Part shown: one piece after another, positions 1 through 64,000 of the stretch
How positions within the stretch are numbered: position 1 is the stretch's first letter
How the letters are laid out: every line of letters starts with the position of its first letter
Made by a program: the position numbers and the translations under genes
The notes under the pieces: generated by a model
Database searches by the model: none
Seen by the model: the letters and a program-made list of their open reading frames with translations, nothing else
Told to the model about the DNA's origin: nothing
DNA from: Algibacter pectinivorans
GTDB lineage: Bacteria; Bacteroidota; Bacteroidia; Flavobacteriales; Flavobacteriaceae
Assembly (NCBI RefSeq): GCF_900112595.1
Contig: NZ_FOMI01000003.1
Location: 124,001 to 188,000, forward strand
Direction: 5' to 3'
DNA: 64,000 bases

Positions 1-747
1 CAGCGTCCTTACATGACAGGAACCGCTAAATTATTTAATGAGAATAATATTGATGCTGTTTGCGTAAATTTTAGAGGTTGTAGTGGCGAAGACAATTTAA
101 AGTACAGAAGTTATCATTCTGGTGATACCGAAGATTTAAATAGTGTATTACAACATATTAATAGTACCAAAGCGTATTCTGAAATTTACTTAAAAGGGAT
201 AAGTTTAGGCGCTAACATTATTCTTAAATATCTAGGGGAACCCAATAGTATTCCAGAAGAGGTTAAGGCAGCTATAGCGGTATCGGTTCCTTGTTACTTG
301 GCAGGTTCGGCATTGCAATTACATACGTTTAAAAACAAATTATATCACGATAGGTTTTTAAAACATTTATTAAACAGATTAAAGGTAAAACAAAAAAGGT
401 TTCCGGATAAGTTAAACGATAAAACACTACAATCTATTAAAACGTTAACAGATTTTGATAACGTATATACCGCAAAAGCGCACGATTTTGAAGATGCTCT
501 AGATTATTATGTGCGTAGTAGTAGTTTACAATTTTTACCTAAAATAAAAGTGCCTACTTTAATTATTAATGCTTTAAACGATTCGTTTTTATCTCCAGAA
601 TGTTATCCTGTGAAGGAAGCTAAAAACAATGAAAATTTGTTTTTGGAAATGCCTAATTATGGTGGGCATGCTGGTTTTATTGATAAAAAGAATGTGTATT
701 ATAATGAAAAGCGTGCTTTAGAGTTTGTAAAAGGTAACACATTGTGA
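1..747 (+). CDS. YheT-family alpha/beta hydrolase, 5' end cut by window edge
   Basis: The reading frame is open from base 1; the first in-frame ATG at 13 is probably internal, because the upstream codons (QRPY before MTG) match the family. The nucleophile elbow GISLGAN fits the GxSxG pattern of YheT-type hydrolases. An aspartate follows in NALND and the catalytic histidine lies in YGGHAGF, so the triad is complete. The family is cytosolic, usually 310-340 residues, with unknown natural substrate (esterase-like). About 70-80 N-terminal residues are missing. The stop codon is at 745-747, and a 500-bp gene-free stretch follows. Confidence 0.85.
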   Translation, partial: QRPYMTGTAKLFNENNIDAVCVNFRGCSGEDNLKYRSYHSGDTEDLNSVLQHINSTKAYSEIYLKGISLGANIILKYLGEPNSIPEEVKAAIAVSVPCYLAGSALQLHTFKNKLYHDRFLKHLLNRLKVKQKRFPDKLNDKTLQSIKTLTDFDNVYTAKAHDFEDALDYYVRSSSLQFLPKIKVPTLIINALNDSFLSPECYPVKEAKNNENLFLEMPNYGGHAGFIDKKNVYYNEKRALEFVKGNTL

Positions 748-1249
748 AATAATTGAATAAAATAGTCCTTTTGTAAAAACAAGTATTACGTTTTATCAAA
801 TTGTTTAACATAAAATATAGAAATGCTTCTATGTAGTGTTAATAGCCAATTTGGGTTTAAGCTATGAGTATTTTAATTCTTACGTTATTTTTAGCATATT
901 ATTTTATATGTTAATATTAAAGCATAAAAGTGAATACAGAAATTTTTAATTAAAATGTGTAGCCGTTTTATCTTTAGACAAAACTATTGTAAACATTTGT
1001 AATTAGTATAAATATAACTTTTAAAATTTGCCAAGTACCTTAAAAAAACGTAGATATAAAAGTCTATATACTTGGTAGGCTTACTAATCTTATAACGCGG
1101 AAAATAATTATGTTGAAACAATTAAGTTGTTAAAATGCAAATAAAAAAAGGCGAATAGAGTAGTTGAAACTAGTTAATCGAATGTTAAATAAATTAAGTT
1201 AGCTTAGTATTCATTTTAATTTTTAATATCTTAATAAAAAAATTAAACC
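748..1249. other. Gene-free stretch before the molybdenum hydroxylase operon
   Basis: AT-rich, with no credible reading frame on either strand. The only structure I find is an inverted repeat at 1031-1075 (CCAAGTA paired with TACTTGG), with a short inner stem TAGA/TCTA. It lies about 175 bp before the first gene of the operon. No clear TAnnTTTG box with a TTG at suitable spacing was found. It probably holds the promoter and a long leader for the 1250-4731 operon. Confidence 0.5.
1031..1075 (+). promoter_or_regulatory. Inverted repeat / possible leader stem-loop
   Basis: CCAAGTA (1031-1037) is the exact reverse complement of TACTTGG (1069-1075), and TAGA (1051-1054) can pair with TCTA (1063-1066) inside. 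It could be a protein-binding site or an RNA structure in the leader. No poly-T tract follows, so it does not look like a terminator. Function unknown. Confidence 0.35.
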
Positions 1250-1705
1250 ATGCCAAAATTCAACTTAAAAATCAATAATACATCTTATGCTATTGAAGCA
1301 GATAGCGATATGCCATTACTATGGGTTTTACGCGATAAAATTAATTTAGTAGGTACAAAATTTGGCTGTGGAATAGGGCAATGTGGCGCTTGTACGGTGC
1401 ATGTAAATGGCAATGCTACAAGAAGTTGTTTGTTACAAGTATCGCAAGCAGAGGGCATGAATATTACTACTATTGAAGGGCTTTCAGAACATGGCGATCA
1501 TCCTGTGCAGCAAGCATGGAAAGAGGTAGATGTACCCCAATGTGGCTACTGTCAAGCCGGACAAATTATGACGGCTTCAGCATTTTTAAATACAAATTCG
1601 AGTCCTTCAGACTCCGAAATACGAGATGCTATGCATGGTAATATTTGCAGATGTGCGGCCTATAATAGTATACAAGAAGCTGTAAAATTAGCATCAAAAA
1701 AATAA
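1250..1705 (+). CDS. [2Fe-2S] subunit of a xanthine-dehydrogenase-family enzyme (IorA-like)
   Basis: At 151 residues this is the usual size for the small electron-transfer subunit of two-subunit molybdenum hydroxylases such as isoquinoline 1-oxidoreductase. A plant-ferredoxin-type cluster is bound by C40, C45, C48 and C60 (GCGIGQCGACT). A second, four-helix cluster domain carries C98, C101, C133 and C135 (CGYC and CRC). It passes electrons from the molybdenum centre of the 1729 product to an acceptor, probably a c-type cytochrome. It has no signal peptide of its own and would be exported together with the Tat-bearing large subunit, as is usual for this family. The large subunit starts 23 bp downstream, so they are one operon. 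The substrate cannot be read from sequence. Confidence 0.9.
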   Translation: MPKFNLKINNTSYAIEADSDMPLLWVLRDKINLVGTKFGCGIGQCGACTVHVNGNATRSCLLQVSQAEGMNITTIEGLSEHGDHPVQQAWKEVDVPQCGYCQAGQIMTASAFLNTNSSPSDSEIRDAMHGNICRCAAYNSIQEAVKLASKK

Positions 1706-1728
1706 GTTAATCCTATATAAATAAACAA

Positions 1729-3948
1729 ATGGCAGCTTCAAAACCAATGACATTCAGTAGAAGATCGTTTTTAAAATCATCGGCTTTAGCTAGTGGTGGT
1801 ATGATTATAGGTTTTAATTTATTTAACGCTTGTAAGGCAGATGTAAAACCTCCGGTAGATTTAAGTCAACTAAATTACAACGATTTTAATGCGTTTATTA
1901 AAATTTCAGAAGAAGGTAAAGTAACTATTTTTTCTCCTAATCCAGAAATTGGTCAGGGCGTAAAAACATCAATGCCTATGCTTATTGCAGAAGAGTTGGA
2001 TGTAGCCTGGGAAGATGTGTATGTGCAACAAGGTAAACTAGACACCGAAAATTATAAAAGACAAGTGGCTGGTGGAAGTCAGTCCATTAGGTATAGTTGG
2101 GAGCCTTTGCGCCAAACGGGAGCAACAGCAAAACAAATGTTGGTAAATGCTGCTGCTGCAAGGTGGGGTGTTGATGCCTCAGAATGTTCGGTGTCAGAAG
2201 GTGTAATTACGAATGCAAATGGTGAAACTTTAGGCTATGGCGATGTAGTAGCGGAAGCAGCGATTCTTGAAGTACCAGAAGAGGTAACTTTAAAAGACCC
2301 TAAAGACTTTAAAATTATAGGAAAAGGAAAAGGTAATGTTGATATTGATAAAATAATTACTGGAAAACCGCTTTTTGGTTTAGATTATAAAGAAGAAGGC
2401 ATGCTGTATGCCTGTGTTTTAAGACCGCCTGCATTTGGACAGGTTTTAGAGTCTTTTGATGCAGAAGCAGCCAAAGCATTACCAGGTGTGGTAGATGTGA
2501 TTACTATTGGTCAAAAAATAAGAGACTATCGCGCCCAAGGAAAAAGCAATTGGACTATGGCCATGAGCGATACAGATAAGGTGGTTGTTATTGGAAAAAC
2601 AACTTGGGATGCCATGAAAGGTAAAAAGGCTATAAAGGCTTCTTGGAAAACCGAAACACCTCTGGAAAGTACCGAAACTCATAATCAGGCTTTATTAGAT
2701 TTATTAAACGGAAATACGTTTAATACGAGACGTAAAGATGGTAATGTTAAAAACGCTTTTGCTAACGCCGATAAAATAATCGAACGGGTTTACGAGGCGC
2801 CTTTTTTACCACATAACACAATGGAACCCATGAATTTCTTCGCTAATGTAACACCCGAAAAGGTGCATTTGGTGGGTCCAACTCAAACTCCAGAAGCTGC
2901 TGCAAATGTGGTAGCCGATTTATTAGGACGCGATATTAAAGATATTCAGGTAGAAATGACCCGAATGGGTGGTGGTTTTGGTAGACGCTTGTACGACGAT
3001 TTTGTCTATGAGGCTGTCGAAATTTCAAATACTATTAAAAAGCCTATTAAAATGGTATCTTCTAGAGAAGATGATATGACTACTGGCGTATATCGTCCGT
3101 CTACAAAATATAAAATAGCTGCTTCAATTAAAGATGGTAAGCTTACAGGTTATCATTTAAAAGAAGCTTGTGTAAATGGAAATATGTATGGTTTAATTCC
3201 TAATTTCTTTCCTGCCGGAGCCATTGCCAATTATCAAGTAGATACGGTAAGTTATAAAAGTAATATTACTACGGGAGCGTGGAGAGCGCCATACACCAAT
3301 TTTTTAGCCAGTGCAGAGCAAAGCTTTTTTGATGAATTAGCTGAAGCATTAGGTATGGATAGAGTGCAGTTGCACATGGATTTATTAGATAATGTTAAGC
3401 AGAATCCGGAGGCTAACATCGAGTATAGTCCAGACCGTTTACAGGCTGTTTTAAAATTGGCAGTCGAAAAATCGAATTGGGGCAATACTGAAGAAGGCGT
3501 GTATCAAGGGCTTTCGGTGTACTATTGTCATAATTCGCATGTCGCTGAGGTGGCCGACATTACTATGGAAAATGGAATTCCTAATGTAAAGCGCGTTACT
3601 TGTGCCGTAGATTGTGGTATTGTAGTTAATCCGTTGGGTGCAATGAACCAAGCTAAAGGCGGTGTTATTGATGGTATTGGGCACGCCTTATATTCAGATT
3701 TTGGTTTTAATAACGGTGTGCCACAATCTAATAATTTTAATACGTATCAATTAATTCGCATGGGGCAAACACCTAAAGTCGATGTTCATTTTATAGAAAA
3801 CAATATAGATCCAACAGGTTTAGGCGAACCAACGTTGCCACCAATTGGGGCAGCTGTTGCAAATGCTATTTATAAGGCCACTGGCAAACGTTTAACAAAA
3901 CAGCCTTACATGAGTAATATGAATGTTGAAAATTCGGTTGTTGGTTAA
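1729..3948 (+). CDS. Molybdopterin-binding large subunit of aldehyde/isoquinoline oxidoreductase family (IorB-like), Tat-exported
   Basis: The N-terminus has a twin-arginine signal (SRRSFLK, R11-R12) and a hydrophobic stretch ending near a cysteine (FNAC), so the enzyme is predicted to be periplasmic and perhaps lipid-anchored. The body matches the xanthine dehydrogenase/aldehyde oxidase molybdenum domain: glycine-rich MGGGFGRR and the C-terminal GLGEPTLPP, whose glutamate is the conserved catalytic base. The 739-residue length matches IorB-type subunits, not the larger xanthine dehydrogenases. The cofactor is likely molybdopterin cytosine dinucleotide; no MCD-specific transferase (mocA) or XdhC chaperone is visible here. 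It is followed 3 nt later by an MtfA-like peptidase. Confidence 0.88.
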   Translation: MAASKPMTFSRRSFLKSSALASGGMIIGFNLFNACKADVKPPVDLSQLNYNDFNAFIKISEEGKVTIFSPNPEIGQGVKTSMPMLIAEELDVAWEDVYVQQGKLDTENYKRQVAGGSQSIRYSWEPLRQTGATAKQMLVNAAAARWGVDASECSVSEGVITNANGETLGYGDVVAEAAILEVPEEVTLKDPKDFKIIGKGKGNVDIDKIITGKPLFGLDYKEEGMLYACVLRPPAFGQVLESFDAEAAKALPGVVDVITIGQKIRDYRAQGKSNWTMAMSDTDKVVVIGKTTWDAMKGKKAIKASWKTETPLESTETHNQALLDLLNGNTFNTRRKDGNVKNAFANADKIIERVYEAPFLPHNTMEPMNFFANVTPEKVHLVGPTQTPEAAANVVADLLGRDIKDIQVEMTRMGGGFGRRLYDDFVYEAVEISNTIKKPIKMVSSREDDMTTGVYRPSTKYKIAASIKDGKLTGYHLKEACVNGNMYGLIPNFFPAGAIANYQVDTVSYKSNITTGAWRAPYTNFLASAEQSFFDELAEALGMDRVQLHMDLLDNVKQNPEANIEYSPDRLQAVLKLAVEKSNWGNTEEGVYQGLSVYYCHNSHVAEVADITMENGIPNVKRVTCAVDCGIVVNPLGAMNQAKGGVIDGIGHALYSDFGFNNGVPQSNNFNTYQLIRMGQTPKVDVHFIENNIDPTGLGEPTLPPIGAAVANAIYKATGKRLTKQPYMSNMNVENSVVG

Positions 3949-3951
3949 TTT

Positions 3952-4731
3952 ATGATATTAGGTTTAGTAGTATGTACTTTGCTGTTGTATGGAATCTATC
4001 TTTACAAAAACAGTAATCCCAAGAAAATTTATAAAATTCCAGATACCTGGCATAACCTTTTGTTAAATCATGTGTTGTTTTATAAAAATCTAGAATCAAG
4101 CAAAGAACAAGCGCTTTTTAGAGCCAAAATAGCAAGTTTTTTATCGGAAACGCATGTAGAAGCCGTTAAGTTTCAATTAGAAGAATTGGATGTGGTTTTG
4201 GTGGCTGCAAGTGCTGTTATTCCCGTTTTTTGTTTCGATAATTGGAACTACACAAATTTAACAACGGTGCTTATTTATCCAGATCATTTTAATGCAGATT
4301 ATAATTTTGAAGGCGAAAACAGAAATATAGCGGGCTTAGTTGGTACAGGGCGTTTTAAAAACCAGATGATATTATCTAGAAAAGCATTGCGATTAGGGTT
4401 TAATAATAAAACCGATAAAGGAAATACGGCAATCCATGAGTTTGTACATCTTATAGATAAAATGGATGGCGATGTAGATGGTGTACCTAAACTTTTGTTA
4501 TCTAATACCTACGCTATACCTTGGTTAAAGCTTATGCATGATAAAATGGAAGCCATAAATAATAACACATCGGATATTAGAAATTATGGCGGTACAAATC
4601 AAGAAGAATTTTTTGCTGTAGCCTCCGAGTATTTTTTTGAACGACCTAAGTTATTCAAACGAAAGCATCCCGAGCTTTATAAAATGATGGAAGATTGTTT
4701 TTGTAAACAAAAGGCAAGTTTAGATAATTAA
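3952..4731 (+). CDS. Membrane-anchored M90 (MtfA-like) zinc peptidase
   Basis: 259 residues. A single N-terminal transmembrane helix (residues about 2-18) is followed by a soluble domain with the zinc motif HEFVH, then LIDKMDG as in MtfA, and a downstream EEFFAVASEYFF helix that supplies the third ligand. In enterobacteria MtfA interacts with the repressor Mlc; no such partner is evident here, so the role is open. It starts 3 nt after the stop of the molybdenum-hydroxylase large subunit and is almost certainly co-transcribed with it. A job in maturation or turnover of the exported enzyme is possible, but that is inference from position only. Confidence 0.8.
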   Translation: MILGLVVCTLLLYGIYLYKNSNPKKIYKIPDTWHNLLLNHVLFYKNLESSKEQALFRAKIASFLSETHVEAVKFQLEELDVVLVAASAVIPVFCFDNWNYTNLTTVLIYPDHFNADYNFEGENRNIAGLVGTGRFKNQMILSRKALRLGFNNKTDKGNTAIHEFVHLIDKMDGDVDGVPKLLLSNTYAIPWLKLMHDKMEAINNNTSDIRNYGGTNQEEFFAVASEYFFERPKLFKRKHPELYKMMEDCFCKQKASLDN

Positions 4732-4812
4732 AAGTTTTAGTTTTTAATCATAACTGTTACAAAAAAGACCATTTACTATTCAAGGATTATATCCTAAACG
4801 ACGATAATATTG

Positions 4813-4820
4813 TAAATTTG
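4813..4820 (+). promoter_or_regulatory. -7 box TAAATTTG for the FdhF/YdeP gene
   Basis: An exact match to the Bacteroidota -7 consensus TAnnTTTG, 36 nt before the start codon at 4857. No TTG at the -33 distance is visible. A short inverted repeat (AGGAT/ATCCT) lies about 20 bp upstream. Confidence 0.45.
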
Positions 4821-4856
4821 ATTTAAAAGACTTTCCATTCAAATAATTGAAATTTA

Positions 4857-7151
4857 ATGAGTAAATCACCAATAGAAAAAGCTTTAACACCCGAAAAATT
4901 CGAGAATTTAAAAACTAAAACGCCTCCAACTAATAGTGTGGGTTTTGGAGCATTGAAAGCTTCTTTGGGTCATGCTAACAAATACATGAAACCTTTAGAT
5001 GCTATAAAGGTATCGTTAAAAATGAATCAAAAAGGTGGTTTTGATTGCCCAGGTTGTGCGTGGCCAGATCCAGATGATGAGCGTTCTGCAATTGGCGAAT
5101 ATTGCGAAAATGGCTTGAAAGCTATGGCTGAAGAAATGCAGAATAAACTTATTAACCGTGAGTTTTTTGCGCAGAATTCAGTTGATGATTTAGCGCGTTT
5201 ATCAGATTTTGAAATAGGAAAATCAGGCCGTTTGGCAGAACCCATGTATCTGCCCAAAGGAGCATCTCATTATCAACCTATTTCTTGGGATGATGCCTTT
5301 AAAAAAGTAGCAGAGCATTTAAATGCACTTGATAATCCAGATGAAGCCACGTTTTATACTTCTGGCAGAACCACCAACGAAGCCGCTTTTTTATATCAAT
5401 TATTTGTTAGGGAATACGGGACTTCTAATTTGCCCGATTGTTCCAATATGTGTCACGAGGCAAGTGGTAGTGCACTCTCCGAAACTTTAGGTATTGGTAA
5501 AGGCTCCGTTACTTTAGATGATTTATATAAAGCCGAAGTCGTTATGGTTATTGGGCAAAACCCTGCAACCAACCACCCAAGAATGTTATCTGCTCTCGAA
5601 AAAACAAAAAAAAATGGCGGTAAAATTATAGCGGTAAACCCTTTGCCTGAAGCCGGTTTAATAAAATTTACAGACCCGCAAAACCCAATAAAATTACTTA
5701 CTGGAGGTACTAAACTTTCAGATGTGTTTGTGCCAATAACCATTAATGGCGATGTGGCATTCTTTAAAGCCTTGTTGTTAAAATTACTAGAAAAAGAGGA
5801 GGCTCAAGGCGGTGTTTTTGATAAAGCTTTTATTAATGAATATACTAGTGGTTATGATGCTTTTATTTCAGATTTAAAAACCTATAATTTTGAAACTTGT
5901 TTGGAGGCTTCAGGAGTTACTCTTGAAACTTTTAATGAGGCTTTTGATTTAATCCTTAATAACGATAAAATTATTATTTGTTGGGCCATGGGCTTAACAC
6001 AGCATGAAAATGCAGTCGATAATATTCGAGAGCTTGTTAATTTATTATTGCTTAAAGGTAGTATTGGTAAGGAAGGCGCAGGCACGTGTCCCGTTCGTGG
6101 ACACTCTAATGTACAAGGTGATAGAACCGTTGGTATTTGGGAAGCTGCACCACAAGCCTTTTTGGATAAAATTGAGGCTAAATATGGATTTAAACCTTCA
6201 GTTAAGCATGGTTATAGTGTTATAGAATCTATAAAAGCTATGTACGAGGGCAAAGTAAAAGTGTTTTTTGGTATGGGCGGAAATTTTATTTCTGCGGTAC
6301 CAGATACTAAGTATTCTGCACAGGCTTTAGCCAATTGCAATTTAACGGTTCATGTGAGTACAAAACTAAATCGTTCGCATTTAGTTACGGGGCAAGAAGC
6401 CTTAATATTTCCATGTTTAGGTCGTGCCGAAAAGGATTATCAAAAATCTGGCGTGCAAACGCAAAGTGTCGAAAACTCTATGGGTATTGTATCTTCAACA
6501 AAAGGTATTTTAGAGCCTTGTTCTGATGATTTATTAAGTGAAGTCGCCGTAGTTTGTGGTATTGCTCATGCAACCTTAAAGGGCCGCTCTAAAATTAATT
6601 GGTTGGCCTATAAGGATGATTATAATTTGGTTCGCGATGATATTGCTGAGGTCGTTTCTGGTTTCGAAGATTATAATAAAAAACTAAAACAGCCTTCTGG
6701 TTTTTATTTACCTAATGGCGCACGAGTAAGATCCTTTAAAACTAAAACAGGAAAAGCCAATTTTACATCAAATAAACTTCCGAATTGGAAATTAAAGGAT
6801 GGGGAGTTAATAATGATGACGATACGTAGTCACGATCAATTTAATACCACTATTTATGGGTTAAACGATCGCTACAGGGGTGTTTTTAACGAAAGACGAA
6901 TTGTTTTTATGAATCGAGACGATATGAAACTACGTAGTTTTACAGAGCAGGAAGTTGTAAATATTGCCTCGGAATATAATGGTGTTATTCGAGAGGCTAA
7001 TCAATTTAAAGTGGTGGGTTATGATATTCCTAAAAACTGTTGTGCTACGTATTTTCCAGAAACAAATGTGTTAGTACCCTTAGATAGTTTCGCGCATACC
7101 GCTAAAACACCGGCATCTAAGAGTGTAAGGGTTAGAATCTCAAAAGTTTAA
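4857..7151 (+). CDS. FdhF/YdeP-family molybdopterin oxidoreductase
   Basis: 764 residues. The N-terminus has the family hallmark DCPGCAWPDP (C64, C67) and lacks the full four-cysteine Fe4S4 motif of true formate dehydrogenases. A molybdopterin core follows with NMCHEASG, GQNPATNHPR, a central GMGGNF and the C-terminal dinucleotide-binding MTIRSHDQFNTT region. E. coli YdeP is a bis-MGD protein linked to acid resistance, whose reaction is not settled. It would depend on the Moco/MGD genes at 48418-55366, including mobA. It appears to be a single-gene unit, flanked by 125 bp upstream with a -7 box and 155 bp downstream. The physiological substrate is unknown. Confidence 0.85.
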   Translation: MSKSPIEKALTPEKFENLKTKTPPTNSVGFGALKASLGHANKYMKPLDAIKVSLKMNQKGGFDCPGCAWPDPDDERSAIGEYCENGLKAMAEEMQNKLINREFFAQNSVDDLARLSDFEIGKSGRLAEPMYLPKGASHYQPISWDDAFKKVAEHLNALDNPDEATFYTSGRTTNEAAFLYQLFVREYGTSNLPDCSNMCHEASGSALSETLGIGKGSVTLDDLYKAEVVMVIGQNPATNHPRMLSALEKTKKNGGKIIAVNPLPEAGLIKFTDPQNPIKLLTGGTKLSDVFVPITINGDVAFFKALLLKLLEKEEAQGGVFDKAFINEYTSGYDAFISDLKTYNFETCLEASGVTLETFNEAFDLILNNDKIIICWAMGLTQHENAVDNIRELVNLLLLKGSIGKEGAGTCPVRGHSNVQGDRTVGIWEAAPQAFLDKIEAKYGFKPSVKHGYSVIESIKAMYEGKVKVFFGMGGNFISAVPDTKYSAQALANCNLTVHVSTKLNRSHLVTGQEALIFPCLGRAEKDYQKSGVQTQSVENSMGIVSSTKGILEPCSDDLLSEVAVVCGIAHATLKGRSKINWLAYKDDYNLVRDDIAEVVSGFEDYNKKLKQPSGFYLPNGARVRSFKTKTGKANFTSNKLPNWKLKDGELIMMTIRSHDQFNTTIYGLNDRYRGVFNERRIVFMNRDDMKLRSFTEQEVVNIASEYNGVIREANQFKVVGYDIPKNCCATYFPETNVLVPLDSFAHTAKTPASKSVRVRISKV

Positions 7152-7268
7152 GATTTCAGCAATACAACAATCATAATATTTCTAAAAAGTAAAAATTAGC
7201 ATTTCAATTTGAGAAATTGATAATATTACGTGTTTTTTAAGTATTTGTTATGTTTTAACTACATAAAT

Positions 7269-7284
7269 TAAGTAAAAATACTTA
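7269..7284. promoter_or_regulatory. Fnr-architecture palindrome before nirB
   Basis: TAAGTA-AAAA-TACTTA: two perfect 6-bp inverted half-sites with a 4-bp spacer, centred 30 bp before the nirB start codon. The right half runs into a -7-like box TAGTTTTG (7283-7290). The same 23-bp block with one change occurs before narK. The 6-N4-6 layout is that of Crp/Fnr-family sites, and a Crp/Fnr gene lies at 55587. The position, overlapping the core promoter, is unusual for an activator and would also suit a repressor. Confidence 0.6.
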
Positions 7285-7306
7285 GTTTTGTTTAAAATAC
7301 GTAATT

Positions 7307-9823
7307 ATGAAACATATTATTGTTGTTGGAAACGGAATGGTTGGTTACAAGTTTTGCGAAAAATTTGTTCAAAAATCGGAGTTTAAAAATTTTAAAATAA
7401 CAGTTTTTGGTGAGGAGCCAAGACCTGCCTACGATAGAGTTCATTTAAGTGAATTTTTTGAAAACCAAGATGCTAAAGCTCTAGAAATGGCCCCAGCAGA
7501 ATGGTACGCCGATAATAATATTGACCTAATTACAGGCGAGCGTGTTTCAGATATTTCAAGACAGGATAAAACTATAAAAACAGCTAAAGATCGTGAGTTT
7601 TCTTATGATTATTTAGTGTTAGCTACAGGGTCTTCGCCTTTTGTACCACCAATTAAAGGTGTTGAAAAGGAAGGTGTTTTTGTATACAGAACCATTGAAG
7701 ATTTAGAGGGCATGTTAGCCTATGCAGCAAAGCTAAAGGCCGAAAAGCCAAACGCAAAAGCGGCTGTTCTTGGCGGTGGTTTGTTAGGTTTAGAGGCTGG
7801 TAAGGCAGTTATGGATATGGGTTTGGAGCCTCATATTGTAGAGTTTGCATCTAAATTAATGCCACGACAACTAGATTTAAGAAGTAGCCAAGTTTTGCAA
7901 CTAAAACTAGAATCTATTGGATTAAATATTCATTTAAGTAAAGCAACCAATCAAATTTTAGGTAATGGTTCTGTTGTTGGTTTGGAGTTTGGCGAAGATG
8001 ATGTGTTGGATGTAGATATGCTAATAATTTCGGCAGGTATTCGTCCTAGAGATGAATTAGGAAAGAATAGCGGTCTCGAAGTTGGTGTTCGTGGTGGTAT
8101 TGTGGTTAATGATAAAATGCAGACTTCTGATGAACACATTTATGCCATTGGTGAAATTGCGCTATATAATCAAATGATTTATGGTTTGGTGGCTCCAGGA
8201 TATGATATGGCAGGAGTAGCAGTAGAACAAATTATTGGTAGCACAGAAGTTGTGATGCCAGCGGATATCGATATGTCTACTAAACTAAAATTAATTGGGG
8301 TAGATGTGGCTAGTTTTGGAGAGCCGTTTATGCCGGCATCTAAAGGTCATTCTATAATTTTCGAAAATAAAACCCAACATCTGTATAAGCGTATTAATGT
8401 AAGTCATGATGGTAAAAAGTTATTGGGTGGTATTCTTGTAGGCGATGCTTCTACTTACAACATGTTGCATCAAATATACTTAAATGGTATGGCAATTCCC
8501 GAAGATCCATCTCAATTGATATTACCGGCAAGCGATGGTGCGTCTTCTTTTGGCGATGTAACCGATTTGCCAGACGAGGCTCAAGTATGTTCTTGCGAGA
8601 GCGTCACTAAAGGACAAATTTGTTCGGCTATCGAAAATGGTGAGGCTACAGATGTGGCAGGTGTGGTAAGTTGTACTAAAGCAGGAACGGGTTGTGGTGG
8701 CTGTAAGCCTATGGTTGCCGATTTAACTAACGCTACACTTAAAGCGCTTGGTATTGAAGTTAAAGAAGGTGTTTGCGAACATTTCGAACTAAGCAGACAA
8801 GATTTATATAAAATTATACAAGTAAAAGGCTATACCAAGTTTAACGAGGTTTTAGATAACCACGGAACAGGTGGACATGGTTGCGAATTATGTAAACCGC
8901 TTATAGCGTCGTTAATGGCCTCTATTAATGCAGATACTGCCAATAAGGAATATGCTATTCAAGATTCTAACGATAGGTTTTTAGCAAATATACAGCGTAA
9001 TGGAACGTATTCTGTTGTGCCTCGTGTTCCAGGTGGCGAAATTACCCCCGATAAATTAATTGCACTTGGAGAAATTGCTAAAAAATACGATTTATACACC
9101 AAAGTTACTGGTGGTGTGCGTATCGATTTGTTTGGTGCAACCTTAAAACAATTACCACTTATCTGGAAAGATTTAATTAGTCATGGCTTTGAAAGTGGAC
9201 ATGCCTACGGAAAATCGTTACGTACCGTAAAAACTTGTGTGGGTTCAACATGGTGTCGTTACGGTATGGCAGAAAGTGTAAGCTTTGGTATCGAGCTAGA
9301 AAATCGATACCGCGGTATTCGTGCGCCACATAAAATTAAAGGCGGCGTTTCTGGTTGTATTCGAGAGTGTGCCGAGGCTAGAGGAAAAGACTTTGGTTTA
9401 ATTGCCGTTGAAGGTGGTTGGAACCTATATCTAGGTGGAAACGGTGGCGCTACACCACGACATGCCGAATTATTTGCCGAACAAATTGATAATGAAACCG
9501 TAATTAAATACTTAGACCGTTATTTAATGTTTTATATGCGTACGGCAAAACCATTGCAACGTACTGCCGCATGGCAAGAGCGACTAGAAGGTGGTTTAGA
9601 TTACTTAAAAGAGGTAATTATTGACGATAAATTGGGTATTGTTGAAGATTTAGAAAACGAAATGCAAACCCTAGTTAATAAGTTTGAGTGCGAATGGACT
9701 CAAGCCGTTAATAATCCAGAAATGATGAAACGTTTTAATCATTTTGTTAATAGTGAGGAGGAAGATGATAATTTAGTGTTTGTGCCTATGAGAGAGCAAA
9801 AAATGCCAGAACCTTGGAACTAA
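7307..9823 (+). CDS. nirB: Assimilatory nitrite reductase [NAD(P)H], large subunit
   Basis: 838 residues, the usual NirB length. Cytosolic enzyme that reduces nitrite to ammonium with six electrons from NAD(P)H. Domains in order: FAD/NAD(P)-binding Rossmann folds (VVGNGMVGYK near the start, VLGGGLLGLEAG about residue 155); BFD-like [2Fe-2S] domain with CSCES and CGGCKP (about 425-470); a second CELC motif; ferredoxin-like half domain; and the sirohaem/Fe4S4 domain with CVGSTWC and CIREC (C-x5-C ... C-x3-C). All cluster ligands are present. nirD follows 24 bp later. The promoter carries the TAAGTA-N4-TACTTA palindrome, so joint control with narK and nrtA is likely. Confidence 0.97.
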   Translation: MKHIIVVGNGMVGYKFCEKFVQKSEFKNFKITVFGEEPRPAYDRVHLSEFFENQDAKALEMAPAEWYADNNIDLITGERVSDISRQDKTIKTAKDREFSYDYLVLATGSSPFVPPIKGVEKEGVFVYRTIEDLEGMLAYAAKLKAEKPNAKAAVLGGGLLGLEAGKAVMDMGLEPHIVEFASKLMPRQLDLRSSQVLQLKLESIGLNIHLSKATNQILGNGSVVGLEFGEDDVLDVDMLIISAGIRPRDELGKNSGLEVGVRGGIVVNDKMQTSDEHIYAIGEIALYNQMIYGLVAPGYDMAGVAVEQIIGSTEVVMPADIDMSTKLKLIGVDVASFGEPFMPASKGHSIIFENKTQHLYKRINVSHDGKKLLGGILVGDASTYNMLHQIYLNGMAIPEDPSQLILPASDGASSFGDVTDLPDEAQVCSCESVTKGQICSAIENGEATDVAGVVSCTKAGTGCGGCKPMVADLTNATLKALGIEVKEGVCEHFELSRQDLYKIIQVKGYTKFNEVLDNHGTGGHGCELCKPLIASLMASINADTANKEYAIQDSNDRFLANIQRNGTYSVVPRVPGGEITPDKLIALGEIAKKYDLYTKVTGGVRIDLFGATLKQLPLIWKDLISHGFESGHAYGKSLRTVKTCVGSTWCRYGMAESVSFGIELENRYRGIRAPHKIKGGVSGCIRECAEARGKDFGLIAVEGGWNLYLGGNGGATPRHAELFAEQIDNETVIKYLDRYLMFYMRTAKPLQRTAAWQERLEGGLDYLKEVIIDDKLGIVEDLENEMQTLVNKFECEWTQAVNNPEMMKRFNHFVNSEEEDDNLVFVPMREQKMPEPWN

Positions 9824-9847
9824 TAATCTTATAAAATTTGATATAAA

Positions 9848-10225
9848 ATGAATGCAATTGCTGAAAAATATAAAACCGTTAAAATCGACGATGTAAAAGT
9901 TTGGTTTAAAGCGGCCCATGTTAACGATTTTCCCGAAGATGGAGGGGCATGTGTTAAATACAAAGATTTACAAATTGCCGTGTTTAACTTTAAAAGGCTA
10001 AATAGCTGGTTTGCTTGCCAAAACCTATCGCCAGAGAAAGAAGAAATGGTATTAAGTAGAGGAATGATAGGCGATCATAAAGGTATTCCAATGGTGGCCT
10101 GCCCATTGCATAAAAAAACATTTTCTTTGGAAACAGGAGAAAATTTAAATGGCGAATTAGAGCCTATTGCAATTTATCCTGTTAAAATTGAAGAAGAAAA
10201 TGTGTATATTGGCTTTTCAGAATAG
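9848..10225 (+). CDS. nirD: Nitrite reductase small subunit
   Basis: 125 residues with a Rieske-like beta fold. The first ligand motif is CQN instead of C-x-H, and the second is CPLH. Loss of the full Rieske ligand set is normal for bacterial NirD, which is thought to stabilise or activate NirB and not to carry a cluster. It lies 24 bp downstream of nirB and is followed by a DUF4202 gene in the same operon. Confidence 0.93.
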   Translation: MNAIAEKYKTVKIDDVKVWFKAAHVNDFPEDGGACVKYKDLQIAVFNFKRLNSWFACQNLSPEKEEMVLSRGMIGDHKGIPMVACPLHKKTFSLETGENLNGELEPIAIYPVKIEEENVYIGFSE

Positions 10226-10249
10226 TTGATAGACCAAAACACACAAAAT

Positions 10250-10834
10250 ATGAAGCCTACCAGATTTGAAACTGCCATTGCTTTAATAGATAAAGCAAAC
10301 TCCGAAGATGTTAATACCTACGAAGTTGCAGGTATGAGTTACCCAAAGGAACTGTTGTATTCGCAACGTATGACAAGGAAGTTATTGCAGTTTGAACCTA
10401 ATGCATCAAAAGCATTACAAATCGCGGCACGGGCGCAACATATTTGCCGTTGGAAAATTGGTAGAGACGAATATCCAATGGATCGTGTAGGCTATTTAAA
10501 ATGGCGTGAAACCTTAAAGAAAATGCATGCCGATTTAACGGTAAATATTTTAAAACAAGTGGGTTTTGATGATCAATTTTCCGATAGAGTTAAGGCTATA
10601 ATTCTTAAAAAATTAATTAAGAAAAACGAAGAATCTCAAACCTTAGAGGATACTATTTGTTTGGTGTTTCTAGATTATTATTTTGAGGAATTTGCTGCTA
10701 AGCATAGCGACGAAAAAATAATTGATATTCTTAAAAAAACCTGGGTAAAAATGTCCGATAAAGGTCATGAAGCTGCTTTAGGTTTACCTTTTTCTGAAAA
10801 AAGTTTAGCCTTAGTAAAACAGGCTATTTCTTAA
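10250..10834 (+). CDS. DUF4202 protein of the nir operon
   Basis: I place the start at the ATG at 10250; the open frame reaches back to a TTG directly after the nirD stop, but the family begins near KPTRFETA. The protein is 194 residues and mostly helical. It carries the DUF4202 signature: GMSYPKELLYSQRMT, ARAQHICRWKIGR and YPMDRVGYLKWR. The His/Arg-rich conserved patches suggest a ligand- or metal-binding site of HD-like character, but no biochemical function is established. Its place between nirD and a nitrate-sensing kinase points to a role in nitrite reduction or its control. Confidence 0.8.
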   Translation: MKPTRFETAIALIDKANSEDVNTYEVAGMSYPKELLYSQRMTRKLLQFEPNASKALQIAARAQHICRWKIGRDEYPMDRVGYLKWRETLKKMHADLTVNILKQVGFDDQFSDRVKAIILKKLIKKNEESQTLEDTICLVFLDYYFEEFAAKHSDEKIIDILKKTWVKMSDKGHEAALGLPFSEKSLALVKQAIS

Positions 10835-10843
10835 ACCATACGT

Positions 10844-12664
10844 ATGATTAAATCAAGTAATTCATTAGACCAAAGCACGTTTGATAAATTACGCCGTTTA
10901 TACATTATTGCCTTATTTACAATCGCTATATCGGTGGTTTTAAGTCAGGTTTTAATACGTACACATTTAAGCGATCAGGAAAGCGATTCTACCGTAATAA
11001 ATGTTGCTGGTCGTCAGCGTATGTTAAGTCAGAAACTCACTAAAGATGTCCTTTCAATATCAGTAGAAACTAATGCAAATAATCGTATTCTTCTAAAGGA
11101 AAAAATCAAAGAGACACTTCATCTTTGGTCTTTATCTCATCATGCCCTTCAAAAAGGTAATGATAGTTTAGGGTTACCAAATAACAATAGCGAAAACATT
11201 AATGAGAAGTTTAAGCGGTTAAATCCTATTTTCGACTCTATAAGTACGGCTTCGCAATCTATTATTAATATAATTGAACTATTTCCAGACTTTTCCAATG
11301 AGAATTATAAACAGGATGTAGAAAAAGTTAAAGCGTACGAAGCTACTTTTTTAAGTATTATGGATGATATTGTAAATCAATATGATCTTGAGGCTAACGC
11401 TAAAGTAGACCGGTTAAGGCAACTAGAATTTTGGTTAACAGCATTAACCTTATTAATACTTTTAGCTGAGTTTTTATTTATATTTTGGCCGGCAGCAAAA
11501 TCTGTAAAATCTGTTTTAGCCGATTTATTACTTGCCGAAAAACGTGCTAAAAAAATGGCGTTCGATGCCGATGAGCTCAGTCTTGCCAAAGAAAAATCTA
11601 TTAAAGAATTGCGAGCCTTAAGTCGTGTTATGGAAGACACCCTTTTGTTTGCTCGTATTTTACCCAATGGAAGTATTGTTCATTTAGGAAATAAGTTTTC
11701 TAGATTATTTAAATTTTCAAAATTTAATAATTCTACCATGTTCTGGAAGGTATTGTCTACCGAAGAAAATGAACAAGTTATAATAGAAGATCTAATTAAT
11801 AAGTACAAAAAAACGGGTTGGCAAGGCGAAGTAAAAGCTACCACAAAAACTAAAGATGTTATTTGGTTAGAAATGGCTATTATTCCATACAATCCTACAA
11901 ATGAAAAATCTGAAATATTAATTATAGCTTCAGAAATTACAGAGCGTAAATTAGCTCAATTAGAAATAAGTAGACTTAATACGCAACGTTTTGAAGAACG
12001 TATGAGTCAGCAAAAAATAATTTCTAGTAAGATTATTGAAAACCAAGAAAAGGAGCAAAGCCGCATTGCAAAAGATGTACACGATGGTATAGGCCAAATG
12101 CTTACCGGTTTAAAATATAACCTAGAAAGTATTGATACTAATGATGTTGAAAAAGCAACCGTTAAAATTGAATATTTAAAAGAATTAACAACTAACATTA
12201 TAAAAGGGGTTAGAACAGCAACTTTTAATTTAACGCCTCCAGAATTATCAGACCATGGTATTGTGCCAGCAATTACTAAGTTAACGCAAGAGTTAACAAG
12301 ATTAACGGGTAAGGATATTATTCTTTTTAATAAAACAGATTTTAATAAGCGATTAGATTCGCTTACCGAAATAAATATTTATAGAATTACGCAAGAAGCT
12401 ATTAATAACGCTATAAAATATGCCGAATCTACACATATTTTGGTGTCTTTATCGCATAGCGATAGCATGTTAAGTATTGTTATTGACGATAACGGTAAAG
12501 GTTTCGATCCAGACAATGTTAGGCATGTAAAAATGGGGGATGGCGGTATGGGAATGACGTTTATGAAGGAGCGCATTAAATATATTAACGGACGCATTTT
12601 TGTAACCTCGGGCGCAGGACAAGGCACTCGAGTGACTCTTAATATTCCTTTGGAGGAAATCTAA
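10844..12664 (+). CDS. NarX-like nitrate/nitrite-sensing histidine kinase
   Basis: 606 residues. TM1 (about 18-40), a periplasmic helical domain, TM2 (about 190-215), a PAS domain (about 255-375), a HisKA_3 dimerisation domain with phospho-acceptor histidine in DVHDGIGQ, and an HATPase domain (DDNGKGFD, GMGMTFMKER). The periplasmic start contains NVAGRQRMLSQK, the PilJ-type motif equivalent to the nitrate-binding P-box of NarX. A HisKA_3 kinase normally pairs with a LuxR-type regulator, and one follows at 12752. It begins 9 bp after the DUF4202 gene, so the sensor is produced with the nitrite reductase it probably regulates. Confidence 0.88.
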   Translation: MIKSSNSLDQSTFDKLRRLYIIALFTIAISVVLSQVLIRTHLSDQESDSTVINVAGRQRMLSQKLTKDVLSISVETNANNRILLKEKIKETLHLWSLSHHALQKGNDSLGLPNNNSENINEKFKRLNPIFDSISTASQSIINIIELFPDFSNENYKQDVEKVKAYEATFLSIMDDIVNQYDLEANAKVDRLRQLEFWLTALTLLILLAEFLFIFWPAAKSVKSVLADLLLAEKRAKKMAFDADELSLAKEKSIKELRALSRVMEDTLLFARILPNGSIVHLGNKFSRLFKFSKFNNSTMFWKVLSTEENEQVIIEDLINKYKKTGWQGEVKATTKTKDVIWLEMAIIPYNPTNEKSEILIIASEITERKLAQLEISRLNTQRFEERMSQQKIISSKIIENQEKEQSRIAKDVHDGIGQMLTGLKYNLESIDTNDVEKATVKIEYLKELTTNIIKGVRTATFNLTPPELSDHGIVPAITKLTQELTRLTGKDIILFNKTDFNKRLDSLTEINIYRITQEAINNAIKYAESTHILVSLSHSDSMLSIVIDDNGKGFDPDNVRHVKMGDGGMGMTFMKERIKYINGRIFVTSGAGQGTRVTLNIPLEEI

Positions 12665-12724
12665 ACGTTAGGTTAAATTAACTAATGTTTTATAAAATAA
12701 ATACGTAGTTTTCGTTTATATACG

Positions 12725-12732
12725 TATTTTTG
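12725..12732 (+). promoter_or_regulatory. -7 box TATTTTTG with TACGTA motifs
   Basis: An exact TAnnTTTG match, 19 nt before the response-regulator start at 12752. It overlaps TACGTA (12721-12726); another TACGTA occurs at 12702-12707. TACGTA half-sites also make up one of the boxes before the crp/fnr gene, so this promoter may belong to the same circuit, although no 6-N4-6 palindrome is present here. Confidence 0.45.
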
Positions 12733-12751
12733 AACTATCATATATAAATTT

Positions 12752-13417
12752 ATGGATGTAATTAATGTAGTTTTAGCAGACGACCATGTTTTAGTAAGAG
12801 ATGGTATTAAAGCACTTTTAGAAGATCAAACGGGAATTGTGGTAATTGATGAGGCATCAAATGGAAAAGAAGCTTTAGAAGTAGTTGCCAAAAATAAACC
12901 GCAAGTATTGATTATAGATATTCGTATGCCCGAAATGAATGGTATAGAGGCTGTAGGCGAGATTAATAAATTGTATACCGATGTGCGCACTTTGGTGCTT
13001 TCTATGCACGATTCGGAAGAATACGTGGTAAAAGCAATTCAAGCTGGGGCCGATGGGTATTTGTTAAAAGGAGCTAGTAAGGAAGAGTTTTTAAAAGCGG
13101 TAAATAGCGTAGCCTCTGGCGGTAAATATTTTACTGGCGATGTGTCTTCTATTATTATGAATAACTTCGTAAACGGTAACACAAATGCAGCGGTTGCTAC
13201 TAAGAAAGAGGTAAAGGAAGATCCTTTTAAGCTTACTAAACGCGAAAAGCAAATCTTAAATTTAGTACTTCAGCTTAAAAACAATAAAGATATTGCCGAA
13301 GAGCTTAAAATTAGTAAGCGAACTGCCGAGGTGCATCGTTTTAATCTCATGAAAAAATTAGAGGTTAAAAATTTAATGGAACTTAATAATAAAGCTAAAG
13401 AGTTTGGTTTAGCTTAA
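12752..13417 (+). CDS. NarL-like response regulator (receiver + LuxR HTH)
   Basis: 221 residues. The receiver domain has an acidic pair D10-D11, phospho-acceptor D56 (IIDIRMP), a conserved Ser (LSMH) and a Lys in LLKGA. The C-terminal LuxR-type helix-turn-helix carries LTKREKQILNLV and NKDIAEELKISKRTAEVHR. It is the expected partner of the HisKA_3 kinase 87 bp upstream. It has its own -7 box. A 7-2-7 inverted repeat of NarL type lies before the nitrate reductase gene (16512-16527) and is a plausible target. Confidence 0.9.
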   Translation: MDVINVVLADDHVLVRDGIKALLEDQTGIVVIDEASNGKEALEVVAKNKPQVLIIDIRMPEMNGIEAVGEINKLYTDVRTLVLSMHDSEEYVVKAIQAGADGYLLKGASKEEFLKAVNSVASGGKYFTGDVSSIIMNNFVNGNTNAAVATKKEVKEDPFKLTKREKQILNLVLQLKNNKDIAEELKISKRTAEVHRFNLMKKLEVKNLMELNNKAKEFGLA

Positions 13418-13509
13418 GGTATATATCTCGCAATTGCGTTAATACTTATACGGATAGGACAACGAAATTAGCGCTTTAAAATGTTTCTTTGTTTAAAAAT
13501 TAGTTGCGA

Positions 13510-14601
13510 ATGGAAACCCCAAAAAACCGAAAAATTTATAAAAAGAAGCGTTTCACTATACCTCTAGTAGTGTTAGGGCTTTTGGTTGTACTTAGGTTTT
13601 ACCTGCCTACGTTTGTTAAAAATCAAATTAACAACACCTTGGCCGATATTCCAGGGTATTACGGCGAAGTTAAGGATGTGGATATTGCACTGTATCGAGG
13701 AGCATACGTTATTGATGGTATGTATTTAAATAAGTTAAAAGCTAAAACAGAAGTGCCTTTTTTAAATTTTCCTAAAAGTGATATCTCTATTGAATGGGGT
13801 TCACTATTTAAAGGAAAGATAGTTAGCGAAATCGTCATGCATAATCCAGAAATTATTTATGTAGTTGAAGATCAAAACGCTACTGATGCAGATGTTAGTG
13901 TAGATGATTGGACCAAAGCTTTAACCGAAATTGTACCTATGGATGTTAATAAATTTATCATTCATAAAGGGAAAATTGCTTATGTTGAGCTAGGGACAGA
14001 CCCAAATATCGATTTACATTTTAATGATGTAGAGCTTACAGCAACCAATTTGCGAAATGTTGTAGAAAAAAATAGAACCTTACCATCTCCAATTCATGCT
14101 ACTGGAGTTTCTATTGGTGGCGGAAAAATGACATTAGATGGTCGTATAAATTTAGTAAAACAAATACCAGATATGGACGTATCGTTTGCCTTAGAAAAAG
14201 CAAATGTAAAAGCGCTTAATGATTTTACAAATCATTACGCTGGTATAGACTTTGAATCTGGGAACTTCGAGTTGTTTAGCGAGATTGCTATTGCAGACGG
14301 TCATTTAAAGGGGTATATGAAACCGCTACTTGAAAATAGTAAACTTATAGGTAAAAATGATAAATTTTTAGAAGTGCTATGGGAAGGTTTAGTGGGCTTT
14401 TTTAAATTTATTCTTAAAAATCAAAGCACGAATACTATTGCCACTAAAATTCCTCTAGAGGGCGATTTAAACAACGTGGAAGGCAGCGTTTGGCCTACTG
14501 TTATTAATATTTTTAGTAACGCTTGGATTAAAGCTTTTAAGGGTAAAATTGACGATGAAATCGAGTTTAAAGATGCCTTTGTCGACGAGAATAAAAAATA
14601 A
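13510..14601 (+). CDS. DUF748-like/AsmA-related membrane protein
   Basis: I use the ATG at 13510 (METPKNRKIYKKKRF); the open frame extends six bases upstream to a TTG. The protein is about 363 residues. A positively charged N-terminus is followed by one transmembrane helix (about 17-35), then a long periplasmic beta-rich region. Conserved-looking segments (LYRGAYVIDGMYL, SDISIEWGSLFKG) resemble the DUF748/AsmA-like group linked to outer-membrane lipid homeostasis. It lies between the NarL-like regulator and narK, with 93 bp upstream. No direct tie to nitrogen metabolism is visible. Confidence 0.6.
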   Translation: METPKNRKIYKKKRFTIPLVVLGLLVVLRFYLPTFVKNQINNTLADIPGYYGEVKDVDIALYRGAYVIDGMYLNKLKAKTEVPFLNFPKSDISIEWGSLFKGKIVSEIVMHNPEIIYVVEDQNATDADVSVDDWTKALTEIVPMDVNKFIIHKGKIAYVELGTDPNIDLHFNDVELTATNLRNVVEKNRTLPSPIHATGVSIGGGKMTLDGRINLVKQIPDMDVSFALEKANVKALNDFTNHYAGIDFESGNFELFSEIAIADGHLKGYMKPLLENSKLIGKNDKFLEVLWEGLVGFFKFILKNQSTNTIATKIPLEGDLNNVEGSVWPTVINIFSNAWIKAFKGKIDDEIEFKDAFVDENKK

Positions 14602-14653
14602 TATAGGGCGCTAAGTACTTTCAGCTTTATTTACAACTACGTAATTGTTAAGG

Positions 14654-14878
14654 ATGGATTCAATTAAAAATTATAGTATTCAGTTTATAGAAAATTATCC
14701 TTTGTATTCCGGTATTATCAGTTTCGCTTTGGCTAGTTTACTATTACGTTATAAGCTAAAGGAGAAGGATTCCATCAGTTTTAAAAATAGTAATATAGCT
14801 TCTTGGAATGCTCATATTGGTCTTTGGGTATTAATAATTATATTTTACATCTTCGCTTTAATTACGCTTTTTGGGTAA
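14654..14878 (+). CDS. Small hypothetical membrane protein
   Basis: 74 residues from the ATG at 14654; an upstream in-frame TTG at 14645 is less likely as the start. Two predicted transmembrane helices (about 15-32 and 52-72) are separated by a short charged loop. I do not recognise a family. Coding is moderately credible from its two clean hydrophobic segments and its spacing from neighbouring genes. Confidence 0.45.
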   Translation: MDSIKNYSIQFIENYPLYSGIISFALASLLLRYKLKEKDSISFKNSNIASWNAHIGLWVLIIIFYIFALITLFG

Positions 14879-15005
14879 TCTAGATTTTCATATTCTTAAT
14901 ATTTTATAAATTAATTTCTTCATTTTAGGGATTCATCAAAATTGACATTCTTTAATTAGTAATATCGTATTTCTTTTTAAATACTTATTTATGTTTAATA
15001 TAAAT

Positions 15006-15021
15006 TAAGTAAATATACTTA
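15006..15021. promoter_or_regulatory. Fnr-architecture palindrome before narK
   Basis: TAAGTA-AATA-TACTTA with perfect half-sites, centred 34 bp before the narK start codon and followed directly by the -7-like TAGTTTTG (15020-15027). The flanking bases are the same as at nirB (7269-7290) apart from the spacer. No TTG at -33 is seen in either promoter, which suggests they depend on, or are controlled by, a factor binding this palindrome. Confidence 0.6.
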
Positions 15022-15047
15022 GTTTTGTACGTATAAATTACTTAATT

Positions 15048-16466
15048 ATGGATACTACATCACAAAGTAAATCAACCACATTAAATTTATTTAACTTAAA
15101 ACATGTTTCTATCCGTACGTTTTGGATAACGGCTATATCGTTTTTCTTATGCTTTTTTGCATGGTTTGGTATTGTGCCTTTTATGCCAGATGTGGTAAAA
15201 GAACTTGGTTTAACACCAGATCAAAAATGGAACTCTATAATCCTTGCGGTTTCAGGAACCGTATTTGCTCGTTTACTTATTGGTAAATTATGCGATAAAT
15301 ATGGCCCTAGGTTATGTTATACATGGTTACTTATGTTGGGTGCTATTCCCGTTATATTATGCGGATTAGTCCAAACACCTACGCAGTTTTTAATTTGCCG
15401 TTTATTTATAGGTTTTATTGGAGCATCATTTGTAATTACTCAAGTGCATACCTCATTAATGTTTGCTCCAAATATAGTTGGTACTGCAAATGCAACGTCG
15501 GCAGGTTGGGGAAATCTTGGTGGTGGCGCCAACCGCTTAGGTATGCCAATTATTGCTGCTGGTGTAGTTAGTTTTGGTATTGCAGAAGGCGAGGCATGGA
15601 GATATTCTATGGTTATTGCAGGTGCGGTTTGTTTCCTAATGGGTATTGTGTATTACTTTTTCACACAAGATACACCACAAGGTAATTTTAAAGATTTAAA
15701 AGAATCAGGTATTAAAATAGAAAAGAAAAAAGACCAAGTAGGGTTTGCAACTGTATTGAAGGATTACAGAACATGGATTTTGTTTTTTATCTATGCCGCA
15801 TCTTTTGGTATTGAACTTACTGTTTATGGTACTATGGACGATTATTTGCAAAACACCTTTCAACTAGAAAGAGTTACTGCAGGAAACCTTGTATTATCTT
15901 TTGCATTAATGAATATTTTTGCCAGAACACTAGGTGGTTTCTTTGGCGACAGGTTTGGAAAGTTAAAAGGATTACGTGGCCGTGTTATATTTTTATCAGC
16001 TATTCTTGCTCTTCAAGGTTTTATGCTTATTACCTTTTCGGCAGCAACTAGTATTGGTATAGGTATTTGTTTTTTAATATTGTTTAGTTTGTCGGTTCAA
16101 ATGGCCGAAGGGGCAACGTTTTCCGTAGTTCCATTTATAAACAAAAAGGCTATTGGTTCTGTTTCTGGTATTGTAGGAGCTGGAGGAAATGTGGGCGCAT
16201 TTTTAGCGGCTATGTTATTAAAATCGCAATCGGCAGTGGCCGAAAAAGCAGCTATTGCAGCAAATGAAGGCCTGGGAGAAGCAGCAATACAAGCGGCCCA
16301 ATCGGCAGCGTCTTCGGCAGCAGTATCTAGTGGTTATTTTATAATTGGTATTGTGGTGGTTATAGCAGGTATGTCTGCGCTAGCCATACGTTTTTCTACC
16401 GAAGATGAAAAAGTAGCACAAAAAGATACCATGGTTGCTGAAAAAGATCTAATTCCTGTTCGTTAA
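15048..16466 (+). CDS. narK: NarK/NasA-type nitrate/nitrite MFS transporter
   Basis: 472 residues, about 12 transmembrane helices. It has the nitrate-porter signature in helix 5 (GWGNLGGGANR) and its counterpart in the second half (SGIVGAGGNVGAF). It imports nitrate and may exchange nitrite at the inner membrane. It lies upstream of the nitrate reductase gene with 132 bp between, and shares its promoter palindrome with nirB. With the NrtABCD system at 56696-61235 the cell has both a secondary and a primary nitrate importer. Confidence 0.95.
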   Translation: MDTTSQSKSTTLNLFNLKHVSIRTFWITAISFFLCFFAWFGIVPFMPDVVKELGLTPDQKWNSIILAVSGTVFARLLIGKLCDKYGPRLCYTWLLMLGAIPVILCGLVQTPTQFLICRLFIGFIGASFVITQVHTSLMFAPNIVGTANATSAGWGNLGGGANRLGMPIIAAGVVSFGIAEGEAWRYSMVIAGAVCFLMGIVYYFFTQDTPQGNFKDLKESGIKIEKKKDQVGFATVLKDYRTWILFFIYAASFGIELTVYGTMDDYLQNTFQLERVTAGNLVLSFALMNIFARTLGGFFGDRFGKLKGLRGRVIFLSAILALQGFMLITFSAATSIGIGICFLILFSLSVQMAEGATFSVVPFINKKAIGSVSGIVGAGGNVGAFLAAMLLKSQSAVAEKAAIAANEGLGEAAIQAAQSAASSAAVSSGYFIIGIVVVIAGMSALAIRFSTEDEKVAQKDTMVAEKDLIPVR

Positions 16467-16511
16467 AAATTATTTTAATACTATAATATTTGATATAGTT
16501 TAAATAATAAC

Positions 16512-16527
16512 TACCTTTTTTAAGGTA
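16512..16527. promoter_or_regulatory. Candidate NarL-type 7-2-7 inverted repeat before nitrate reductase
   Basis: TACCTTT-TT-TAAGGTA is a 16-bp inverted repeat with the 7-2-7 spacing of NarL dimer sites (consensus heptamer TACYYMT; these halves match at about five to six of seven positions). It is centred 79 bp before the nitrate reductase start, and a NarL-like regulator is encoded 4 kb upstream. A weak transcription terminator for narK is an alternative reading. Confidence 0.4.
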
Positions 16528-16598
16528 TTAAGAATAATGAGTTGTGTATTTGTTTTCAAAAATTAAAATGCATTAATTAGTTAAAATTGTAAGTCTCT

Positions 16599-19500
16599 AT
16601 GATTAAAAGCGAAGTAAAAACAACGTGTTCTTATTGTGGTGTTGGTTGCGGGATTATTGTTAAGAAAGACAGCAATAACAAGGTGTTTGTTGAGGGCGAT
16701 AAAGATCACCCGGTAAACAAAGGCATGTTATGTTCTAAAGGGATGAATTTACATTATGTTGCTAATGATACGTCCGATAGAATTTTGTATCCCGAAATGC
16801 GATGGAGTCGTTCGCACCCAAGAGAGCGTGTAAGTTGGGATGATGCGTTAGATAGAGCTGCCAACGTTTTTAAATCGATTATAAAAAAGCATGGTCCAGA
16901 TAGCGTAGGTTTTTATGTCTCGGGTCAGAGTTTAACAGAAGAATATTATATAGCAAATAAACTTACAAAGGGATTTATAGGTACCAATAACATAGATACA
17001 AACTCACGTTTATGTATGAGTTCGGCAGTGGTTGGTTACAAAAAAACATTTGGAGAAGATAGTGTTCCAATTTCTTATGAAGATATAGAATTAGCGGATA
17101 CATTTTTAATTACCGGAGCAAATCCTGCTTGGTGTCATCCTATTTTATTTAGAAGGATAGAAAAGCGTAAAGAGGATAATCCGGAGGTTAAAATTATTGT
17201 AATAGATCCCCGAAAAACGGATACGGCTAGTTTTGCCGATTTACATTTACAATTACTTCCTGGAACAGATATTATTTTATACAATGCCATTGGAAGATGT
17301 TTGTATAAGCGTGGTTTAATTGATGAAGATTTTATAAAAAATTATACACAAGGATTTGAATCTTACAAGGAATTAATTTTTAAAACCTCTTTAAAACAAG
17401 CCTCAAAATTATGTGGGGTTGAAGAAAAAGATATAAGAAAGGCAGCAGATATTATAGGGCTATCCAAAGGTTTTATAAGTATGTGGGCCATGGGACTTAA
17501 TCAAAGTGTGGTGGGTACCGATAAAAATGTGTCATTACTTAACTTGTCGTTAATTACCGGGCAAATTGGAAAACCTGGGTCCGGACCTTTTTCGTTAACC
17601 GGACAGCCTAATGCTATGGGCGGACGCGAGGTAGGAGGTATGGCTAATTTATTGGCGGTTCATAAAGATTTACTAAATCCAGAACACCGTCGTGAAGTTG
17701 CCGAGTTTTGGGGCGTCGATAAAATTAATCCTAAACCTGGATTAACGGCTACCGAAATGTTCGATGCCTTGGAAAGCGGAAAATTAAAAGCCGTGTGGAT
17801 TGCATGTACGAATCCTTTAGTGAGTCTTCCTAACTTAAATAGAGTAGAAAAAGCCATGAAAAACGCTAAGTTTGTTGTGGTTCAAGAAATATCTCATAAA
17901 TCGGATACCGTAGGTTTTGCCGATTTAGTTTTACCCGCTGCGGCTTGGTTGGAAAAGGAAGGTACTATGACTAATTCTGAGCGTCGTATTTCCTATCTAC
18001 CAAAAGAAATAGAAGCACCAGGTGAAGCACGACCAGACGTCGAAATATTTTGTGATTTTGCACAACGCATGGGCTTTAGAGGTTTCAATTTTAATAATGC
18101 TAGCGAAATTTACGATGAATATGCGTCGATGACCAAAGGCACAAATATTGATGTGTCTTTTTTAAATTACGATCGTTTAAAGAGTGAAGGTACATTTCAG
18201 TGGCCAGTTCCAGAACATAGGCATCAAGGCACTCCAAGACTTTTTGAAGATAAAATATTCTATACACCAAGTAAAAAAGCACAGTTTAATTTACCAAGTG
18301 TAACCGAAAATACATCGGTATTACCAAACAGCGATTTCCCGTTAATATTAACCACAGGGCGTGTTCGAGACCAATGGCACACCATGACCAAAACAGGTAA
18401 GGTATCGCGTTTAAAAACACATTATCCAACGCCTGTTTTAGAAATAAATCCGGTAGATGCTTTTTTAAATAAAATTAAAAACAGGGATATTACCGAAATT
18501 AAAAGCGAAAATGGTGTTGTACGGGTACGCGCAAAGGTAACCGATACTATAAAAAAAGGTGTGGTGTTTTTACCAATGCACTGGGGTAAGCAGTTGCAAA
18601 GTAATTTAAACCGAGCCAATAATTTAACCAACACCCATGTAGATCCTGTTTCAAAAGAACCAGATTTTAAATTTACTCGTGTATCGGTTGCTAAATATAA
18701 AAAAGCAGCAGAAAAAATTATTGTTGTTGGTGCCGGTGCTGCTGCCTTTAGGTTTGTACAAAATTATAGAGAGTACAACGAAATTGATGAAATTCATGTG
18801 TTTTCAAAAGAGCCGAATTTATTCTACAATAGAGTCTTGCTACCGGAGTATGTTACCGAAGAATTATCATGGGAGCAATTATTAAAAATTAAACAAAAAG
18901 AGCTTAAAAAGCTTAACATTGTGCTACATCCCGAGATTTTTATAACACAAATAGATAAAAAAGCAAAGCGGGTTACGGATTGTAATAATGTCGAGCATGA
19001 TTATAATAAATTAATCTTAGCTACAGGTAGTCGCGCTTTTGTACCTAAAGATGTGCAAATTGATTTGCCGGGGCGTTTTACCATGCGAAATAAAACAGAT
19101 GCCGATAGTTTTAAAGCCCATTTAGAGGCTACAGGTTTACCGCCAGAGGAACAGCATGTAGTTATTGTTGGTGGTGGTTTATTAGGCTTAGAGCTCGCTG
19201 CTGCCATGAAACATAAAAACGCTAAAATTACCATAATTCAGCGTGGTTCGCGTTTAATGGAGCGTCAATTAGATAAGGTGTCTAGTAAATTACTTGCGTT
19301 GGATGTGCAAGAACGAGGTATTCAAATTTATTTTGATAATGAAGTTAGTACGGTTTTTGACGATGAGGATACAGGGGAATTAAACATCACTTTAAAAAGT
19401 GGAAAGTTTATTACTGCAAACGCCATTGTGTATGCCATAGGAACCATTCCAAATGTAGAAATTGCAAGAACTAATGGTATTGCATGCCGTAGAGGGGTTA

Positions 19501-20120
19501 TTGTAAATCAGCATTTACAGTCATCCGACCCCGATATTTTTGCCATAGGTGAAATAGCCGAATATAATAATCAGTTATTTGGTATAACTTCGGCGGCAGA
19601 AGAACAAGCCAATATATTGGCTAACTTTATTGCAGGAGATATTAGTTGTTCTTATCACGGGTCGGTGTTAATGAACATCTTAAAATTTAACGACTTAAAC
19701 CTTTGCAGTATTGGCGATATTAATGTGCCAGATAACGATAATAGCTACGAAGAAATTATTTTCACAGATATTAAAAAGCGTTATTACAAAAAGTGTATTG
19801 TAAAAGACGATTTATTAATTGGTGCGGTTTTAATGGGTGATAAAAATGAATTCGCCGAATTTAAAACCATGATTGAAAGTAAAATTGAAATGGCCGATAA
19901 ACGCGATACGTTACTTAGAGGGGCATCAAATGATGTACCGGTAATAGGGGAGTTAGTGTGTTCGTGTAGTCAGGTTGGTTCAGGTAACATTCAAGATGCG
20001 ATAGCTTCTGGATGCACAGATTTTACAGAGCTGTGTAATAAAACGGGAGCAGGATTAGGCTGCGGTAGTTGTAAAACCCAAGTTAGAGAAATACTTCAAA
20101 ATTCTAAAGTTTTAGCATAA
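16599..20120 (+). CDS. Assimilatory nitrate reductase fused to a FAD/BFD electron-entry module
   Basis: 1173 residues, far longer than plain NasA/NarB (about 700-900). The N-terminus has the Fe4S4 motif CSYCGVGC...CSKG, followed by a bis-MGD molybdopterin domain to about residue 700 (CTNPLVSLPN, SERRISYLP, TTGRVRDQWHTMT). From about residue 707 comes a second enzyme module: a Rossmann fold (VVGAGAAAFRF), an NAD(P)-binding fold (VIVGGGLLGLELAAA) and a C-terminal BFD [2Fe-2S] domain (CSCSQ...CGSCKTQ). This module is the same type as the N-terminal half of NirB and of NasC/NasB proteins, so reductant oxidation and nitrate reduction seem joined in one chain. Its stop overlaps the start of the 20120 gene by 1 nt. 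Confidence 0.92.
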   Translation: MIKSEVKTTCSYCGVGCGIIVKKDSNNKVFVEGDKDHPVNKGMLCSKGMNLHYVANDTSDRILYPEMRWSRSHPRERVSWDDALDRAANVFKSIIKKHGPDSVGFYVSGQSLTEEYYIANKLTKGFIGTNNIDTNSRLCMSSAVVGYKKTFGEDSVPISYEDIELADTFLITGANPAWCHPILFRRIEKRKEDNPEVKIIVIDPRKTDTASFADLHLQLLPGTDIILYNAIGRCLYKRGLIDEDFIKNYTQGFESYKELIFKTSLKQASKLCGVEEKDIRKAADIIGLSKGFISMWAMGLNQSVVGTDKNVSLLNLSLITGQIGKPGSGPFSLTGQPNAMGGREVGGMANLLAVHKDLLNPEHRREVAEFWGVDKINPKPGLTATEMFDALESGKLKAVWIACTNPLVSLPNLNRVEKAMKNAKFVVVQEISHKSDTVGFADLVLPAAAWLEKEGTMTNSERRISYLPKEIEAPGEARPDVEIFCDFAQRMGFRGFNFNNASEIYDEYASMTKGTNIDVSFLNYDRLKSEGTFQWPVPEHRHQGTPRLFEDKIFYTPSKKAQFNLPSVTENTSVLPNSDFPLILTTGRVRDQWHTMTKTGKVSRLKTHYPTPVLEINPVDAFLNKIKNRDITEIKSENGVVRVRAKVTDTIKKGVVFLPMHWGKQLQSNLNRANNLTNTHVDPVSKEPDFKFTRVSVAKYKKAAEKIIVVGAGAAAFRFVQNYREYNEIDEIHVFSKEPNLFYNRVLLPEYVTEELSWEQLLKIKQKELKKLNIVLHPEIFITQIDKKAKRVTDCNNVEHDYNKLILATGSRAFVPKDVQIDLPGRFTMRNKTDADSFKAHLEATGLPPEEQHVVIVGGGLLGLELAAAMKHKNAKITIIQRGSRLMERQLDKVSSKLLALDVQERGIQIYFDNEVSTVFDDEDTGELNITLKSGKFITANAIVYAIGTIPNVEIARTNGIACRRGVIVNQHLQSSDPDIFAIGEIAEYNNQLFGITSAAEEQANILANFIAGDISCSYHGSVLMNILKFNDLNLCSIGDINVPDNDNSYEEIIFTDIKKRYYKKCIVKDDLLIGAVLMGDKNEFAEFKTMIESKIEMADKRDTLLRGASNDVPVIGELVCSCSQVGSGNIQDAIASGCTDFTELCNKTGAGLGCGSCKTQVREILQNSKVLA

Positions 20121-21550
20121 TGACAGAACCATATAGATTAATGATAAACGGAGGAGTTTTATCTCCAGGCGAGTTAAAATACATTTGTGAGGCTGCAGAA
20201 GGTTTAGGTTTAGATGCTATATCCTTTGGGTCTAGACAAGATATTATTTTTCCAGAAGAAATAGACGAAAGTAAGTTTAGCCAATTTAAAAAAATTCAGT
20301 TTGTAAAACCAAAACAAGATGGAATAGAGAATATAGCATCATCATACGTTTCTGCCGAAATTTTACCAAGTACTTCATGGTTAACAAGTGATAGGTATTT
20401 ATATGTTTTAGAGCAATTTAAACATCCTCCAAAGCTGCGTATTAATGTTATAGATCCAAAACAAAAACTTGTACCACTGTTTACAGGTAATGTGAATTTT
20501 ATAGCTTCAGGTCATGAAGATTATTGGTATTTATTTGTAAGGTTACCGGGTTGGAAAGAAACCAAAATGTACCCTGCGCTTATTTATAGTTGGGATATGG
20601 ATAAAATTGAATATGCCATTGAAAATATACTTATTGAAGAACCCGAAACTATCGAAACAGTGTTCGATTTAGTAAGTGATGCCGTTGATACCAATAATAG
20701 AACAGTGGATAAGCCACTAGAAGTACCATTTTACCCATTCCCGTATTACGAGGGCATGAATAGAATTGGGTCCGATAGGTATTGGTTAGGCTTATATTGG
20801 AGAAACAATCGTTACGACCTTAAGTTTTTAAAAGCTATGTGCGATTTGTGTTCCGAAAATAAAATTGGTAAAATATCCATTACCCCCTGGAAATCTTTTA
20901 TTGTTAAAGGAATACCACTACAGTCTAAACTAAAATGGGAAAAATTGCTAGGTAAGTTTGGTATTAATGTACGCCATTCTATGTTAGAGATGAATTGGCA
21001 TTTGCCAGTAAACGACGAAAGTGCTCTAAATTTAAAAAAGTATTTGGTAAATAACTTCGATCAAAACGACATTAGTACCTACGGTTTAACCTTTGGAATA
21101 ACAAGTTTTGATAGTGATACGTACAACTTTACATCTATAGTTATAGAAAAAAACAGGCAACCTCAAACTATCAAAGATTTTAAAGTTAGAGACACCTATA
21201 ATTTGCTGTATGCTAAAAATTTCGACACGAACACACGCGAATACATCACACATGTTCAAGATGTAGATAAGGTTGAGTTACCGGGTTTGCTAATGGAGTT
21301 AAGTCAGTTATATTTCGAGCAATTAGGATCAGAGCGAGAGGAAGAGGATCAAACTTTAGAAATCCAAGAAACTACAGAAGAGGAAGTACATCAATGCTCA
21401 GATTGTTTTACAATTTACGACGAGGCCTATGGCGATCTTACCCAAAACATACCTGCCAAAACACCTTTTGATAGTTTACCAAATGCCTACCAATGTTCGC
21501 TTTGCGAAGCACCTAAAAGTAATTTTAGGAAAATTGTTTTAGTTAAGTAA
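20120..21550 (+). CDS. Rubredoxin-tailed protein with a nitrite/sulfite-reductase-like half domain
   Basis: 476 residues, translationally coupled to the nitrate reductase (TAATG overlap). The N-terminal region (PGELKYICEAAEGLGLDAISFG) looks like the ferredoxin-like half domain of nitrite/sulfite reductases. The C-x5-C/C-x3-C set needed for sirohaem-Fe4S4 is absent, so it is unlikely to be a nitrite reductase. Residues about 430-476 form a rubredoxin domain with two CxxC knuckles (CSDC and CSLC). The likely role is electron transfer to, or assembly with, the upstream fused nitrate reductase. I infer this from coupling; I know no characterised homologue. Confidence 0.75.
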   Translation: MTEPYRLMINGGVLSPGELKYICEAAEGLGLDAISFGSRQDIIFPEEIDESKFSQFKKIQFVKPKQDGIENIASSYVSAEILPSTSWLTSDRYLYVLEQFKHPPKLRINVIDPKQKLVPLFTGNVNFIASGHEDYWYLFVRLPGWKETKMYPALIYSWDMDKIEYAIENILIEEPETIETVFDLVSDAVDTNNRTVDKPLEVPFYPFPYYEGMNRIGSDRYWLGLYWRNNRYDLKFLKAMCDLCSENKIGKISITPWKSFIVKGIPLQSKLKWEKLLGKFGINVRHSMLEMNWHLPVNDESALNLKKYLVNNFDQNDISTYGLTFGITSFDSDTYNFTSIVIEKNRQPQTIKDFKVRDTYNLLYAKNFDTNTREYITHVQDVDKVELPGLLMELSQLYFEQLGSEREEEDQTLEIQETTEEEVHQCSDCFTIYDEAYGDLTQNIPAKTPFDSLPNAYQCSLCEAPKSNFRKIVLVK

Positions 21551-21564
21551 AAGTATATGAAATC

Positions 21565-21653
21565 CATTCGTCGACACTTAAAAGGTATTCATCGACACTT
21601 AATTTGGAATAAACGAACTCTATTCTTGTTACTTTACATTTATATTACTTTTA
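21565..21653 (+). promoter_or_regulatory. Triple direct repeat and -7 box before the NO-signalling operon
   Basis: Three repeats of 16 nt with period 21: 21565-21580 (CATTCGTCGACACTTA), 21586-21601 (14/16 the same) and a weaker third at 21607-21622. A gap of 23 nt leads to the -7-like TACTTTTA (21646-21653). The arrangement is typical of LytTR regulators, and the operon ends with a LytTR gene, so autoregulation is likely. Five more sites with the same geometry lie downstream in the window. Confidence 0.65.
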
Positions 21654-21675
21654 CGGTAAATATATAGCATCAAAA

Positions 21676-22089
21676 ATGGACAAGACATTAAACATTCTAC
21701 TAATCGAGGACGACATGATTGAAATTATGAAGTTCAACAGAACAATTTCGCAACTTCAACTTAATCATAAAGTTATTGAGGCTAATAATGGTGAGGATGC
21801 TTTAAAAATTTTACATAAAAAAGATGAATTACCTGACATTATTTTGCTAGATTTGAATATGCCTAAAATCAATGGTATTGAATTTTTAGGTATCCTTAAA
21901 AATGATGATGTATTAAAATATATACCTACTATTATTTTAACCACTTCAAGTAATCAAAAAGATTTGCTAGAATGTTATAAGATAGGTATTGCTGGCTATG
22001 TATTAAAACCTTTAAAATATGAAGATTACGTTTCTAAAATGGAAAAGTTATTATCATATTGGAGTATTAACGAATTAAAGCAAATTTAA
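21676..22089 (+). CDS. Single-domain (CheY/Spo0F-like) response regulator
   Basis: 137 residues, receiver domain only. Acidic E11-D12-D13, phospho-acceptor D59 (LLDLNMP), TTSS for the switch Thr/Ser, and K in VLKPL. It has no output domain. It is the first gene of a tight operon with overlapping or near-overlapping neighbours (1-nt overlap with the H-NOX gene). Because neither kinase in the operon carries a receiver while an Hpt and a LytTR regulator are present, this protein could be the intermediate carrier in a HK to receiver to Hpt to regulator relay. Confidence 0.9.
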   Translation: MDKTLNILLIEDDMIEIMKFNRTISQLQLNHKVIEANNGEDALKILHKKDELPDIILLDLNMPKINGIEFLGILKNDDVLKYIPTIILTTSSNQKDLLECYKIGIAGYVLKPLKYEDYVSKMEKLLSYWSINELKQI

Positions 22090-22628
22090 TGAAGGGTATA
22101 GTTTTTACTGAGTTTTTAGAATTAGTAGAGGATAAATTTGGATTAGAAATGGTGGATAATATCATTAGTTCATCTAATCTAGAGTCTGGTGGTGTATATA
22201 CTGCAGTTGGTACATATAATTTTTCAGAAATGTTACAATTACTGCAACAATTAAGTACTAATACAGGGATTTCTATTGATGATCTTTTACTCGTTTATGC
22301 AGAGCATTTCTTTAGTGTACTAAAGGATAGCTATCCTGGGCTTTTAGAAACTTACAAAGATCCTATTGAAATGATTTCGTCCATTGAAAATCATATACAT
22401 GTAGAGGTAAGAAAAATTTATCCAGATGCCGAACTTCCAACTTTTGAAGTTGTAGAAAAATCGGAAAACTCGTTAATAGTAATTTATAGATCTAGCAGAG
22501 CAATGCATCATTTTGGTTTAGGATTAATGAACAAAACATTCGAACATTTTAATTCAACGGCTAACATTGTTCTAGAAAAATTAAAAGAAGACGGAACAGA
22601 GGTTAAGTTTTTAATTAATAAAAATTAA
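22089..22628 (+). CDS. hnoX: H-NOX haem nitric-oxide sensor
   Basis: 179 residues, the standard length of a stand-alone bacterial H-NOX (HNOB domain). It begins MKGIVFTEFLELVEDKFG and has GGVYTAVGTY, the proximal haem histidine in ENHIHVEV (H104 by alignment) and the haem-propionate motif YxSxR (Y133-S135-R137). The distal position equivalent to Tyr140 of the Thermoanaerobacter protein aligns with F142, so the haem should bind NO and exclude O2. In other bacteria such proteins inhibit or control a neighbouring kinase in response to nanomolar NO. Start and stop overlap both neighbours by 1 nt, and a PAS kinase follows immediately. Confidence 0.95.
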   Translation: MKGIVFTEFLELVEDKFGLEMVDNIISSSNLESGGVYTAVGTYNFSEMLQLLQQLSTNTGISIDDLLLVYAEHFFSVLKDSYPGLLETYKDPIEMISSIENHIHVEVRKIYPDAELPTFEVVEKSENSLIVIYRSSRAMHHFGLGLMNKTFEHFNSTANIVLEKLKEDGTEVKFLINKN

Positions 22629-24217
22629 TGAGTCAAGACAAAATTGACATGCTCCAGCGGGCACTTGCTCGCGAAAAACTAGCTAGAAAACAAGCAGAAA
22701 AAATTCTAGAAAATAAGGCTGCCGAATTATATGAGGCTAAGCAAAAGCTTGAAAAATCGTATGCCGAGTTAGAAACCTTACTTAATAAAACAGACTCCCA
22801 ATTACAAGGTGTTTTCGAAAACATTGTAGACGCCTATGTTATTATAGATTTACACGGTAACATACTTAAAGTTAATGATGCCGCAGTAAGTTTGTTAGGA
22901 CTAAACGACTCTAACGAAGATTTTAATCTTCTTAATATGGTTAAGCCAACCGAAATGGAGCGTGTAGCACAATCTTTTAAAATGCTACTAAATACAGGGT
23001 CTATTACAGATTTTAGTGTTACCATACTTACCGATAAAAAGGTGGAAAAACTAGTACATATTAATGCTAGTATTATTTATGACGATGGTATACCCGTTGC
23101 CGCCCAAGGTATTGTTCGAGACATAACATTACAACGAAAATATCGAAAAAGTTTAGAAACAGAAAAGCTTAAATACTACAATATAATTTCTAACATGAAC
23201 TTAGGTTTGGTGGAGGTCGATCTTAATGACCGCATCATTATGGTAAACCAAAGTTTGTTGAATATGACAGGTTATACCGAAGAAGAACTTGTTGGAAAAC
23301 ATGGTGTTAACCTTTTGCCTGTAGATGATGATAGAGATTTATTAGAAGAAAAAATAAATGAAAGAAGGCATGGTAAAACCGAATCCTACGAATTAAGAAT
23401 TAAAAAGAAGGATGGAGAAGTACGGTATTGGCTTGTTAGTGGTGCGCCTAACTATGATTTAGATGGCAATATTACTGGTTCAATAGGTATTAATTTTGAT
23501 ATTACAGAGTTAAAAAATTTACAACTTCAAAAGGAAAATTTACTCGATAAATTAGCTAAAAGTAATGACGATTTACAAGAGTATGCACACATTGTTTCCC
23601 ACGATTTAAAGTCGCCATTACGTAGTATAAATGCTTTGGTAACTTGGATTAAACAAGATAACGAGGGTAAACTAGATGCTGTAACTATGCAGAATTTACA
23701 TCTTATTGATGTTACTTTAGAAAAAATGGAACAACTAATAACAGATGTTTTAAATTATTCTAGCGTTGGTACAAACGAAAACGAAAAAGTAGATGTAGAT
23801 TTAGATGTGCTTATTACAGATCTGGTTAAAATCATGTATAAACCAGACCATATAAAAATAAGTTTTTTAAATATATTACCTGTGGTAAAAGGCGATAAAA
23901 CCAAGCTGCAACAGGTGTTTCAAAATATAATTAGTAATTCCATAAAGTTTATTGATAAAGATTTTGGAACTATTGATATAGATGTCGAAGATTTAAAAAG
24001 TCATTATAAATTTTCTATTAAGGATAACGGCATGGGTATTGAAAAAAAATACCACGATAAAATATTTAAAATATTCCATTCCTTAAAGAAAAGTAAAGAG
24101 TCCTCGGGAATAGGGCTATCTATAGTTAAAAAAATAATCAATTTACATGAAGGTAAAATCTGGTTAGATAGCGAGCCAAACGTAGGAACCACTTTTTATT
24201 TCACATTAAAAAAATAG
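22628..24217 (+). CDS. H-NOX-associated PAS histidine kinase
   Basis: 529 residues, cytosolic with no transmembrane segment. The N-terminal coiled coil (about 5-55; ALAREKLARKQAEKILE) is typical of kinases paired with H-NOX or NosP. Two PAS domains follow (about 58-175 and 182-300), then HisKA with H in HIVSHDLKSPL and an HATPase with NIISNSIKF, DNGMG and GIGLSIVKK. There is no attached receiver, so phosphate must go to a separate protein. Its start overlaps the H-NOX stop, which supports a direct sensor-kinase pair. Confidence 0.92.
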   Translation: MSQDKIDMLQRALAREKLARKQAEKILENKAAELYEAKQKLEKSYAELETLLNKTDSQLQGVFENIVDAYVIIDLHGNILKVNDAAVSLLGLNDSNEDFNLLNMVKPTEMERVAQSFKMLLNTGSITDFSVTILTDKKVEKLVHINASIIYDDGIPVAAQGIVRDITLQRKYRKSLETEKLKYYNIISNMNLGLVEVDLNDRIIMVNQSLLNMTGYTEEELVGKHGVNLLPVDDDRDLLEEKINERRHGKTESYELRIKKKDGEVRYWLVSGAPNYDLDGNITGSIGINFDITELKNLQLQKENLLDKLAKSNDDLQEYAHIVSHDLKSPLRSINALVTWIKQDNEGKLDAVTMQNLHLIDVTLEKMEQLITDVLNYSSVGTNENEKVDVDLDVLITDLVKIMYKPDHIKISFLNILPVVKGDKTKLQQVFQNIISNSIKFIDKDFGTIDIDVEDLKSHYKFSIKDNGMGIEKKYHDKIFKIFHSLKKSKESSGIGLSIVKKIINLHEGKIWLDSEPNVGTTFYFTLKK

Positions 24218-24220
24218 GTA

Positions 24221-25354
24221 ATGAAAACAGTACAATTAATAAAACATAAAAATAAAGATTGGGAATACGTTAAACCAAAACAAGAATTAAACGAACCTTT
24301 AGTTTTAGTTTTTGGTAATAGATATATGCTAGAAGATGCTAATGTTTATAATGATATTAAGCAGCTTTTTCCAGACGGACATATTGTTTTTGCATCTTCT
24401 TGTGCAGAAATCTCCTCTAATACAGTAAATCAAGAAAGTATTACTATAACGGCAATCGAGTTCGAAAAAAGTAAATTTATTATTAAAACAAGTAATGTTT
24501 TAAATGCAGATTTAGACAGTTATAAAACAGGAAACGATCTAGTAAACCAACTCCCTCAAGACGATTTAAAGTATGTTTTAGTAATATCAGAAGGTAGTTT
24601 TATTAATGGAAGTCAGCTTACTAAAGGATTAAGTGCCTCTACCAAAGACAATGTTTTAATAACAGGTGGCTTATGTGGCGATGATGATCGTTTCGAAAAA
24701 ACCTTAGCATCCTATAACGAAAACCCAAAAGAAGGAGAATTAGTCGCTATTGGTTTTTATGGCGATACCCTAGAGATTTCGTTTTCTATTCATGGCGGAT
24801 GGACCCCTTTTGGACCAGAACGTGTAGTAACAAAGTCTGAAGGAAACACCTTATATGAGTTAGACGGCCAACCGGCATTAGATTTATATAAGAGTTACTT
24901 AGGCGAAAAGGCTAAAGATTTACCTGGAGCAGCATTACTATACCCATTAAATGTAACATCTACAGACGAAAACCAATCTATTGTAAGGTCTATTTTAAAT
25001 ATAGATGAAGCGCAAAATGCGGTAATTTTAGCTGGCGATATTATAGAAAATTCTAAGGTTCAGCTCATGATGACTAATGTAGATAATATTGCAAACGCAT
25101 CAGAACGTGCAGCAACACAGGCACTAGAATACAGAAAAAATAAACCAGAATTAGCGTTATTAGTAAGTTGTATTGGCAGAAAATTAGTGTTAGACCAACG
25201 TGTTGAAGAGGAAATAGAAGAAGTTATTGAAGTTATAGGTAACGACGCCGTAATTAGTGGTTTTTATTCCTACGGAGAAATTGCACCTTTTCATGGTGAA
25301 GTAGCGTGCCAATTGCATAACCAAACCATGACTATAACGCTAATAAGCGAATAA
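24221..25354 (+). CDS. nosP: FIST-domain protein, NosP-type NO sensor
   Basis: 377 residues. FIST_N (about 25-220; FASSCAEISS, GGLCGDDDRF, VAIGFYG) is followed by FIST_C (about 225-370; SCIGRKLVLDQ, SGFYSYGEIAP, HNQTMTITLISE). FIST proteins called NosP bind haem and NO and regulate an adjacent histidine kinase in Pseudomonas, Shewanella, Vibrio and Legionella. The haem ligand cannot be identified with confidence from sequence. It lies 3 nt after one kinase and overlaps the next by 1 nt. A second NO sensor in the same operon as H-NOX is the unusual point. Confidence 0.88.
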   Translation: MKTVQLIKHKNKDWEYVKPKQELNEPLVLVFGNRYMLEDANVYNDIKQLFPDGHIVFASSCAEISSNTVNQESITITAIEFEKSKFIIKTSNVLNADLDSYKTGNDLVNQLPQDDLKYVLVISEGSFINGSQLTKGLSASTKDNVLITGGLCGDDDRFEKTLASYNENPKEGELVAIGFYGDTLEISFSIHGGWTPFGPERVVTKSEGNTLYELDGQPALDLYKSYLGEKAKDLPGAALLYPLNVTSTDENQSIVRSILNIDEAQNAVILAGDIIENSKVQLMMTNVDNIANASERAATQALEYRKNKPELALLVSCIGRKLVLDQRVEEEIEEVIEVIGNDAVISGFYSYGEIAPFHGEVACQLHNQTMTITLISE

Positions 25355-26400
25355 TGAATTCACTCCTAAAAAGACAAATTCGTAAATATTTAACTGAAGA
25401 ATTAAGAAACAATAGTGAATTAACAACATTTCTTAGTGCTGTAGATTCCTCGTACAATAATTTTGACGAACAGTCTAAAATGATTCAGCGCGCCATGGCC
25501 ATTAGCTCCGAAGAATTATTTACTGCAAACCGAAAATTACAAAAGGAAGCCGATGAGCAAAAGGAGGTTATCGAAAAATTAAAAGGTGTCATAGATACGC
25601 TAAAATTTTATAATTTAAAAGAAGAGGAACAGGCTGAAGATATAGAATTAACGGGGGCCAATTTGGTCGATTTTATTGATAATAAAACTAAAGCTATTAT
25701 CACGATGAATAAGCAAAGGCAATCTATCCTTAACGAGCTTGCACATCAAAATCAGGAACTTAGCGATTATGCCCATATGGTCTCGCACGATTTAAAATCG
25801 CCATTACGTAGTATAGATACCTTAACAGCTTGGTTAGCTCAAGATTATCAGGAAACCTTTGACGATAGCGGAAAAAAAACATTAAATTTAATACGAACCA
25901 ATGTTGAGAAAATGGATACCTTAATCAGTGGTATTTTAGAGTATTCAACAATCGGTAAAAATCAGTTAGAGGTTTACGACGTCGATTTAAATATTATAAT
26001 TGATGATATTTTAAATAGTGTTGAAGTACCAGAGCACATTACTATTAAAAAAAGCAACTTACCAACTGTAAAAGGGGATAAATACAGGTTGCAGCAACTG
26101 TTTCAAAACCTAATAGGTAACGCTATAAAATATAACGATAAAGCAAAAGGAGTTATAGAAATTGGTGTTGAGGATTGTAATACATACTGGCAGTTTTATA
26201 TAAAAGATAACGGAAAAGGTATTGAGGAAACGTATTTTGATAAAATATTTAAAACCTTCGAAAAATTAGAGAATACACCTGGATCGTCGGGTATTGGATT
26301 ATCAATTGTAAAAAAGATTGTAGAACTTTATAACGGTAAAATTTGGGTTGAATCTAAAATTACCGAAGGTTCAACATTCTTTTTTACCATAAAAAAATAA
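25354..26400 (+). CDS. NosP-associated histidine kinase
   Basis: 348 residues, soluble. The N-terminal helical/coiled-coil region (about 1-125; LLKRQIRKYL, then SSEELFTANRKLQKEADEQ) is of the type found in NosP-linked kinases. HisKA has HMVSHDLKSPLRS and HATPase has NLIGNAIKY, DNGKG and GIGLSIVKK. No PAS, receiver or membrane segment. Its kinase core is close to that of the 22628 kinase, consistent with an ancient duplication in which each copy serves one sensor. Coupled by 1-nt overlap to the FIST gene. Confidence 0.9.
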   Translation: MNSLLKRQIRKYLTEELRNNSELTTFLSAVDSSYNNFDEQSKMIQRAMAISSEELFTANRKLQKEADEQKEVIEKLKGVIDTLKFYNLKEEEQAEDIELTGANLVDFIDNKTKAIITMNKQRQSILNELAHQNQELSDYAHMVSHDLKSPLRSIDTLTAWLAQDYQETFDDSGKKTLNLIRTNVEKMDTLISGILEYSTIGKNQLEVYDVDLNIIIDDILNSVEVPEHITIKKSNLPTVKGDKYRLQQLFQNLIGNAIKYNDKAKGVIEIGVEDCNTYWQFYIKDNGKGIEETYFDKIFKTFEKLENTPGSSGIGLSIVKKIVELYNGKIWVESKITEGSTFFFTIKK

Positions 26401-26402
26401 CT

Positions 26403-26720
26403 ATGGAACAACCTAATTTATCATACATAAATCAACTATCGGGTAATGATAAAGCCTTTAAAGATAAGCTTATAGGTGTTGTTAAACGCGAGTTTCCAGA
26501 GGAGAAAGCAATCTATGTAAAAAATATATCGGCAAACAATTATAAAGAAGCTGCCGAAAATGTACACAAACTTAAACATAAAATTAGTATTTTAGGACTT
26601 GAAAAAAGTTATGCTGTAGCCGATGATTATGAAAATAATCTATTAGAGCAAAATACGTCGGGAAAAGCAGAGTTCGACGCCATTTTGCAGGCTATTACAG
26701 ACTACTTAACTACTATTTAA
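26403..26720 (+). CDS. Hpt histidine-phosphotransfer protein
   Basis: 105 residues, all helical. The Hpt motif is HKLKHKISILG with the phospho-acceptor predicted at H55. Free-standing Hpt proteins move phosphate between receivers. Located 2 nt after the NosP kinase and 9 nt before the LytTR regulator, it is the natural link between the single receiver (21676) and the LytTR receiver (26730). Confidence 0.85.
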   Translation: MEQPNLSYINQLSGNDKAFKDKLIGVVKREFPEEKAIYVKNISANNYKEAAENVHKLKHKISILGLEKSYAVADDYENNLLEQNTSGKAEFDAILQAITDYLTTI

Positions 26721-26729
26721 TATTATTTT

Positions 26730-27446
26730 ATGAATTGTATTATTATTGACGATGAGGCCATGGCTAGAACAATTATTACTCAGCTATGTACTCATATTCC
26801 TAGTTTAAATCTACTTGAAGAGTTTCCTAATGCAATGCAAGCCATAAAATATTTAAATCAAAATGAGGTCGATCTTATATTTTTAGATATTCATATGCCA
26901 GATTTTACTGGTTTTGATTTTATTCAAACCCTAAAAAATCCGCCTAAAATAATATTAACAACCTCAGATCCCAAATTTGCAATCGAAGCTTTCGAGTACG
27001 AATGTATTGTAGATTATCTGGTAAAACCTTTGTTATTGCCACGTTTTGAGAAAGCTATACAAAAAGCCGAAGCATTTGGGATAAAGCGAAAACCGGCTAA
27101 AAAAGTAACTGTAGAAAAAAAAGAATCGAGCTCAGGAAACGATTTATATGTTAATATAGATAGACGCCTAATTAAAATAGATATACCAAGTATTTATTTG
27201 GTGGAGGCTAAAGGTGATTATATACAAGTTAAAACTGAAGATAAAAATTACACCGTACACTCCACATTAAAAAAGATTGCAGACAAATTACCAAACGATT
27301 TATTTTTAAAAGTACACCGCTCTTATATAATAAATGTGCAGAAAATTATAGATATCGAGGACAATAGTGTGCTTATTAAAAAGGACGTTATTCCTGTAAG
27401 TCGCTCCAACCGACCGGAGTTAATGAAGCGTCTTAATTTGCTGTAA
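26730..27446 (+). CDS. LytTR-family response regulator, output of the NO relay
   Basis: 238 residues. The receiver domain has D7-D8, phospho-acceptor D53 (FLDIHMP) and VKPL; the C-terminal LytTR DNA-binding domain starts near residue 135 (NIDRRLIKIDIPSIYLVEAKGDYIQV, cut here to IYLVEAKGDYIQV as key part, then FLKVHRSYIIN). LytTR proteins bind direct repeats about two helical turns apart. Six repeat pairs or triplets of that kind lie in this window (before 21676, 27639, 28248, 35941, 37617 and 44820). Last gene of the operon, followed by a strong terminator at 27487-27514. Confidence 0.93.
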   Translation: MNCIIIDDEAMARTIITQLCTHIPSLNLLEEFPNAMQAIKYLNQNEVDLIFLDIHMPDFTGFDFIQTLKNPPKIILTTSDPKFAIEAFEYECIVDYLVKPLLLPRFEKAIQKAEAFGIKRKPAKKVTVEKKESSSGNDLYVNIDRRLIKIDIPSIYLVEAKGDYIQVKTEDKNYTVHSTLKKIADKLPNDLFLKVHRSYIINVQKIIDIEDNSVLIKKDVIPVSRSNRPELMKRLNLL

Positions 27447-27486
27447 AATAGCGCTGTAAATAAATTATTTAAAAATTATGTAAAAA

Positions 27487-27514
27487 GGCAAAAGAGGAAT
27501 CTTTTGCCTTTTTT
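27487..27514 (+). terminator. Intrinsic terminator of the NO-signalling operon
   Basis: A perfect 9-bp stem GGCAAAAGA/TCTTTTGCC with loop GGAA, followed by six T. It lies 40 nt after the LytTR stop codon. It isolates the operon from the next promoter at 27548. Confidence 0.9.
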
Positions 27515-27547
27515 ACGTTAAAACGTGTTTTAACCAATAAAAACAAC

Positions 27548-27616
27548 CATTCGTCTACACATGAAAATGGGCTAATCGAAAATTAAAAAATACAAAGACC
27601 TTTCAAGTTAATTTTG
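27548..27616 (+). promoter_or_regulatory. LytTR-type repeat pair and -7 box before the CAP protein
   Basis: Repeat 1 CATTCGTCTACACATG (27548-27563) and repeat 2 GGCTAATCGAAAATTA (27570-27585), period 22. A 23-nt gap leads to an exact -7 box TAATTTTG (27609-27616). There is no TTG at -33; repeat 2 sits where it would be, as expected for an activator-dependent promoter. Confidence 0.65.
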
Positions 27617-27638
27617 TCATGAATTTAAACAAGTCCTC

Positions 27639-28136
27639 ATGAAAAAATTATCCTTTGTATTTGTCATCATAGTATTAAATATTTCATTTCAATCCTGCTC
27701 TGTTAAAGACGATGCCGAAATATTAGAACCATATAATTCTACCCATATTCAATTGGAATATTCTCAAATGGATTATGAGATAGCCGAAATTATTAACAAT
27801 TACAGAGCTTCAAGAAGTTTGTCTAAACTTAATATTCTTGTTGAAGCCTCAAAAGAAGCTTATTTACATAATTTATATATGGTTGAAAAAGGCGAAGCTA
27901 GTCATGATTACTTTTTTGAAAGATTAGAAAACCTAAAGAAAAATGTAAATGCTAAAAGTGTTTCAGAAAATGTTGGCTATGGCTATTCTTCAGCACAATC
28001 TGTAGTTAATGCTTGGTTAAAAAGTGAAAATCATAGAAAAAATATTGAAACCCCAGAATTTACAGATCTAGGAATTTCATCTACAGAAGATGGTAATGGA
28101 AGGCGCTATTTTACAAACATTTTTGTAAAACGCTAA
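27639..28136 (+). CDS. Secreted CAP/SCP-domain lipoprotein
   Basis: 165 residues. Signal peptide with a plausible lipobox cysteine (SFQSC, about residue 20), then a CAP domain: INNYRASRSL, the histidine-containing SHDYFFERL, and ENVGYGYSSAQSVVNAWLKSENHRKNI. Bacterial CAP-domain proteins are cell-envelope proteins of mostly unknown activity. It is a single gene directly behind a LytTR-type repeat pair, so I infer that the upstream NO relay controls it. Confidence 0.85.
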   Translation: MKKLSFVFVIIVLNISFQSCSVKDDAEILEPYNSTHIQLEYSQMDYEIAEIINNYRASRSLSKLNILVEASKEAYLHNLYMVEKGEASHDYFFERLENLKKNVNAKSVSENVGYGYSSAQSVVNAWLKSENHRKNIETPEFTDLGISSTEDGNGRRYFTNIFVKR

Positions 28137-28159
28137 TTCATTTAACGGCACAAATCTAC

Positions 28160-28227
28160 CATTTACCTACACTTAATTTTCATCTAGCGAATAATTTAAA
28201 AATAAGCCCTTTAATAGAATAAGTTTG
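28160..28227 (+). promoter_or_regulatory. LytTR-type repeat pair and -7 box before the T9SS protein
   Basis: Repeat 1 CATTTACCTACACTTA (28160-28175; 13/16 to consensus), and a weaker repeat 2 at 28181-28196 (period 21) that keeps the core A..CGAA. A 23-nt gap leads to the exact -7 box TAAGTTTG (28220-28227), 20 nt before the start codon. Confidence 0.6.
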
Positions 28228-28247
28228 TACTATAAATAACCCAAATC

Positions 28248-30839
28248 ATGAAAAAATTATTACTTCTTTCACTACTACTTATCACTAGCGTATACAACGC
28301 CCAAAGTGCACCTTTTAATTGCGACTATAGTGCTTACCTATTTCAGTATAATGATGTTTATGCTATCGATTTAGCATCTGGCAACTCTTACGAGGTAGCA
28401 AGCAATGTTACAGAAGGTAATATAAACGCAGCAGCTTACAATCCTGCCGATGGTTACATTTGGGGATCATTAAGTACGCCTCAAAAATCTATAGTACGTA
28501 TAGGTAAAGATTTTAAAACAACCACTTTTTATATTGATGAGTTACCAACTAATGGCCGCTATGTAGGCGATGTTAGTAGTAACGGTGTGTATTACCTAAA
28601 AGGAGGCGGAACAACGTATTACGCTATTGATGTAAATCCAGAATCTGAGAATTACACAAAATATATAGCAACAAAAACGCTAGCTAAAAACATTAGTATT
28701 CATGACTGGGCTTTTAATGCCGTAGATGGTAAATTATATGCCTTAGAAAAAAACACTAATATTTTATATAGAATTGACGCCGAAACAGGAAGTGTTGAAA
28801 GTTTAGGTATTGTACCAATCCTTTCGGGTTTAAATTATACCTATGGCGCGGTTTATTTTGATGCTTCGGGACGTTTTTATGTGTCGGCTAATCAAACAGG
28901 GACTATTTACGTTATTCAAAGTGTGCAAGATTTAAATGGCTTAAATGTTATAGAATCTAACCTATTTGCCTTTGGACCATCAAGCTCTCAAAACGATGGT
29001 GCACGTTGTCCTACAGCACCAGTTCCTCAAGAAATTTGCGATAATGGTATTGATGATGATGGCGATGGGTTAATTGATTGCGAAGATCCATCGTGTTCAG
29101 GTTATTCGGGTTGTCCAGTACTAGAAATGTCTACAGCATCTAGTGCAAACGAAGGTGGGTTAGAAAGTAATAACAGATTGTCTCAACAAATTAGCAAACG
29201 TAATTTTAACAGGGCAAAAACGAGTTATAAGTTTGATAAAGCTACAGCAAAACGTTTTAAAAAGTCTAAAAATTACGGTAAAGCAAGTGCCGCTAAAAGT
29301 AACGGTTTTAACCTTTCAGATTTTATGCCTTTAGAGGTTATTAATGAGGATAGTGTTATCGAATCTTCGCCATCAGATTTAATAGGAATTACTAATGCTA
29401 CCGAAGTGTATTCAGTAGATTACATAAAAAATGACGATGCCATTGCATCTATCTTATTACTAAAAACAGATAAAGGCGTTTACGAGCATACAAAATACAT
29501 TTGCGATAGGTTGTTAGGTGCACAATTAATATCTGTTTCGACTTTAGAAATTAACGAACAACAATTTATAAAATCTTTAATAAGAAATATTGATGGTAGC
29601 TTAGAGTTTGTATTAAGTCTTTCGGCAAAATCAATTAACAACAACGCTAATTTTGCAATTGAGAGCCACTGGAATCTTGATAAATACGAAAGTAACGTTG
29701 GGTTTTATAATTTTCAAATTTGGTCTAATAATTTAGACGATTTAGTAAAACTAGGAGAAGAAGTAGTTCGTTTATTAGATGTGCAACAATCTGTAACAAG
29801 CTACAACAACTCCACACCACCAACAGTATTTGTTAGAACCGGAACGTATAAAAATGGTAAACTTAATTTACAAGTTGTAAATACAAATAGGAGTGAAGCT
29901 GTTGCTTTTGATGGCGGATTGCGAGCTACAGAAACCGAAACTGTAGAAAATGTATCGACAACAATTAATTTAACAGGCGATTATATTTCAAACATCGAAG
30001 TTGATGCAGGAAATCTTTTCGATATTGGATTTAGAATTGGCGATGGCGTAGCAACTCCAGACGATTTATTCATGTCCGATGGACCATGGGGATACGATGA
30101 TGCAGCGCCTTCAACAACGGTTACAAATTATGCGGTTAACGAAACTGAAGACACGTTTAGTAACGATGAGTATGCCATAGAACGTAGCATAAAACTAGAA
30201 GCAACAACAAGCGATTATATAGCGGCATACAGAGCATTAACGCCAAAATTTAACCCTATAGATTTAACAGCGTATAACAGCTTTAAGTTACAGGCTAACG
30301 GTACTGGAACCTTAATAATACGATTGGTAAAAGAGAGCGTAAACAACTGGCAAACGCAATATAAAACAAGTATAGCTTTAACTAACGATTTAGAAGATTA
30401 TACGTTAATGTTTTCAGATTTTGAATCTAGCAACGGAACGCCTTTTGAGGCAAACGACATAACCTCTATAGTGTTTACCATGTTAGCCGATAACGGCGAG
30501 CAAGTCACCAAAAAAATGAGTTTAAATCAATTACGTTTTGCAACAAGTAGCGCATTATCTGTCGCTTCGCAAGAGGGAACGACTGGCATAGCAACAACGG
30601 CTATACCTAACCCAATGCAAAATCAAACAACAATACACTTTACTGCAGAATACGCCGAAACCTTACAAATACAGGTTTATAATCAAGTTGGACGTTTAGT
30701 AAAAACGTTAAAAGTAGATGCTAAACAAGGTGCTAACCAAGTGACTCTGCAACGCGGAAACTTAAGTTCAGGAATGTATTTCTGCACTATTAAAAGTACC
30801 CAAGGTAATTATAATACAACAAAACTACTCATGGATTAA
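28248..30839 (+). CDS. Large T9SS-secreted surface protein
   Basis: 863 residues. A signal peptide (about 1-18) is followed by a beta-propeller-like region (about 20-255). Next comes an Asp-rich ICDNGIDDDGDGLIDC motif resembling calcium-binding MopE-type repeats (about 262-285), and a beta-rich central part. The C-terminal type A sorting domain (about 785-863) has IPNPMQNQTTIHF and LSSGMYFCTIKS. Such proteins cross the outer membrane by the type IX system and are released or attached to the surface. It sits behind a LytTR-type site and ends at a terminator, so it is a monocistronic candidate target of the NO relay. The substrate or ligand is unknown. Confidence 0.85.
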   Translation: MKKLLLLSLLLITSVYNAQSAPFNCDYSAYLFQYNDVYAIDLASGNSYEVASNVTEGNINAAAYNPADGYIWGSLSTPQKSIVRIGKDFKTTTFYIDELPTNGRYVGDVSSNGVYYLKGGGTTYYAIDVNPESENYTKYIATKTLAKNISIHDWAFNAVDGKLYALEKNTNILYRIDAETGSVESLGIVPILSGLNYTYGAVYFDASGRFYVSANQTGTIYVIQSVQDLNGLNVIESNLFAFGPSSSQNDGARCPTAPVPQEICDNGIDDDGDGLIDCEDPSCSGYSGCPVLEMSTASSANEGGLESNNRLSQQISKRNFNRAKTSYKFDKATAKRFKKSKNYGKASAAKSNGFNLSDFMPLEVINEDSVIESSPSDLIGITNATEVYSVDYIKNDDAIASILLLKTDKGVYEHTKYICDRLLGAQLISVSTLEINEQQFIKSLIRNIDGSLEFVLSLSAKSINNNANFAIESHWNLDKYESNVGFYNFQIWSNNLDDLVKLGEEVVRLLDVQQSVTSYNNSTPPTVFVRTGTYKNGKLNLQVVNTNRSEAVAFDGGLRATETETVENVSTTINLTGDYISNIEVDAGNLFDIGFRIGDGVATPDDLFMSDGPWGYDDAAPSTTVTNYAVNETEDTFSNDEYAIERSIKLEATTSDYIAAYRALTPKFNPIDLTAYNSFKLQANGTGTLIIRLVKESVNNWQTQYKTSIALTNDLEDYTLMFSDFESSNGTPFEANDITSIVFTMLADNGEQVTKKMSLNQLRFATSSALSVASQEGTTGIATTAIPNPMQNQTTIHFTAEYAETLQIQVYNQVGRLVKTLKVDAKQGANQVTLQRGNLSSGMYFCTIKSTQGNYNTTKLLMD

Positions 30840-30867
30840 TTAATAGCAGTTTTATTCTTTGTAGTAA

Positions 30868-30900
30868 GGCAAAAGACGAAAGTTTTTTGCCTTTTTTTTT
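30868..30900 (+). terminator. Intrinsic terminator after the T9SS protein
   Basis: Stem GGCAAAAGAC/GTTTTTTGCC (one G-T pair) closed by a GAAA tetraloop, followed by nine or more T. It lies about 30 nt after the stop codon. Confidence 0.85.
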
Positions 30901-30954
30901 GGTATATTTCGTTCTTAAATAGTACTGTTTTTATAGTGATTGGTTTTCTTTTTG

Positions 30955-32172
30955 ATGGAGCAATTAAAAAAAAAGGCATGCTTCGATAATTTATATATGC
31001 GTAAAGAATACAGGATTGCAAAAGGTTGGGAAATTTTTATATGGATATGTTTACCTCTATTGATGATATTATTTCTCTATTTAGGAATTATGCCATACCT
31101 GGAAGAAAAAGTGAATGTAACATTAGCCATTATCTTAACTCCTTTTGCGTTGGGTTTGGAGTTTCTTCTGATTCTTGGATTAATAGACACTAAAAAGAAC
31201 AAGTTAATTATTGAAAAAGAACGGATTATAAGTGTAGGAGTTTTTAAAACTAAATCGCTACTTATAAAAAACATTAAAGGGTTTAAGGTAGATAAAAATT
31301 ATCTTTTTTATTTTTCTAAGAATGAAAATGAGAAAAAGATTAAAGTGAGTAGGTATGTTGGCGGTTTTGGCGAATTACTTTCCTGGTCTCAACAGTTTTT
31401 TGATGATCTAGATGTAGAGGAATTTAAAAACGATGAACAAAAGATATTGGAGAACAGAGCATATGGTATGACGCCGAAAGAAAGAGCGGATAATTTACTT
31501 AAAGCAAAAAAAACGACAAAAATTATTAATGTTATTTCGTGGATGGTTGCTCTATCCACTTGGTTTTTCCCAAAGTATTATCAAATTCAGATTATCCTTT
31601 GTGGTATGTTGCCAATAATTGGACTAATAATTTTTAAATCCTCCAAAGGGTTGATTCGTTTAGACGAAAAACCTAACTCGCCTTATCCCAATATACATTC
31701 AACGCTTATTATTCCTTCATTAACCTTATTAATACGAGCGTTAACTGATTTTCAAATATTAGATTATTCCGGACTTTGGGTTCCCGTTTCAACACTAGTT
31801 CTAGTAATTGGATATATAATTATGAATGATGCGTATGTGCATTATAATTTTAAAAAAGGAAGTACATATTTAACACTGCTAGGTGTTTTTATGCTAGGAA
31901 GTTCTTATGCCTATGGACTTATAATCACAACAAACGGAGCATTTGAAGAAGCAGATCCTTTGGTTTACGATGTTGGTATTTTGAGTAAACGAATTAGTAA
32001 AGGTAAAACCACATCGTATTACTTAGAACTCGAAAAATGGGGACCACAAAATGAAATTGATGAAGTTTCTGTTTCAAAAAACATTTATAACAGTAAGGAG
32101 GTTGGAGACAAAGCTGTTGTATATTTTAATACTGGACTTTATAAAATTCCTTATTTTTTTGTAATTCAGTAA
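30955..32172 (+). CDS. Hypothetical polytopic membrane protein
   Basis: I use the ATG at 30955; an upstream in-frame TTG at 30940 and an internal ATG at 30997 are alternatives. About 405 residues. Two transmembrane helices near the N-terminus (about 25-75), a cytosolic segment rich in Lys and Glu, four more helices (about 190-320), then a C-terminal soluble domain. No family recognised. Convergent with the TPR/beta-barrel gene at 32258. Confidence 0.6.
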   Translation: MEQLKKKACFDNLYMRKEYRIAKGWEIFIWICLPLLMILFLYLGIMPYLEEKVNVTLAIILTPFALGLEFLLILGLIDTKKNKLIIEKERIISVGVFKTKSLLIKNIKGFKVDKNYLFYFSKNENEKKIKVSRYVGGFGELLSWSQQFFDDLDVEEFKNDEQKILENRAYGMTPKERADNLLKAKKTTKIINVISWMVALSTWFFPKYYQIQIILCGMLPIIGLIIFKSSKGLIRLDEKPNSPYPNIHSTLIIPSLTLLIRALTDFQILDYSGLWVPVSTLVLVIGYIIMNDAYVHYNFKKGSTYLTLLGVFMLGSSYAYGLIITTNGAFEEADPLVYDVGILSKRISKGKTTSYYLELEKWGPQNEIDEVSVSKNIYNSKEVGDKAVVYFNTGLYKIPYFFVIQ

Positions 32173-32257
32173 CTAAAGAAAACTTTAAGTAGTCGAATGG
32201 TTTATTGTTTTTATAAGGCCTAAAGTTTATATATATACCTTTATAAGAGGCTTTTAA

Positions 32258-34318
32258 TTACTTTCTAAAAATTGGAGTATCAAACAAATACCATTTAAAA
32301 CGTAGGCCAATTTCATTAAAAGTAAAACCAGCAGCTGTAGCAGAGGCAATATTACTGCGAGTTCCGTAAAGGTTTAGTAGCGCTCTTTCAGAAAATTTAT
32401 AGCCTAATTTACCTTGTATGCGGTACGTGCTCTGGCTTGCATCGTCCTCAATGTATTGTAAACCTGTTGCAGCCGTTAACTCATAAAACCATGCTTTAGG
32501 TTTGGTTATGGCTTCGTCCTTAATAATATTAACAAATACTTCGCCAGCATTAAACTGCTCTGGGCTAAAATAAATAGTAGGCACTTGGTTTTTAAAGGTA
32601 ATGTATTGGTAGTTTAAACCTGCTTTAAGCGAGGGCTTTGCTAAAATATTGTAATATAACGAGGTAAATAATAAGTTTCTAGCATTACCATCGTTTTGCC
32701 AGGTGTGAAAATACTGGGTAAACCAACCTAAATTAAAGTTGGTGCTTAAGCTGTAATTGGCATATATATTATGCATTACAATTTCTCTGTTTAATAATTC
32801 GGCATTAAAACTTTGTATTTCGCTTTTATAACCTACATCTAGAACTTGTAATTTAAAAGGCTTAATATTTAATGCTAAATCGGTTACAAATTGTGTGTAA
32901 TCGTTAGTACTAGCATTAGCCGAGGTTACACCTGCAGTACCTTTAAAGGTTAAATTAGGTAATAATTGGTATGCTAATCCTAATGAAAAATCGTTTGATG
33001 TGGCATTATAATCGGTAATCTTATTGCTAGTTGTTCTGTACCCGTAATTTGCTAACCATTTAAATTTGGTCGATGTTGGAAATTCTATTTTTGTGGTAAC
33101 GCCAAAGGCTTTATTATCGCCATTATCAAAAGAGTAGGAGGCTTTAGTTTCCCAGAACGGAGTAAAACTAGTATTTAATGTTTTTATAAAATTGGTGGCG
33201 TCTTTTTGTTTGTCGTAAAACGTTAATGTGTTTTCTGCCGATTGGTAGGCATCATCGTAATTTCCAATAGCTTTTAAGGCATTTGCTTTTCCTAGGTTAC
33301 CATCAAACGAGCTACTGTCGTTTACTAGTATACGGTTATAATCTGCAACACTTTTTTTAAAATCACTTTTATAAATATTTAAAGTAGCGCGTAGGGCTAA
33401 TAGCCAGTTTTCGTTAGGTTTGGTTTCAATTAAATTACTAATTAACGTGTTGGCTGTTTTATATTTCTTATTCCAAATTAGAGCTTGTATATAACGTTCG
33501 GTGGTAGGTTGTACCAATGCGGCATCGGTTTGTGCGCCTAAGCCTAAAAAGGCTTGTTCACTAAGTTCTAGTGCCTCTTTATCTTTACTTTTTAAATGTT
33601 TTACCAAGGCTAAACCATTTAAAGCTATGGTTTTGTTTTCTGGGGTTTCCCCAATGGTGTTATATGTGGTTTCAGCTTTGTCAAATTCGCCTGCAATTAA
33701 ATAGAGGTTTACTAAATTTAATAGTGTGTCTTTATCATTATTAAAAAGTGTTAAGTTTGCTTTTAAAAGGCGTTCGGCTTCAGTATAATTTTGGGCTTGC
33801 TGGTTTTGATAGGCATAGCCTAAATACATATATTTTTTTGAGGTTAAGGCGTTAGGATTTCCCGGTAAAACATCAAGTGCTTTGTTTACATATATTAAAG
33901 CATCTTCATATTCTTTTAAGTTAGATAGGGTATTTGCGTAGCTTAATAGAGCAGGAAAGCTTTTAGGATCTTCTTCAATTAAACCTTTAAAGTACGTTTT
34001 TGCTTTAGGGAAATTACTGGTCCATAATAGAGATTCTCCGTAATTAAGTTTTACCTCAAAATCTGTGGGGTAATCTGCTAATAACTTGGTAAAAAGGCTG
34101 TTGGCCTGTTCTGGATTTCCGTTAAGGCCTATAGCTCTTCCTAAACATAATCTTGCGGTTTTATTATCTGGATACTCTTTTAATATACCTTTAAAATAGG
34201 TTTCTGCGTCGGCATATTTTCCTGTTTCCAAATAGGTAAAACCTTCTTGCATGTTTTGCGAAAAGCCACAGAAAGAGGCCAAAATAAGGGATAAAAATAA
34301 TAGCTTTTTCAAGGACAT
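32258..34318 (-). CDS. TPR protein with C-terminal YaiO-like outer-membrane beta-barrel
   Basis: 686 residues. Signal peptide (about 1-20), then TPR repeats (about 22-370; for example YPDNKTARLCLGRA, LNYGESLLWTSNFPKAKTY), and a beta-barrel-like C-terminal third (about 390-686) ending in an aromatic-rich strand. This layout is shared by PelB, BcsC and AlgK/AlgE-type exopolysaccharide export systems. It lies next to a receiver-GT2 fusion gene, a flippase and a GT4, so a role as the outer-membrane exit for a polysaccharide is likely. The TPR-barrel layout is clear; the export role is inference. Confidence 0.75.
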   Translation of the reverse strand: MSLKKLLFLSLILASFCGFSQNMQEGFTYLETGKYADAETYFKGILKEYPDNKTARLCLGRAIGLNGNPEQANSLFTKLLADYPTDFEVKLNYGESLLWTSNFPKAKTYFKGLIEEDPKSFPALLSYANTLSNLKEYEDALIYVNKALDVLPGNPNALTSKKYMYLGYAYQNQQAQNYTEAERLLKANLTLFNNDKDTLLNLVNLYLIAGEFDKAETTYNTIGETPENKTIALNGLALVKHLKSKDKEALELSEQAFLGLGAQTDAALVQPTTERYIQALIWNKKYKTANTLISNLIETKPNENWLLALRATLNIYKSDFKKSVADYNRILVNDSSSFDGNLGKANALKAIGNYDDAYQSAENTLTFYDKQKDATNFIKTLNTSFTPFWETKASYSFDNGDNKAFGVTTKIEFPTSTKFKWLANYGYRTTSNKITDYNATSNDFSLGLAYQLLPNLTFKGTAGVTSANASTNDYTQFVTDLALNIKPFKLQVLDVGYKSEIQSFNAELLNREIVMHNIYANYSLSTNFNLGWFTQYFHTWQNDGNARNLLFTSLYYNILAKPSLKAGLNYQYITFKNQVPTIYFSPEQFNAGEVFVNIIKDEAITKPKAWFYELTAATGLQYIEDDASQSTYRIQGKLGYKFSERALLNLYGTRSNIASATAAGFTFNEIGLRFKWYLFDTPIFRK

Positions 34319-34452
34319 ATTAGGTATTGTTTATATAAATGCAAGTTAATTAATAGTATGGCATTATTAACCTACAGTAAATGGTTATTCAACGACACAC
34401 AATGACCTTTGGTTGTTTTAAATAGAATGTTGTAACCTATTTTTATTTAATG

Positions 34453-35592
34453 TTATCTGTAATGCAATGCTATTTGACCTAGTTGACCAACAATTTTTAC
34501 CGAGTCTTTCATGGATAGTTTAGAGCCATCAGCATGAATCCAGCGCTTAAGCGGTTGTTCGCAAATGAAAGAGATTGCTTTTTTCTTGCCGTAATGTTTT
34601 CTCATGCGTATAAAAATTTCAACATCGAAAATCCAACGCGTTATAAATTTATCTTTAAATACCAGATTAGCTATGTCTTTGTCCATAATTTTTGCACCAC
34701 ATTGCGTATCGTTAAACGGCATACCTAATATGGTACGGATAATTAGATTTATGGTTTTACTTATTATAGCACGTGCAGATTCTTTAGCGATATTAGCACC
34801 CATTCTAGTCATTCTAGAACCGCTCACAATTTTAAAATCTGAAGTTTCAATAGTTTTTACTAAATCGTCAAAATCTCTAAAATCTGTTGATAAATCGGCA
34901 TCTAAATACCCAATATAATCTAACTGAGGGTCTTTGGCTAAATGCAAAACACCTTGCCTTACAGCCTCGCCTTTGCCACCATTTTGGGCACAATCATATA
35001 CACTAATATTATTTTCTCTACCTTTTTTTAGTGTGTTTAAAACTTCTAAGGTTTTATCAGTACTACCATCGTTTACAAAGCAGAGGTGATAGCCTAAATT
35101 ACTATCTACAAAATCATGAAACTCTTTGCTTGAGAGTCTTTCTTCTTCATTATAACAAGGAATTACAACACCTACACAGCGTTGTTGTAACATTTGGTCC
35201 TTAGTAGTTTCGTTTTGTGATTTATTGGTTTTTATACCAAAAATTCTATTTATTCTTACCGTTACTTCGTTTAGAGAAACCGGTTTTTTCATGTAATCAT
35301 CAATACCTAAATCAAAGCCATCAATAATGGTGTCTTCGTTGGTATTTCCAGAAAGCACTAAAATTTTAGTGTCCGATTTTTTCTCAAGTCTAATGGTTTT
35401 AACAACATCTAGCCCTGTCATGCCATCCATATTAATATCTACAATTACGATGTCTGGTTTAAAGGTGTCAAAAATCTTTAATCCTTCTTCGCCAGAACTG
35501 GCACATTTAATATCGAAACCTAAATCGGATAAGTGTTTTTCTAGAGATAACAATATTAATTGTTGATCGTCTATGGCTAGAATTTTAATCAT
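34453..35592 (-). CDS. Receiver domain fused to a GT2 glycosyltransferase (copy 1)
   Basis: 379 residues. Residues 1-120 form a complete receiver: D8-D9, phospho-acceptor D52 (IVDINMD), LSGN and MKKP. Residues about 135-379 form a GT2 domain of the dolichyl-phosphate-mannose-synthase/ALG5 type: VVIPCYNEEERL, FVNDGSTDKT, the metal motif DADLSTD and CGAKI. There are no transmembrane helices, so it should act on a lipid or nucleotide sugar at the membrane surface. A close paralogue is at 45217. Phosphorylation could directly gate sugar transfer. That coupling is inference; both domains are clear. Confidence 0.88.
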   Translation of the reverse strand: MIKILAIDDQQLILLSLEKHLSDLGFDIKCASSGEEGLKIFDTFKPDIVIVDINMDGMTGLDVVKTIRLEKKSDTKILVLSGNTNEDTIIDGFDLGIDDYMKKPVSLNEVTVRINRIFGIKTNKSQNETTKDQMLQQRCVGVVIPCYNEEERLSSKEFHDFVDSNLGYHLCFVNDGSTDKTLEVLNTLKKGRENNISVYDCAQNGGKGEAVRQGVLHLAKDPQLDYIGYLDADLSTDFRDFDDLVKTIETSDFKIVSGSRMTRMGANIAKESARAIISKTINLIIRTILGMPFNDTQCGAKIMDKDIANLVFKDKFITRWIFDVEIFIRMRKHYGKKKAISFICEQPLKRWIHADGSKLSMKDSVKIVGQLGQIALHYR

Positions 35593-35940
35593 AATGGTAG
35601 ATAATTTGGGGTTATTTATCGTATTGTGAACATTATCACGGCGTAAATATAATATATTTTGAAAGAAAAGTATGCTTTTTCATATTGTTTTTACCGATTA
35701 AAAGTTATATTTGTACGATTTTGTGCATCATTTGTAGGTTTAGGTGTGTTTTTTAATAACGATTTAACCTATTAACGATATTACAATTTTACGAGTATAA
35801 TTGGATTATTATCTCATCAATAGAACAGATTCATTCGTCTAAAGCAAAATGCCACTGAACGAAATTTAGGCGCCCTCCAGTGATTCTTGATTGATATTTG
35901 TATCGGAAATTAAAACCATATTAATTTAAAATATATACTT
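35593..35940. other. Divergent intergenic region with two promoters
   Basis: Separates the minus-strand receiver-GT2 gene (35592) from the plus-strand STAS gene (35941). It holds the LytTR-type repeat pair at 35832-35900 for the plus direction. A -7-like TATATTTA is readable on the minus strand at 35651-35644. No further gene is seen. Confidence 0.5.
35832..35900 (+). promoter_or_regulatory. LytTR-type repeat pair and -7-like box before the STAS-flippase operon
   Basis: Repeat 1 CATTCGTCTAAAGCAA (35832-35847; first ten bases perfect), and repeat 2 CACTGAACGAAATTTA (35853-35868; period 21). A 24-nt gap leads to GATATTTG (35893-35900), one base off TAnnTTTG. Confidence 0.55.
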
Positions 35941-36219
35941 ATGTCCTTAAATATTAAAGAAAATAATGGCGTGTTTTTGTTAGAAGGTATTGTAAATACA
36001 GCAACTTCAAAAAAGTTTAAAGACCGTTTAGAGTTTCTGCTAACCTACACAAAATCAGTAACCATTAATATTGAAAAGGTTTCGGCTATCGATAATCATG
36101 GTTTACATGTTATTCAAGAGCTTTTTCAAATAGCTAAGACTAAAAACAAATCGTTTTCGGTTATTGGTTATGGTTGTAAAACTATATATCAAACCGTTGA
36201 AATTCCTTTTAGAGCTTAA
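35941..36219 (+). CDS. STAS-domain protein (anti-sigma-factor-antagonist-like)
   Basis: 92 residues, a single STAS domain. At the place where SpoIIAA-type proteins have a phosphorylatable Ser/Thr (DSSG), it has AIDNHGLHVI, so it is probably not controlled by serine phosphorylation. It is 30 bp upstream of a flippase gene and most likely co-transcribed. In exopolysaccharide loci such proteins can serve as scaffold or partner-switch elements. No kinase or phosphatase partner is nearby. Confidence 0.75.
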   Translation: MSLNIKENNGVFLLEGIVNTATSKKFKDRLEFLLTYTKSVTINIEKVSAIDNHGLHVIQELFQIAKTKNKSFSVIGYGCKTIYQTVEIPFRA

Positions 36220-36249
36220 ATAGTAGTTTTTAATTTTTATACCCAAATC

Positions 36250-37509
36250 ATGCAAATTCTTACTATTTTAAAATCCAAAAAAATTACTCCAGAGCAATTA
36301 TTTATGCTAAGCGTTCTTGCTGTAAACGGTGGTAATTATTTATATAATTTAATTTTAGGTCGTATTTTAGGACCTGCTCAATTTGCTGATGCGGCGGTAT
36401 TAATTACCTTTTTATTAGTATTAAGTTTTGCAGCCATGACTTTTCAATTGGTTACCGCTAAATTTTCGGTGCTTTTTGAAAATGAGGTGTTTAAAAGCTT
36501 CATTTCTAAAATATATAAAAATGCTCTTTTGGTAGGTCTACTTATGGGGGGCCTTATTGTTGTTTTTGCAAGCCAATTACAAAGCCTATTTAATACCTCG
36601 TCTTCTAATATGTTTGTGGTATTTGGTTGTGGTGTACCACTTTACTTTTTAATGAGTGTTAATAGAGGTGTTTTTCAAGGTAAAAAAGCGTTTAAATCTT
36701 TGTCTATTACTTATCAAGGTGAAATGTTAAGCCGATTAATAATTACTTTAGGGCTTATTTTAATATTCGATATCCGATCTTCGGTAGTTATTGCCGTGGG
36801 TATTTTTGCATCCTTTATTTTTGGATTAATACCCTTTAAATTTCCAACGCTTATTCCAAAGCAAGCCTTACATTTAAATAAAACACACGCTAAGGATATA
36901 AGAAGTTTTTTTATCATTACGGCTTTTTATGAGCTTACCCAAATTATAATAAATAATAGTGATATTCTTTTAGTTAAGCATTACTTCGAATCTTACGAAG
37001 CAGGTTTGTATGCCTCCTTAGCTTTAATAGGACGTATTGTTTATTTTATAGCTTGGATGTTTGTTATGCTGCTGTTACCAACTGTGGTTCAACTTAAAAA
37101 AGATGGCAAAGAAACGGCCTCTATACTTTTTAAGTATGTGGGTTATATAGCGGCTATTTCAATAACAATAATATTGGTGTGCTTAAGTTTTCCAGAAACT
37201 ATTATTACGCTTCTTTTTGGAAATAGTTACATAGCCATGGCTCCGCTTTTATGGAAATATGCCATAGCAACATCTATGTTTGCCATTTCTAATATTTTCG
37301 CTTATTACTACCTGTCTTTAGATAAATATATTCCTGTAGTTATTTCGGGTGTATTTGGCATGTTGCAAATGGGATTGGTTATGTTTTACCATGATAGTTT
37401 AGAGCAGGTGGTGCACATGCAAATTATAGCTATGTTATTATTACTAACTATTCAATTAGCCTTTTTTAAATATGAACAAATAAAATCGAAATCCACTTAT
37501 CTAAGGTAA
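36250..37509 (+). CDS. Wzx/PelG-like polysaccharide flippase (MOP superfamily)
   Basis: 419 residues, about 12 transmembrane helices. Starts with LFMLSVLAVNGGNYLYNLILGRILGPAQFADA, here recognised by NYLYNLILGR-type helix 1 and ILGPAQF, typical of MATE/Wzx-like oligosaccharide transporters. Expected to move lipid-linked sugars, or a growing chain, across the inner membrane. In the same operon as the STAS gene and followed by a GT4 gene with its own LytTR-type site. Confidence 0.85.
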   Translation: MQILTILKSKKITPEQLFMLSVLAVNGGNYLYNLILGRILGPAQFADAAVLITFLLVLSFAAMTFQLVTAKFSVLFENEVFKSFISKIYKNALLVGLLMGGLIVVFASQLQSLFNTSSSNMFVVFGCGVPLYFLMSVNRGVFQGKKAFKSLSITYQGEMLSRLIITLGLILIFDIRSSVVIAVGIFASFIFGLIPFKFPTLIPKQALHLNKTHAKDIRSFFIITAFYELTQIIINNSDILLVKHYFESYEAGLYASLALIGRIVYFIAWMFVMLLLPTVVQLKKDGKETASILFKYVGYIAAISITIILVCLSFPETIITLLFGNSYIAMAPLLWKYAIATSMFAISNIFAYYYLSLDKYIPVVISGVFGMLQMGLVMFYHDSLEQVVHMQIIAMLLLLTIQLAFFKYEQIKSKSTYLR

Positions 37510-37514
37510 AAGAC

Positions 37515-37582
37515 CACTCGTCTACACTAAAGTAAAGTCTATCTAAAATTACTGTATTTAGTTTAATAAAACCTCAAATTTG
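37515..37582 (+). promoter_or_regulatory. LytTR-type repeat pair and -7-like box before the GT4 gene
   Basis: Repeat 1 CACTCGTCTACACTAA (37515-37530) and repeat 2 AGTCTATCTAAAATTA (37536-37551), period 21. A 23-nt gap leads to CAAATTTG (37575-37582), one base off TAnnTTTG and 34 nt before the start codon. Confidence 0.6.
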
Positions 37583-37616
37583 TACTGTAATTAAAATTAC
37601 ACAAAAACCCAAAATC

Positions 37617-38819
37617 ATGAAATTAGCCATCGTAACAGCTTATCCGCCTAGTAAAGTCACTTTAAATGAATACGCTTATCATTTAGTTAAGCATTTTAGA
37701 CAAAAAGATGATATTACAGAATTAATATTATTAACCGATACTACTAAAGGAGAAAAGGATGTTGCTTTTACCGAGGCTGGTTGTAAAATTACCATTAAGG
37801 AGTGTTGGTCTTTTAATAGTTTTAGTAACATACTCTCGGTTACTAAGGCTATTAATCAAACAAAACCAGATGCTGTATTGTTTAATTTACAATTTATGAA
37901 ATTTGGCGATAAAAAAGCAGCTGCGGCATTAGGCTTAATGTTACCCTTAGTTTGTAAGCTTAAAAAAATACCAAATATTGTTTTACTTCATAATATTCTA
38001 GAAGAAGTTGATTTAGGAAGTGCAGGCTTTACAAGTAATAAATTAATGCAAAAAATTTATGGTTTTATTGGTAGTACGCTTACAAGACTAATACTTCAAG
38101 CCGATACGGTTGCCGTTACTATGCAAAAGTATGTTGATATTTTAGAAGCAAAATATAAGGCTAAAAACGTAAAATTAATACCTCATGGTACTTTTGAAAT
38201 ACCATTAGAACCAGATTATAAAGTGCCAACATCACCTATGCAAATTATGACTTTTGGAAAGTTTGGAACTTATAAAAAAGTAGAAGGTATGATTGAAGCT
38301 GTGGAGAAAGTAAGACAATCTACAGGCTTAGATTTGGAAGTTGTTATTGCTGGAACAGATAACCCAAATGTACCTGGGTACTTAGCTAAAGTACAGGCCG
38401 ATTACAAACATATACCGCAAGTGCGTTTTACAGGGTATGTTGAAGAATATGAGGTGCCAACATTATTTAACGAAAGTGCCGTAGTTGTATTTCCATATAC
38501 ATCAACAACCGGAAGCTCTGGCGTATTACACCAGGCAGGAAGTTACGGTAAGGCGGTAGTAATGCCAGATCTTGGAGATTTAGCCTTATTAGTGCAAGAT
38601 GAAGGCTATAGAGGTGAGTTTTTTGAAGCAACCTCGGTTGAAAGTTTAGCACAGGCAATAGAAAAAATTGTAACTAACGTAGCTTACAGAATAGAATTAG
38701 GTAAAGTAAATTACCAAGCAGCGACAGCACATCCAATGTCTGAAATAGCTACACTATATTTAGATACTTTTAAAAATATTATTGCTAAAAAAAGTAATAA
38801 AGGAACAGTAATGGCGTAA
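37617..38819 (+). CDS. GT4-type glycosyltransferase
   Basis: 400 residues, GT-B fold without membrane segments. N-terminal KLAIVTAYPPSKVTLNEYAYH, central LIPHGTFEIP, and the C-terminal nucleotide-sugar region with FGKFGTYKKVEGMI, FTGYVEEYEVPTLF and FPYTSTTGSSGVLHQAGSYG. This matches family 4 enzymes that use nucleotide-activated sugars. Its LytTR-type promoter sets it apart as a separate unit from the flippase operon. It ends 2 nt from the stop of the convergent GH gene. Confidence 0.88.
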   Translation: MKLAIVTAYPPSKVTLNEYAYHLVKHFRQKDDITELILLTDTTKGEKDVAFTEAGCKITIKECWSFNSFSNILSVTKAINQTKPDAVLFNLQFMKFGDKKAAAALGLMLPLVCKLKKIPNIVLLHNILEEVDLGSAGFTSNKLMQKIYGFIGSTLTRLILQADTVAVTMQKYVDILEAKYKAKNVKLIPHGTFEIPLEPDYKVPTSPMQIMTFGKFGTYKKVEGMIEAVEKVRQSTGLDLEVVIAGTDNPNVPGYLAKVQADYKHIPQVRFTGYVEEYEVPTLFNESAVVVFPYTSTTGSSGVLHQAGSYGKAVVMPDLGDLALLVQDEGYRGEFFEATSVESLAQAIEKIVTNVAYRIELGKVNYQAATAHPMSEIATLYLDTFKNIIAKKSNKGTVMA

Positions 38820-38821
38820 AG

Positions 38822-40339
38822 TTAAAGTGTTGATATATAAGTAAACGCGGGCTTAGTCTCTCCGTTTTGGTTAATAAAGCCAAAATGCTCTTGAGCTCGT
38901 TTACGCCAAGGAAGTCGACCAACGACTTCCTTTGGTATTTCTGTAAAGTCGTATAAAGTCCAAGACATAAATTGTAAATTGTGAGTTTTAAATTTCTCTT
39001 GAGCTAGTTTATAATATGCCATTTGGTCGTTTTCTGAATTACCAAATGGATTCCAAATGCCACGATAAGAAGACAACCCAAACTCCTGAAGCACCAATGG
39101 TTTATTAGGTATTTCTGTTTTCATTTTATTTATGGCTTCGTCAAAATCACTTAAATCTTCATAATAATGAAACGATATAAAATCTACTTTATCTTTTAAT
39201 ATTGAAGCGCTTTCTGTATTAGACCAACCAACGGTAACCGGATGCTTATCATCTAAAGATTTTACTAAATCTATCATATGATCCACCCAAGCTATAACCA
39301 AATCTTTTCCTCTAGATTTAAAGTCTAAATTAGGTTCGTTTTTAATATCCCAAGCCAATAACGCATTATGGTTTTTTACACTATTTACTATGGTTGTGGC
39401 ATGTTTTTGATTTAAAGTCCAATTTAACACGGAGTAATCGCCATAAAAATCGAACAAGGTTAAAACGACTTTTAATTGCTGTTCTTCTGCAGCATCTAAG
39501 GTGTGTTTTAATTTTTCTAATTTTTTATATTCTACGCTCGCTTTTCCGAAGTCTTCATATTGTACAAATAGTCTAACAGCATTTAAACCTGCATCCTTTA
39601 TAATTTTAAAATCTTTCGAAATAGTGTCTTTAGAAAAATCATCACCATACATATTCCAAGGTGTTGCTTGTGGGTAATAGTTAATACCTTTAATATTCAG
39701 GCTATCGGTATTTACCATTTTGTTTTCTGGTTTATAAATTTCGGTATGTTCTTTTACTAAATGTCTTATTCTCCAAAAGCCATCTTCTAATAAAAACACA
39801 ATTTTATAGGTGGATAATTCATTAGTTTCTAGTACTAATGTTTCGTCTTTATAAACACGTTTGTACTCTATTACATTTCTATCGGTAATAACGGCTAATT
39901 GGCCATCTTCACTAAAAAACTCTAAAGTAGGGTTGTGCTGTAAGGTGGTGGCTTCAATAGTTATGTTTTTAGCTTTATTTAATGCAATAAAATCATATAA
40001 GTTTAGTCTAGCACTATCGGTATAGTAATCTTTAATACCAGCAATTTTATTGGTTTTGTAGGCTATTTGCTTTACATACCAAGCGTCTAAGTAATCGTTT
40101 TGTAAAGCATTAAGGTTTTCGCTATCCATTGGTCTGCCTTCGTTTTGTAAAGGTTCCCAATTTAATTTAGGTAGATATTGTTCTACTTTTTGTATTTCGG
40201 TATGCAGCATAGAGCTTCTGTCTGCTCCGGTATTTAAATAGCTAAAGAGTGCGCTAATACCAGTAATAATAAGTCCTATAAGAATAATATAGGAAGCCAA
40301 TAATATGGTACGCATGATATTTTTATTAAAACCTACCAT
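38822..40339 (-). CDS. Membrane-anchored clan GH-A glycoside hydrolase
   Basis: 505 residues. N-terminal transmembrane helix (about 9-33), a small helical/NTF2-like region (about 80-215), then a TIM-barrel domain (about 220-505) of the GH5/GH2-like clan. The acid/base is predicted in DIKNEPNLD and the nucleophile in VLQEFGLS. It should face the periplasm. Matrix systems often include such a hydrolase that trims the polymer during export (compare PelA, PslG). Its start overlaps the end of the Ig-like protein gene by 7 nt, so both are in one operon with the giant membrane protein. Confidence 0.82.
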   Translation of the reverse strand: MVGFNKNIMRTILLASYIILIGLIITGISALFSYLNTGADRSSMLHTEIQKVEQYLPKLNWEPLQNEGRPMDSENLNALQNDYLDAWYVKQIAYKTNKIAGIKDYYTDSARLNLYDFIALNKAKNITIEATTLQHNPTLEFFSEDGQLAVITDRNVIEYKRVYKDETLVLETNELSTYKIVFLLEDGFWRIRHLVKEHTEIYKPENKMVNTDSLNIKGINYYPQATPWNMYGDDFSKDTISKDFKIIKDAGLNAVRLFVQYEDFGKASVEYKKLEKLKHTLDAAEEQQLKVVLTLFDFYGDYSVLNWTLNQKHATTIVNSVKNHNALLAWDIKNEPNLDFKSRGKDLVIAWVDHMIDLVKSLDDKHPVTVGWSNTESASILKDKVDFISFHYYEDLSDFDEAINKMKTEIPNKPLVLQEFGLSSYRGIWNPFGNSENDQMAYYKLAQEKFKTHNLQFMSWTLYDFTEIPKEVVGRLPWRKRAQEHFGFINQNGETKPAFTYISTL

Positions 40340-41550
40340 AATTTTTTAGATTTAAATACTTTGGTTTTTCCGGCTGTTTCCAATTGGAAATTATAAGTTT
40401 CATTCTCGAAAATAGCAGGTTTTAAAGAAAAATTAGCATAACCATTAAAGGACGTTTTTGTTAGCGTTTTAAATAGTGTATCTCCTTTAAAAACTTTGAG
40501 TTTAACTTGCAAGCCATCAGGAATCATTTGCTTCATGAAGCTTTGTAAAGGCCCAACACGAATAGTTCTGTTATTGTTTAAAAAAGAGACTTCAAAATCT
40601 TCAATAACCTGTTTGTAATGCAATGTTATGGTATTGCTTTCGGCCATTCCATCTACAAATGCAGAAATGCGCCATTGGTCTTTAAAATCTGGATGAATTA
40701 TTTTAGATGTAGCAACACCATTAATTGTAGTGCCTGTGGTTTTTAAAATATTGTTTTCGGCATTAGTTATAATAAAAGTTACAAAAGTGCCATCGCTAAC
40801 TATATTATTAAGACGGTCTTTAATTATTGACGTAGAAAATGTGGTAATTTGATTGCCATCGGCATAATCATGCGGTCGTGTTGCCGAAATGCTAAAATCT
40901 GTTGGAATTGCGGCCGATACATTTATGGTAAATTCCTTGGAGTTTATACCTAAACTTTCAGAAGACACTAACATACGGCCACTTTCTTTTTTAGAATTAA
41001 TATTTTTAAATGCTATTAAATTATTAGTAAGTATGGTTTCTTTTTCTTCCGAATCTAAAAACTGAAAATTAGCATTTACAGTGGTGTTGTTTGGTACTGG
41101 ATTATCTAAACTATCGGTGGGTATAACTACTAGCATAGTATAATCTGTTCCGCCAGCTTCAATACTTGGCGGGCCAATATAAGTTTCCATGGTAGCAACT
41201 TCTGCCTTAGGTGTAATGTATATGTTGCCAGAAATGGGTGTTTTAGTATCTAGTAATTGCCAATTAATAACACCAGTTTTTTTAGAAATATTATTTGGTA
41301 TTTTATAGTGTAATTCTTGGTTTTTTCTGTCTCCAGAAATTAAAGTAGAACCATAACTATTGGAGCAGTAGAGTAGTGGAGCAACGGCTTTAGTTGCAGG
41401 GAATTTTAAAACAATAGAGCTACCAACTTCATATTTAGTTTGCGTTGTAACCGATGCATTAGTCGAGGCTTGTTCGTGTTGTTGTGCCACAGCAAACCCC
41501 GATAATAAAATCAAAATTAATGGAATGATATGTGTTTTCTTTATCTGCAT
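40333..41550 (-). CDS. Exported protein with Ig-like (Big_1-type) domains
   Basis: 405 residues. Signal peptide (about 1-22), then beta-rich modules. One segment (about 228-315; DGNQITTFSTSIIKDRLNN, VSDGTFVTFIIT, then GVATSKI) looks like the Big_1 invasin-type Ig fold. No catalytic motif. It is sandwiched with overlaps between the membrane protein and the hydrolase, so the three probably form one envelope complex. Confidence 0.65.
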   Translation of the reverse strand: MQIKKTHIIPLILILLSGFAVAQQHEQASTNASVTTQTKYEVGSSIVLKFPATKAVAPLLYCSNSYGSTLISGDRKNQELHYKIPNNISKKTGVINWQLLDTKTPISGNIYITPKAEVATMETYIGPPSIEAGGTDYTMLVVIPTDSLDNPVPNNTTVNANFQFLDSEEKETILTNNLIAFKNINSKKESGRMLVSSESLGINSKEFTINVSAAIPTDFSISATRPHDYADGNQITTFSTSIIKDRLNNIVSDGTFVTFIITNAENNILKTTGTTINGVATSKIIHPDFKDQWRISAFVDGMAESNTITLHYKQVIEDFEVSFLNNNRTIRVGPLQSFMKQMIPDGLQVKLKVFKGDTLFKTLTKTSFNGYANFSLKPAIFENETYNFQLETAGKTKVFKSKKLW

Positions 41551-44500
41551 TAATTAGGACTACCTATATAAGTGTTAATTTCAATTTTTATATAACTAAA
41601 GTTAGGATGCTCGATTTTTTGTAATTGTGCGTCACTATGCTTTTTAATTCTATTAGGCACAATTTTACTAGAAATCGCATCATTTGGTAAACCGTTTACA
41701 AAAATGTTTTCCATATTGCTATTTATAATTTTTACCGTACCATTTTTTAAAATTTGATATTCAAAATCTTGCTTACGTTGTTGTCTTACTCCGGCTTTTA
41801 CAAATAAATGATCTACCCAAAGCATTTCTTTATTAGCATCGTAATACGAAATTAGCAGTTGCGGAATGGTTATTTCTTGCAAACCGCTATTAAATAAATT
41901 ACCATGTATGGTTCCTTTGTTAAAATTTACAGCGCTTAGTACAACATTTTTATATAAATCGGAGCCCGATACGTTACCTGCAACTTGAAGATTAAATTTG
42001 GTAGGTTGTTCTTCAAATTCTACAGGGGTAAACTCATCTGGATTAAATGTGTCCGGAATGGAATCTTGCGTTTTAGACCAGGCTATACCTTCAAAATTAA
42101 TACGGAAGCTACTCGACTCTTTAGGCATTAATTTATGTTTTACATGGTATTTAGCGTTATAAGTTGCGAGCTGCTTATTGTTATCATTATAAAGTGTGCC
42201 TTTTAGAATCACATCGGCTGGAACATTGTCTATATTTTGTACCTCGCCAATTATGGCATAACTACCACTATATTTAACCAATTTAGCCGAAACCACTTCT
42301 AGTACTGGTTGTTTTAAAATATCTTCGTGGTGGGTTTGCTCTGTTGTTATGCGGCGTCTACCTTGATTAAAATATTTAGTTGTATTATCAGAATATAATT
42401 GGTCTGGAGGTAAATCATTATTTAAATCGTCTGGTTGTAAATACCATTTACCGTTGTGTTTCGATAATGATTTGTAATCAACCTTTTCAATTTTCTCCAA
42501 AGGCGTAATCCATTGGCTAATTACTTTTGCAGATACCGTACTATCGTTATGTGTTGTAATTTCGGTTTCAATGGCGTCCATTTTAGCATAACTACTAAGT
42601 AAACCATCTGTTACAGATATTTCTAACATGTATTGTGCAATGGGTAAATTACTTTCTGGATCTATTAAGCTATGTGCTTTCTCAAATTCTTTAAAATCTA
42701 AAGCATCATAATAAGCCATTATGGCGTTTTCAGGACTGCGCTGTGTATCGTTCTTTAAGTAGAACAAGTATATACCGTAGCACATTATAATAGCCAAAAT
42801 AAATGACCAAATATGGGTAATGCGCAGTACATTTCTATTGAATTTAGTGTAAGCTACCGGGTATTTTAAAAAGTCGGGTATTGGTTTAACACGGGTTTTT
42901 AGCATATTAACCCAAAGCATTTGTATGTTTAAAATAAAGGCAACTAAAACCGTTAAAAACGGCATAATACCCCAATGTATTTTTAGCCATTTGGCAACAT
43001 CTTCTTTAGGTAGTATAGAGGATACCGGAGGAATGTTAAGACGCTCCCAAACCATAATACCATTTTCTAACTGGCGCAAACGTTGCCAACCACAGAAGTA
43101 GAGTATGGGGTCGTAAAACTTATCGTTAGAAAAAATGTACTTTAGGTTATATTTTTCTGGTGTTGTTAAAAACTGTTGAAGCGATCCAATACCTGCAACG
43201 CCTTTAAATTTCGAGTTTTCTAAACGTTCTATGGGGCGTGTGGTTAATTCAGGTAACCGTCTTGCCGAATGATAATTACCATCAACAGTCATTGCATTAG
43301 TTTGCGCACTTAACCATGCCATTTGGTCGCCAAAACCTAAAGTTAAAAAGCGCCACTTATCATGATCGTCCTGGTTTAGGAAATTCACAATAGGAAGCAT
43401 TTTAATTTTTTGTGGTTGCGATGGTCTAAAATAGCCCAAACTCATTGTAAAAATAACCATAGATACAAATAAACCAGCAAGTATACCACCAATAATGCGA
43501 TGGTAAATAGCGCCAAATTTAGTTTGTATTAAGGTTTTTAAATCGCCTTCAACCAAACGATACGCAAACTCCCCTAATAATGGAATAGACATAATAGAAG
43601 CCCAAAGTGTAAAACGGTCTAAGGTTAAAATGTTAAAGGCCGTTTCGCCTAGCATTTTTAAGGGAACTGGTGTTGTACCACCGGTTCCTAAAATGGTACA
43701 AATGGTTATGGATAACCCAAAAAACAAATAACGTTTACTGTAATATCTATAAAAAATGTATGGTAAAACTACCAGTAAAACACCCCAAGGAATTAAAAAG
43801 AAAACCAAACCAGACGAGGTAATTTCTAAAAAGTTATCTCTAGAGCCATGAGGTATGGGTACTTGTGTAATTGGGTTGGCTTTAGAGTTTAACCAATACG
43901 GAAAAATACAGCCTATAATAAGCACTAAGGATAACATGCCAAAACTCACAATGCGCTTAAACAACTTAAAAAAGCTATTTAAAAACACTTTAAATGTTAC
44001 CTCTTTCATGGTGTTTACTTGTTCTCTAGAAACATCCATTAACACCATTCCAATTAGTGGGAAAATAAAGAATACCATCCCAAAAATAGGAGTAACATGA
44101 TGCGAAGTTACGGTTACGGCTATTAACGATAAGGAAGTGGCTAAATACCATTTTTTACCTGTTTTTAGCCATAAATATATTTCTGGTAAGGCATGCATTA
44201 AAACAGAAACTCCAACAATACTAGGCAACTGACCAAAAATATGAAGCGTTTCCACAAATGATGACGAAAACACCGCTAAAACTGTGGCATAACCTGCTAC
44301 AGTTTTATTGGAGGTCATTAATAACGAAAAGCGATACGTTCCTGTTATAAATAGCACAATGGCAATTAGGGCTACGCTAAACATACCAAATTTTAAACCT
44401 CCTATTAAAGATAGTAAGCCTATAGATTGATGCACTAAAGGCGGATAACTCTGCACTGTAAATCCTGTGTACCATTCGTAATTCCATGGCTCAAACCAAC

Positions 44501-44639
44501 TATTTGCATAATGATCTGCAAAGAACAAATGTATTAAAGCGTCATAAGTGGTTTCTAAAGTGAAAAATATAGCACTACCATGAAAGGCTAACCCTAAAAG
44601 TAGGGCGGAAATTAAATATTTGTTAGAGGTTTCTTTCAT
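41550..44639 (-). CDS. Giant polytopic membrane protein, GT-C/PTPS-related type
   Basis: 1029 residues. The first about 420 residues hold some 10 transmembrane helices. An early luminal loop has TYDALIHLFFADHY and SYPPLVH, the pattern of the 6-pyruvoyl-tetrahydropterin-synthase-related membrane family and of GT-C glycosyltransferases. Two or more helices follow around 570-640, then a long soluble C-terminal region with beta-rich modules. A role as polymerase, lipid-linked-sugar transferase or scaffold for the polysaccharide is plausible but not shown. First gene of the minus-strand operon 44639-38822. Its -7 box (TAAATTTG, 44701-44694) lies next to the LytTR-type site of the opposite gene. 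Confidence 0.7.
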   Translation of the reverse strand: MKETSNKYLISALLLGLAFHGSAIFFTLETTYDALIHLFFADHYANSWFEPWNYEWYTGFTVQSYPPLVHQSIGLLSLIGGLKFGMFSVALIAIVLFITGTYRFSLLMTSNKTVAGYATVLAVFSSSFVETLHIFGQLPSIVGVSVLMHALPEIYLWLKTGKKWYLATSLSLIAVTVTSHHVTPIFGMVFFIFPLIGMVLMDVSREQVNTMKEVTFKVFLNSFFKLFKRIVSFGMLSLVLIIGCIFPYWLNSKANPITQVPIPHGSRDNFLEITSSGLVFFLIPWGVLLVVLPYIFYRYYSKRYLFFGLSITICTILGTGGTTPVPLKMLGETAFNILTLDRFTLWASIMSIPLLGEFAYRLVEGDLKTLIQTKFGAIYHRIIGGILAGLFVSMVIFTMSLGYFRPSQPQKIKMLPIVNFLNQDDHDKWRFLTLGFGDQMAWLSAQTNAMTVDGNYHSARRLPELTTRPIERLENSKFKGVAGIGSLQQFLTTPEKYNLKYIFSNDKFYDPILYFCGWQRLRQLENGIMVWERLNIPPVSSILPKEDVAKWLKIHWGIMPFLTVLVAFILNIQMLWVNMLKTRVKPIPDFLKYPVAYTKFNRNVLRITHIWSFILAIIMCYGIYLFYLKNDTQRSPENAIMAYYDALDFKEFEKAHSLIDPESNLPIAQYMLEISVTDGLLSSYAKMDAIETEITTHNDSTVSAKVISQWITPLEKIEKVDYKSLSKHNGKWYLQPDDLNNDLPPDQLYSDNTTKYFNQGRRRITTEQTHHEDILKQPVLEVVSAKLVKYSGSYAIIGEVQNIDNVPADVILKGTLYNDNNKQLATYNAKYHVKHKLMPKESSSFRINFEGIAWSKTQDSIPDTFNPDEFTPVEFEEQPTKFNLQVAGNVSGSDLYKNVVLSAVNFNKGTIHGNLFNSGLQEITIPQLLISYYDANKEMLWVDHLFVKAGVRQQRKQDFEYQILKNGTVKIINSNMENIFVNGLPNDAISSKIVPNRIKKHSDAQLQKIEHPNFSYIKIEINTYIGSPN

Positions 44640-44693
44640 TAATAATCTTGGAGGCTGTGCTACATGGTAAAGATAAATAATTTAATTAGGCTA

Positions 44694-44701
44694 CAAATTT
44701 A
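44694..44701 (-). promoter_or_regulatory. -7 box TAAATTTG for the minus-strand membrane-protein operon
   Basis: An exact TAnnTTTG match on the minus strand, 54 nt before the start codon at 44639. The repeats at 44722-44759 lie just upstream of it, but in the opposite orientation. Confidence 0.5.
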
Positions 44702-44721
44702 ATTTATCTATAGCTTTTTAC

Positions 44722-44790
44722 CATTCGTCTACACTTATAAATGGATTAATCTAATTATAAAATAAAAAGACGGTTTCTCATGTAATTTTG
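44722..44790 (+). promoter_or_regulatory. LytTR-type repeat pair and -7 box before the receiver/GT2 operon
   Basis: Repeat 1 is the perfect consensus CATTCGTCTACACTTA (44722-44737). Repeat 2 GATTAATCTAATTATA (44744-44759) follows with period 22. A 23-nt gap leads to the exact -7 box TAATTTTG (44783-44790), 29 nt before the start codon. It lies in a divergent region and might influence both directions. Confidence 0.65.
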
Positions 44791-44819
44791 ACCCATAGTT
44801 AATTAAAAAATCCCTCGAA

Positions 44820-45191
44820 ATGAAAGTGTTAGTAATAGACGATGAACAAACAGTGCTTATGCCTATTAAAAAAAAGTTAGAAGCATTAGGCTTTCAAGTT
44901 TGCACCACGCCAGATGCCATTGATGGTATTTTATTGTTCGATAGTGTTAAACCAAATTTAGTAATAGTAGATATTAATATGCCAGAAATTACTGGAATAG
45001 AATTTATAAATCATATTAGAATTAAAAAAAACTCGTCTGTTCCTATTATCGTTTTATCTGGTAATACAAAAGACGAGGTTATGGCAGAAGCCTTCAAACT
45101 AGGAATTAACGATTACATTAAAAAACCAATCTGTTTAAATGATATTTGTTTACGAATCAAACGCTTAAATATCTTTTTTCAAACTTATTAA
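44820..45191 (+). CDS. Single-domain response regulator
   Basis: 123 residues, receiver only. D7-D8, phospho-acceptor D51 (IVDINMP), LSGN and IKKP. It is clearly related to the receiver halves of the two receiver-GT2 fusions (same LSGNT and KKP surroundings). It is 25 bp upstream of one of them in an operon led by a LytTR-type site. It may compete for phosphate or dimerise with the fusion protein. Confidence 0.9.
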   Translation: MKVLVIDDEQTVLMPIKKKLEALGFQVCTTPDAIDGILLFDSVKPNLVIVDINMPEITGIEFINHIRIKKNSSVPIIVLSGNTKDEVMAEAFKLGINDYIKKPICLNDICLRIKRLNIFFQTY

Positions 45192-45216
45192 TTAAAAAAA
45201 TAAAATCCTCAAAATC

Positions 45217-46401
45217 ATGAAAATATTAGCCATTGACGATCAACAATTAGTTTTATTACCACTACAAAAAAGGTTACAAGAATTAGGTTACGAAGTTATA
45301 ATAGAAACAGATGCCTACGCAGGTATTTCCATTTACAACCATGAAAACCCAGATTTAGTTATAGTAGATATTAATATGCCTAATGTTTCTGGTTTAGATA
45401 TAGTAAAATATATTAGAAACTCTAAAAACGCAGATACGCCAGTTATGGTACTATCTGGTAATACCGAGGATAATATTATCACTACTGGTTTTGAGTTAGG
45501 TATTAATGACTACATGAAAAAACCATTAAGTTTAAACGAAATTAGTGCACGTGTTAAGCGATTAATTGGAGCTCCCGAAGGCGAAAATATTGCTAGTAAT
45601 AGCAATGTTATGATTCAGGAGCGTTGCGTTGGTGTTGTGATTCCTTGTTATAACGAGGAAGAACGTTTATTAAGCAACGAGTTTATAAATTATATTGTTA
45701 AAAACTCTGGATATCACTTATGCTTTGTAAACGATGGAAGTACAGATAGAACCTTAGAGGTTTTAAAAGACTTGCAAAAAGGGCGAGAAGATTTTATTAC
45801 CGTTTACGATTGCGAAAAAAATGGCGGTAAAGCCGAAGCTGTACGTTTAGGGATGCTACACATGGCTAGAAAAGAAGATTTAGATTATATAGGGTTTTTA
45901 GATGCCGACTTATCTACCGATTTAGCAGATTTTGACGATTTAGTTAAAACCATTGAAACATCAGACTTTAAAATTGTAAGTGGTTCACGTATTTCTAGAA
46001 TGGGAGCAAACATTACTAAAGAATCTGCTCGTAAAATAATTAGTTTAAGCATTAACTATATCATCCGAAAAATTTTAAAAATGGATTTTAAAGACACACA
46101 ATGTGGTGCTAAAATTTTCCATAAAGACGTTATTAACATTGCCTTTGGCGAAAAGTTTGTAACCCAATGGATTTTCGATGTCGAAATTTTTAAAAGAATG
46201 AGCATTTATTTCGGGTTACAAAAGGCAAAATCTATGTTATGTGAGCAGCCTTTAAAGAGATGGATACATGCCGATGGTTCTAAACTTTCCATGAAAGATT
46301 CCGTAAAAATTGTTGGACAATTAGCACAAATAGCTTGGGTATATAGAGCTAAAAGGTATAAAGTAAAATCTGCAGTTGTAAACGAATTAAAATTAATATA
46401 A
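45217..46401 (+). CDS. Receiver domain fused to a GT2 glycosyltransferase (copy 2)
   Basis: 394 residues. Receiver (1-118) with D7-D8, phospho-acceptor D51, LSGN and MKKP. GT2 domain (about 135-380) with VVIPCYNEEERL, FVNDGSTDRT, metal motif DADLSTD, GSRISRMGA and CGAKIF. Very similar over the whole length to the fusion at 34453; the two copies bracket the polysaccharide genes. No membrane helix. The likely reaction is transfer of a sugar from a nucleotide donor to a polyprenyl phosphate, with phosphorylation of the receiver as a possible switch. Confidence 0.9.
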   Translation: MKILAIDDQQLVLLPLQKRLQELGYEVIIETDAYAGISIYNHENPDLVIVDINMPNVSGLDIVKYIRNSKNADTPVMVLSGNTEDNIITTGFELGINDYMKKPLSLNEISARVKRLIGAPEGENIASNSNVMIQERCVGVVIPCYNEEERLLSNEFINYIVKNSGYHLCFVNDGSTDRTLEVLKDLQKGREDFITVYDCEKNGGKAEAVRLGMLHMARKEDLDYIGFLDADLSTDLADFDDLVKTIETSDFKIVSGSRISRMGANITKESARKIISLSINYIIRKILKMDFKDTQCGAKIFHKDVINIAFGEKFVTQWIFDVEIFKRMSIYFGLQKAKSMLCEQPLKRWIHADGSKLSMKDSVKIVGQLAQIAWVYRAKRYKVKSAVVNELKLI

Positions 46402-46412
46402 CCTTAAGTTTT

Positions 46413-46886
46413 ATGGTTCGCATAGGGATAATTATCGTCTGTCATAATATCGAAAAACATATAAATGTAGATGTATTTGTAAAGCATTTTAATAAGGCCA
46501 AAAACATAGAGCTTTGCTTTGTAAATAATGCCAGTAAAGATAATACATATCAAATATTAAAAGATATTAAAGAAATAAGTAAGAAGGATTTTTCAATTTT
46601 AGATATTAAAAGGTATAAGTCCGATCAATCTGCAATTCGCTCCGGCTCAAGGTATATGTTTAGTCAATTTAATTTAAATCATATTGGTTTTGTAAGCAGT
46701 AATATTTTAATTAAAAAACAATACAGCCTTTGCAGTTTAATTAAGCATATAAGGGCAAATCAAGATTTTATTCTTCAATATAGTAAACAACTTAAAGAAG
46801 ACAATCCACCCAAACAAACCCTGTTTCAATCTGTGTTTTCAATAACCGAGTATTTAGATAAATCTAAGGTGCAATTATCAACCTAA
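46413..46886 (+). CDS. Degenerate GT2-like protein
   Basis: 157 residues. Aligns to the first half of the GT2 domain of its upstream neighbour: IIIVCHNIE for VVIPCYNEE, FVNNASKDNT for FVNDGSTDRT, and HIGFVSSNILI where the neighbour has YIGFLDADLST. The metal-binding DxD is thus lost, and the acceptor half is missing. It is probably not an active transferase. It could be a regulatory subunit or a decaying duplicate. It begins 11 bp after the fusion gene and ends at a strong shared terminator. Confidence 0.7.
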   Translation: MVRIGIIIVCHNIEKHINVDVFVKHFNKAKNIELCFVNNASKDNTYQILKDIKEISKKDFSILDIKRYKSDQSAIRSGSRYMFSQFNLNHIGFVSSNILIKKQYSLCSLIKHIRANQDFILQYSKQLKEDNPPKQTLFQSVFSITEYLDKSKVQLST

Positions 46887-46902
46887 CACTTTAGGTAATT
46901 TA

Positions 46903-46940
46903 AAAACACTCAGGCTTAGTTTAAGCCTGAGTGTTTTTTT
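46903..46940. terminator. Bidirectional terminator between convergent genes
   Basis: A perfect 16-bp stem AAAACACTCAGGCTTA/TAAGCCTGAGTGTTTT with loop GTT, with A-rich and T-rich flanks, so it can stop transcription from both sides. It lies between the 46413 gene (+) and the 46943 gene (-). Confidence 0.92.
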
Positions 46941-46942
46941 GT

Positions 46943-47476
46943 TTACCATGTAACAACTCCATTCAAGGTTAATACTTTACCGGTTTCAGTATTTTCAACG
47001 GTAGTATCGTCAAAAGTAACTTGGTTGTTTTCTTGGTCTACATTAAAGCCAGAGCCACAATCCAGTTCATCAGACCCACCGTTATAATCAGAGGCACAAA
47101 CAAAACGGTATTCTTCACCGTTTTTTATAATAATCATCGAGATCGCTTTAGTAGCAGCCGCATTATCTTCGTCATCAAACTGGGCCGTAACAATTATAAA
47201 ACTATTTACTAAGCTTGCTGTGGTTGGGTTTATTTCCCCATCCTCAATATCAATACTTTTATGCGTTAAAGTAACAGATTTGGTGGTACCCGTCTGGTAA
47301 GCGCCTTCTAAAATATTACCAACCGTTAGGCTAGTACCCACTACAGAGGTTTCTTCGCCCGATAATGTAATTGAGCCTTTGGCATTTCCAGAATCGCCAT
47401 CGGAGTCGCTACTGCAACCCATTAAGCTTAGTGAAACAACAGCACATAACATGAGGCATTTTTTAAATACATTCAT
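46943..47476 (-). CDS. Hypothetical lipoprotein
   Basis: 177 residues. Lipoprotein signal with lipobox LMGC (about residue 21), followed by an acidic SSDSDGDSG linker and a beta-rich domain. I do not recognise a family. The acidic residues after the cysteine fit the surface-export signal used by Bacteroidota lipoproteins. No operon partner. Confidence 0.65.
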   Translation of the reverse strand: MNVFKKCLMLCAVVSLSLMGCSSDSDGDSGNAKGSITLSGEETSVVGTSLTVGNILEGAYQTGTTKSVTLTHKSIDIEDGEINPTTASLVNSFIIVTAQFDDEDNAAATKAISMIIIKNGEEYRFVCASDYNGGSDELDCGSGFNVDQENNQVTFDDTTVENTETGKVLTLNGVVTW

Positions 47477-48007
47477 AAAAAAGAGATTTTAAATTATTAA
47501 TTAATAGCTATTAGTAAAACTAAAGTAAATCGTAAGATTTTCCTACCAAAAATTATTAATTGTTTAATAATGGACTTTAAATGACCACCTTACCTTATTA
47601 TTCGGTTTATTACAATGTGTATTTGGAGCTATTTCCTGCTATCCGTTATATCTTTTTTATGGGTAAGCTATGGGCTTATTAACTGTAATTTTAGGGTATA
47701 CCAAAGGATTGCTTATTTAGGCTAATTGCGGTACATAAAAAAGGATGCCACTACTATCAGGGCTAAAAAAAAACAGTTACTAGCCAGTAAAGGTGTTATT
47801 TTTAAAGTTTAGCCAACCTATTTTTTATTTAAATGTTAAAAAATGAATTCGCCATAAAATTTAACAAGGCCTTAATTGTTTGTTTCAAGTTTTTGTTTTA
47901 AATTTAGTTGATTTTCAAATAGATAGAGTCTTGTAGGTGTTTTTATTAAACTCTATTCTAATAGCTGTACCCTTTATTATTTCTGTTTAATTTAATCCTA
48001 AAGTATT
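47477..48007. other. Gene-free stretch between lipoprotein and Hsp20-like gene
   Basis: 530 bp of AT-rich sequence with no convincing gene on either strand; the longest open frames are about 30 codons. No strong hairpin or repeat found. It must contain the divergent promoters, but none matches TTG/TAnnTTTG well. Confidence 0.5.
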
Positions 48008-48406
48008 ATGTCTCCATTGTCTAAAACAAATCGTAGATTATCAAAAACCTACAAACGTTATTTTTCTAAAACAAACGAAAATCCCAATTTAAAAGTGCTA
48101 GAAACCGATTCTAGTTTTCATTACGAACTGGAAATTCCGGGTTATGTAAAAGAAGATTTTAATTTTTATATAAGTCGAGATAATTTGGTGGTTACAACCG
48201 ATAAAAGTAATTTAAAACAAACCAATGCGGGAGACGAACCTAAAAAAAAACATGCGTATTGCTACCCTTCGGCGTATTTTAAAATGAGGATTCCTTTACC
48301 TAGAAAATTATTAAAAAAGGAAATATTGGTAAATTATAAAAACAAAATCCTGAGTTTCGATCTATTAAAGCTTCAGGATCACTCCGATGAAGGTTTGTTA
48401 ATATAA
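48008..48406 (+). CDS. Small heat-shock (Hsp20/alpha-crystallin-like) protein
   Basis: 132 residues. A basic N-terminal tail (about 1-28), then an alpha-crystallin-like core with VLETDSSFHYELEIPGYVKEDF reduced here to the key EIPGYVKEDF, NLVVTTDKS and FKMRIPLPRKLLKKEI. The canonical GVL motif near the end is replaced by KILSFDL, so it is a divergent member. Expected to be an ATP-independent cytosolic holdase. Its stop is 11 bp from the convergent moaA stop. Confidence 0.7.
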   Translation: MSPLSKTNRRLSKTYKRYFSKTNENPNLKVLETDSSFHYELEIPGYVKEDFNFYISRDNLVVTTDKSNLKQTNAGDEPKKKHAYCYPSAYFKMRIPLPRKLLKKEILVNYKNKILSFDLLKLQDHSDEGLLI

Positions 48407-48417
48407 TCCATCAGTAT

Positions 48418-49425
48418 TTACCCGCCAATAGTAATCATGCTTCGGTTGTTGTTGTGCAGTTTAGGTTCCTGTAATTTTTTAAGTGTATCCATGCCACCGC
48501 GTACTTTAAATTTAGAGGCAACGGCTTTTTGTATAACAGGTTCTATGGAACCTCCAGATCTTAACGTGGTTAATAAATCCGATTCGCCAGCCGAAAATAA
48601 GCAGTTTTTTAGTTGTCCATTAGCTGTTAAACGCAATCTATTACACGAATCGCAAAACGGGTTGGTTACCGAGCTTATAATGGCAAAACTACCTTTATAG
48701 TCTTTTATTTTGTAGTTTTTGGATGTGTCGTTAGCAGCATCTTGTAAGCGTTCTACGCTGCCTTCCGCGAAAGCGTTATTAACATAAGCCATTACTTGGG
48801 CATAAGATACCATTTTACTCATATCCCATTTATTACCATCAAAAGGCATAAATTCAATAAAACGCACAGAAATTGGTAGATTTTTGGTGAAATGAATAAA
48901 ATCGATAATTTCATTATCGTTAAATCCTTTCATTAATACCGCATTTACTTTAACTGTAAAACCTTCTTTAACCAAAAGTAAAATGTTATTGTAAACCTTT
49001 TTAAACTCGTGGCGGCGCGTAATATGCCTAAATTTAGCGTCGTCCAAGGAATCTAGGCTAACATTTATTTTATTTACACCGTTGGCTTTTAAAACCCCAA
49101 TAAATTTATCGATTATCACAGCGTTGGATGTTATGGAGAGCTCAACCGGAAGTGTCGCTAACTTTTCTAAAATTACCGGAATATCTTTTCTAATTAAAGG
49201 TTCGCCACCTGTTAGCCTAATTTTAGTAACGCCATGGTCTACAAACGTTTTAGCAATTTCGTAGATTTCTTCGTAAGTCATTAATTGGCTTTTAGGCGAT
49301 AATGTTACGCCTTCTTCTGGCATACAATAGGTACAGCGTAAATTGCAACGTTCAATTAACGAAATACGAAGATAGGCATGATCTCTACCATGCGCATCTT
49401 GTAATATGTTTGTTTTGTCTTTCAT
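48418..49425 (-). CDS. moaA: GTP 3',8-cyclase, molybdenum cofactor biosynthesis
   Basis: 335 residues. Radical SAM enzyme with the N-terminal CNLRCTYC cluster (C-x3-C-x2-C) and the C-terminal second cluster CDSCNRLRLTANG...NCLFS. The double-glycine tail (GG at the end) needed for activity is present. Converts GTP to 3',8-cyclo-GTP, the first step of molybdopterin synthesis. It is the last gene of the minus-strand Moco cluster, 177 bp after the moaC-moaB fusion. Confidence 0.97.
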   Translation of the reverse strand: MKDKTNILQDAHGRDHAYLRISLIERCNLRCTYCMPEEGVTLSPKSQLMTYEEIYEIAKTFVDHGVTKIRLTGGEPLIRKDIPVILEKLATLPVELSITSNAVIIDKFIGVLKANGVNKINVSLDSLDDAKFRHITRRHEFKKVYNNILLLVKEGFTVKVNAVLMKGFNDNEIIDFIHFTKNLPISVRFIEFMPFDGNKWDMSKMVSYAQVMAYVNNAFAEGSVERLQDAANDTSKNYKIKDYKGSFAIISSVTNPFCDSCNRLRLTANGQLKNCLFSAGESDLLTTLRSGGSIEPVIQKAVASKFKVRGGMDTLKKLQEPKLHNNNRSMITIGG

Positions 49426-49602
49426 TTTTGTTTTATCTCAATTTACACTTTCACGCTCAGTCTTGGTAACTGGTTTAATTTCATTGTTTAAACTTTTTGC
49501 TTTAGCATGAATTTTAAGGTAAAGCTTATCACTACAACTAATCAAACTGCCAACTGGTGCTGAATCCTGCGACTTTTTTTCTTAGCGCCTTAGCGTAAAA
49601 AA

Positions 49603-50514
49603 CTAGTCGTGTCTTGCGCCCTTTAAAATTCTAAAAACATGTAAAACCGATGGAAATATAGCATCCATAGATTCTTTGGCTCCGTTTGTAGAGCCAGGTA
49701 AGGCTAGAACCAACGTACTGCCAATGGTTCCGGCAACACTTCTTGATAGCATTGCAAATGGCATGCGGTCTTGCCCGTAATTACGAATCGCTTCTTCAAT
49801 ACCCGGAATTCTTCTATCCAATAAGGGTATTAGAGCTTCTGGGGTAACATCTCGCCCCGAAAGTCCTGTGCCACCAGTATAAATTACCATGTCGATACCT
49901 TGTTCCTGATAGGCTTTTACCTTTTGTTGAATGGCTTCAACTTCATCTGGAATAATAACATATTCCGTTATTTTAACATCGCAGCTTTCAAGCTTAGTTA
50001 TAATCGCTTTTCCTGCCTTATCTTCTTTATGACCAGCCGAAATAGTATCGGAACACACCACAACAGCAGCTTTTAAATCTTTTCTAAATGTATCTTTAAA
50101 ATCTGATTTACCACCTTTCTTTTTCAATAATTTAATGGCGTGTATTTCTATGCCTTTATCAATAGGTTTAAGCATATCGTACATGTTTAAAGCTACAACG
50201 CTTGCACCATGCATGGCTTCAACTTCAACACCTGTTTTATAGATTGTTTTTACAGTAAATAAAACTGTTATTTCTAAATCGTTTATTTCATATTCAACAC
50301 CTGTAAATTCAATAGGTAAGGGGTGGCAATCGGGTAAAATATCGGGTGTGCGTTTTACGCCCAATAATCCAGCCGCTTTGCTCATGGCAAATACATTGCC
50401 TTTAGGAACGGTGTCGTTTTTAATAGCTTGTATTGTTTCTATTTTGCTAACCTTTACCACAGCTTGAGCAATTGCGGTTCTTAATGTTGTTACTTTATGT
50501 GTAATGTCGACCAT
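49603..50514 (-). CDS. moaCB: Bifunctional MoaC-MoaB fusion
   Basis: 303 residues. The N-terminal half (about 1-150) is MoaC (cyclic pyranopterin monophosphate synthase: PKGNVFAMSKAAGLLGVKRT, LPDCHPLPI, VEAMHGASVVALNMYD). The C-terminal half (about 155-303) is a MoaB/MogA-type domain (GGTGLSGRDVTPEAL, LPGSTNGAKE) that adenylylates molybdopterin. Joining of an early and a late step in one protein is known in several Bacteroidota. No separate mogA is seen in the window. Confidence 0.94.
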   Translation of the reverse strand: MVDITHKVTTLRTAIAQAVVKVSKIETIQAIKNDTVPKGNVFAMSKAAGLLGVKRTPDILPDCHPLPIEFTGVEYEINDLEITVLFTVKTIYKTGVEVEAMHGASVVALNMYDMLKPIDKGIEIHAIKLLKKKGGKSDFKDTFRKDLKAAVVVCSDTISAGHKEDKAGKAIITKLESCDVKITEYVIIPDEVEAIQQKVKAYQEQGIDMVIYTGGTGLSGRDVTPEALIPLLDRRIPGIEEAIRNYGQDRMPFAMLSRSVAGTIGSTLVLALPGSTNGAKESMDAIFPSVLHVFRILKGARHD

Positions 50515-50523
50515 TTTTTTGTG

Positions 50524-50582
50524 CGTTGTTTAGTTGTTTGCTGTTTAGTTGTTTTCGATTTAACGACAAACAGCTAAACAAA
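50524..50582 (-). repeat. Repeat/hairpin in the moaE-moaCB spacer
   Basis: GTTTAGTTGTTT occurs twice (50528-50539 and 50543-50554), and AAACAGCTAAAC (50568-50579) is its near-perfect inverse. It can form alternative hairpins in the transcript. There is no run of U in the transcription direction, so termination is uncertain. Confidence 0.45.
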
Positions 50583-50588
50583 ATACGT

Positions 50589-51032
50589 TTACGAGTTCAC
50601 TTTCCATTGGTGTGATTCATCTTCAAATATTTCTTTACCAAAAACAGGAACATCTGCTTTTATAGCTTCAACGATATATTCTAAAGCTTCAAAAACTACT
50701 TTTCGTCTTGGTGAAGACACAAATACAAATAAGCAAATTTCTCCTGCTTTTACAGTGCCAAGGCTGTGGTAAATATGCATGCATGTTAAATCGAATTTAG
50801 CAAAGGCGGATTCTCTAATGTCATGAAATTTCTGATTTGCCATATCTTCATAAGCGGTGTATTCAATGGCCGAAACCGTTTTACCATCAATCTCGTCTGC
50901 TCTTACTTGTCCTAAGAAAATGTTATGGGCACCAATACTTGTTTTTGTTTGGTGTTTATAAATGGAATTACCAATAAATTCTGAAGTTATGGCACCAGAT
51001 TGGAATACGTTTTTGGTTTTTTTGTTTGTCAT
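50589..51032 (-). CDS. moaE: Molybdopterin synthase catalytic subunit
   Basis: 147 residues. MoaE core with GAHNIFLGQVRADEIDGK, HSLGTVKAGE and the catalytic-lysine region around KADVPVFGKE. It pairs with MoaD (52239) to insert two sulfurs into cyclic pyranopterin monophosphate. Part of the Moco operon between moeB and moaCB. Confidence 0.93.
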   Translation of the reverse strand: MTNKKTKNVFQSGAITSEFIGNSIYKHQTKTSIGAHNIFLGQVRADEIDGKTVSAIEYTAYEDMANQKFHDIRESAFAKFDLTCMHIYHSLGTVKAGEICLFVFVSSPRRKVVFEALEYIVEAIKADVPVFGKEIFEDESHQWKVNS

Positions 51033-51098
51033 GATTATGTTTTTTTAATCTCCAAAAGGAGGTGTTTTTTTATTACTTTTTCAGGCTTATAGGTCTTT

Positions 51099-52196
51099 TT
51101 AACTTTCGTTCTTTTGCGTCGTTTTAAAAACCTTGTAAGTATCAATTATGTCCTTTGCGCCTTCTTTTAAACTAAAACAGTTTGTAATATTTGCGCGTTG
51201 CAATATTAAAACCGCGCGTTTGCTTCTTTTACCAGATTGACACAAAAGGACTTTCTTTTTATCTGTACTTATTTGGTGTAAATTGTTTTCTAAAATGCCT
51301 AACGGGATAGCCGTTACATTTAAGCCTTCAATTTTTGGTAGCTCATGTGCTTCTCTAACATCAATAAATTGGATGTTGTCTTGAGGTAATACATCGTGAA
51401 TAGAAATGGTATTAATTTCCGTTTCGCAATTAACTTCCATTTTGGTATTGTGGAAGTTTTCTTCGGTTTTTAGAACCTTAGAAACAACGTTTTTATTTCT
51501 TTTAATTTTTAAAGTGGAGGTTTTACAGGTTAAAGCATTATAGCAAAGTAGGTGTCCGGATAGGACATTGCCAATACCTAAAACTATTTTTAAAACCTCA
51601 TTAGCCTGCATACTTCCAATAATACCAGGAAGCACACCTAAAACTCCTATTTCTGAGCAATTGGGTATACTGTCTTGCGCTGGTGTATTTGGAAACAAAC
51701 AACGGTATGATGGTCCGTTATTATAATTAAAAACAGAAACTTGTCCTTCAAATTTGTAAATAGCTCCAAATACCAATGGTTTGTTTGTTATTATAGCGGC
51801 ATCATTCACTAAGTAACGCGTATCAAAATTATCTGAACCATCTACAATAATGTCATATTCATTAAAAATTACTATGGCGTTTTTATACGTTAACTGTTCC
51901 GCGTAAGCGATAATAGAAATACTATCGTTTAAATCTTCTAAACGTGTTTTTGCTGCAATGGCTTTATTTACTCCTAACGAAGATTTACCATAAAGCACCT
52001 GGCGTTGCAGGTTTGTAATATCCACCACATCAAAATCTATAACACCAAGGGTTCCAATTCCTGCTGCCGCTAGATATTGCAAAATAGGGCAGCCCAAGCC
52101 ACCAGCACCAATAACCAATACTTTAGCGTTGGAAATTTTGTCTTGACCTAGTTGACCAATTTCGGATAATATGATATGTCTGTTGTATCTACTCAT
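51099..52196 (-). CDS. moeB: MoeB/ThiF-type MoaD-activating enzyme with rhodanese domain
   Basis: 365 residues. ThiF/E1-like adenylation domain (1-245; VIGAGGLGCPILQYLAAAG, DFDVVDITNLQRQ, DGSDNFDTRYLVND) and a C-terminal rhodanese domain (about 270-365) with FIDVREAHE and an active cysteine in LLCQSGKRSKRA. It would adenylylate the MoaD C-terminus and supply sulfur. Odd point: the zinc cysteines of MoeB are mostly lost, with SYRC in place of CYRC and no CxxC after the second KIKRN segment. Fusion to rhodanese resembles eukaryotic MOCS3. Confidence 0.9.
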   Translation of the reverse strand: MSRYNRHIILSEIGQLGQDKISNAKVLVIGAGGLGCPILQYLAAAGIGTLGVIDFDVVDITNLQRQVLYGKSSLGVNKAIAAKTRLEDLNDSISIIAYAEQLTYKNAIVIFNEYDIIVDGSDNFDTRYLVNDAAIITNKPLVFGAIYKFEGQVSVFNYNNGPSYRCLFPNTPAQDSIPNCSEIGVLGVLPGIIGSMQANEVLKIVLGIGNVLSGHLLCYNALTCKTSTLKIKRNKNVVSKVLKTEENFHNTKMEVNCETEINTISIHDVLPQDNIQFIDVREAHELPKIEGLNVTAIPLGILENNLHQISTDKKKVLLCQSGKRSKRAVLILQRANITNCFSLKEGAKDIIDTYKVFKTTQKNES

Positions 52197-52238
52197 TATT
52201 CGTATTAAGGCAGGAATCTTATCCTACCAGTTATTTTT

Positions 52239-52472
52239 TTAACCTCCTGCAAAAGGTGGTAATAAGGCAATTTCGGCACCTGTTAATTTGGTTTCTTTCG
52301 AAACGAGTTCTTGATTTTGCGCCACTTGAAAATCTTTAGTTTTTAAGGTGTTGTATTTTCTATAAAGGGTTTCTAAAAGTTCATAAATATATGTTCCGGA
52401 AACTTCTAATGTTTCTTCTTCAATATGAGTGATTTCGGTTAATTGCCCGAAATATTTAATGATTATTTGCAT
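52239..52472 (-). CDS. moaD: Molybdopterin synthase sulfur carrier subunit
   Basis: 77 residues, beta-grasp fold. It ends in LLPPFAGG, the Gly-Gly tail that is adenylylated and thiocarboxylated. Its start overlaps the end of mobA by 17 nt, showing translational coupling. Confidence 0.92.
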   Translation of the reverse strand: MQIIIKYFGQLTEITHIEEETLEVSGTYIYELLETLYRKYNTLKTKDFQVAQNQELVSKETKLTGAEIALLPPFAGG

Positions 52473-53040
52473 CTTTAATGGCTTTTAATTCGGTTTTAGT
52501 ATTTACATTCATGGTTGTAATTTCATTTTCTTTTTCTAAAATGACGTTTTTGGATTTACAGCTTTTAATAGCTACCCGTAAACGTCTTTCATCATGTTTT
52601 AAAAATGTATTAAAGGTCTGGGCAACGTCTTTTTTATACAAGGCTATTAATGGCATGCTTTTACCATTGCTCTCTACTTGAATAATTTCGTGATAATCAT
52701 CAATATTATCAATTAGCTTTTCAAGTATTTGGGTATTAATCAACGGAATATCGCAACTTAAAATTAAATTATAATCTGTTGAAGACGCTTTTAAACCTGA
52801 GCATATTCCTGCAACGGGTCCTGCATTTTTAGTGATGTCGGTAATGCGTTTTAATCCGAAAACATCATAATCAGCATTATCCGAAACAATTATAATTTCG
52901 GAAACTAACGGTGATAAAGCATCAATGCTATATTGCACAAAAGGTTTGTTGTTTAGTAGTAGAAAACCTTTGTCTGTACCCATGCGGGAGCTTTTTCCAC
53001 CAGCTAAAATAATGCCTGTTATGTTTTTTTTGTGTATCAT
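52456..53040 (-). CDS. mobA: Molybdenum cofactor guanylyltransferase
   Basis: 194 residues. Nucleotidyltransferase signature GIILAGGKSSRMGTDKG at the N-terminus, then NAGPVAGICSGL and SCDIPLI. It attaches GMP to Mo-molybdopterin to give the MGD needed by the nitrate reductase and the YdeP-like enzyme. It directly abuts the TauE-like gene and overlaps moaD. Confidence 0.93.
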   Translation of the reverse strand: MIHKKNITGIILAGGKSSRMGTDKGFLLLNNKPFVQYSIDALSPLVSEIIIVSDNADYDVFGLKRITDITKNAGPVAGICSGLKASSTDYNLILSCDIPLINTQILEKLIDNIDDYHEIIQVESNGKSMPLIALYKKDVAQTFNTFLKHDERRLRVAIKSCKSKNVILEKENEITTMNVNTKTELKAIKDANNH

Positions 53041-53781
53041 TTAAGTGAAAAATAATTTGCCACAGGCAATGATTAATACAAAGGCCAAAATATATCGTAA
53101 ACGTTGGTTATTAATTATTTTACTACCATAATAACCACCTAAAACCCCTCCAACTAGTGCAATGGCAACCAATAGGAAGGATTCTTTTTGTATAGTTACG
53201 CCACTGTTTAGTTGGCCTATTAAACCTGCAGCCGAATTAACCCAAATAAAAAGCGCCGAAACTGCCGCGGCTTCTTTCATTTTACCCCAATGTAATAGCA
53301 GAATTATAGGCGTTAATATAATGCCTCCACCAATGCCAATAAGCCCAGAAAAGAAGCCTATAATACCACCTGTAATTAAACCTTGCCAAAGTTTAATAGG
53401 TTTTATACTATTGCTTTCTTTACCAAATACGTTTAGCATTTTTAGAATAGCAAAGACTAATAATATGGCAAGTATTTTTTTGTAAATAGAGGCATCAACC
53501 TCCAAAGTACCACCCAAATAAGCGAGTGGGATGGAAGCTATAGCAAATGATATGAATAACTTTTTATTAAAATGACCCGCTTTGTAATAGTAGTAAAATG
53601 AGATGCCTGCAACAAAAAGATTTAACAATAGGGCAGTAGGTTTCATGGTTTCGGGAGCAAAAGAAAACAACGCCATTAAGGCTAAATAACCACTAGCACC
53701 GCCATGACCAACGCTGGCGTATAAAAAGGATACCACAGGCAGGATTAATAGAAAGAGATATATGTTTTCGGTTTGTAACAC
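53041..53781 (-). CDS. TauE/SafE-family anion permease in the Moco operon
   Basis: 246 residues, about 8 transmembrane helices. The family pattern appears in both halves (GHGGASGYLALMAL and GIGGGIILTPIILLL). Members move sulfite, sulfoacetate or other anions. No modABC molybdate importer is seen in the window, and this gene is enclosed by modE-like and mobA genes with no gap to mobA. Molybdate, or a sulfur oxyanion linked to MoaD sulfuration, are plausible substrates. That is inference from position. Confidence 0.85.
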   Translation of the reverse strand: MLQTENIYLFLLILPVVSFLYASVGHGGASGYLALMALFSFAPETMKPTALLLNLFVAGISFYYYYKAGHFNKKLFISFAIASIPLAYLGGTLEVDASIYKKILAILLVFAILKMLNVFGKESNSIKPIKLWQGLITGGIIGFFSGLIGIGGGIILTPIILLLHWGKMKEAAAVSALFIWVNSAAGLIGQLNSGVTIQKESFLLVAIALVGGVLGGYYGSKIINNQRLRYILAFVLIIACGKLFFT

Positions 53782-53839
53782 TAAAAATTAAATTTTAATA
53801 ACTAAATTCCAAAGCTTACGTAAAATGGTATGCGATGTT

Positions 53840-54178
53840 TTAAATACACTCAATTTTTTCTAGTTGCTTGTCTAAGAAATCCCAACAATTTTTATTGATT
53901 TCATCGAAAGCTTTAACTAAGGCTTGTCCATATTCTGTAAGTTCTGCGCCTCCGCCGCCTTTACCACCAATACTATTTATGGTAACCGGTTTTTTAGCCG
54001 ATTTATTAACGGAGTCCAACAATTGCCATGCTTTTTTATAAGATATATCAAGTGATTTAGCAGCTTTTGAAAGCGACCCCGTTTTTTGAATAGCCTTTAA
54101 AAGGTGCACTCGACCTTCGCCTAGAAGCACATTGTTATCGGCCTCTATCCAAATTCTACTTTTTATTTTATATCCCAT
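53840..54178 (-). CDS. ModE-like winged-helix regulator lacking the molybdate-binding domain
   Basis: 112 residues. N-terminal ModE/LysR-type winged helix with LLKAIQKTGSLSKAAKSL and SYKKAWQLLDSVN, and the glycine-rich GGKGGGGAELTEYG wing. The C-terminal molbindin (TOBE) domains of ModE are absent, so it cannot sense molybdate in the usual way. It starts 9 bp after moeA and probably controls this operon or a molybdate uptake system elsewhere. Confidence 0.88.
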   Translation of the reverse strand: MGYKIKSRIWIEADNNVLLGEGRVHLLKAIQKTGSLSKAAKSLDISYKKAWQLLDSVNKSAKKPVTINSIGGKGGGGAELTEYGQALVKAFDEINKNCWDFLDKQLEKIECI

Positions 54179-54187
54179 AATAACGTT

Positions 54188-55366
54188 TTAAATAGGTAAT
54201 AGAATAACCTCTATAGTATCTCCTTCATTAATATCCGTAACCGTTTCTGGAGCATAAACTAAGGCATTAGAAAGGGCAAAAGTTTGCAACATCGATGAGT
54301 TTTGGCCTTCCAAAATCTCAACAGTTCCATTGCTATAAATGGCTTTTAGGAACTGGGGTCTATCGCCTTTTTTCTTAAAACTTGAAACAGATTTGGCGGT
54401 AACCCTAGGTAATTCTTCAGCATCTCTATTCATTAGTTTTTGCAAGGCTATAAACACATAAATATAAAAACACGATAGAGCAGCAGCGGGGTTACCGGGT
54501 AAGGCAAAAATTTGGGTATCATTCTTTTTGCCGTAAAACAAAGGCTTTCCTGGTTTTTGTTTTACTTTATAAAAAAGCTCTTGGACTTTTAATTCGTTTA
54601 AGGCTTTGCCAACAAAATCGTAATCGCCAACAGAAATTCCACCCGTAATAAGAACAAGGTCATTGTTGTTTATTGCTGTTTGAAGCGTTTCGATAGTTTT
54701 AGCGTAATTGTCTTCCACTTTGTAGCGCGTAACATCATAAAACTTTAAACTGTACAGCGCGCTTAAAAGCATTTTAGAATTGCTCTCGTAAATTTTCCCG
54801 AAAGTTAATTCTTGGCCAGCTTCAACCAACTCATTACCTGTAGTAACCAGTGCAATATTTGGTTTTTTGAATACAGAAACTTCTGTTATACCTAATGAAA
54901 TAAGATAACCAATAGCGGCAGGTGTTAACTTAGTGCCTTTTTTTAAAGCAATATCTCCGGTTTTTACCTGTTCGCCTAATGGTCTGATGTTTTGCTGTGT
55001 ATGCGCTTGTATTTCTAGAGTGATACTGTGTCCTGTTTTGGAGACCTTTTCTTGCATCATAACAGCATTAGCCGAATCTGGTACAGCCGCTCCTGTAAAT
55101 ATTCTAACAGCTTCTCCTTTTTTTAGTGTAGGCCGGTGTCCATCGCCAGCTTTAATTTCGCCAATTAAAGTGTATGTTAAATTATCATGTAAATTGAGAG
55201 CATATCCGTCCATGGCCGATTGCCTAAACGGCGGCATATTAATAGGTGATATAATATCTTTAAATAAGAAATAACCTCCCGCTTTTTCAACACGCTTAAT
55301 GGTTTCTTTTAAAAGCGGTTTACTGCTATGTTTTACAATTGAAATGGCTTCAGGAATAGAGATCAT
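54188..55366 (-). CDS. moeA: Molybdopterin molybdenumtransferase
   Basis: 392 residues. MoeA domains in order: N-terminal linker (PPFRQSAMDGYAL), GEIKAGDGH, IFTGAAVPDSANAVMMQE, the MPT-binding core (TGNELVEAGQ, ITGGISVGDYDFV, ALPGNPAAALSCF) and the C-terminal beta domain. It inserts molybdate into adenylylated molybdopterin. It is the first gene of the minus-strand Moco operon and is divergent from the crp/fnr gene across 220 bp. Confidence 0.95.
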   Translation of the reverse strand: MISIPEAISIVKHSSKPLLKETIKRVEKAGGYFLFKDIISPINMPPFRQSAMDGYALNLHDNLTYTLIGEIKAGDGHRPTLKKGEAVRIFTGAAVPDSANAVMMQEKVSKTGHSITLEIQAHTQQNIRPLGEQVKTGDIALKKGTKLTPAAIGYLISLGITEVSVFKKPNIALVTTGNELVEAGQELTFGKIYESNSKMLLSALYSLKFYDVTRYKVEDNYAKTIETLQTAINNNDLVLITGGISVGDYDFVGKALNELKVQELFYKVKQKPGKPLFYGKKNDTQIFALPGNPAAALSCFYIYVFIALQKLMNRDAEELPRVTAKSVSSFKKKGDRPQFLKAIYSNGTVEILEGQNSSMLQTFALSNALVYAPETVTDINEGDTIEVILLPI

Positions 55367-55389
55367 AAGTGTTTTTCGTTATGTCTTTG

Positions 55390-55397
55390 CAAATATA
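55390..55397 (-). promoter_or_regulatory. -7 box TATATTTG for the Moco operon
   Basis: An exact TAnnTTTG match on the minus strand, 23 nt before the moeA start. No TTG at -33. Confidence 0.55.
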
Positions 55398-55547
55398 ACG
55401 AATCTGTTTTAGTTGGTCCATATTATAAATGGTTCTTCTAAAATTAATAGAAATCAAATAAAAAATGGCTGTTAAAATTTAGATTACTTAATTAGTAAGT
55501 GTATTTTATTGTAGGACTTGTAAAAATAACATTCTAAGTATGCTTTT

Positions 55548-55573
55548 TAAGTATTAATACGTATTTTTACGTA
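55548..55573. promoter_or_regulatory. Two overlapping Fnr-architecture palindromes before crp/fnr
   Basis: TAAGTA-TTAA-TACGTA (55548-55563, one mismatch) overlaps the perfect TACGTA-TTTT-TACGTA (55558-55573). They are centred 31 and 21 bp before the start codon of the Crp/Fnr gene. Shared spacing with the boxes at nirB, narK and nrtA suggests autoregulation by the encoded protein. Confidence 0.6.
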
Positions 55574-55586
55574 AATATATAACTTC

Positions 55587-56336
55587 ATGTTGGTTTCTAC
55601 ATCAAACGATCCTTTCGAAAATAAAACATCATTAGATGGCACCTGCGGTGTTTGTGGAAGCCATAATTGCTTGATACATAATTTTTATGACGTGCTATTT
55701 AATTCCAAAGAAGCACGAAATAATCCTATACTAAAGTGTCAAAAAGGACAACAGTTTATTATAGAAGGCGCTCCAGTAAATGGGCTTTATTTTATAAAAT
55801 CTGGTACTGTTAAGGTTATTAGAACAGGTATAAATGGCCGCGAACAGATTGTACGTTTTGCAAAGGCGTGTGAAATTGTCGGGCATCGTGGTTTTGGAAC
55901 TCAAGAGTATTATTCTATTGGAGCTATTGCTTTGCAAGACACCGAGTTGTATTATTTTGCTAAAGAAAAATTACAGGACTATTTACTTGAAAATCCGAAA
56001 TTTGCTTATAGCATGATGTTGTTTTATGCTAATGAGTTAAATAGAAGTGAGAATAAAGTAAAGTCTATTTCTCAAATGACAGTTCGTGAGCGTGTTATAG
56101 ATACCTTACTATATATTAACCGCAAGTTTGGCGACTTACGTGGCTTTTTAAATTTACCTTTAAGTAGAAGGGAGTATGCAGATTATGCAGGAACTACCGA
56201 AGAACAGGTAATTCGAGTCTTTTCTATCTTAAAAAAAGAAGGCTTAATAAGTGCTAAAGGGAAAAAAATTGGCATTACAGATGTGCAGCTTTTAAAAAAT
56301 GAAATTAGTGAGCATAACTATTTCTTAGATACCTAA
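55587..56336 (+). CDS. Crp/Fnr-family regulator with an Fnr-like N-terminal cysteine cluster
   Basis: 249 residues. The N-terminus has C20-x2-C23-x4-C28, almost the C-x2-C-x5-C pattern of the Fnr iron-sulfur cluster; C51 and C95 are candidate fourth ligands. A cyclic-nucleotide-binding-like beta roll (about 45-150), a dimer helix (about 150-175) and a winged HTH (about 185-235) with SRREYADYAGTTEEQVIRVF follow. The recognition helix keeps the E...R pair typical of the family. Oxygen or NO sensing through a cluster is possible but unproven. It lies between the Moco operon and the nrt operon, with boxes in its own promoter. Confidence 0.88.
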   Translation: MLVSTSNDPFENKTSLDGTCGVCGSHNCLIHNFYDVLFNSKEARNNPILKCQKGQQFIIEGAPVNGLYFIKSGTVKVIRTGINGREQIVRFAKACEIVGHRGFGTQEYYSIGAIALQDTELYYFAKEKLQDYLLENPKFAYSMMLFYANELNRSENKVKSISQMTVRERVIDTLLYINRKFGDLRGFLNLPLSRREYADYAGTTEEQVIRVFSILKKEGLISAKGKKIGITDVQLLKNEISEHNYFLDT

Positions 56337-56695
56337 TATCTTCAAAACGTTTTAATTACAAACCATCCTATAACTACCTTTTAGGTTGAAAATGTAAAAG
56401 TATTTATTCTAGTTTCAGTAATTCTTTTTAGAGTAAATAATTATTGCTTTCTTTTTTAGTATCTACTTTGTTTTTCTTGTTTTTACTTAATTTACGTAGG
56501 TATACGTATTATTTATTTTACTTTCAACTATTTGTTTGTTAGGTTTTTACGATTAAAACATGATTTTTAGCAGGTTTTGTTATGGTTTAAAAAGAGGTAT
56601 AGATATGGGGATACTCATAAAATGAAATAAACTCTACTTATATATTTGCCTTGAATAAGTATTAATACTTAGAATAAACTTAAAACATAACAAAA
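56337..56695. other. Gene-free promoter region before nrtA
   Basis: 359 bp without a gene. It contains a -7-like TATATTTG at 56641-56648 and the perfect palindrome at 56656-56671. No terminator hairpin for the crp/fnr gene is obvious, and the rest is featureless AT-rich sequence. Confidence 0.5.
56656..56671. promoter_or_regulatory. Perfect 16-bp Fnr-architecture palindrome before nrtA
   Basis: TAAGTATTAATACTTA is identical to its own reverse complement. It is centred 32 bp before the nrtA start and follows a -7 box (TATATTTG, 56641-56648) by 7 nt. It would therefore lie over the transcription start if that box is used, a typical repressor position. Confidence 0.62.
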
Positions 56696-58090
56696 ATGAA
56701 ATCTCTACTAAAAAAAACAACTTGGATTTTACCCGTTGCTGCTTTATTAATAGCCTGCGGTGGAAAAGAAAAGAAAAATGCAATAGCAGAAAACACAGCT
56801 ACTCAAACTTCTAAAACTAAAACCTTAGCTATTGAAAAGCCTCAATTAACTTTTGGTTTTATTAAATTAACAGATATGGCGCCTTTAGCTATAGCAAAAG
56901 AAAAAGGGTTTTTTGAAGATGAAGGTTTATTTGTCTCGGTTGAGGCACAGTCAAACTGGAAAAATGTTTTGGATCGTGTAATAGATGGTCAGCTAGATGG
57001 TTCTCATATGTTAGCAGGTCAGCCTATTGCGGCAGGTGCAGGTTTTGGACGTCAAGCTAAATTGGTTACTGCTTTTTCAATGGATTTAAATGGTAACGGT
57101 ATTACAGTATCCAACGATGTTTGGTCTAAAATGAAGCCAAATGTACCAGTGGGTACCGATGGAAAGCCTATTCATCCCATTAAAGCAGAAGCATTAAAGC
57201 CTGTTATAGATGAGTATAAAACTAATGGTAACGCTTTTAAAATGGGTATGGTATTTCCGGTATCTACACATAATTATGAAATTAGATATTGGTTGGCCGC
57301 AGCTGGAATTCATCCAGGTATGTACACAGCAGATAATGTACAAGGCCAAATCGATGCCGAGGTTTTACTATCTGTAACGCCTCCGCCACAAATGCCAGCT
57401 ACACTTGAAGCGGGTACTATTTATGGTTACTGTGTAGGTGAGCCATGGAACCAACAAGCCGTTTTTAAAGGTATTGGTGTTCCTGTGGTAACTAACTACG
57501 ACATCTGGAAAAATAACCCAGAAAAAGTATTTGTAATGACAGAGAAATTTGTTGAGGACAACCCTAATACGGCTATTGCTGTAACTAAAGCCTTAATTAG
57601 AGCAGGAAAATGGTTAGATGAACCATCAAATAGAGCAGAAGCAGTTAAAATTTTATCGATGTCTCAATATGTTGGTGCTCCAGAAGAAGTATTAGCTAAT
57701 TCTATGACAGGAACTTTCGAGTTTGAAAAAGGAGACAAACGTGAGATGCCAGATTTTAATGTGTTTTACAAGTACAATGCAACATATCCTTTTTATTCTG
57801 ATGGGATTTGGTTTTTAACTCAAATGAGAAGATGGGGACAAATTCCTGAAGCAAAACCAGCAGATTGGTATGCCAATACTATTAAAGATATTTACAGACC
57901 AGATATCTGGACAAAAGCTGCAAAACTTTTAGTAGAAGAAGGTAATATTCCTGCAGGAGATATTCCAACAACCGATGGCTACAAACCTGCTACTACAGAT
58001 TTTATAGATGGTACGTTGTATGATGCCAAAGATCCTATCGCTTACATTAATAGTTTTAAAATTGGTAACAAGGATAAAGCGGTACAATAA
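56696..58090 (+). CDS. nrtA: Nitrate ABC transporter, substrate-binding lipoprotein
   Basis: 464 residues. Lipoprotein signal with LIAC (C21), then an NrtA/SsuA-like periplasmic-binding fold: [52 protein letters not shown] and YCVGEPWNQ. The last motif is typical of nitrate-binding members. It captures nitrate in the periplasm for the NrtB permease. A 21-bp hairpin separates it from nrtB. Confidence 0.92.
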
Positions 58091-58104
58091 CATAAAATAA
58101 ATTA

Positions 58105-58154
58105 TTGTTAGTTCTGGTGATTTTACCCATCACTAAAATCACTAGAACTAACAA
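58105..58154 (+). promoter_or_regulatory. Long hairpin between nrtA and nrtB
   Basis: TTGTTAGTTCT-G-GTGATTTTA pairs with TAAAATCAC-T-AGAACTAACAA (21 pairs including one G-T) around an 8-nt loop. A short CGTTTTT follows. It may be a partial terminator or an mRNA 3'-end stabiliser that gives more binding protein than permease. Confidence 0.75.
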
Positions 58155-58190
58155 CGTTTTTAAAAGAAAGAATACACTAAATAAATCATC

Positions 58191-59297
58191 ATGAAGCAAA
58201 GTTTAACATTAGGAAAAGTAACCAAATTTATGGGACTCGGTTTTTTAAGTACTTTAAAAGACCTATTTACAGGGAAGCTAGATAAGGAAGATTTTAAAAC
58301 TTTTTTACGTAAAACGGTAGTGCCAATTGCTTCTATTCTGTTATTTATTGGTTTGTGGCACATGGGAGCAAAGTCGTTGTATAATATTGAAGCTAACCAT
58401 AAAATTGAAAAGGCTTTAACAGATCAAGGTCAGGAGGCGGCTGATGCTTTACGTGCTTGTATAGCATCGGGAGAGTCTGGATGCCAGCCAAACACATTAC
58501 CATCGCCAAGTCAGGTTTGGGATTCTTATAAATCACTATTACGTGACCATAATATTATTGCGGCAGATAAAGCGGCATTTATAGAAAAAACAGCTGCATT
58601 AAACGAAACACGGATAGCACAGGGTTTAGATCCTATAACCTATACGGGAAGACCATCGTTTGTAGATCAAATTTTTAGAAGTTTAAAAACGGTATTTGCT
58701 GGTTTTTTATTAGCCTTATTTATTGCGGTGCCAGTAGGTATTTTTATTGGATTGAGTCCTACTTTAAAAAGTGCTTTTAATTGGTTTATTCAAATATTTA
58801 AACCTGTATCGCCAGTGGTTTGGTACTTGTTGGTTTTTATGATTGTAAAAACATTATTAATAGGCTCTAATGAAGATAGCTCGTTTACTATCTCGTTTAT
58901 TAGTGTAGGATTATGTTCTATGTGGGCTACTTTAGTTAATACTGCAATGGGTGTATCGTCTGTAGATAAGGATTATATAAATGTTGCCAAAGTATTAAAG
59001 CTTGGTAATTTTCAGAAAATATTTAAAGTAGTTTTACCATCGTCTTTACCATTAATTTTTACAGGTTTAAAAATTACATTATCGGTAGCGTGGATGGTTT
59101 TAATTGCTATTGAGTTATTAGCCCAAAGTCCTGGTTTAGGATTGTTTGTTTGGGAAGAATTCCAAAATGGAGCAAACGACTCTAACGCAAAAATTATTGT
59201 TGCGATGTTTGTAATTGGTATTATAGGGTTCTTGTTAGACCGCTTAATGCTAACGATACAAAACTGGGTGAGTTTTGATAAAACGGATGCGATATAA
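58191..59297 (+). CDS. nrtB: Nitrate ABC transporter permease
   Basis: 368 residues, larger than usual NrtB (about 280) owing to an N-terminal extension with one helix (about 43-62) and a periplasmic segment (about 65-150). The binding-protein-dependent permease domain follows (about 160-360) with the EAA-like loop NVAKVLKLGNFQKIFKVVLPSSLP. Expected to form a homodimeric channel with the two ATPases downstream. A 250-bp spacer with a repeat element precedes the first ATPase gene. Confidence 0.92.
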   Translation: MKQSLTLGKVTKFMGLGFLSTLKDLFTGKLDKEDFKTFLRKTVVPIASILLFIGLWHMGAKSLYNIEANHKIEKALTDQGQEAADALRACIASGESGCQPNTLPSPSQVWDSYKSLLRDHNIIAADKAAFIEKTAALNETRIAQGLDPITYTGRPSFVDQIFRSLKTVFAGFLLALFIAVPVGIFIGLSPTLKSAFNWFIQIFKPVSPVVWYLLVFMIVKTLLIGSNEDSSFTISFISVGLCSMWATLVNTAMGVSSVDKDYINVAKVLKLGNFQKIFKVVLPSSLPLIFTGLKITLSVAWMVLIAIELLAQSPGLGLFVWEEFQNGANDSNAKIIVAMFVIGIIGFLLDRLMLTIQNWVSFDKTDAI

Positions 59298-59376
59298 TTA
59301 TTGACAAAAGGCGAAAGTTTAGCTCATTTTAAGATAAGCTAATGATTGCTAACTGAGAACAGGCAACAGCAAACTT

Positions 59377-59465
59377 ACCCGCGTTAGGGATTGTAATGAA
59401 AAGCCCACAGCGGAGGCACGGAGCGAGGACTTGTAATGTAAAGCCCGACCCTTGTGGTAACGCCC
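59377..59465. repeat. GC-rich structured repeat in the nrtB-nrtC spacer
   Basis: An 89-bp block markedly richer in GC than its surroundings. It contains a direct repeat of 17 bp (59390-59406 and 59430-59446; TTGTAATG-AAAGCCC core, 15/17, period 40) and ends in short inverted GCGTTA/TAACGC. It looks like an interspersed palindromic repeat of the kind found in flavobacterial intergenic regions. Copy number must be checked in the genome. Confidence 0.6.
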
Positions 59466-59548
59466 AAAAAAACTGACTTTAAATGTGAATTGTTTAACTA
59501 AGAATACTGGATAAACAACAGGCAAGTAAACGTATAAAGATATAAGAA

Positions 59549-60397
59549 ATGGCATATTTAGAATTAAATAATATTTATAAAACTTACGGACAAGGTGATA
59601 GCGCAACCGAAGTATTGTCCAATATTAATTTGACAATTGAAGAAGGTGAGTTTGTAGCTATTGTGGGATTTACTGGTAGTGGTAAAACAACTTTGGTAAA
59701 TTTAATTAATGGCTTAATAGAACCAACTAAAGGCGAGGTTTTGTTTAAAGGTGCGCCTGTGCAAGGAACGAGTCATGAACGTGGTGTGATTTTTCAGAAT
59801 TATTCGTTGCTGCCTTGGTTAACCGTAGGACAAAATGTTTTTATGGCTGTTAAGGAGGCTTTTCCGAAAAAGAGTAAAACCGAGTTAAACGACATTGTTG
59901 CAGAATATGTTGAAATGGTGAGTTTAACACCGGCTATTAATAAACGTCCTAAGGAATTATCTGGTGGTATGCGCCAACGTGTTGCTGTGGCTAGGGCCTT
60001 AGCCATGAAACCAGAAATGATAATTATGGATGAGCCTTTAGGGGCGCTAGATGCTTTAACGCGCGGCAATTTACAGGACGAGATTTTAAATATTTGGGGT
60101 AAAGATAAGCGTACCGCTTTATTGATTACTAACGATGTTGATGAGGGTATTTATATGGCCGATCGTATTATTCCATTACGACCTGGGCCAAACGCCACTT
60201 TAGGACCTGAGTTTAAAATAGATTTAGAGCGCCCTAGAGATAAAACAGAAATGAACGATAACGCGAATTTTAAGGAAACTAGAAATGCCATTATTGAGTA
60301 TTTAATGGATATTGGCGATGAAAGAAAATCGAAATCTACAGTAGAATATGTGCTTCCGGAATTGAGTCCGAAGGATTTTGTAAACCAGTTTAAATAA
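59549..60397 (+). CDS. nrtC: Nitrate ABC transporter ATPase, first subunit
   Basis: 282 residues. Walker [11 protein letters not shown]-loop in [11 protein letters not shown], signature LSGGMRQRV, Walker [12 protein letters not shown]. The switch histidine is replaced: ITNDVDEG in place of ITHDVDEA. It lacks the NrtA-like C-terminal domain of cyanobacterial NrtC. Together with the next gene it forms a heterodimer of ATPases; the sites may be unequal. Confidence 0.9.
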
Positions 60398-60404
60398 GAT
60401 TTTT

Positions 60405-61235
60405 ATGAGTGCTATAATGGATAATAAAAGAGAAGCAAGTTTAGTGGGAAATGGTCTTTTTCCGTCTAAGGATGTTATGTTGGATTTAAAAAACCTTAAA
60501 AAGGTGTATCCAACGCCAAAGGGTGATTATGTGGTTCTTGAAGATTTAAATCTGCAGATTAGAAAGGAAGAGTTTGTTACCATTATTGGTCATTCTGGTT
60601 GCGGAAAAACCACTATGCTGTCTATGATTGCTGGATTAAATCCTATTTCGGGAGGAAATATCTCGGTATTAGGAAAACATATTAAAGGTCCGGGACCAGA
60701 TAGAGGTGTTATTTTTCAGGCGCCTAGCTTAATGCCTTGGATGACAACCTTACAGAACGTTATGTTAGGTGTTAACCAAGTATTTCCGCATGCATCAAAA
60801 GCCCAACGTACCGATATTGCTAAATATTATTTACAAAAGGTAGGTATGGAAGATTCGTTTAATAAACGAGCTTCGGAGTTATCTCAAGGTATGCAACAAC
60901 GGGTAGGTATTGCAAGGGCATTTGCTATTAAGCCAAAAGTATTATTACTAGATGAGCCTTTTGGAATGTTAGATTCGTTAACAAGAGGGGAACTACAAGA
61001 TATACTTATAGAAATTTGGAATAAGGAAAAAATTACTGCGGTTATGATTACACACGATGTGGACGAGGCTATTTTTCTAGCAGATCGCGTGGTAATGATG
61101 ACTAGTGGTCCTAAGGCTAAAATTGGCGATATTTTAAATATTGATTTTGAAAGACCTAGAACTCGTAAGTCGGTTTTAGAGCATAACGATTACTACAAAT
61201 ACAGAAAACACTTAATTGATTTTTTAGAACATTAA
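60405..61235 (+). CDS. nrtD: Nitrate ABC transporter ATPase, second subunit
   Basis: 276 residues. Walker [11 protein letters not shown]-loop [11 protein letters not shown], signature LSQGMQQRV (Q for the second G), Walker [12 protein letters not shown] and a normal switch histidine in ITHDVDEA. It starts 7 nt after nrtC. In the heterodimer its variant signature would face the histidine-less site of NrtC, giving one weak and one canonical ATP site. Confidence 0.9.
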
Positions 61236-61363
61236 CTAAAAAATAAAACAAATACAGGTTGTGCTTTTTTTGAGGTTATGAAAATGTTTTTTTCATGATT
61301 ACAGGATAATTACAGCTATAAATTAACAAAAACTCAAACAATCAAAAATTAAAAACAAGTAAC

Positions 61364-62617
61364 ATGAAAAAACAATATGTATTAATAGGTTTACTAGCCC
61401 TAGTGGTTCAATTTGCACAAGCGCAGTTTACATTAGATGGAGAATTTAGACCAAGAACAGAGTATCGTAACGGATTTGGAAGTATTATTCCTGATGCGGC
61501 AGATCCTGGTTTTGGTATTTCAACACGTGTTAGGTTAAATGCAGGCTATAATACCGAGGCTTATAAATTTTACGTAAGTTTTCAAGACATTATGGTTTGG
61601 GGGGAAAACAGACAAATTTTACCTTACGACCAAAACAACTCGTTTGCTGTATTTCAAGCGTGGGCAGATATCCAGTTAGGTGAAGGTTTTTCTACCAAAT
61701 TAGGGCGTCAAGTGCTGTCTTACGACGATCAAAGAATTTTTGGAGGTCTAGATTGGGCACAACAAGGGCGTAATCATGATGCGGCATTGTTAAAATACAA
61801 AAAAGGTAAATTTATGGCCGATGTTGGTTTAGCTTTTAGTCAAGATTACTCTAACCCAACTGGGTTTCAATCTGTAGGAACGGAATACTCAACTACTGGT
61901 TTTTTCTCTTATAAAACTATGCAATACTTATATTTAAATCAAGCTTGGGATAATTTTACAGGTAGCTTATTAATTTTAAATAATGGTTTCCAAAAGTATG
62001 ATACAGATAGTAATCCAGATGGTGTTAATAGCATTCAAACCATAGGAACGCATTTAAATTATAAAAAAGGAAAATTTGGAGCTGCAGCGAATGCCTTTTT
62101 GCAAATGGGAGATACAGTTGATGGTGCTTATTTATTAGGTTTAGATTTTACATATAAATCTTCAGATAAAGTAACACTTGGTGCAGGATTAGAAATTATT
62201 AGCGGAAACGATACTGAAACTACCGATAGCGAAGCTTTCTTTCCTTTATACGGAACCAATCATAAATTTAACGGATTTATGGATTATTTCTATGTGGGTA
62301 ACCACGCAAATAGTATTGGTTTAGTAGATGTACACGCTAGTGCTACCTTTAAACTAGGTGCAAAGTCTAGTTTAATGGTTAAGGCTTTAAATTTTAGCGG
62401 CGAGCAAGAATTAGCAAGCGGAGAAAAATCTTTAGGAACAGAAATCGATATTGTGTTTAAAAAAGCATTTAATGGATACGCATTGGTAGCGGGTTATTCG
62501 CAAATGTTTGCAAACGACGGTATGTACGAACTTAAAGGTGTTACTGAGGACGCTGCTGCAGATATGCAAAACTGGGCTTGGGCCATGTTAGTTATTAAGC
62601 CTAAGTTTTTAAACTAA
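61364..62617 (+). CDS. Outer-membrane porin of the alginate-export (AlgE-like) family
   Basis: 417 residues. Signal peptide (about 1-20, VVQFAQAQF), then a beta-barrel. Family-like segments are GEFRPRTEYRNGFG, RVRLNAGYNTEAYKFYVSFQD, WADIQLGEGFSTKLGRQVLSYDDQRIFGG shortened to KLGRQVLSYDDQR, and AALLKYKKGKFMADVG. It lies 128 bp after the ATPase genes. Position suggests a nitrate-permeable porin feeding NrtA, although the family name comes from polysaccharide export. Confidence 0.8.
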   Translation: MKKQYVLIGLLALVVQFAQAQFTLDGEFRPRTEYRNGFGSIIPDAADPGFGISTRVRLNAGYNTEAYKFYVSFQDIMVWGENRQILPYDQNNSFAVFQAWADIQLGEGFSTKLGRQVLSYDDQRIFGGLDWAQQGRNHDAALLKYKKGKFMADVGLAFSQDYSNPTGFQSVGTEYSTTGFFSYKTMQYLYLNQAWDNFTGSLLILNNGFQKYDTDSNPDGVNSIQTIGTHLNYKKGKFGAAANAFLQMGDTVDGAYLLGLDFTYKSSDKVTLGAGLEIISGNDTETTDSEAFFPLYGTNHKFNGFMDYFYVGNHANSIGLVDVHASATFKLGAKSSLMVKALNFSGEQELASGEKSLGTEIDIVFKKAFNGYALVAGYSQMFANDGMYELKGVTEDAAADMQNWAWAMLVIKPKFLN

Positions 62618-62973
62618 ATACCGACTATCTTTTTTCATCAGTAAATTGGACGTTTTTCATTTTTTTAAATGTTATTAGTTTGATAGTTCAATTTATGTGA
62701 ATCCCGCTACGGCGGGATTCTTTATTTTGGTTGTAAATATTACTTCAATTTATAGGTTTCACTGTGTTAAAGGTTTACTTTTCTTTAAAGTGTTAGAAGA
62801 CATGATACGTTTAAATAATACCCATTATTAAATCTGTAATTAAAAGAATAGATTTTTAGTAGTTTAATTTTTTATGGTGTATTTTCTTTAAAATGCACAT
62901 AAATTCGATAAAGCGCGATTTTGCAGTCCTTTTTTTATATATTGTGAGCTTTTAAATTCAAACCTATAACTAA
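62618..62973. other. Intergenic region between porin and adhesin genes
   Basis: 356 bp without a gene. It contains the terminator at 62700-62728. The rest is AT-rich, with no clear promoter match. Confidence 0.5.
62700..62728 (+). terminator. Intrinsic terminator of the nrt-porin region
   Basis: A perfect GC-rich 8-bp stem AATCCCGC/GCGGGATT with loop TACG, followed by CTTTATTTT. It lies about 80 nt after the porin stop. Confidence 0.88.
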
Positions 62974-64000
62974 ATGAATACTTGCTTTCGCAATATATTC
63001 CGTTTCATTTTTACTAGTTTTATTGTTTTTAGTTCGTCTTATGGTATAGCACAATGTGCAGGTACTGGGTCGGAGATTACAATATGTGATAAAGAAACAG
63101 ACCCCAGCTTACAAGCTTTTAATTTATTCGATCAAATAACCGGAGAAACTCCCGGAGGAACATGGGTTGCAGATAGTAACTTTAATTCCGATGCTTTAGA
63201 TGAAACTGCAGGAATAGTAAACTTATGGGCTATTAACAGGTTTGGTGCTCATGGATTTACTTACATGAATTCCGCTTGCGACGCCAGTACAGCCACAGTA
63301 ATTATAAACTTGGGTGGTTATCCAGGAGAAAGCAATCAAAATCCAGGTACAAACAATGTTTGTCAGGTTTTAAAGGCCGATGACGATGATGCCGCAAATA
63401 TTATAGATTTATTTATTTTTATAGATACCGCTAACGCCATGATTGGTCCAGATACTGGTGGCGTTTGGACAGAAAGTCCAGGGAATATGGCAACTGGTTT
63501 ATTAATTAATGAGTTTTTTAATTTTGGCGATGTACCAATAGGTACCTATACCTTTACCTATACGGTGCCGTCTGTTAATGGTTGCCCTTCAAGTTCGGCA
63601 ATTATAGATGTAGAGGTTAGACGATCTCCAAATCCTGGTGTTGCAACGCCTTTAAATCTTTGCGAAAGCGTCGATATGTCTAGTTTAAGAGATTTAGATC
63701 TTTTTTCTAGATTAACTGGCGAAGATACTAATGGCGAATGGACAGATAGTAATGTACCAAGTACAGGCGAACTTTCCAATGGTTCAGATTCTGTAATAAA
63801 CGTTGAAAATATATATAACACCTTGGGGGTTGGAACGTATACCTTTAGCTATAAAGTTATACCAGATCACCCCATTTGCGAAGAGCAAGAAGCCGTTTTT
63901 ACAATATGTATTGAAGAGCAACTAGAATTAACGGGTACTCTAGATGTGGATTGCCAGGGTGTGGTAACTGTAAATTATGATAGTTCACTGTTGGCAAATG
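62974..64000 (+). CDS. Modular secreted adhesin-like protein, 3' end cut by window edge
   Basis: The frame from the ATG at 62974 stays open to the last base (342 codons). Signal peptide (about 1-27; FVFSSSYGIAQC-like end), then repeated modules of about 110-130 residues. Each has a Cys-containing start (CDKE, NVCQVLKADDD, NLCESVDMS), a TGxxxGGxWTDS-type segment and a GTYTFxYxV strand. Such arrays are typical of very large flavobacterial surface proteins ending in a gliding-motility or T9SS type B domain, which would lie beyond the window. Confidence 0.8.
   Translation, partial: MNTCFRNIFRFIFTSFIVFSSSYGIAQCAGTGSEITICDKETDPSLQAFNLFDQITGETPGGTWVADSNFNSDALDETAGIVNLWAINRFGAHGFTYMNSACDASTATVIINLGGYPGESNQNPGTNNVCQVLKADDDDAANIIDLFIFIDTANAMIGPDTGGVWTESPGNMATGLLINEFFNFGDVPIGTYTFTYTVPSVNGCPSSSAIIDVEVRRSPNPGVATPLNLCESVDMSSLRDLDLFSRLTGEDTNGEWTDSNVPSTGELSNGSDSVINVENIYNTLGVGTYTFSYKVIPDHPICEEQEAVFTICIEEQLELTGTLDVDCQGVVTVNYDSSLLAN

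Follow-up and report, generated by a model that had tools for sequence, protein, structure and literature searches.

Introduction

Among the open questions raised by a seven-gene operon in the marine flavobacterium Algibacter pectinivorans, where a haem-based gas sensor is encoded together with two kinases, a free receiver, a phosphotransfer protein and a DNA-binding regulator, one is what such a set could control. The operon lies at positions 21676-27446 of a window of 64,000 nucleotides, the whole stretch of DNA analysed here (assembly GCF_900112595.1, contig NZ_FOMI01000003.1, positions 124,001 to 188,000). A first-pass annotation, made from the sequence alone, read it as two different NO sensors, H-NOX and a FIST/NosP protein, each followed by its own soluble kinase and feeding a Spo0-like phosphorelay that ends in a LytTR regulator and not in c-di-GMP, an arrangement it believed to be undescribed in a flavobacterium. 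The question matters because flavobacteria are one of the main particle- and alga-associated bacterial groups of the sea, and H-NOX proteins are common among them (146 of 397 Flavobacteriaceae genomes), although our literature searches found no described signalling route for them.

The seven-gene operon

The operon was there as described. All seven open reading frames occur on the forward strand, with gaps of -1, -1, 3, -1, 2 and 9 nt. The first one (21676-22089) is a single-domain receiver (Pfam Response_reg, 78 bits), followed by an H-NOX haem gas sensor (22089-22628; HNOB, PF07700, 134 bits against a cut-off of 25.5), a PAS-PAS histidine kinase that we call HK1 (22628-24217; PAS, HisKA and HATPase_c), a FIST protein (24221-25354; PF08495 and PF10442, 150 and 121 bits, both above cut-off), a second histidine kinase or HK2 (25354-26400; HisKA and HATPase_c), an Hpt phosphotransfer protein (26403-26720) and a LytTR response regulator (26730-27446; Response_reg and LytTR). 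Neither kinase matched a receiver family in Pfam, and neither has a strongly hydrophobic 19-mer, so both look soluble.

The conservation of the gene order, which had been proposed beforehand as a test, was examined in 140 H-NOX loci of Flavobacteriaceae. Exactly the order receiver, H-NOX, kinase, FIST, kinase, Hpt and LytTR was found in 66 of them, whereas 48 show the same order without FIST and its kinase, and the complete set was also present in 1 of 12 genomes looked at outside the family. An order that recurs in over a hundred genomes is not due to chance. Overall, 78 of the 140 loci have FIST behind H-NOX and 62 do not, some of the latter being cut by contig ends. FIST and HK2 come and go as a pair, since 77 of 78 FIST loci have a kinase behind it, no architecture carries a second kinase at that place without FIST, and the presence of FIST requires at least 20 changes on a tree of the other genes. 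The second sensor is, therefore, an optional cassette.

The residues named by the first-pass annotation as phospho-acceptors were correct, and together with the haem-ligand residues they are essentially invariant: D59 of the receiver in 134 of 134 sequences, H55 of Hpt in 130 of 130 and D53 of the LytTR receiver in 124 of 124, to which we add H325 of HK1 in 78 of 78 FIST-bearing loci and H145 of HK2 in 76 of 77. A complete His-Asp-His-Asp set with intact acceptors is thus encoded in one operon. In H-NOX, the proximal haem histidine H104 and the residues Y133 and S135 of the Y-x-S-x-R motif are kept in 140 of 140 sequences, and R137 in 135, with K in the other 5. Position 142, which is taken without an alignment as the equivalent of the distal Tyr140 of O2-binding H-NOX proteins, is F, L or M in 140 of 140. 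The window Hpt alone scores 19.6 bits, below its Pfam cut-off of 24.6, but 48 of 50 aligned members (window included) match Pfam Hpt at E <= 0.1, and its AlphaFold2 model (pLDDT 94) has solved HPt domains as best PDB matches, albeit with weak E-values (3myf, TM 0.76, probability 1.00, but E only 0.083, and none at E <= 0.001), in keeping with a predicted HPt fold.

The identification of the FIST protein as NosP was not supported. Its score against the NCBI NosP equivalog model (NF041558) is 63.4 bits, where the cut-off is 450, and 30 of 30 aligned members hit this model about as weakly (best E 3.5e-19). It should be regarded as a distant relative of NosP, for which adjacency to a kinase is shown but dual NO sensing remains unproven.

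Candidate LytTR boxes and a downstream polysaccharide cluster

The first-pass annotation stopped at the LytTR gene, and missed what is probably its output. In front of the operon (21564-21603, forward strand) there is a LytTR-type tandem box of two CCATTCGTC-like direct repeats at a 21-bp period, which scores 49.1 bits with a 40-bp matrix. This spacing agrees with the pairs of about 9-bp direct repeats, about 12 bp apart, reported for LytTR regulators (PMC4064291, PMC11347149), and the box resembles the CCGTTCGTC of AlgR. An equivalent box precedes 122 of the 140 operons (1 of 700 in shuffles, 0 of 140 in reversed sequences), although these promoters, including the one in the window, were used to train the matrix. 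Outside the training set, boxes were found before 41 of 52 secreted-protein genes and, above 14 bits, in 28 of the 30 loci of the closest receiver-glycosyltransferases (this locus included), with 292 site clusters in 1.86 Mb against 1 in the reversed sequence. The window itself has 6 box clusters, compared with 0 in six Markov-shuffled windows and 0 when reversed.

Downstream of the operon, a single half-site (27548-27563, forward strand), with 2 mismatches and no matrix hit above 5 bits, precedes a CAP-domain lipoprotein gene (27639-28136), and 5 of 10 CAP genes in relatives have a box. A box with repeats at a 21-bp period (28138-28198, forward; 26.0 and 12.9 bits) precedes the gene for an 863-aa secreted protein with a type IX sorting tail and DUF6923 (28248-30839, forward). 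On the reverse strand follow a TPR protein (32258-34318), possibly involved in outer-membrane export on the basis of a weak PgaA-like similarity (NCBIfam, 51.5 bits against a cut-off of 367), and a receiver fused to a family-2 glycosyltransferase (34453-35592). The box located between them (34364-34403, forward; 24.1 bits) is oriented away from the TPR gene and points away from the nearest gene start, with no clear target, although an opposite-strand box occurs upstream of 22 of 45 TPR relatives. Another box (35831-35870, forward; 23.5 bits) precedes genes for a STAS-domain protein (35941-36219, forward; Pfam STAS, 32 bits) and a polysaccharide flippase (36250-37509, forward; Polysacc_synt_3). 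A further box with repeats at a 21-bp period (37493-37553, forward; 30.6 and 20.1 bits), which overlaps the last 17 bases of the flippase reading frame, precedes a family-1 glycosyltransferase (37617-38819, forward). The reverse strand then encodes a glycoside-hydrolase-like protein with a GH5/GH2 TIM barrel (38822-40339; Pfam Cellulase, 51 bits) and two further cluster genes (40333-44639), one of 405 aa with a weak Ig-like match below cut-off and one of 1029 aa without any family. Finally, a box at 44700-44739 (forward; 28.6 bits) precedes a single-domain receiver (44820-45191, forward) and a second receiver fused to a family-2 glycosyltransferase (45217-46401, forward; phospho-acceptor D51).

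The glycosyltransferase is found in 112 of 397 genomes, 86 of them with the receiver part and 26 with a match to the glycosyltransferase without it, and 105 of the 112 have H-NOX. In 88 of these 105 it lies within 45 kb on the same contig, always downstream of H-NOX and at 8-35 kb. In the other 17 the two genes are not within 45 kb on one contig, and in Kordia algicida itself they are 253 kb apart. In 13 single-contig genomes, 56 of 75 half-sites, including all 24 exact ones, lie within -5 to +40 kb of H-NOX, a region that represents 1.2% of the sequence, although in two of the 13 just one near match was found. Only the strong matches cluster: at 3 mismatches the tandem pattern is hardly commoner genome-wide than its reversed control (57 against 50), and the half-site at 2 mismatches gives 26 against 20. 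Boxes are also less frequent in front of flippase genes (6 of 33) and family-1 glycosyltransferase genes (10 of 25).

A natural control comes from five genomes of one clade, where the H-NOX copy has neither a LytTR gene nor a box above 14 bits within its 13.5-kb region, while the LytTR ortholog, which sits elsewhere, has boxes before its gene pair and before neighbours. This is, however, a single clade, and a test on independent pairs was not significant (median p 1). Five of 126 loci with the LytTR gene and enough flank lack a box within 1.3 kb upstream, one of which has a box further up, and 3 of 10 loci without the gene keep one. The genome shows no match to GGDEF, and hence no sign of a c-di-GMP output.

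A haem-gated relay as the favoured hypothesis

These observations, taken together, lead us to favour with moderate confidence a haem-gated phosphorelay that controls an adjacent exopolysaccharide regulon. In this view, H-NOX with NO bound to its haem would alter the activity of HK1 and, where present, the FIST protein would do the same for the paralogous HK2 in response to NO or to another ligand. Both kinases, which share the HDLKSPLR phospho-acceptor motif, would pass phosphate to the free receiver (D59), then to Hpt (H55) and then to the LytTR regulator (D53), which in its phosphorylated form would bind the tandem CCATTCGTC boxes in front of its own operon and of the secreted-protein, flippase, glycosyltransferase and receiver-glycosyltransferase genes. 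What the sequences demonstrate is the gene content and order, the residues, the boxes, the synteny, and the fact that boxes go with the LytTR gene in one clade. In contrast, the binding of haem and the control by NO, the passage of phosphate along the chain and its order, the binding of the boxes by this LytTR protein and the sign of the response are all inferred, and the sign cannot be predicted (in published work NO-H-NOX inhibits HqsK, while NO-NosP activates NahK in one species and inhibits VpsS in another). Such a relay would be a possible link between nitric oxide and biofilm in marine flavobacteria that would not need the usual messenger c-di-GMP.

The interpretation of the first-pass annotation was thus partly supported: the complete relay set, the conserved order and the absence of a sign of c-di-GMP output held, whereas NosP as an identity did not, the dual input is optional, and the resemblance to Spo0 is one of logic only. 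The claim of an undescribed system was only partly right, because the H-NOX of this operon in Kordia algicida has been crystallised (PDB 6bdd) and a review lists FIST genes among the neighbours of one H-NOX group (PMC8738867, section 10). The analysis supplies the genomic context of that crystallised protein, together with a DNA box and a defined candidate regulon, which offer a concrete, testable gas-to-matrix pathway. The locus also shows a sensor-kinase pair as a removable module on a fixed relay, useful for asking how relays gain and lose inputs.

A bolder reading, which we regard as rather unlikely but of much interest if true, is that in bacteria without c-di-GMP a haem-sensor phosphorelay takes over the role of this messenger in linking NO to the biofilm matrix. 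It would act twice on one polysaccharide machine, through LytTR-driven transcription of the whole cluster and through direct phosphorylation of the receivers fused to its glycosyltransferases, with FIST-kinase as a plug-in second input added or lost some twenty times.

Alternative explanations

The alternative that survives best, although still less likely than not, is that the two sensors report different signals, NO for H-NOX and another ligand for FIST, a general ligand-binding module, with both kinases merging on one relay. The low NosP score, the annotation of plasmid relatives at 37-39% identity only as FIST proteins, and the many losses or gains of the pair independently of H-NOX, as expected of a separate input, all point in this direction. 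On the other hand, NosP is itself a FIST protein, its model is hit by all 30 members scanned, and NosP is likewise encoded beside its kinase (PMC12570481).

It is also conceivable, though doubtful, that the main output is post-translational, so that the relay phosphorylates the receivers fused to glycosyltransferases and the receiver at 44820, and LytTR only sets expression. The fused receivers keep the phosphorylation residues D7, D8, D51, S80 and K102 in 32 of 32 rows of the closest relatives (the window's own copy counted twice), the fusion lies within 45 kb of the relay in 71 of 80 genomes with both, and a glycosyltransferase of this kind stays beside it in the five genomes where LytTR is elsewhere. 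However, these receivers could serve another kinase, the neighbouring glycosyltransferase has no receiver in 17 further genomes, and the boxes show that transcription is probably controlled too.

A third possibility, which we consider very unlikely, is that there is no relay, the kinases acting on the single receiver as a sink or protein-protein switch and LytTR being phosphorylated by an orphan kinase or not at all. The parts can indeed separate, since in one clade receiver and LytTR sit together without kinases and Hpt, but an Hpt with the invariant H55 lies between kinase and LytTR in most loci (130 Hpt rows of 140 loci), and LytTR keeps its D53. Least likely of all, the boxes could belong to another of the 8 LytTR domains of the genome, given that sites of LytTR paralogs can be alike, with the synteny only reflecting a shared polysaccharide island, but this clashes with the concentration of half-sites at this locus in 13 single-contig genomes, with the boxes found where the ortholog has moved, and with paralogs at most 43% identical in the 8 genomes searched, against 62-66% for the ortholog.

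Comparison with known systems

The NO signalling systems of H-NOX and histidine kinases in Proteobacteria (Vibrio, Legionella and others) also place H-NOX next to a soluble kinase, and the hnox2-kinase-CheY-like receiver set of Legionella (PMC11237717) resembles our first three genes. The outputs described in the papers that we found run to c-di-GMP enzymes or quorum sensing, whereas here Hpt and LytTR follow in the same operon and a polysaccharide cluster lies downstream. In the NosP/NahK (NosK) systems, a FIST protein is likewise encoded directly before its own kinase, but our protein falls far below the NosP cut-off, and the described systems end in c-di-GMP-type regulators or LuxU (PMC12570481, PMC6769237).

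The crystallised Kordia algicida H-NOX (PDB 6bdd/6bde) has a sequence contained in the H-NOX of the seven-gene operon of that species, and the window protein is a close relative, 82% identical to it (323 bits). In the one paper found it is treated as an isolated protein, without any occurrence of the words "operon" or "kinase" (PMC7356049). With the Spo0-type phosphorelay, the operon shares kinases without receivers, one free receiver, a phosphotransferase and a DNA-binding end regulator, with several kinases entering one chain, but the phosphotransferase has a predicted HPt fold rather than being Spo0B, the output is LytTR rather than Spo0A, and everything is encoded in one operon. Lastly, the box core CCATTCGTC compares with the CCGTTCGTC of AlgR, which acts at alginate genes, with direct repeats at about two helical turns. 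Among gas-responsive LytTR proteins such as CoxC and RcoM, CoxC senses CO in the same protein, whereas here sensing would be carried out by separate haem proteins through a relay.

The operon and its conservation

The observation that prompted this study holds: the seven genes that the first-pass annotation had placed at 21676-27446 lie there on one strand, with gaps of -1, -1, 3, -1, 2 and 9 nt. Pfam names them receiver, H-NOX, PAS-HisKA kinase, FIST, HisKA kinase, (weakly) Hpt, and receiver-LytTR. The Hpt assignment of the window protein (19.6 bits against a cut-off of 24.6) was strengthened by the finding that 48 of 50 aligned members match the Hpt family at E <= 0.1, and by an AlphaFold2 model (pLDDT 94.4) whose best PDB matches are HPt domains (3myf, TM 0.76, probability 1.00), although E is only 0.083 and none of the matches reaches 0.001. 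The cores of the two kinases (HK1, behind H-NOX, and HK2, behind FIST) are identical in 118 of 228 residues, and neither kinase carries a Pfam receiver. The interpretation attached to the operon, in contrast, was only partly supported, since neither the naming of the FIST protein as NosP nor dual input as a fixed feature of the system survived the analyses described below.

H-NOX is found in 146 of 397 Flavobacteriaceae genomes and FIST in 116 of 397. At least 75 genomes hold both on one strand within 6 kb, a lower bound because only 112 FIST rows were used, leaving out mainly the extra rows of FIST arrays, and the weakest rows. Sets of three or four FIST genes per genome, mostly in tandem on one contig and of a lower-scoring type, occur in eight genomes (G069, G101, G225, G261, G302, G368, G078 and G037) that have no H-NOX match listed or, in G302, one far away. 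We retrieved 140 regions around H-NOX; of 150 H-NOX rows, the window's own and 9 others (6 lower-scoring, 2 partial, 1 of 21 bits) were not among them. With the window added, and with one region (L193) left out because its H-NOX was missed by the ORF caller, 140 loci were compared. Of these, 66 show the order receiver/H-NOX/HK/FIST/HK/Hpt/LytTR, 48 the same order without FIST-HK, and 26 other or truncated forms. Locus L141 (genome G063) has an extra kinase between the receiver and H-NOX, another input at a new place in the operon, whereas locus L156 (genome G049), with a stop inside the H-NOX match and a shortened FIST gene, looks like a case of decay.

The gene order, whose conservation had been set beforehand as a test of the idea, is repeated in 80 named loci (Algibacter, Winogradskyella, Lacinutrix, Olleya, Psychroserpens, Kordia, Polaribacter, Dokdonia and others), 53 with and 17 without the FIST-HK pair in exact form, although these come largely from the same family and are not independent. 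In a sample of the phylum, H-NOX is present in 27 of 395 genomes, 15 of the 27 in the same family. Of the 12 regions from outside the family, one has the full seven-gene form (L405), while others use hybrid kinases or stand without such neighbours. In one of those with hybrid kinases (L403, genome G631, from another family of the class), the kinase with receiver is followed directly by LytTR, a shortened form of the same pathway.

The second sensor behaves as a module. FIST presence needs at least 20 changes on a FastTree tree of receiver, H-NOX, Hpt and LytTR (120 loci), and it travels with HK2: 77 of 78 FIST loci have a kinase behind FIST, and no architecture listed has a second kinase at that place without FIST. 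The five-gene core therefore persists without the second sensor, and the dual input put forward in the first-pass annotation is an optional upgrade.

The residues expected of such a relay are almost invariant: receiver D59 in 134 of 134, Hpt H55 in 130 of 130, LytTR D53 in 124 of 124, HK1 H325 in 78 of 78, and HK2 H145 in 76 of 77, the exception being a split ORF. A list of conserved columns for the loci without FIST seemed at first to show a different phospho-acceptor motif, and thus a different kinase type, but this came from the use of an outlier (L062) as reference, and 58 of 60 FIST-less kinases carry the same HDLK motif. In H-NOX, H104, Y133 and S135 are found in 140 of 140 and R137 in 135 of 140, with K in the other 5. 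Position 142, taken without an alignment as the counterpart of the distal Tyr140 of O2-binding H-NOX, is F, L or M in all 140, which would fit an NO-type pocket if this correspondence holds.

The FIST protein

To call the FIST protein NosP goes too far. It hits the NCBI model of NosP at 63 bits against a cut-off of 450, and 30 of 30 members scanned hit the same model, with a best E of 3.5e-19. A sequence search found no solved FIST relative (three matches, E 0.67 or worse), the AlphaFold2 model was poor (pLDDT 59.6), and a search of plasmids gave FIST proteins whose listed annotations do not name NosP. Haem binding by this protein remains a supposition.

LytTR-type boxes

Upstream of the operon, at 21564-21603, there is a tandem repeat of CCATTCGTCGACACTTAA type, twice at a 21-bp period. 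A 40-bp matrix refined on the operon promoters finds it before 122 of 140 operons, mostly 90-120 bp before the start, whereas shuffles give 1 of 700 and reversed sequence 0 of 140. This count is partly circular, since those promoters trained the matrix, and tests outside the training set were carried out. In the window, the matrix finds five further clusters, all on the + strand and all downstream of the operon, between genes except for 17 bases of one, with none in six Markov-shuffled windows or in the reversed window. In the 140 retrieved regions there are 292 site clusters in 1.86 Mb (operon promoters included) against 1 in the reversed sequence. No clear core-promoter element was seen downstream of the box, so that activation or repression cannot be read from promoter geometry.

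Sites lie before 41 of 52 relatives of the 863-aa secreted protein, 10 of 25 glycosyltransferase-1 genes, 6 of 33 flippases, 5 of 10 CAP genes and, on the opposite strand, before 22 of 45 TPR genes, while the 20120-type reductase genes have 0 of 13. In the window, a good box at 34364-34403 points away from the TPR gene and into the 3' end of a receiver-glycosyltransferase, and it may serve a divergent gene displaced by an insertion here. Of the 30 loci of the closest receiver-glycosyltransferases (the window's own included), 28 have a site above 14 bits and one more has 11 bits, whereas the last has hardly any upstream sequence; of these 29 sites, 25 end 79-91 bp before the gene and four about 480-490 bp, as in the window. 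Outside the window, a three-repeat LytTR-like box (genome G000, contig C10, 339267-339318; loci L207 and L225) stands before a gene for a 320-aa secreted-type protein that follows a signal-peptide-peptidase-like gene, both named by inspection, and it could mark a distant member of the regulon.

In the genome of Algibacter pectinivorans itself, the half-site CATTCRTCKACASTWA with up to 2 mismatches occurs 26 times, 9 of them in the 64-kb window. The count is close to its reversed control (26 against 20), as is that of the tandem pattern at 3 mismatches (57 against 50), so it is the clustering that is informative. In 13 genomes with H-NOX, picked by us for being in one contig, 75 half-sites with at most 1 mismatch were found, and 56 of them, including all 24 exact ones, lie from -5 to +40 kb of H-NOX, in 1.2% of the sequence. 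Every one of the 13 has at least one near match, but G087 has 1 of 2, G118 1 of 3 and G335 3 of 6. Seven genomes without H-NOX, picked in the same way, had 6 matches, none of them exact.

The candidate polysaccharide targets

The region at 28-47 kb of the window encodes a type IX-secreted protein, a TPR protein, two receiver-glycosyltransferase-2 fusions, STAS, flippase, glycosyltransferase-1, a glycoside-hydrolase-like protein, unassigned genes and a free receiver, most likely an exopolysaccharide cluster. The 45217 protein, a receiver-glycosyltransferase, has a match at E <= 1e-60 in 112 of 397 genomes; in 86 the match includes the receiver part (one only partly) and in 26 the glycosyltransferase alone. 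Of the 112 genomes, 105 have H-NOX (Fisher p 2e-52, not corrected for kinship). In 88 of the 105 it lies on the same contig within 45 kb, 8-35 kb downstream and never upstream, a linkage that holds in both groups: 71 of 80 for matches with receiver part and 17 of 25 for the others. In the remaining 17 it is on another contig or far off, as in Kordia algicida (G353), where it is 253 kb away. The fused receiver keeps D7, D8, D51, S80 and K102 in 32 of 32 rows of close relatives, so the relay may also act on it directly.

A natural control is offered by five genomes of three genera forming one clade, in which the H-NOX operon lacks LytTR and no box above 14 bits is found within the 13.5-kb regions, though TPR, flippase and glycosyltransferase-1 relatives are there in all five. 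These loci first looked like losses of the LytTR gene, but this reading was abandoned in favour of relocation, since the ortholog (62-66% identical, against at most 43% for paralogs in the 8 genomes searched) is found elsewhere in all five genomes. There (loci L417-L421) it stands behind a copy of the relay receiver, with no kinase and no Hpt, near an 838- to 879-aa gene related to the 16599 oxidoreductase (putatively a NirB-like nitrite reductase). Boxes stand before this receiver-LytTR pair in all five, and before further copies of flippase, glycosyltransferase-1 or secreted-protein relatives in three, some of these boxes being weak (7-20 bits). The arrangement is that of a split, probably duplicated, relay. 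Across the 140 loci, a first count of gene against box (both 113, gene only 11, box only 9, neither 7) missed boxes displaced by long start-codon calls and LytTR genes further off, and a wider count gave both 121, gene only 5, box only 3, neither 7, and 4 too short. The boxes thus go with the LytTR gene, although this is one evolutionary event, and a sign test on independent pairs was not significant because the five form one clade.

A proposed mechanism

In the view that we favour, NO bound to H-NOX would change HK1, FIST would change HK2, phosphate would flow to the receiver, Hpt and LytTR, and LytTR would control its own operon and the polysaccharide cluster. Whereas the gene content, its order, the conserved residues, the boxes and their linkage rest on the sequences analysed, the chemistry of this pathway (haem and NO control, phosphotransfer, binding of this LytTR to the boxes) and its sign are inferred. 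The neighbouring oxidoreductase genes of nitrate/nitrite-assimilation type (16599-21550) are a plausible source of NO; the 20120-type gene lies in 15 of 141 regions, window included, which reach only about 4 kb upstream. The region is flanked, at 16599-21550 and 48418-52196, by a fused molybdopterin oxidoreductase with NAD-reductase and BFD domains, a rubredoxin-tailed nitrite/sulfite-reductase-like protein, and molybdenum-cofactor genes. The genome has no GGDEF match, so the usual c-di-GMP route is absent.

Relation to known systems

Searches of the literature, in a collection with few subscription papers, covered H-NOX together with NosP and histidine kinases, with LytTR, with flavobacteria and with Kordia algicida, the FIST domain as a haem or ligand sensor, LytTR and exopolysaccharide in flavobacteria, phosphorelays with LytTR and Hpt, biofilms, and LytTR boxes. 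None of the titles and abstract openings listed describes this operon or its link to polysaccharide genes, and a search joining H-NOX, Bacteroidetes and FIST returned nothing. Other works consulted were PMC12570481, PMC11237717, PMC6769237 and PMC4227749. The nearest prior remark is that FIST genes are among the neighbours of one H-NOX similarity group (PMC8738867, section 10).

The crystallised H-NOX 6bdd (323 bits), identified as that of Kordia algicida (PMC7356049), is contained letter for letter in the H-NOX of one of our loci (L100), which matches in its place the named Kordia algicida OT-1 locus (L350), where the seven-gene operon is found; in the PDB, the molecule name of 6bdd and 6bde is an aldolase although the protein is an H-NOX. 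As for the other end of the putative relay, the core of the box matches AlgR's CCGTTCGTC in 8 of 9 positions, and LytTR regulators are described as binding imperfect direct repeats about 12 bp apart (PMC4064291, PMC11347149).
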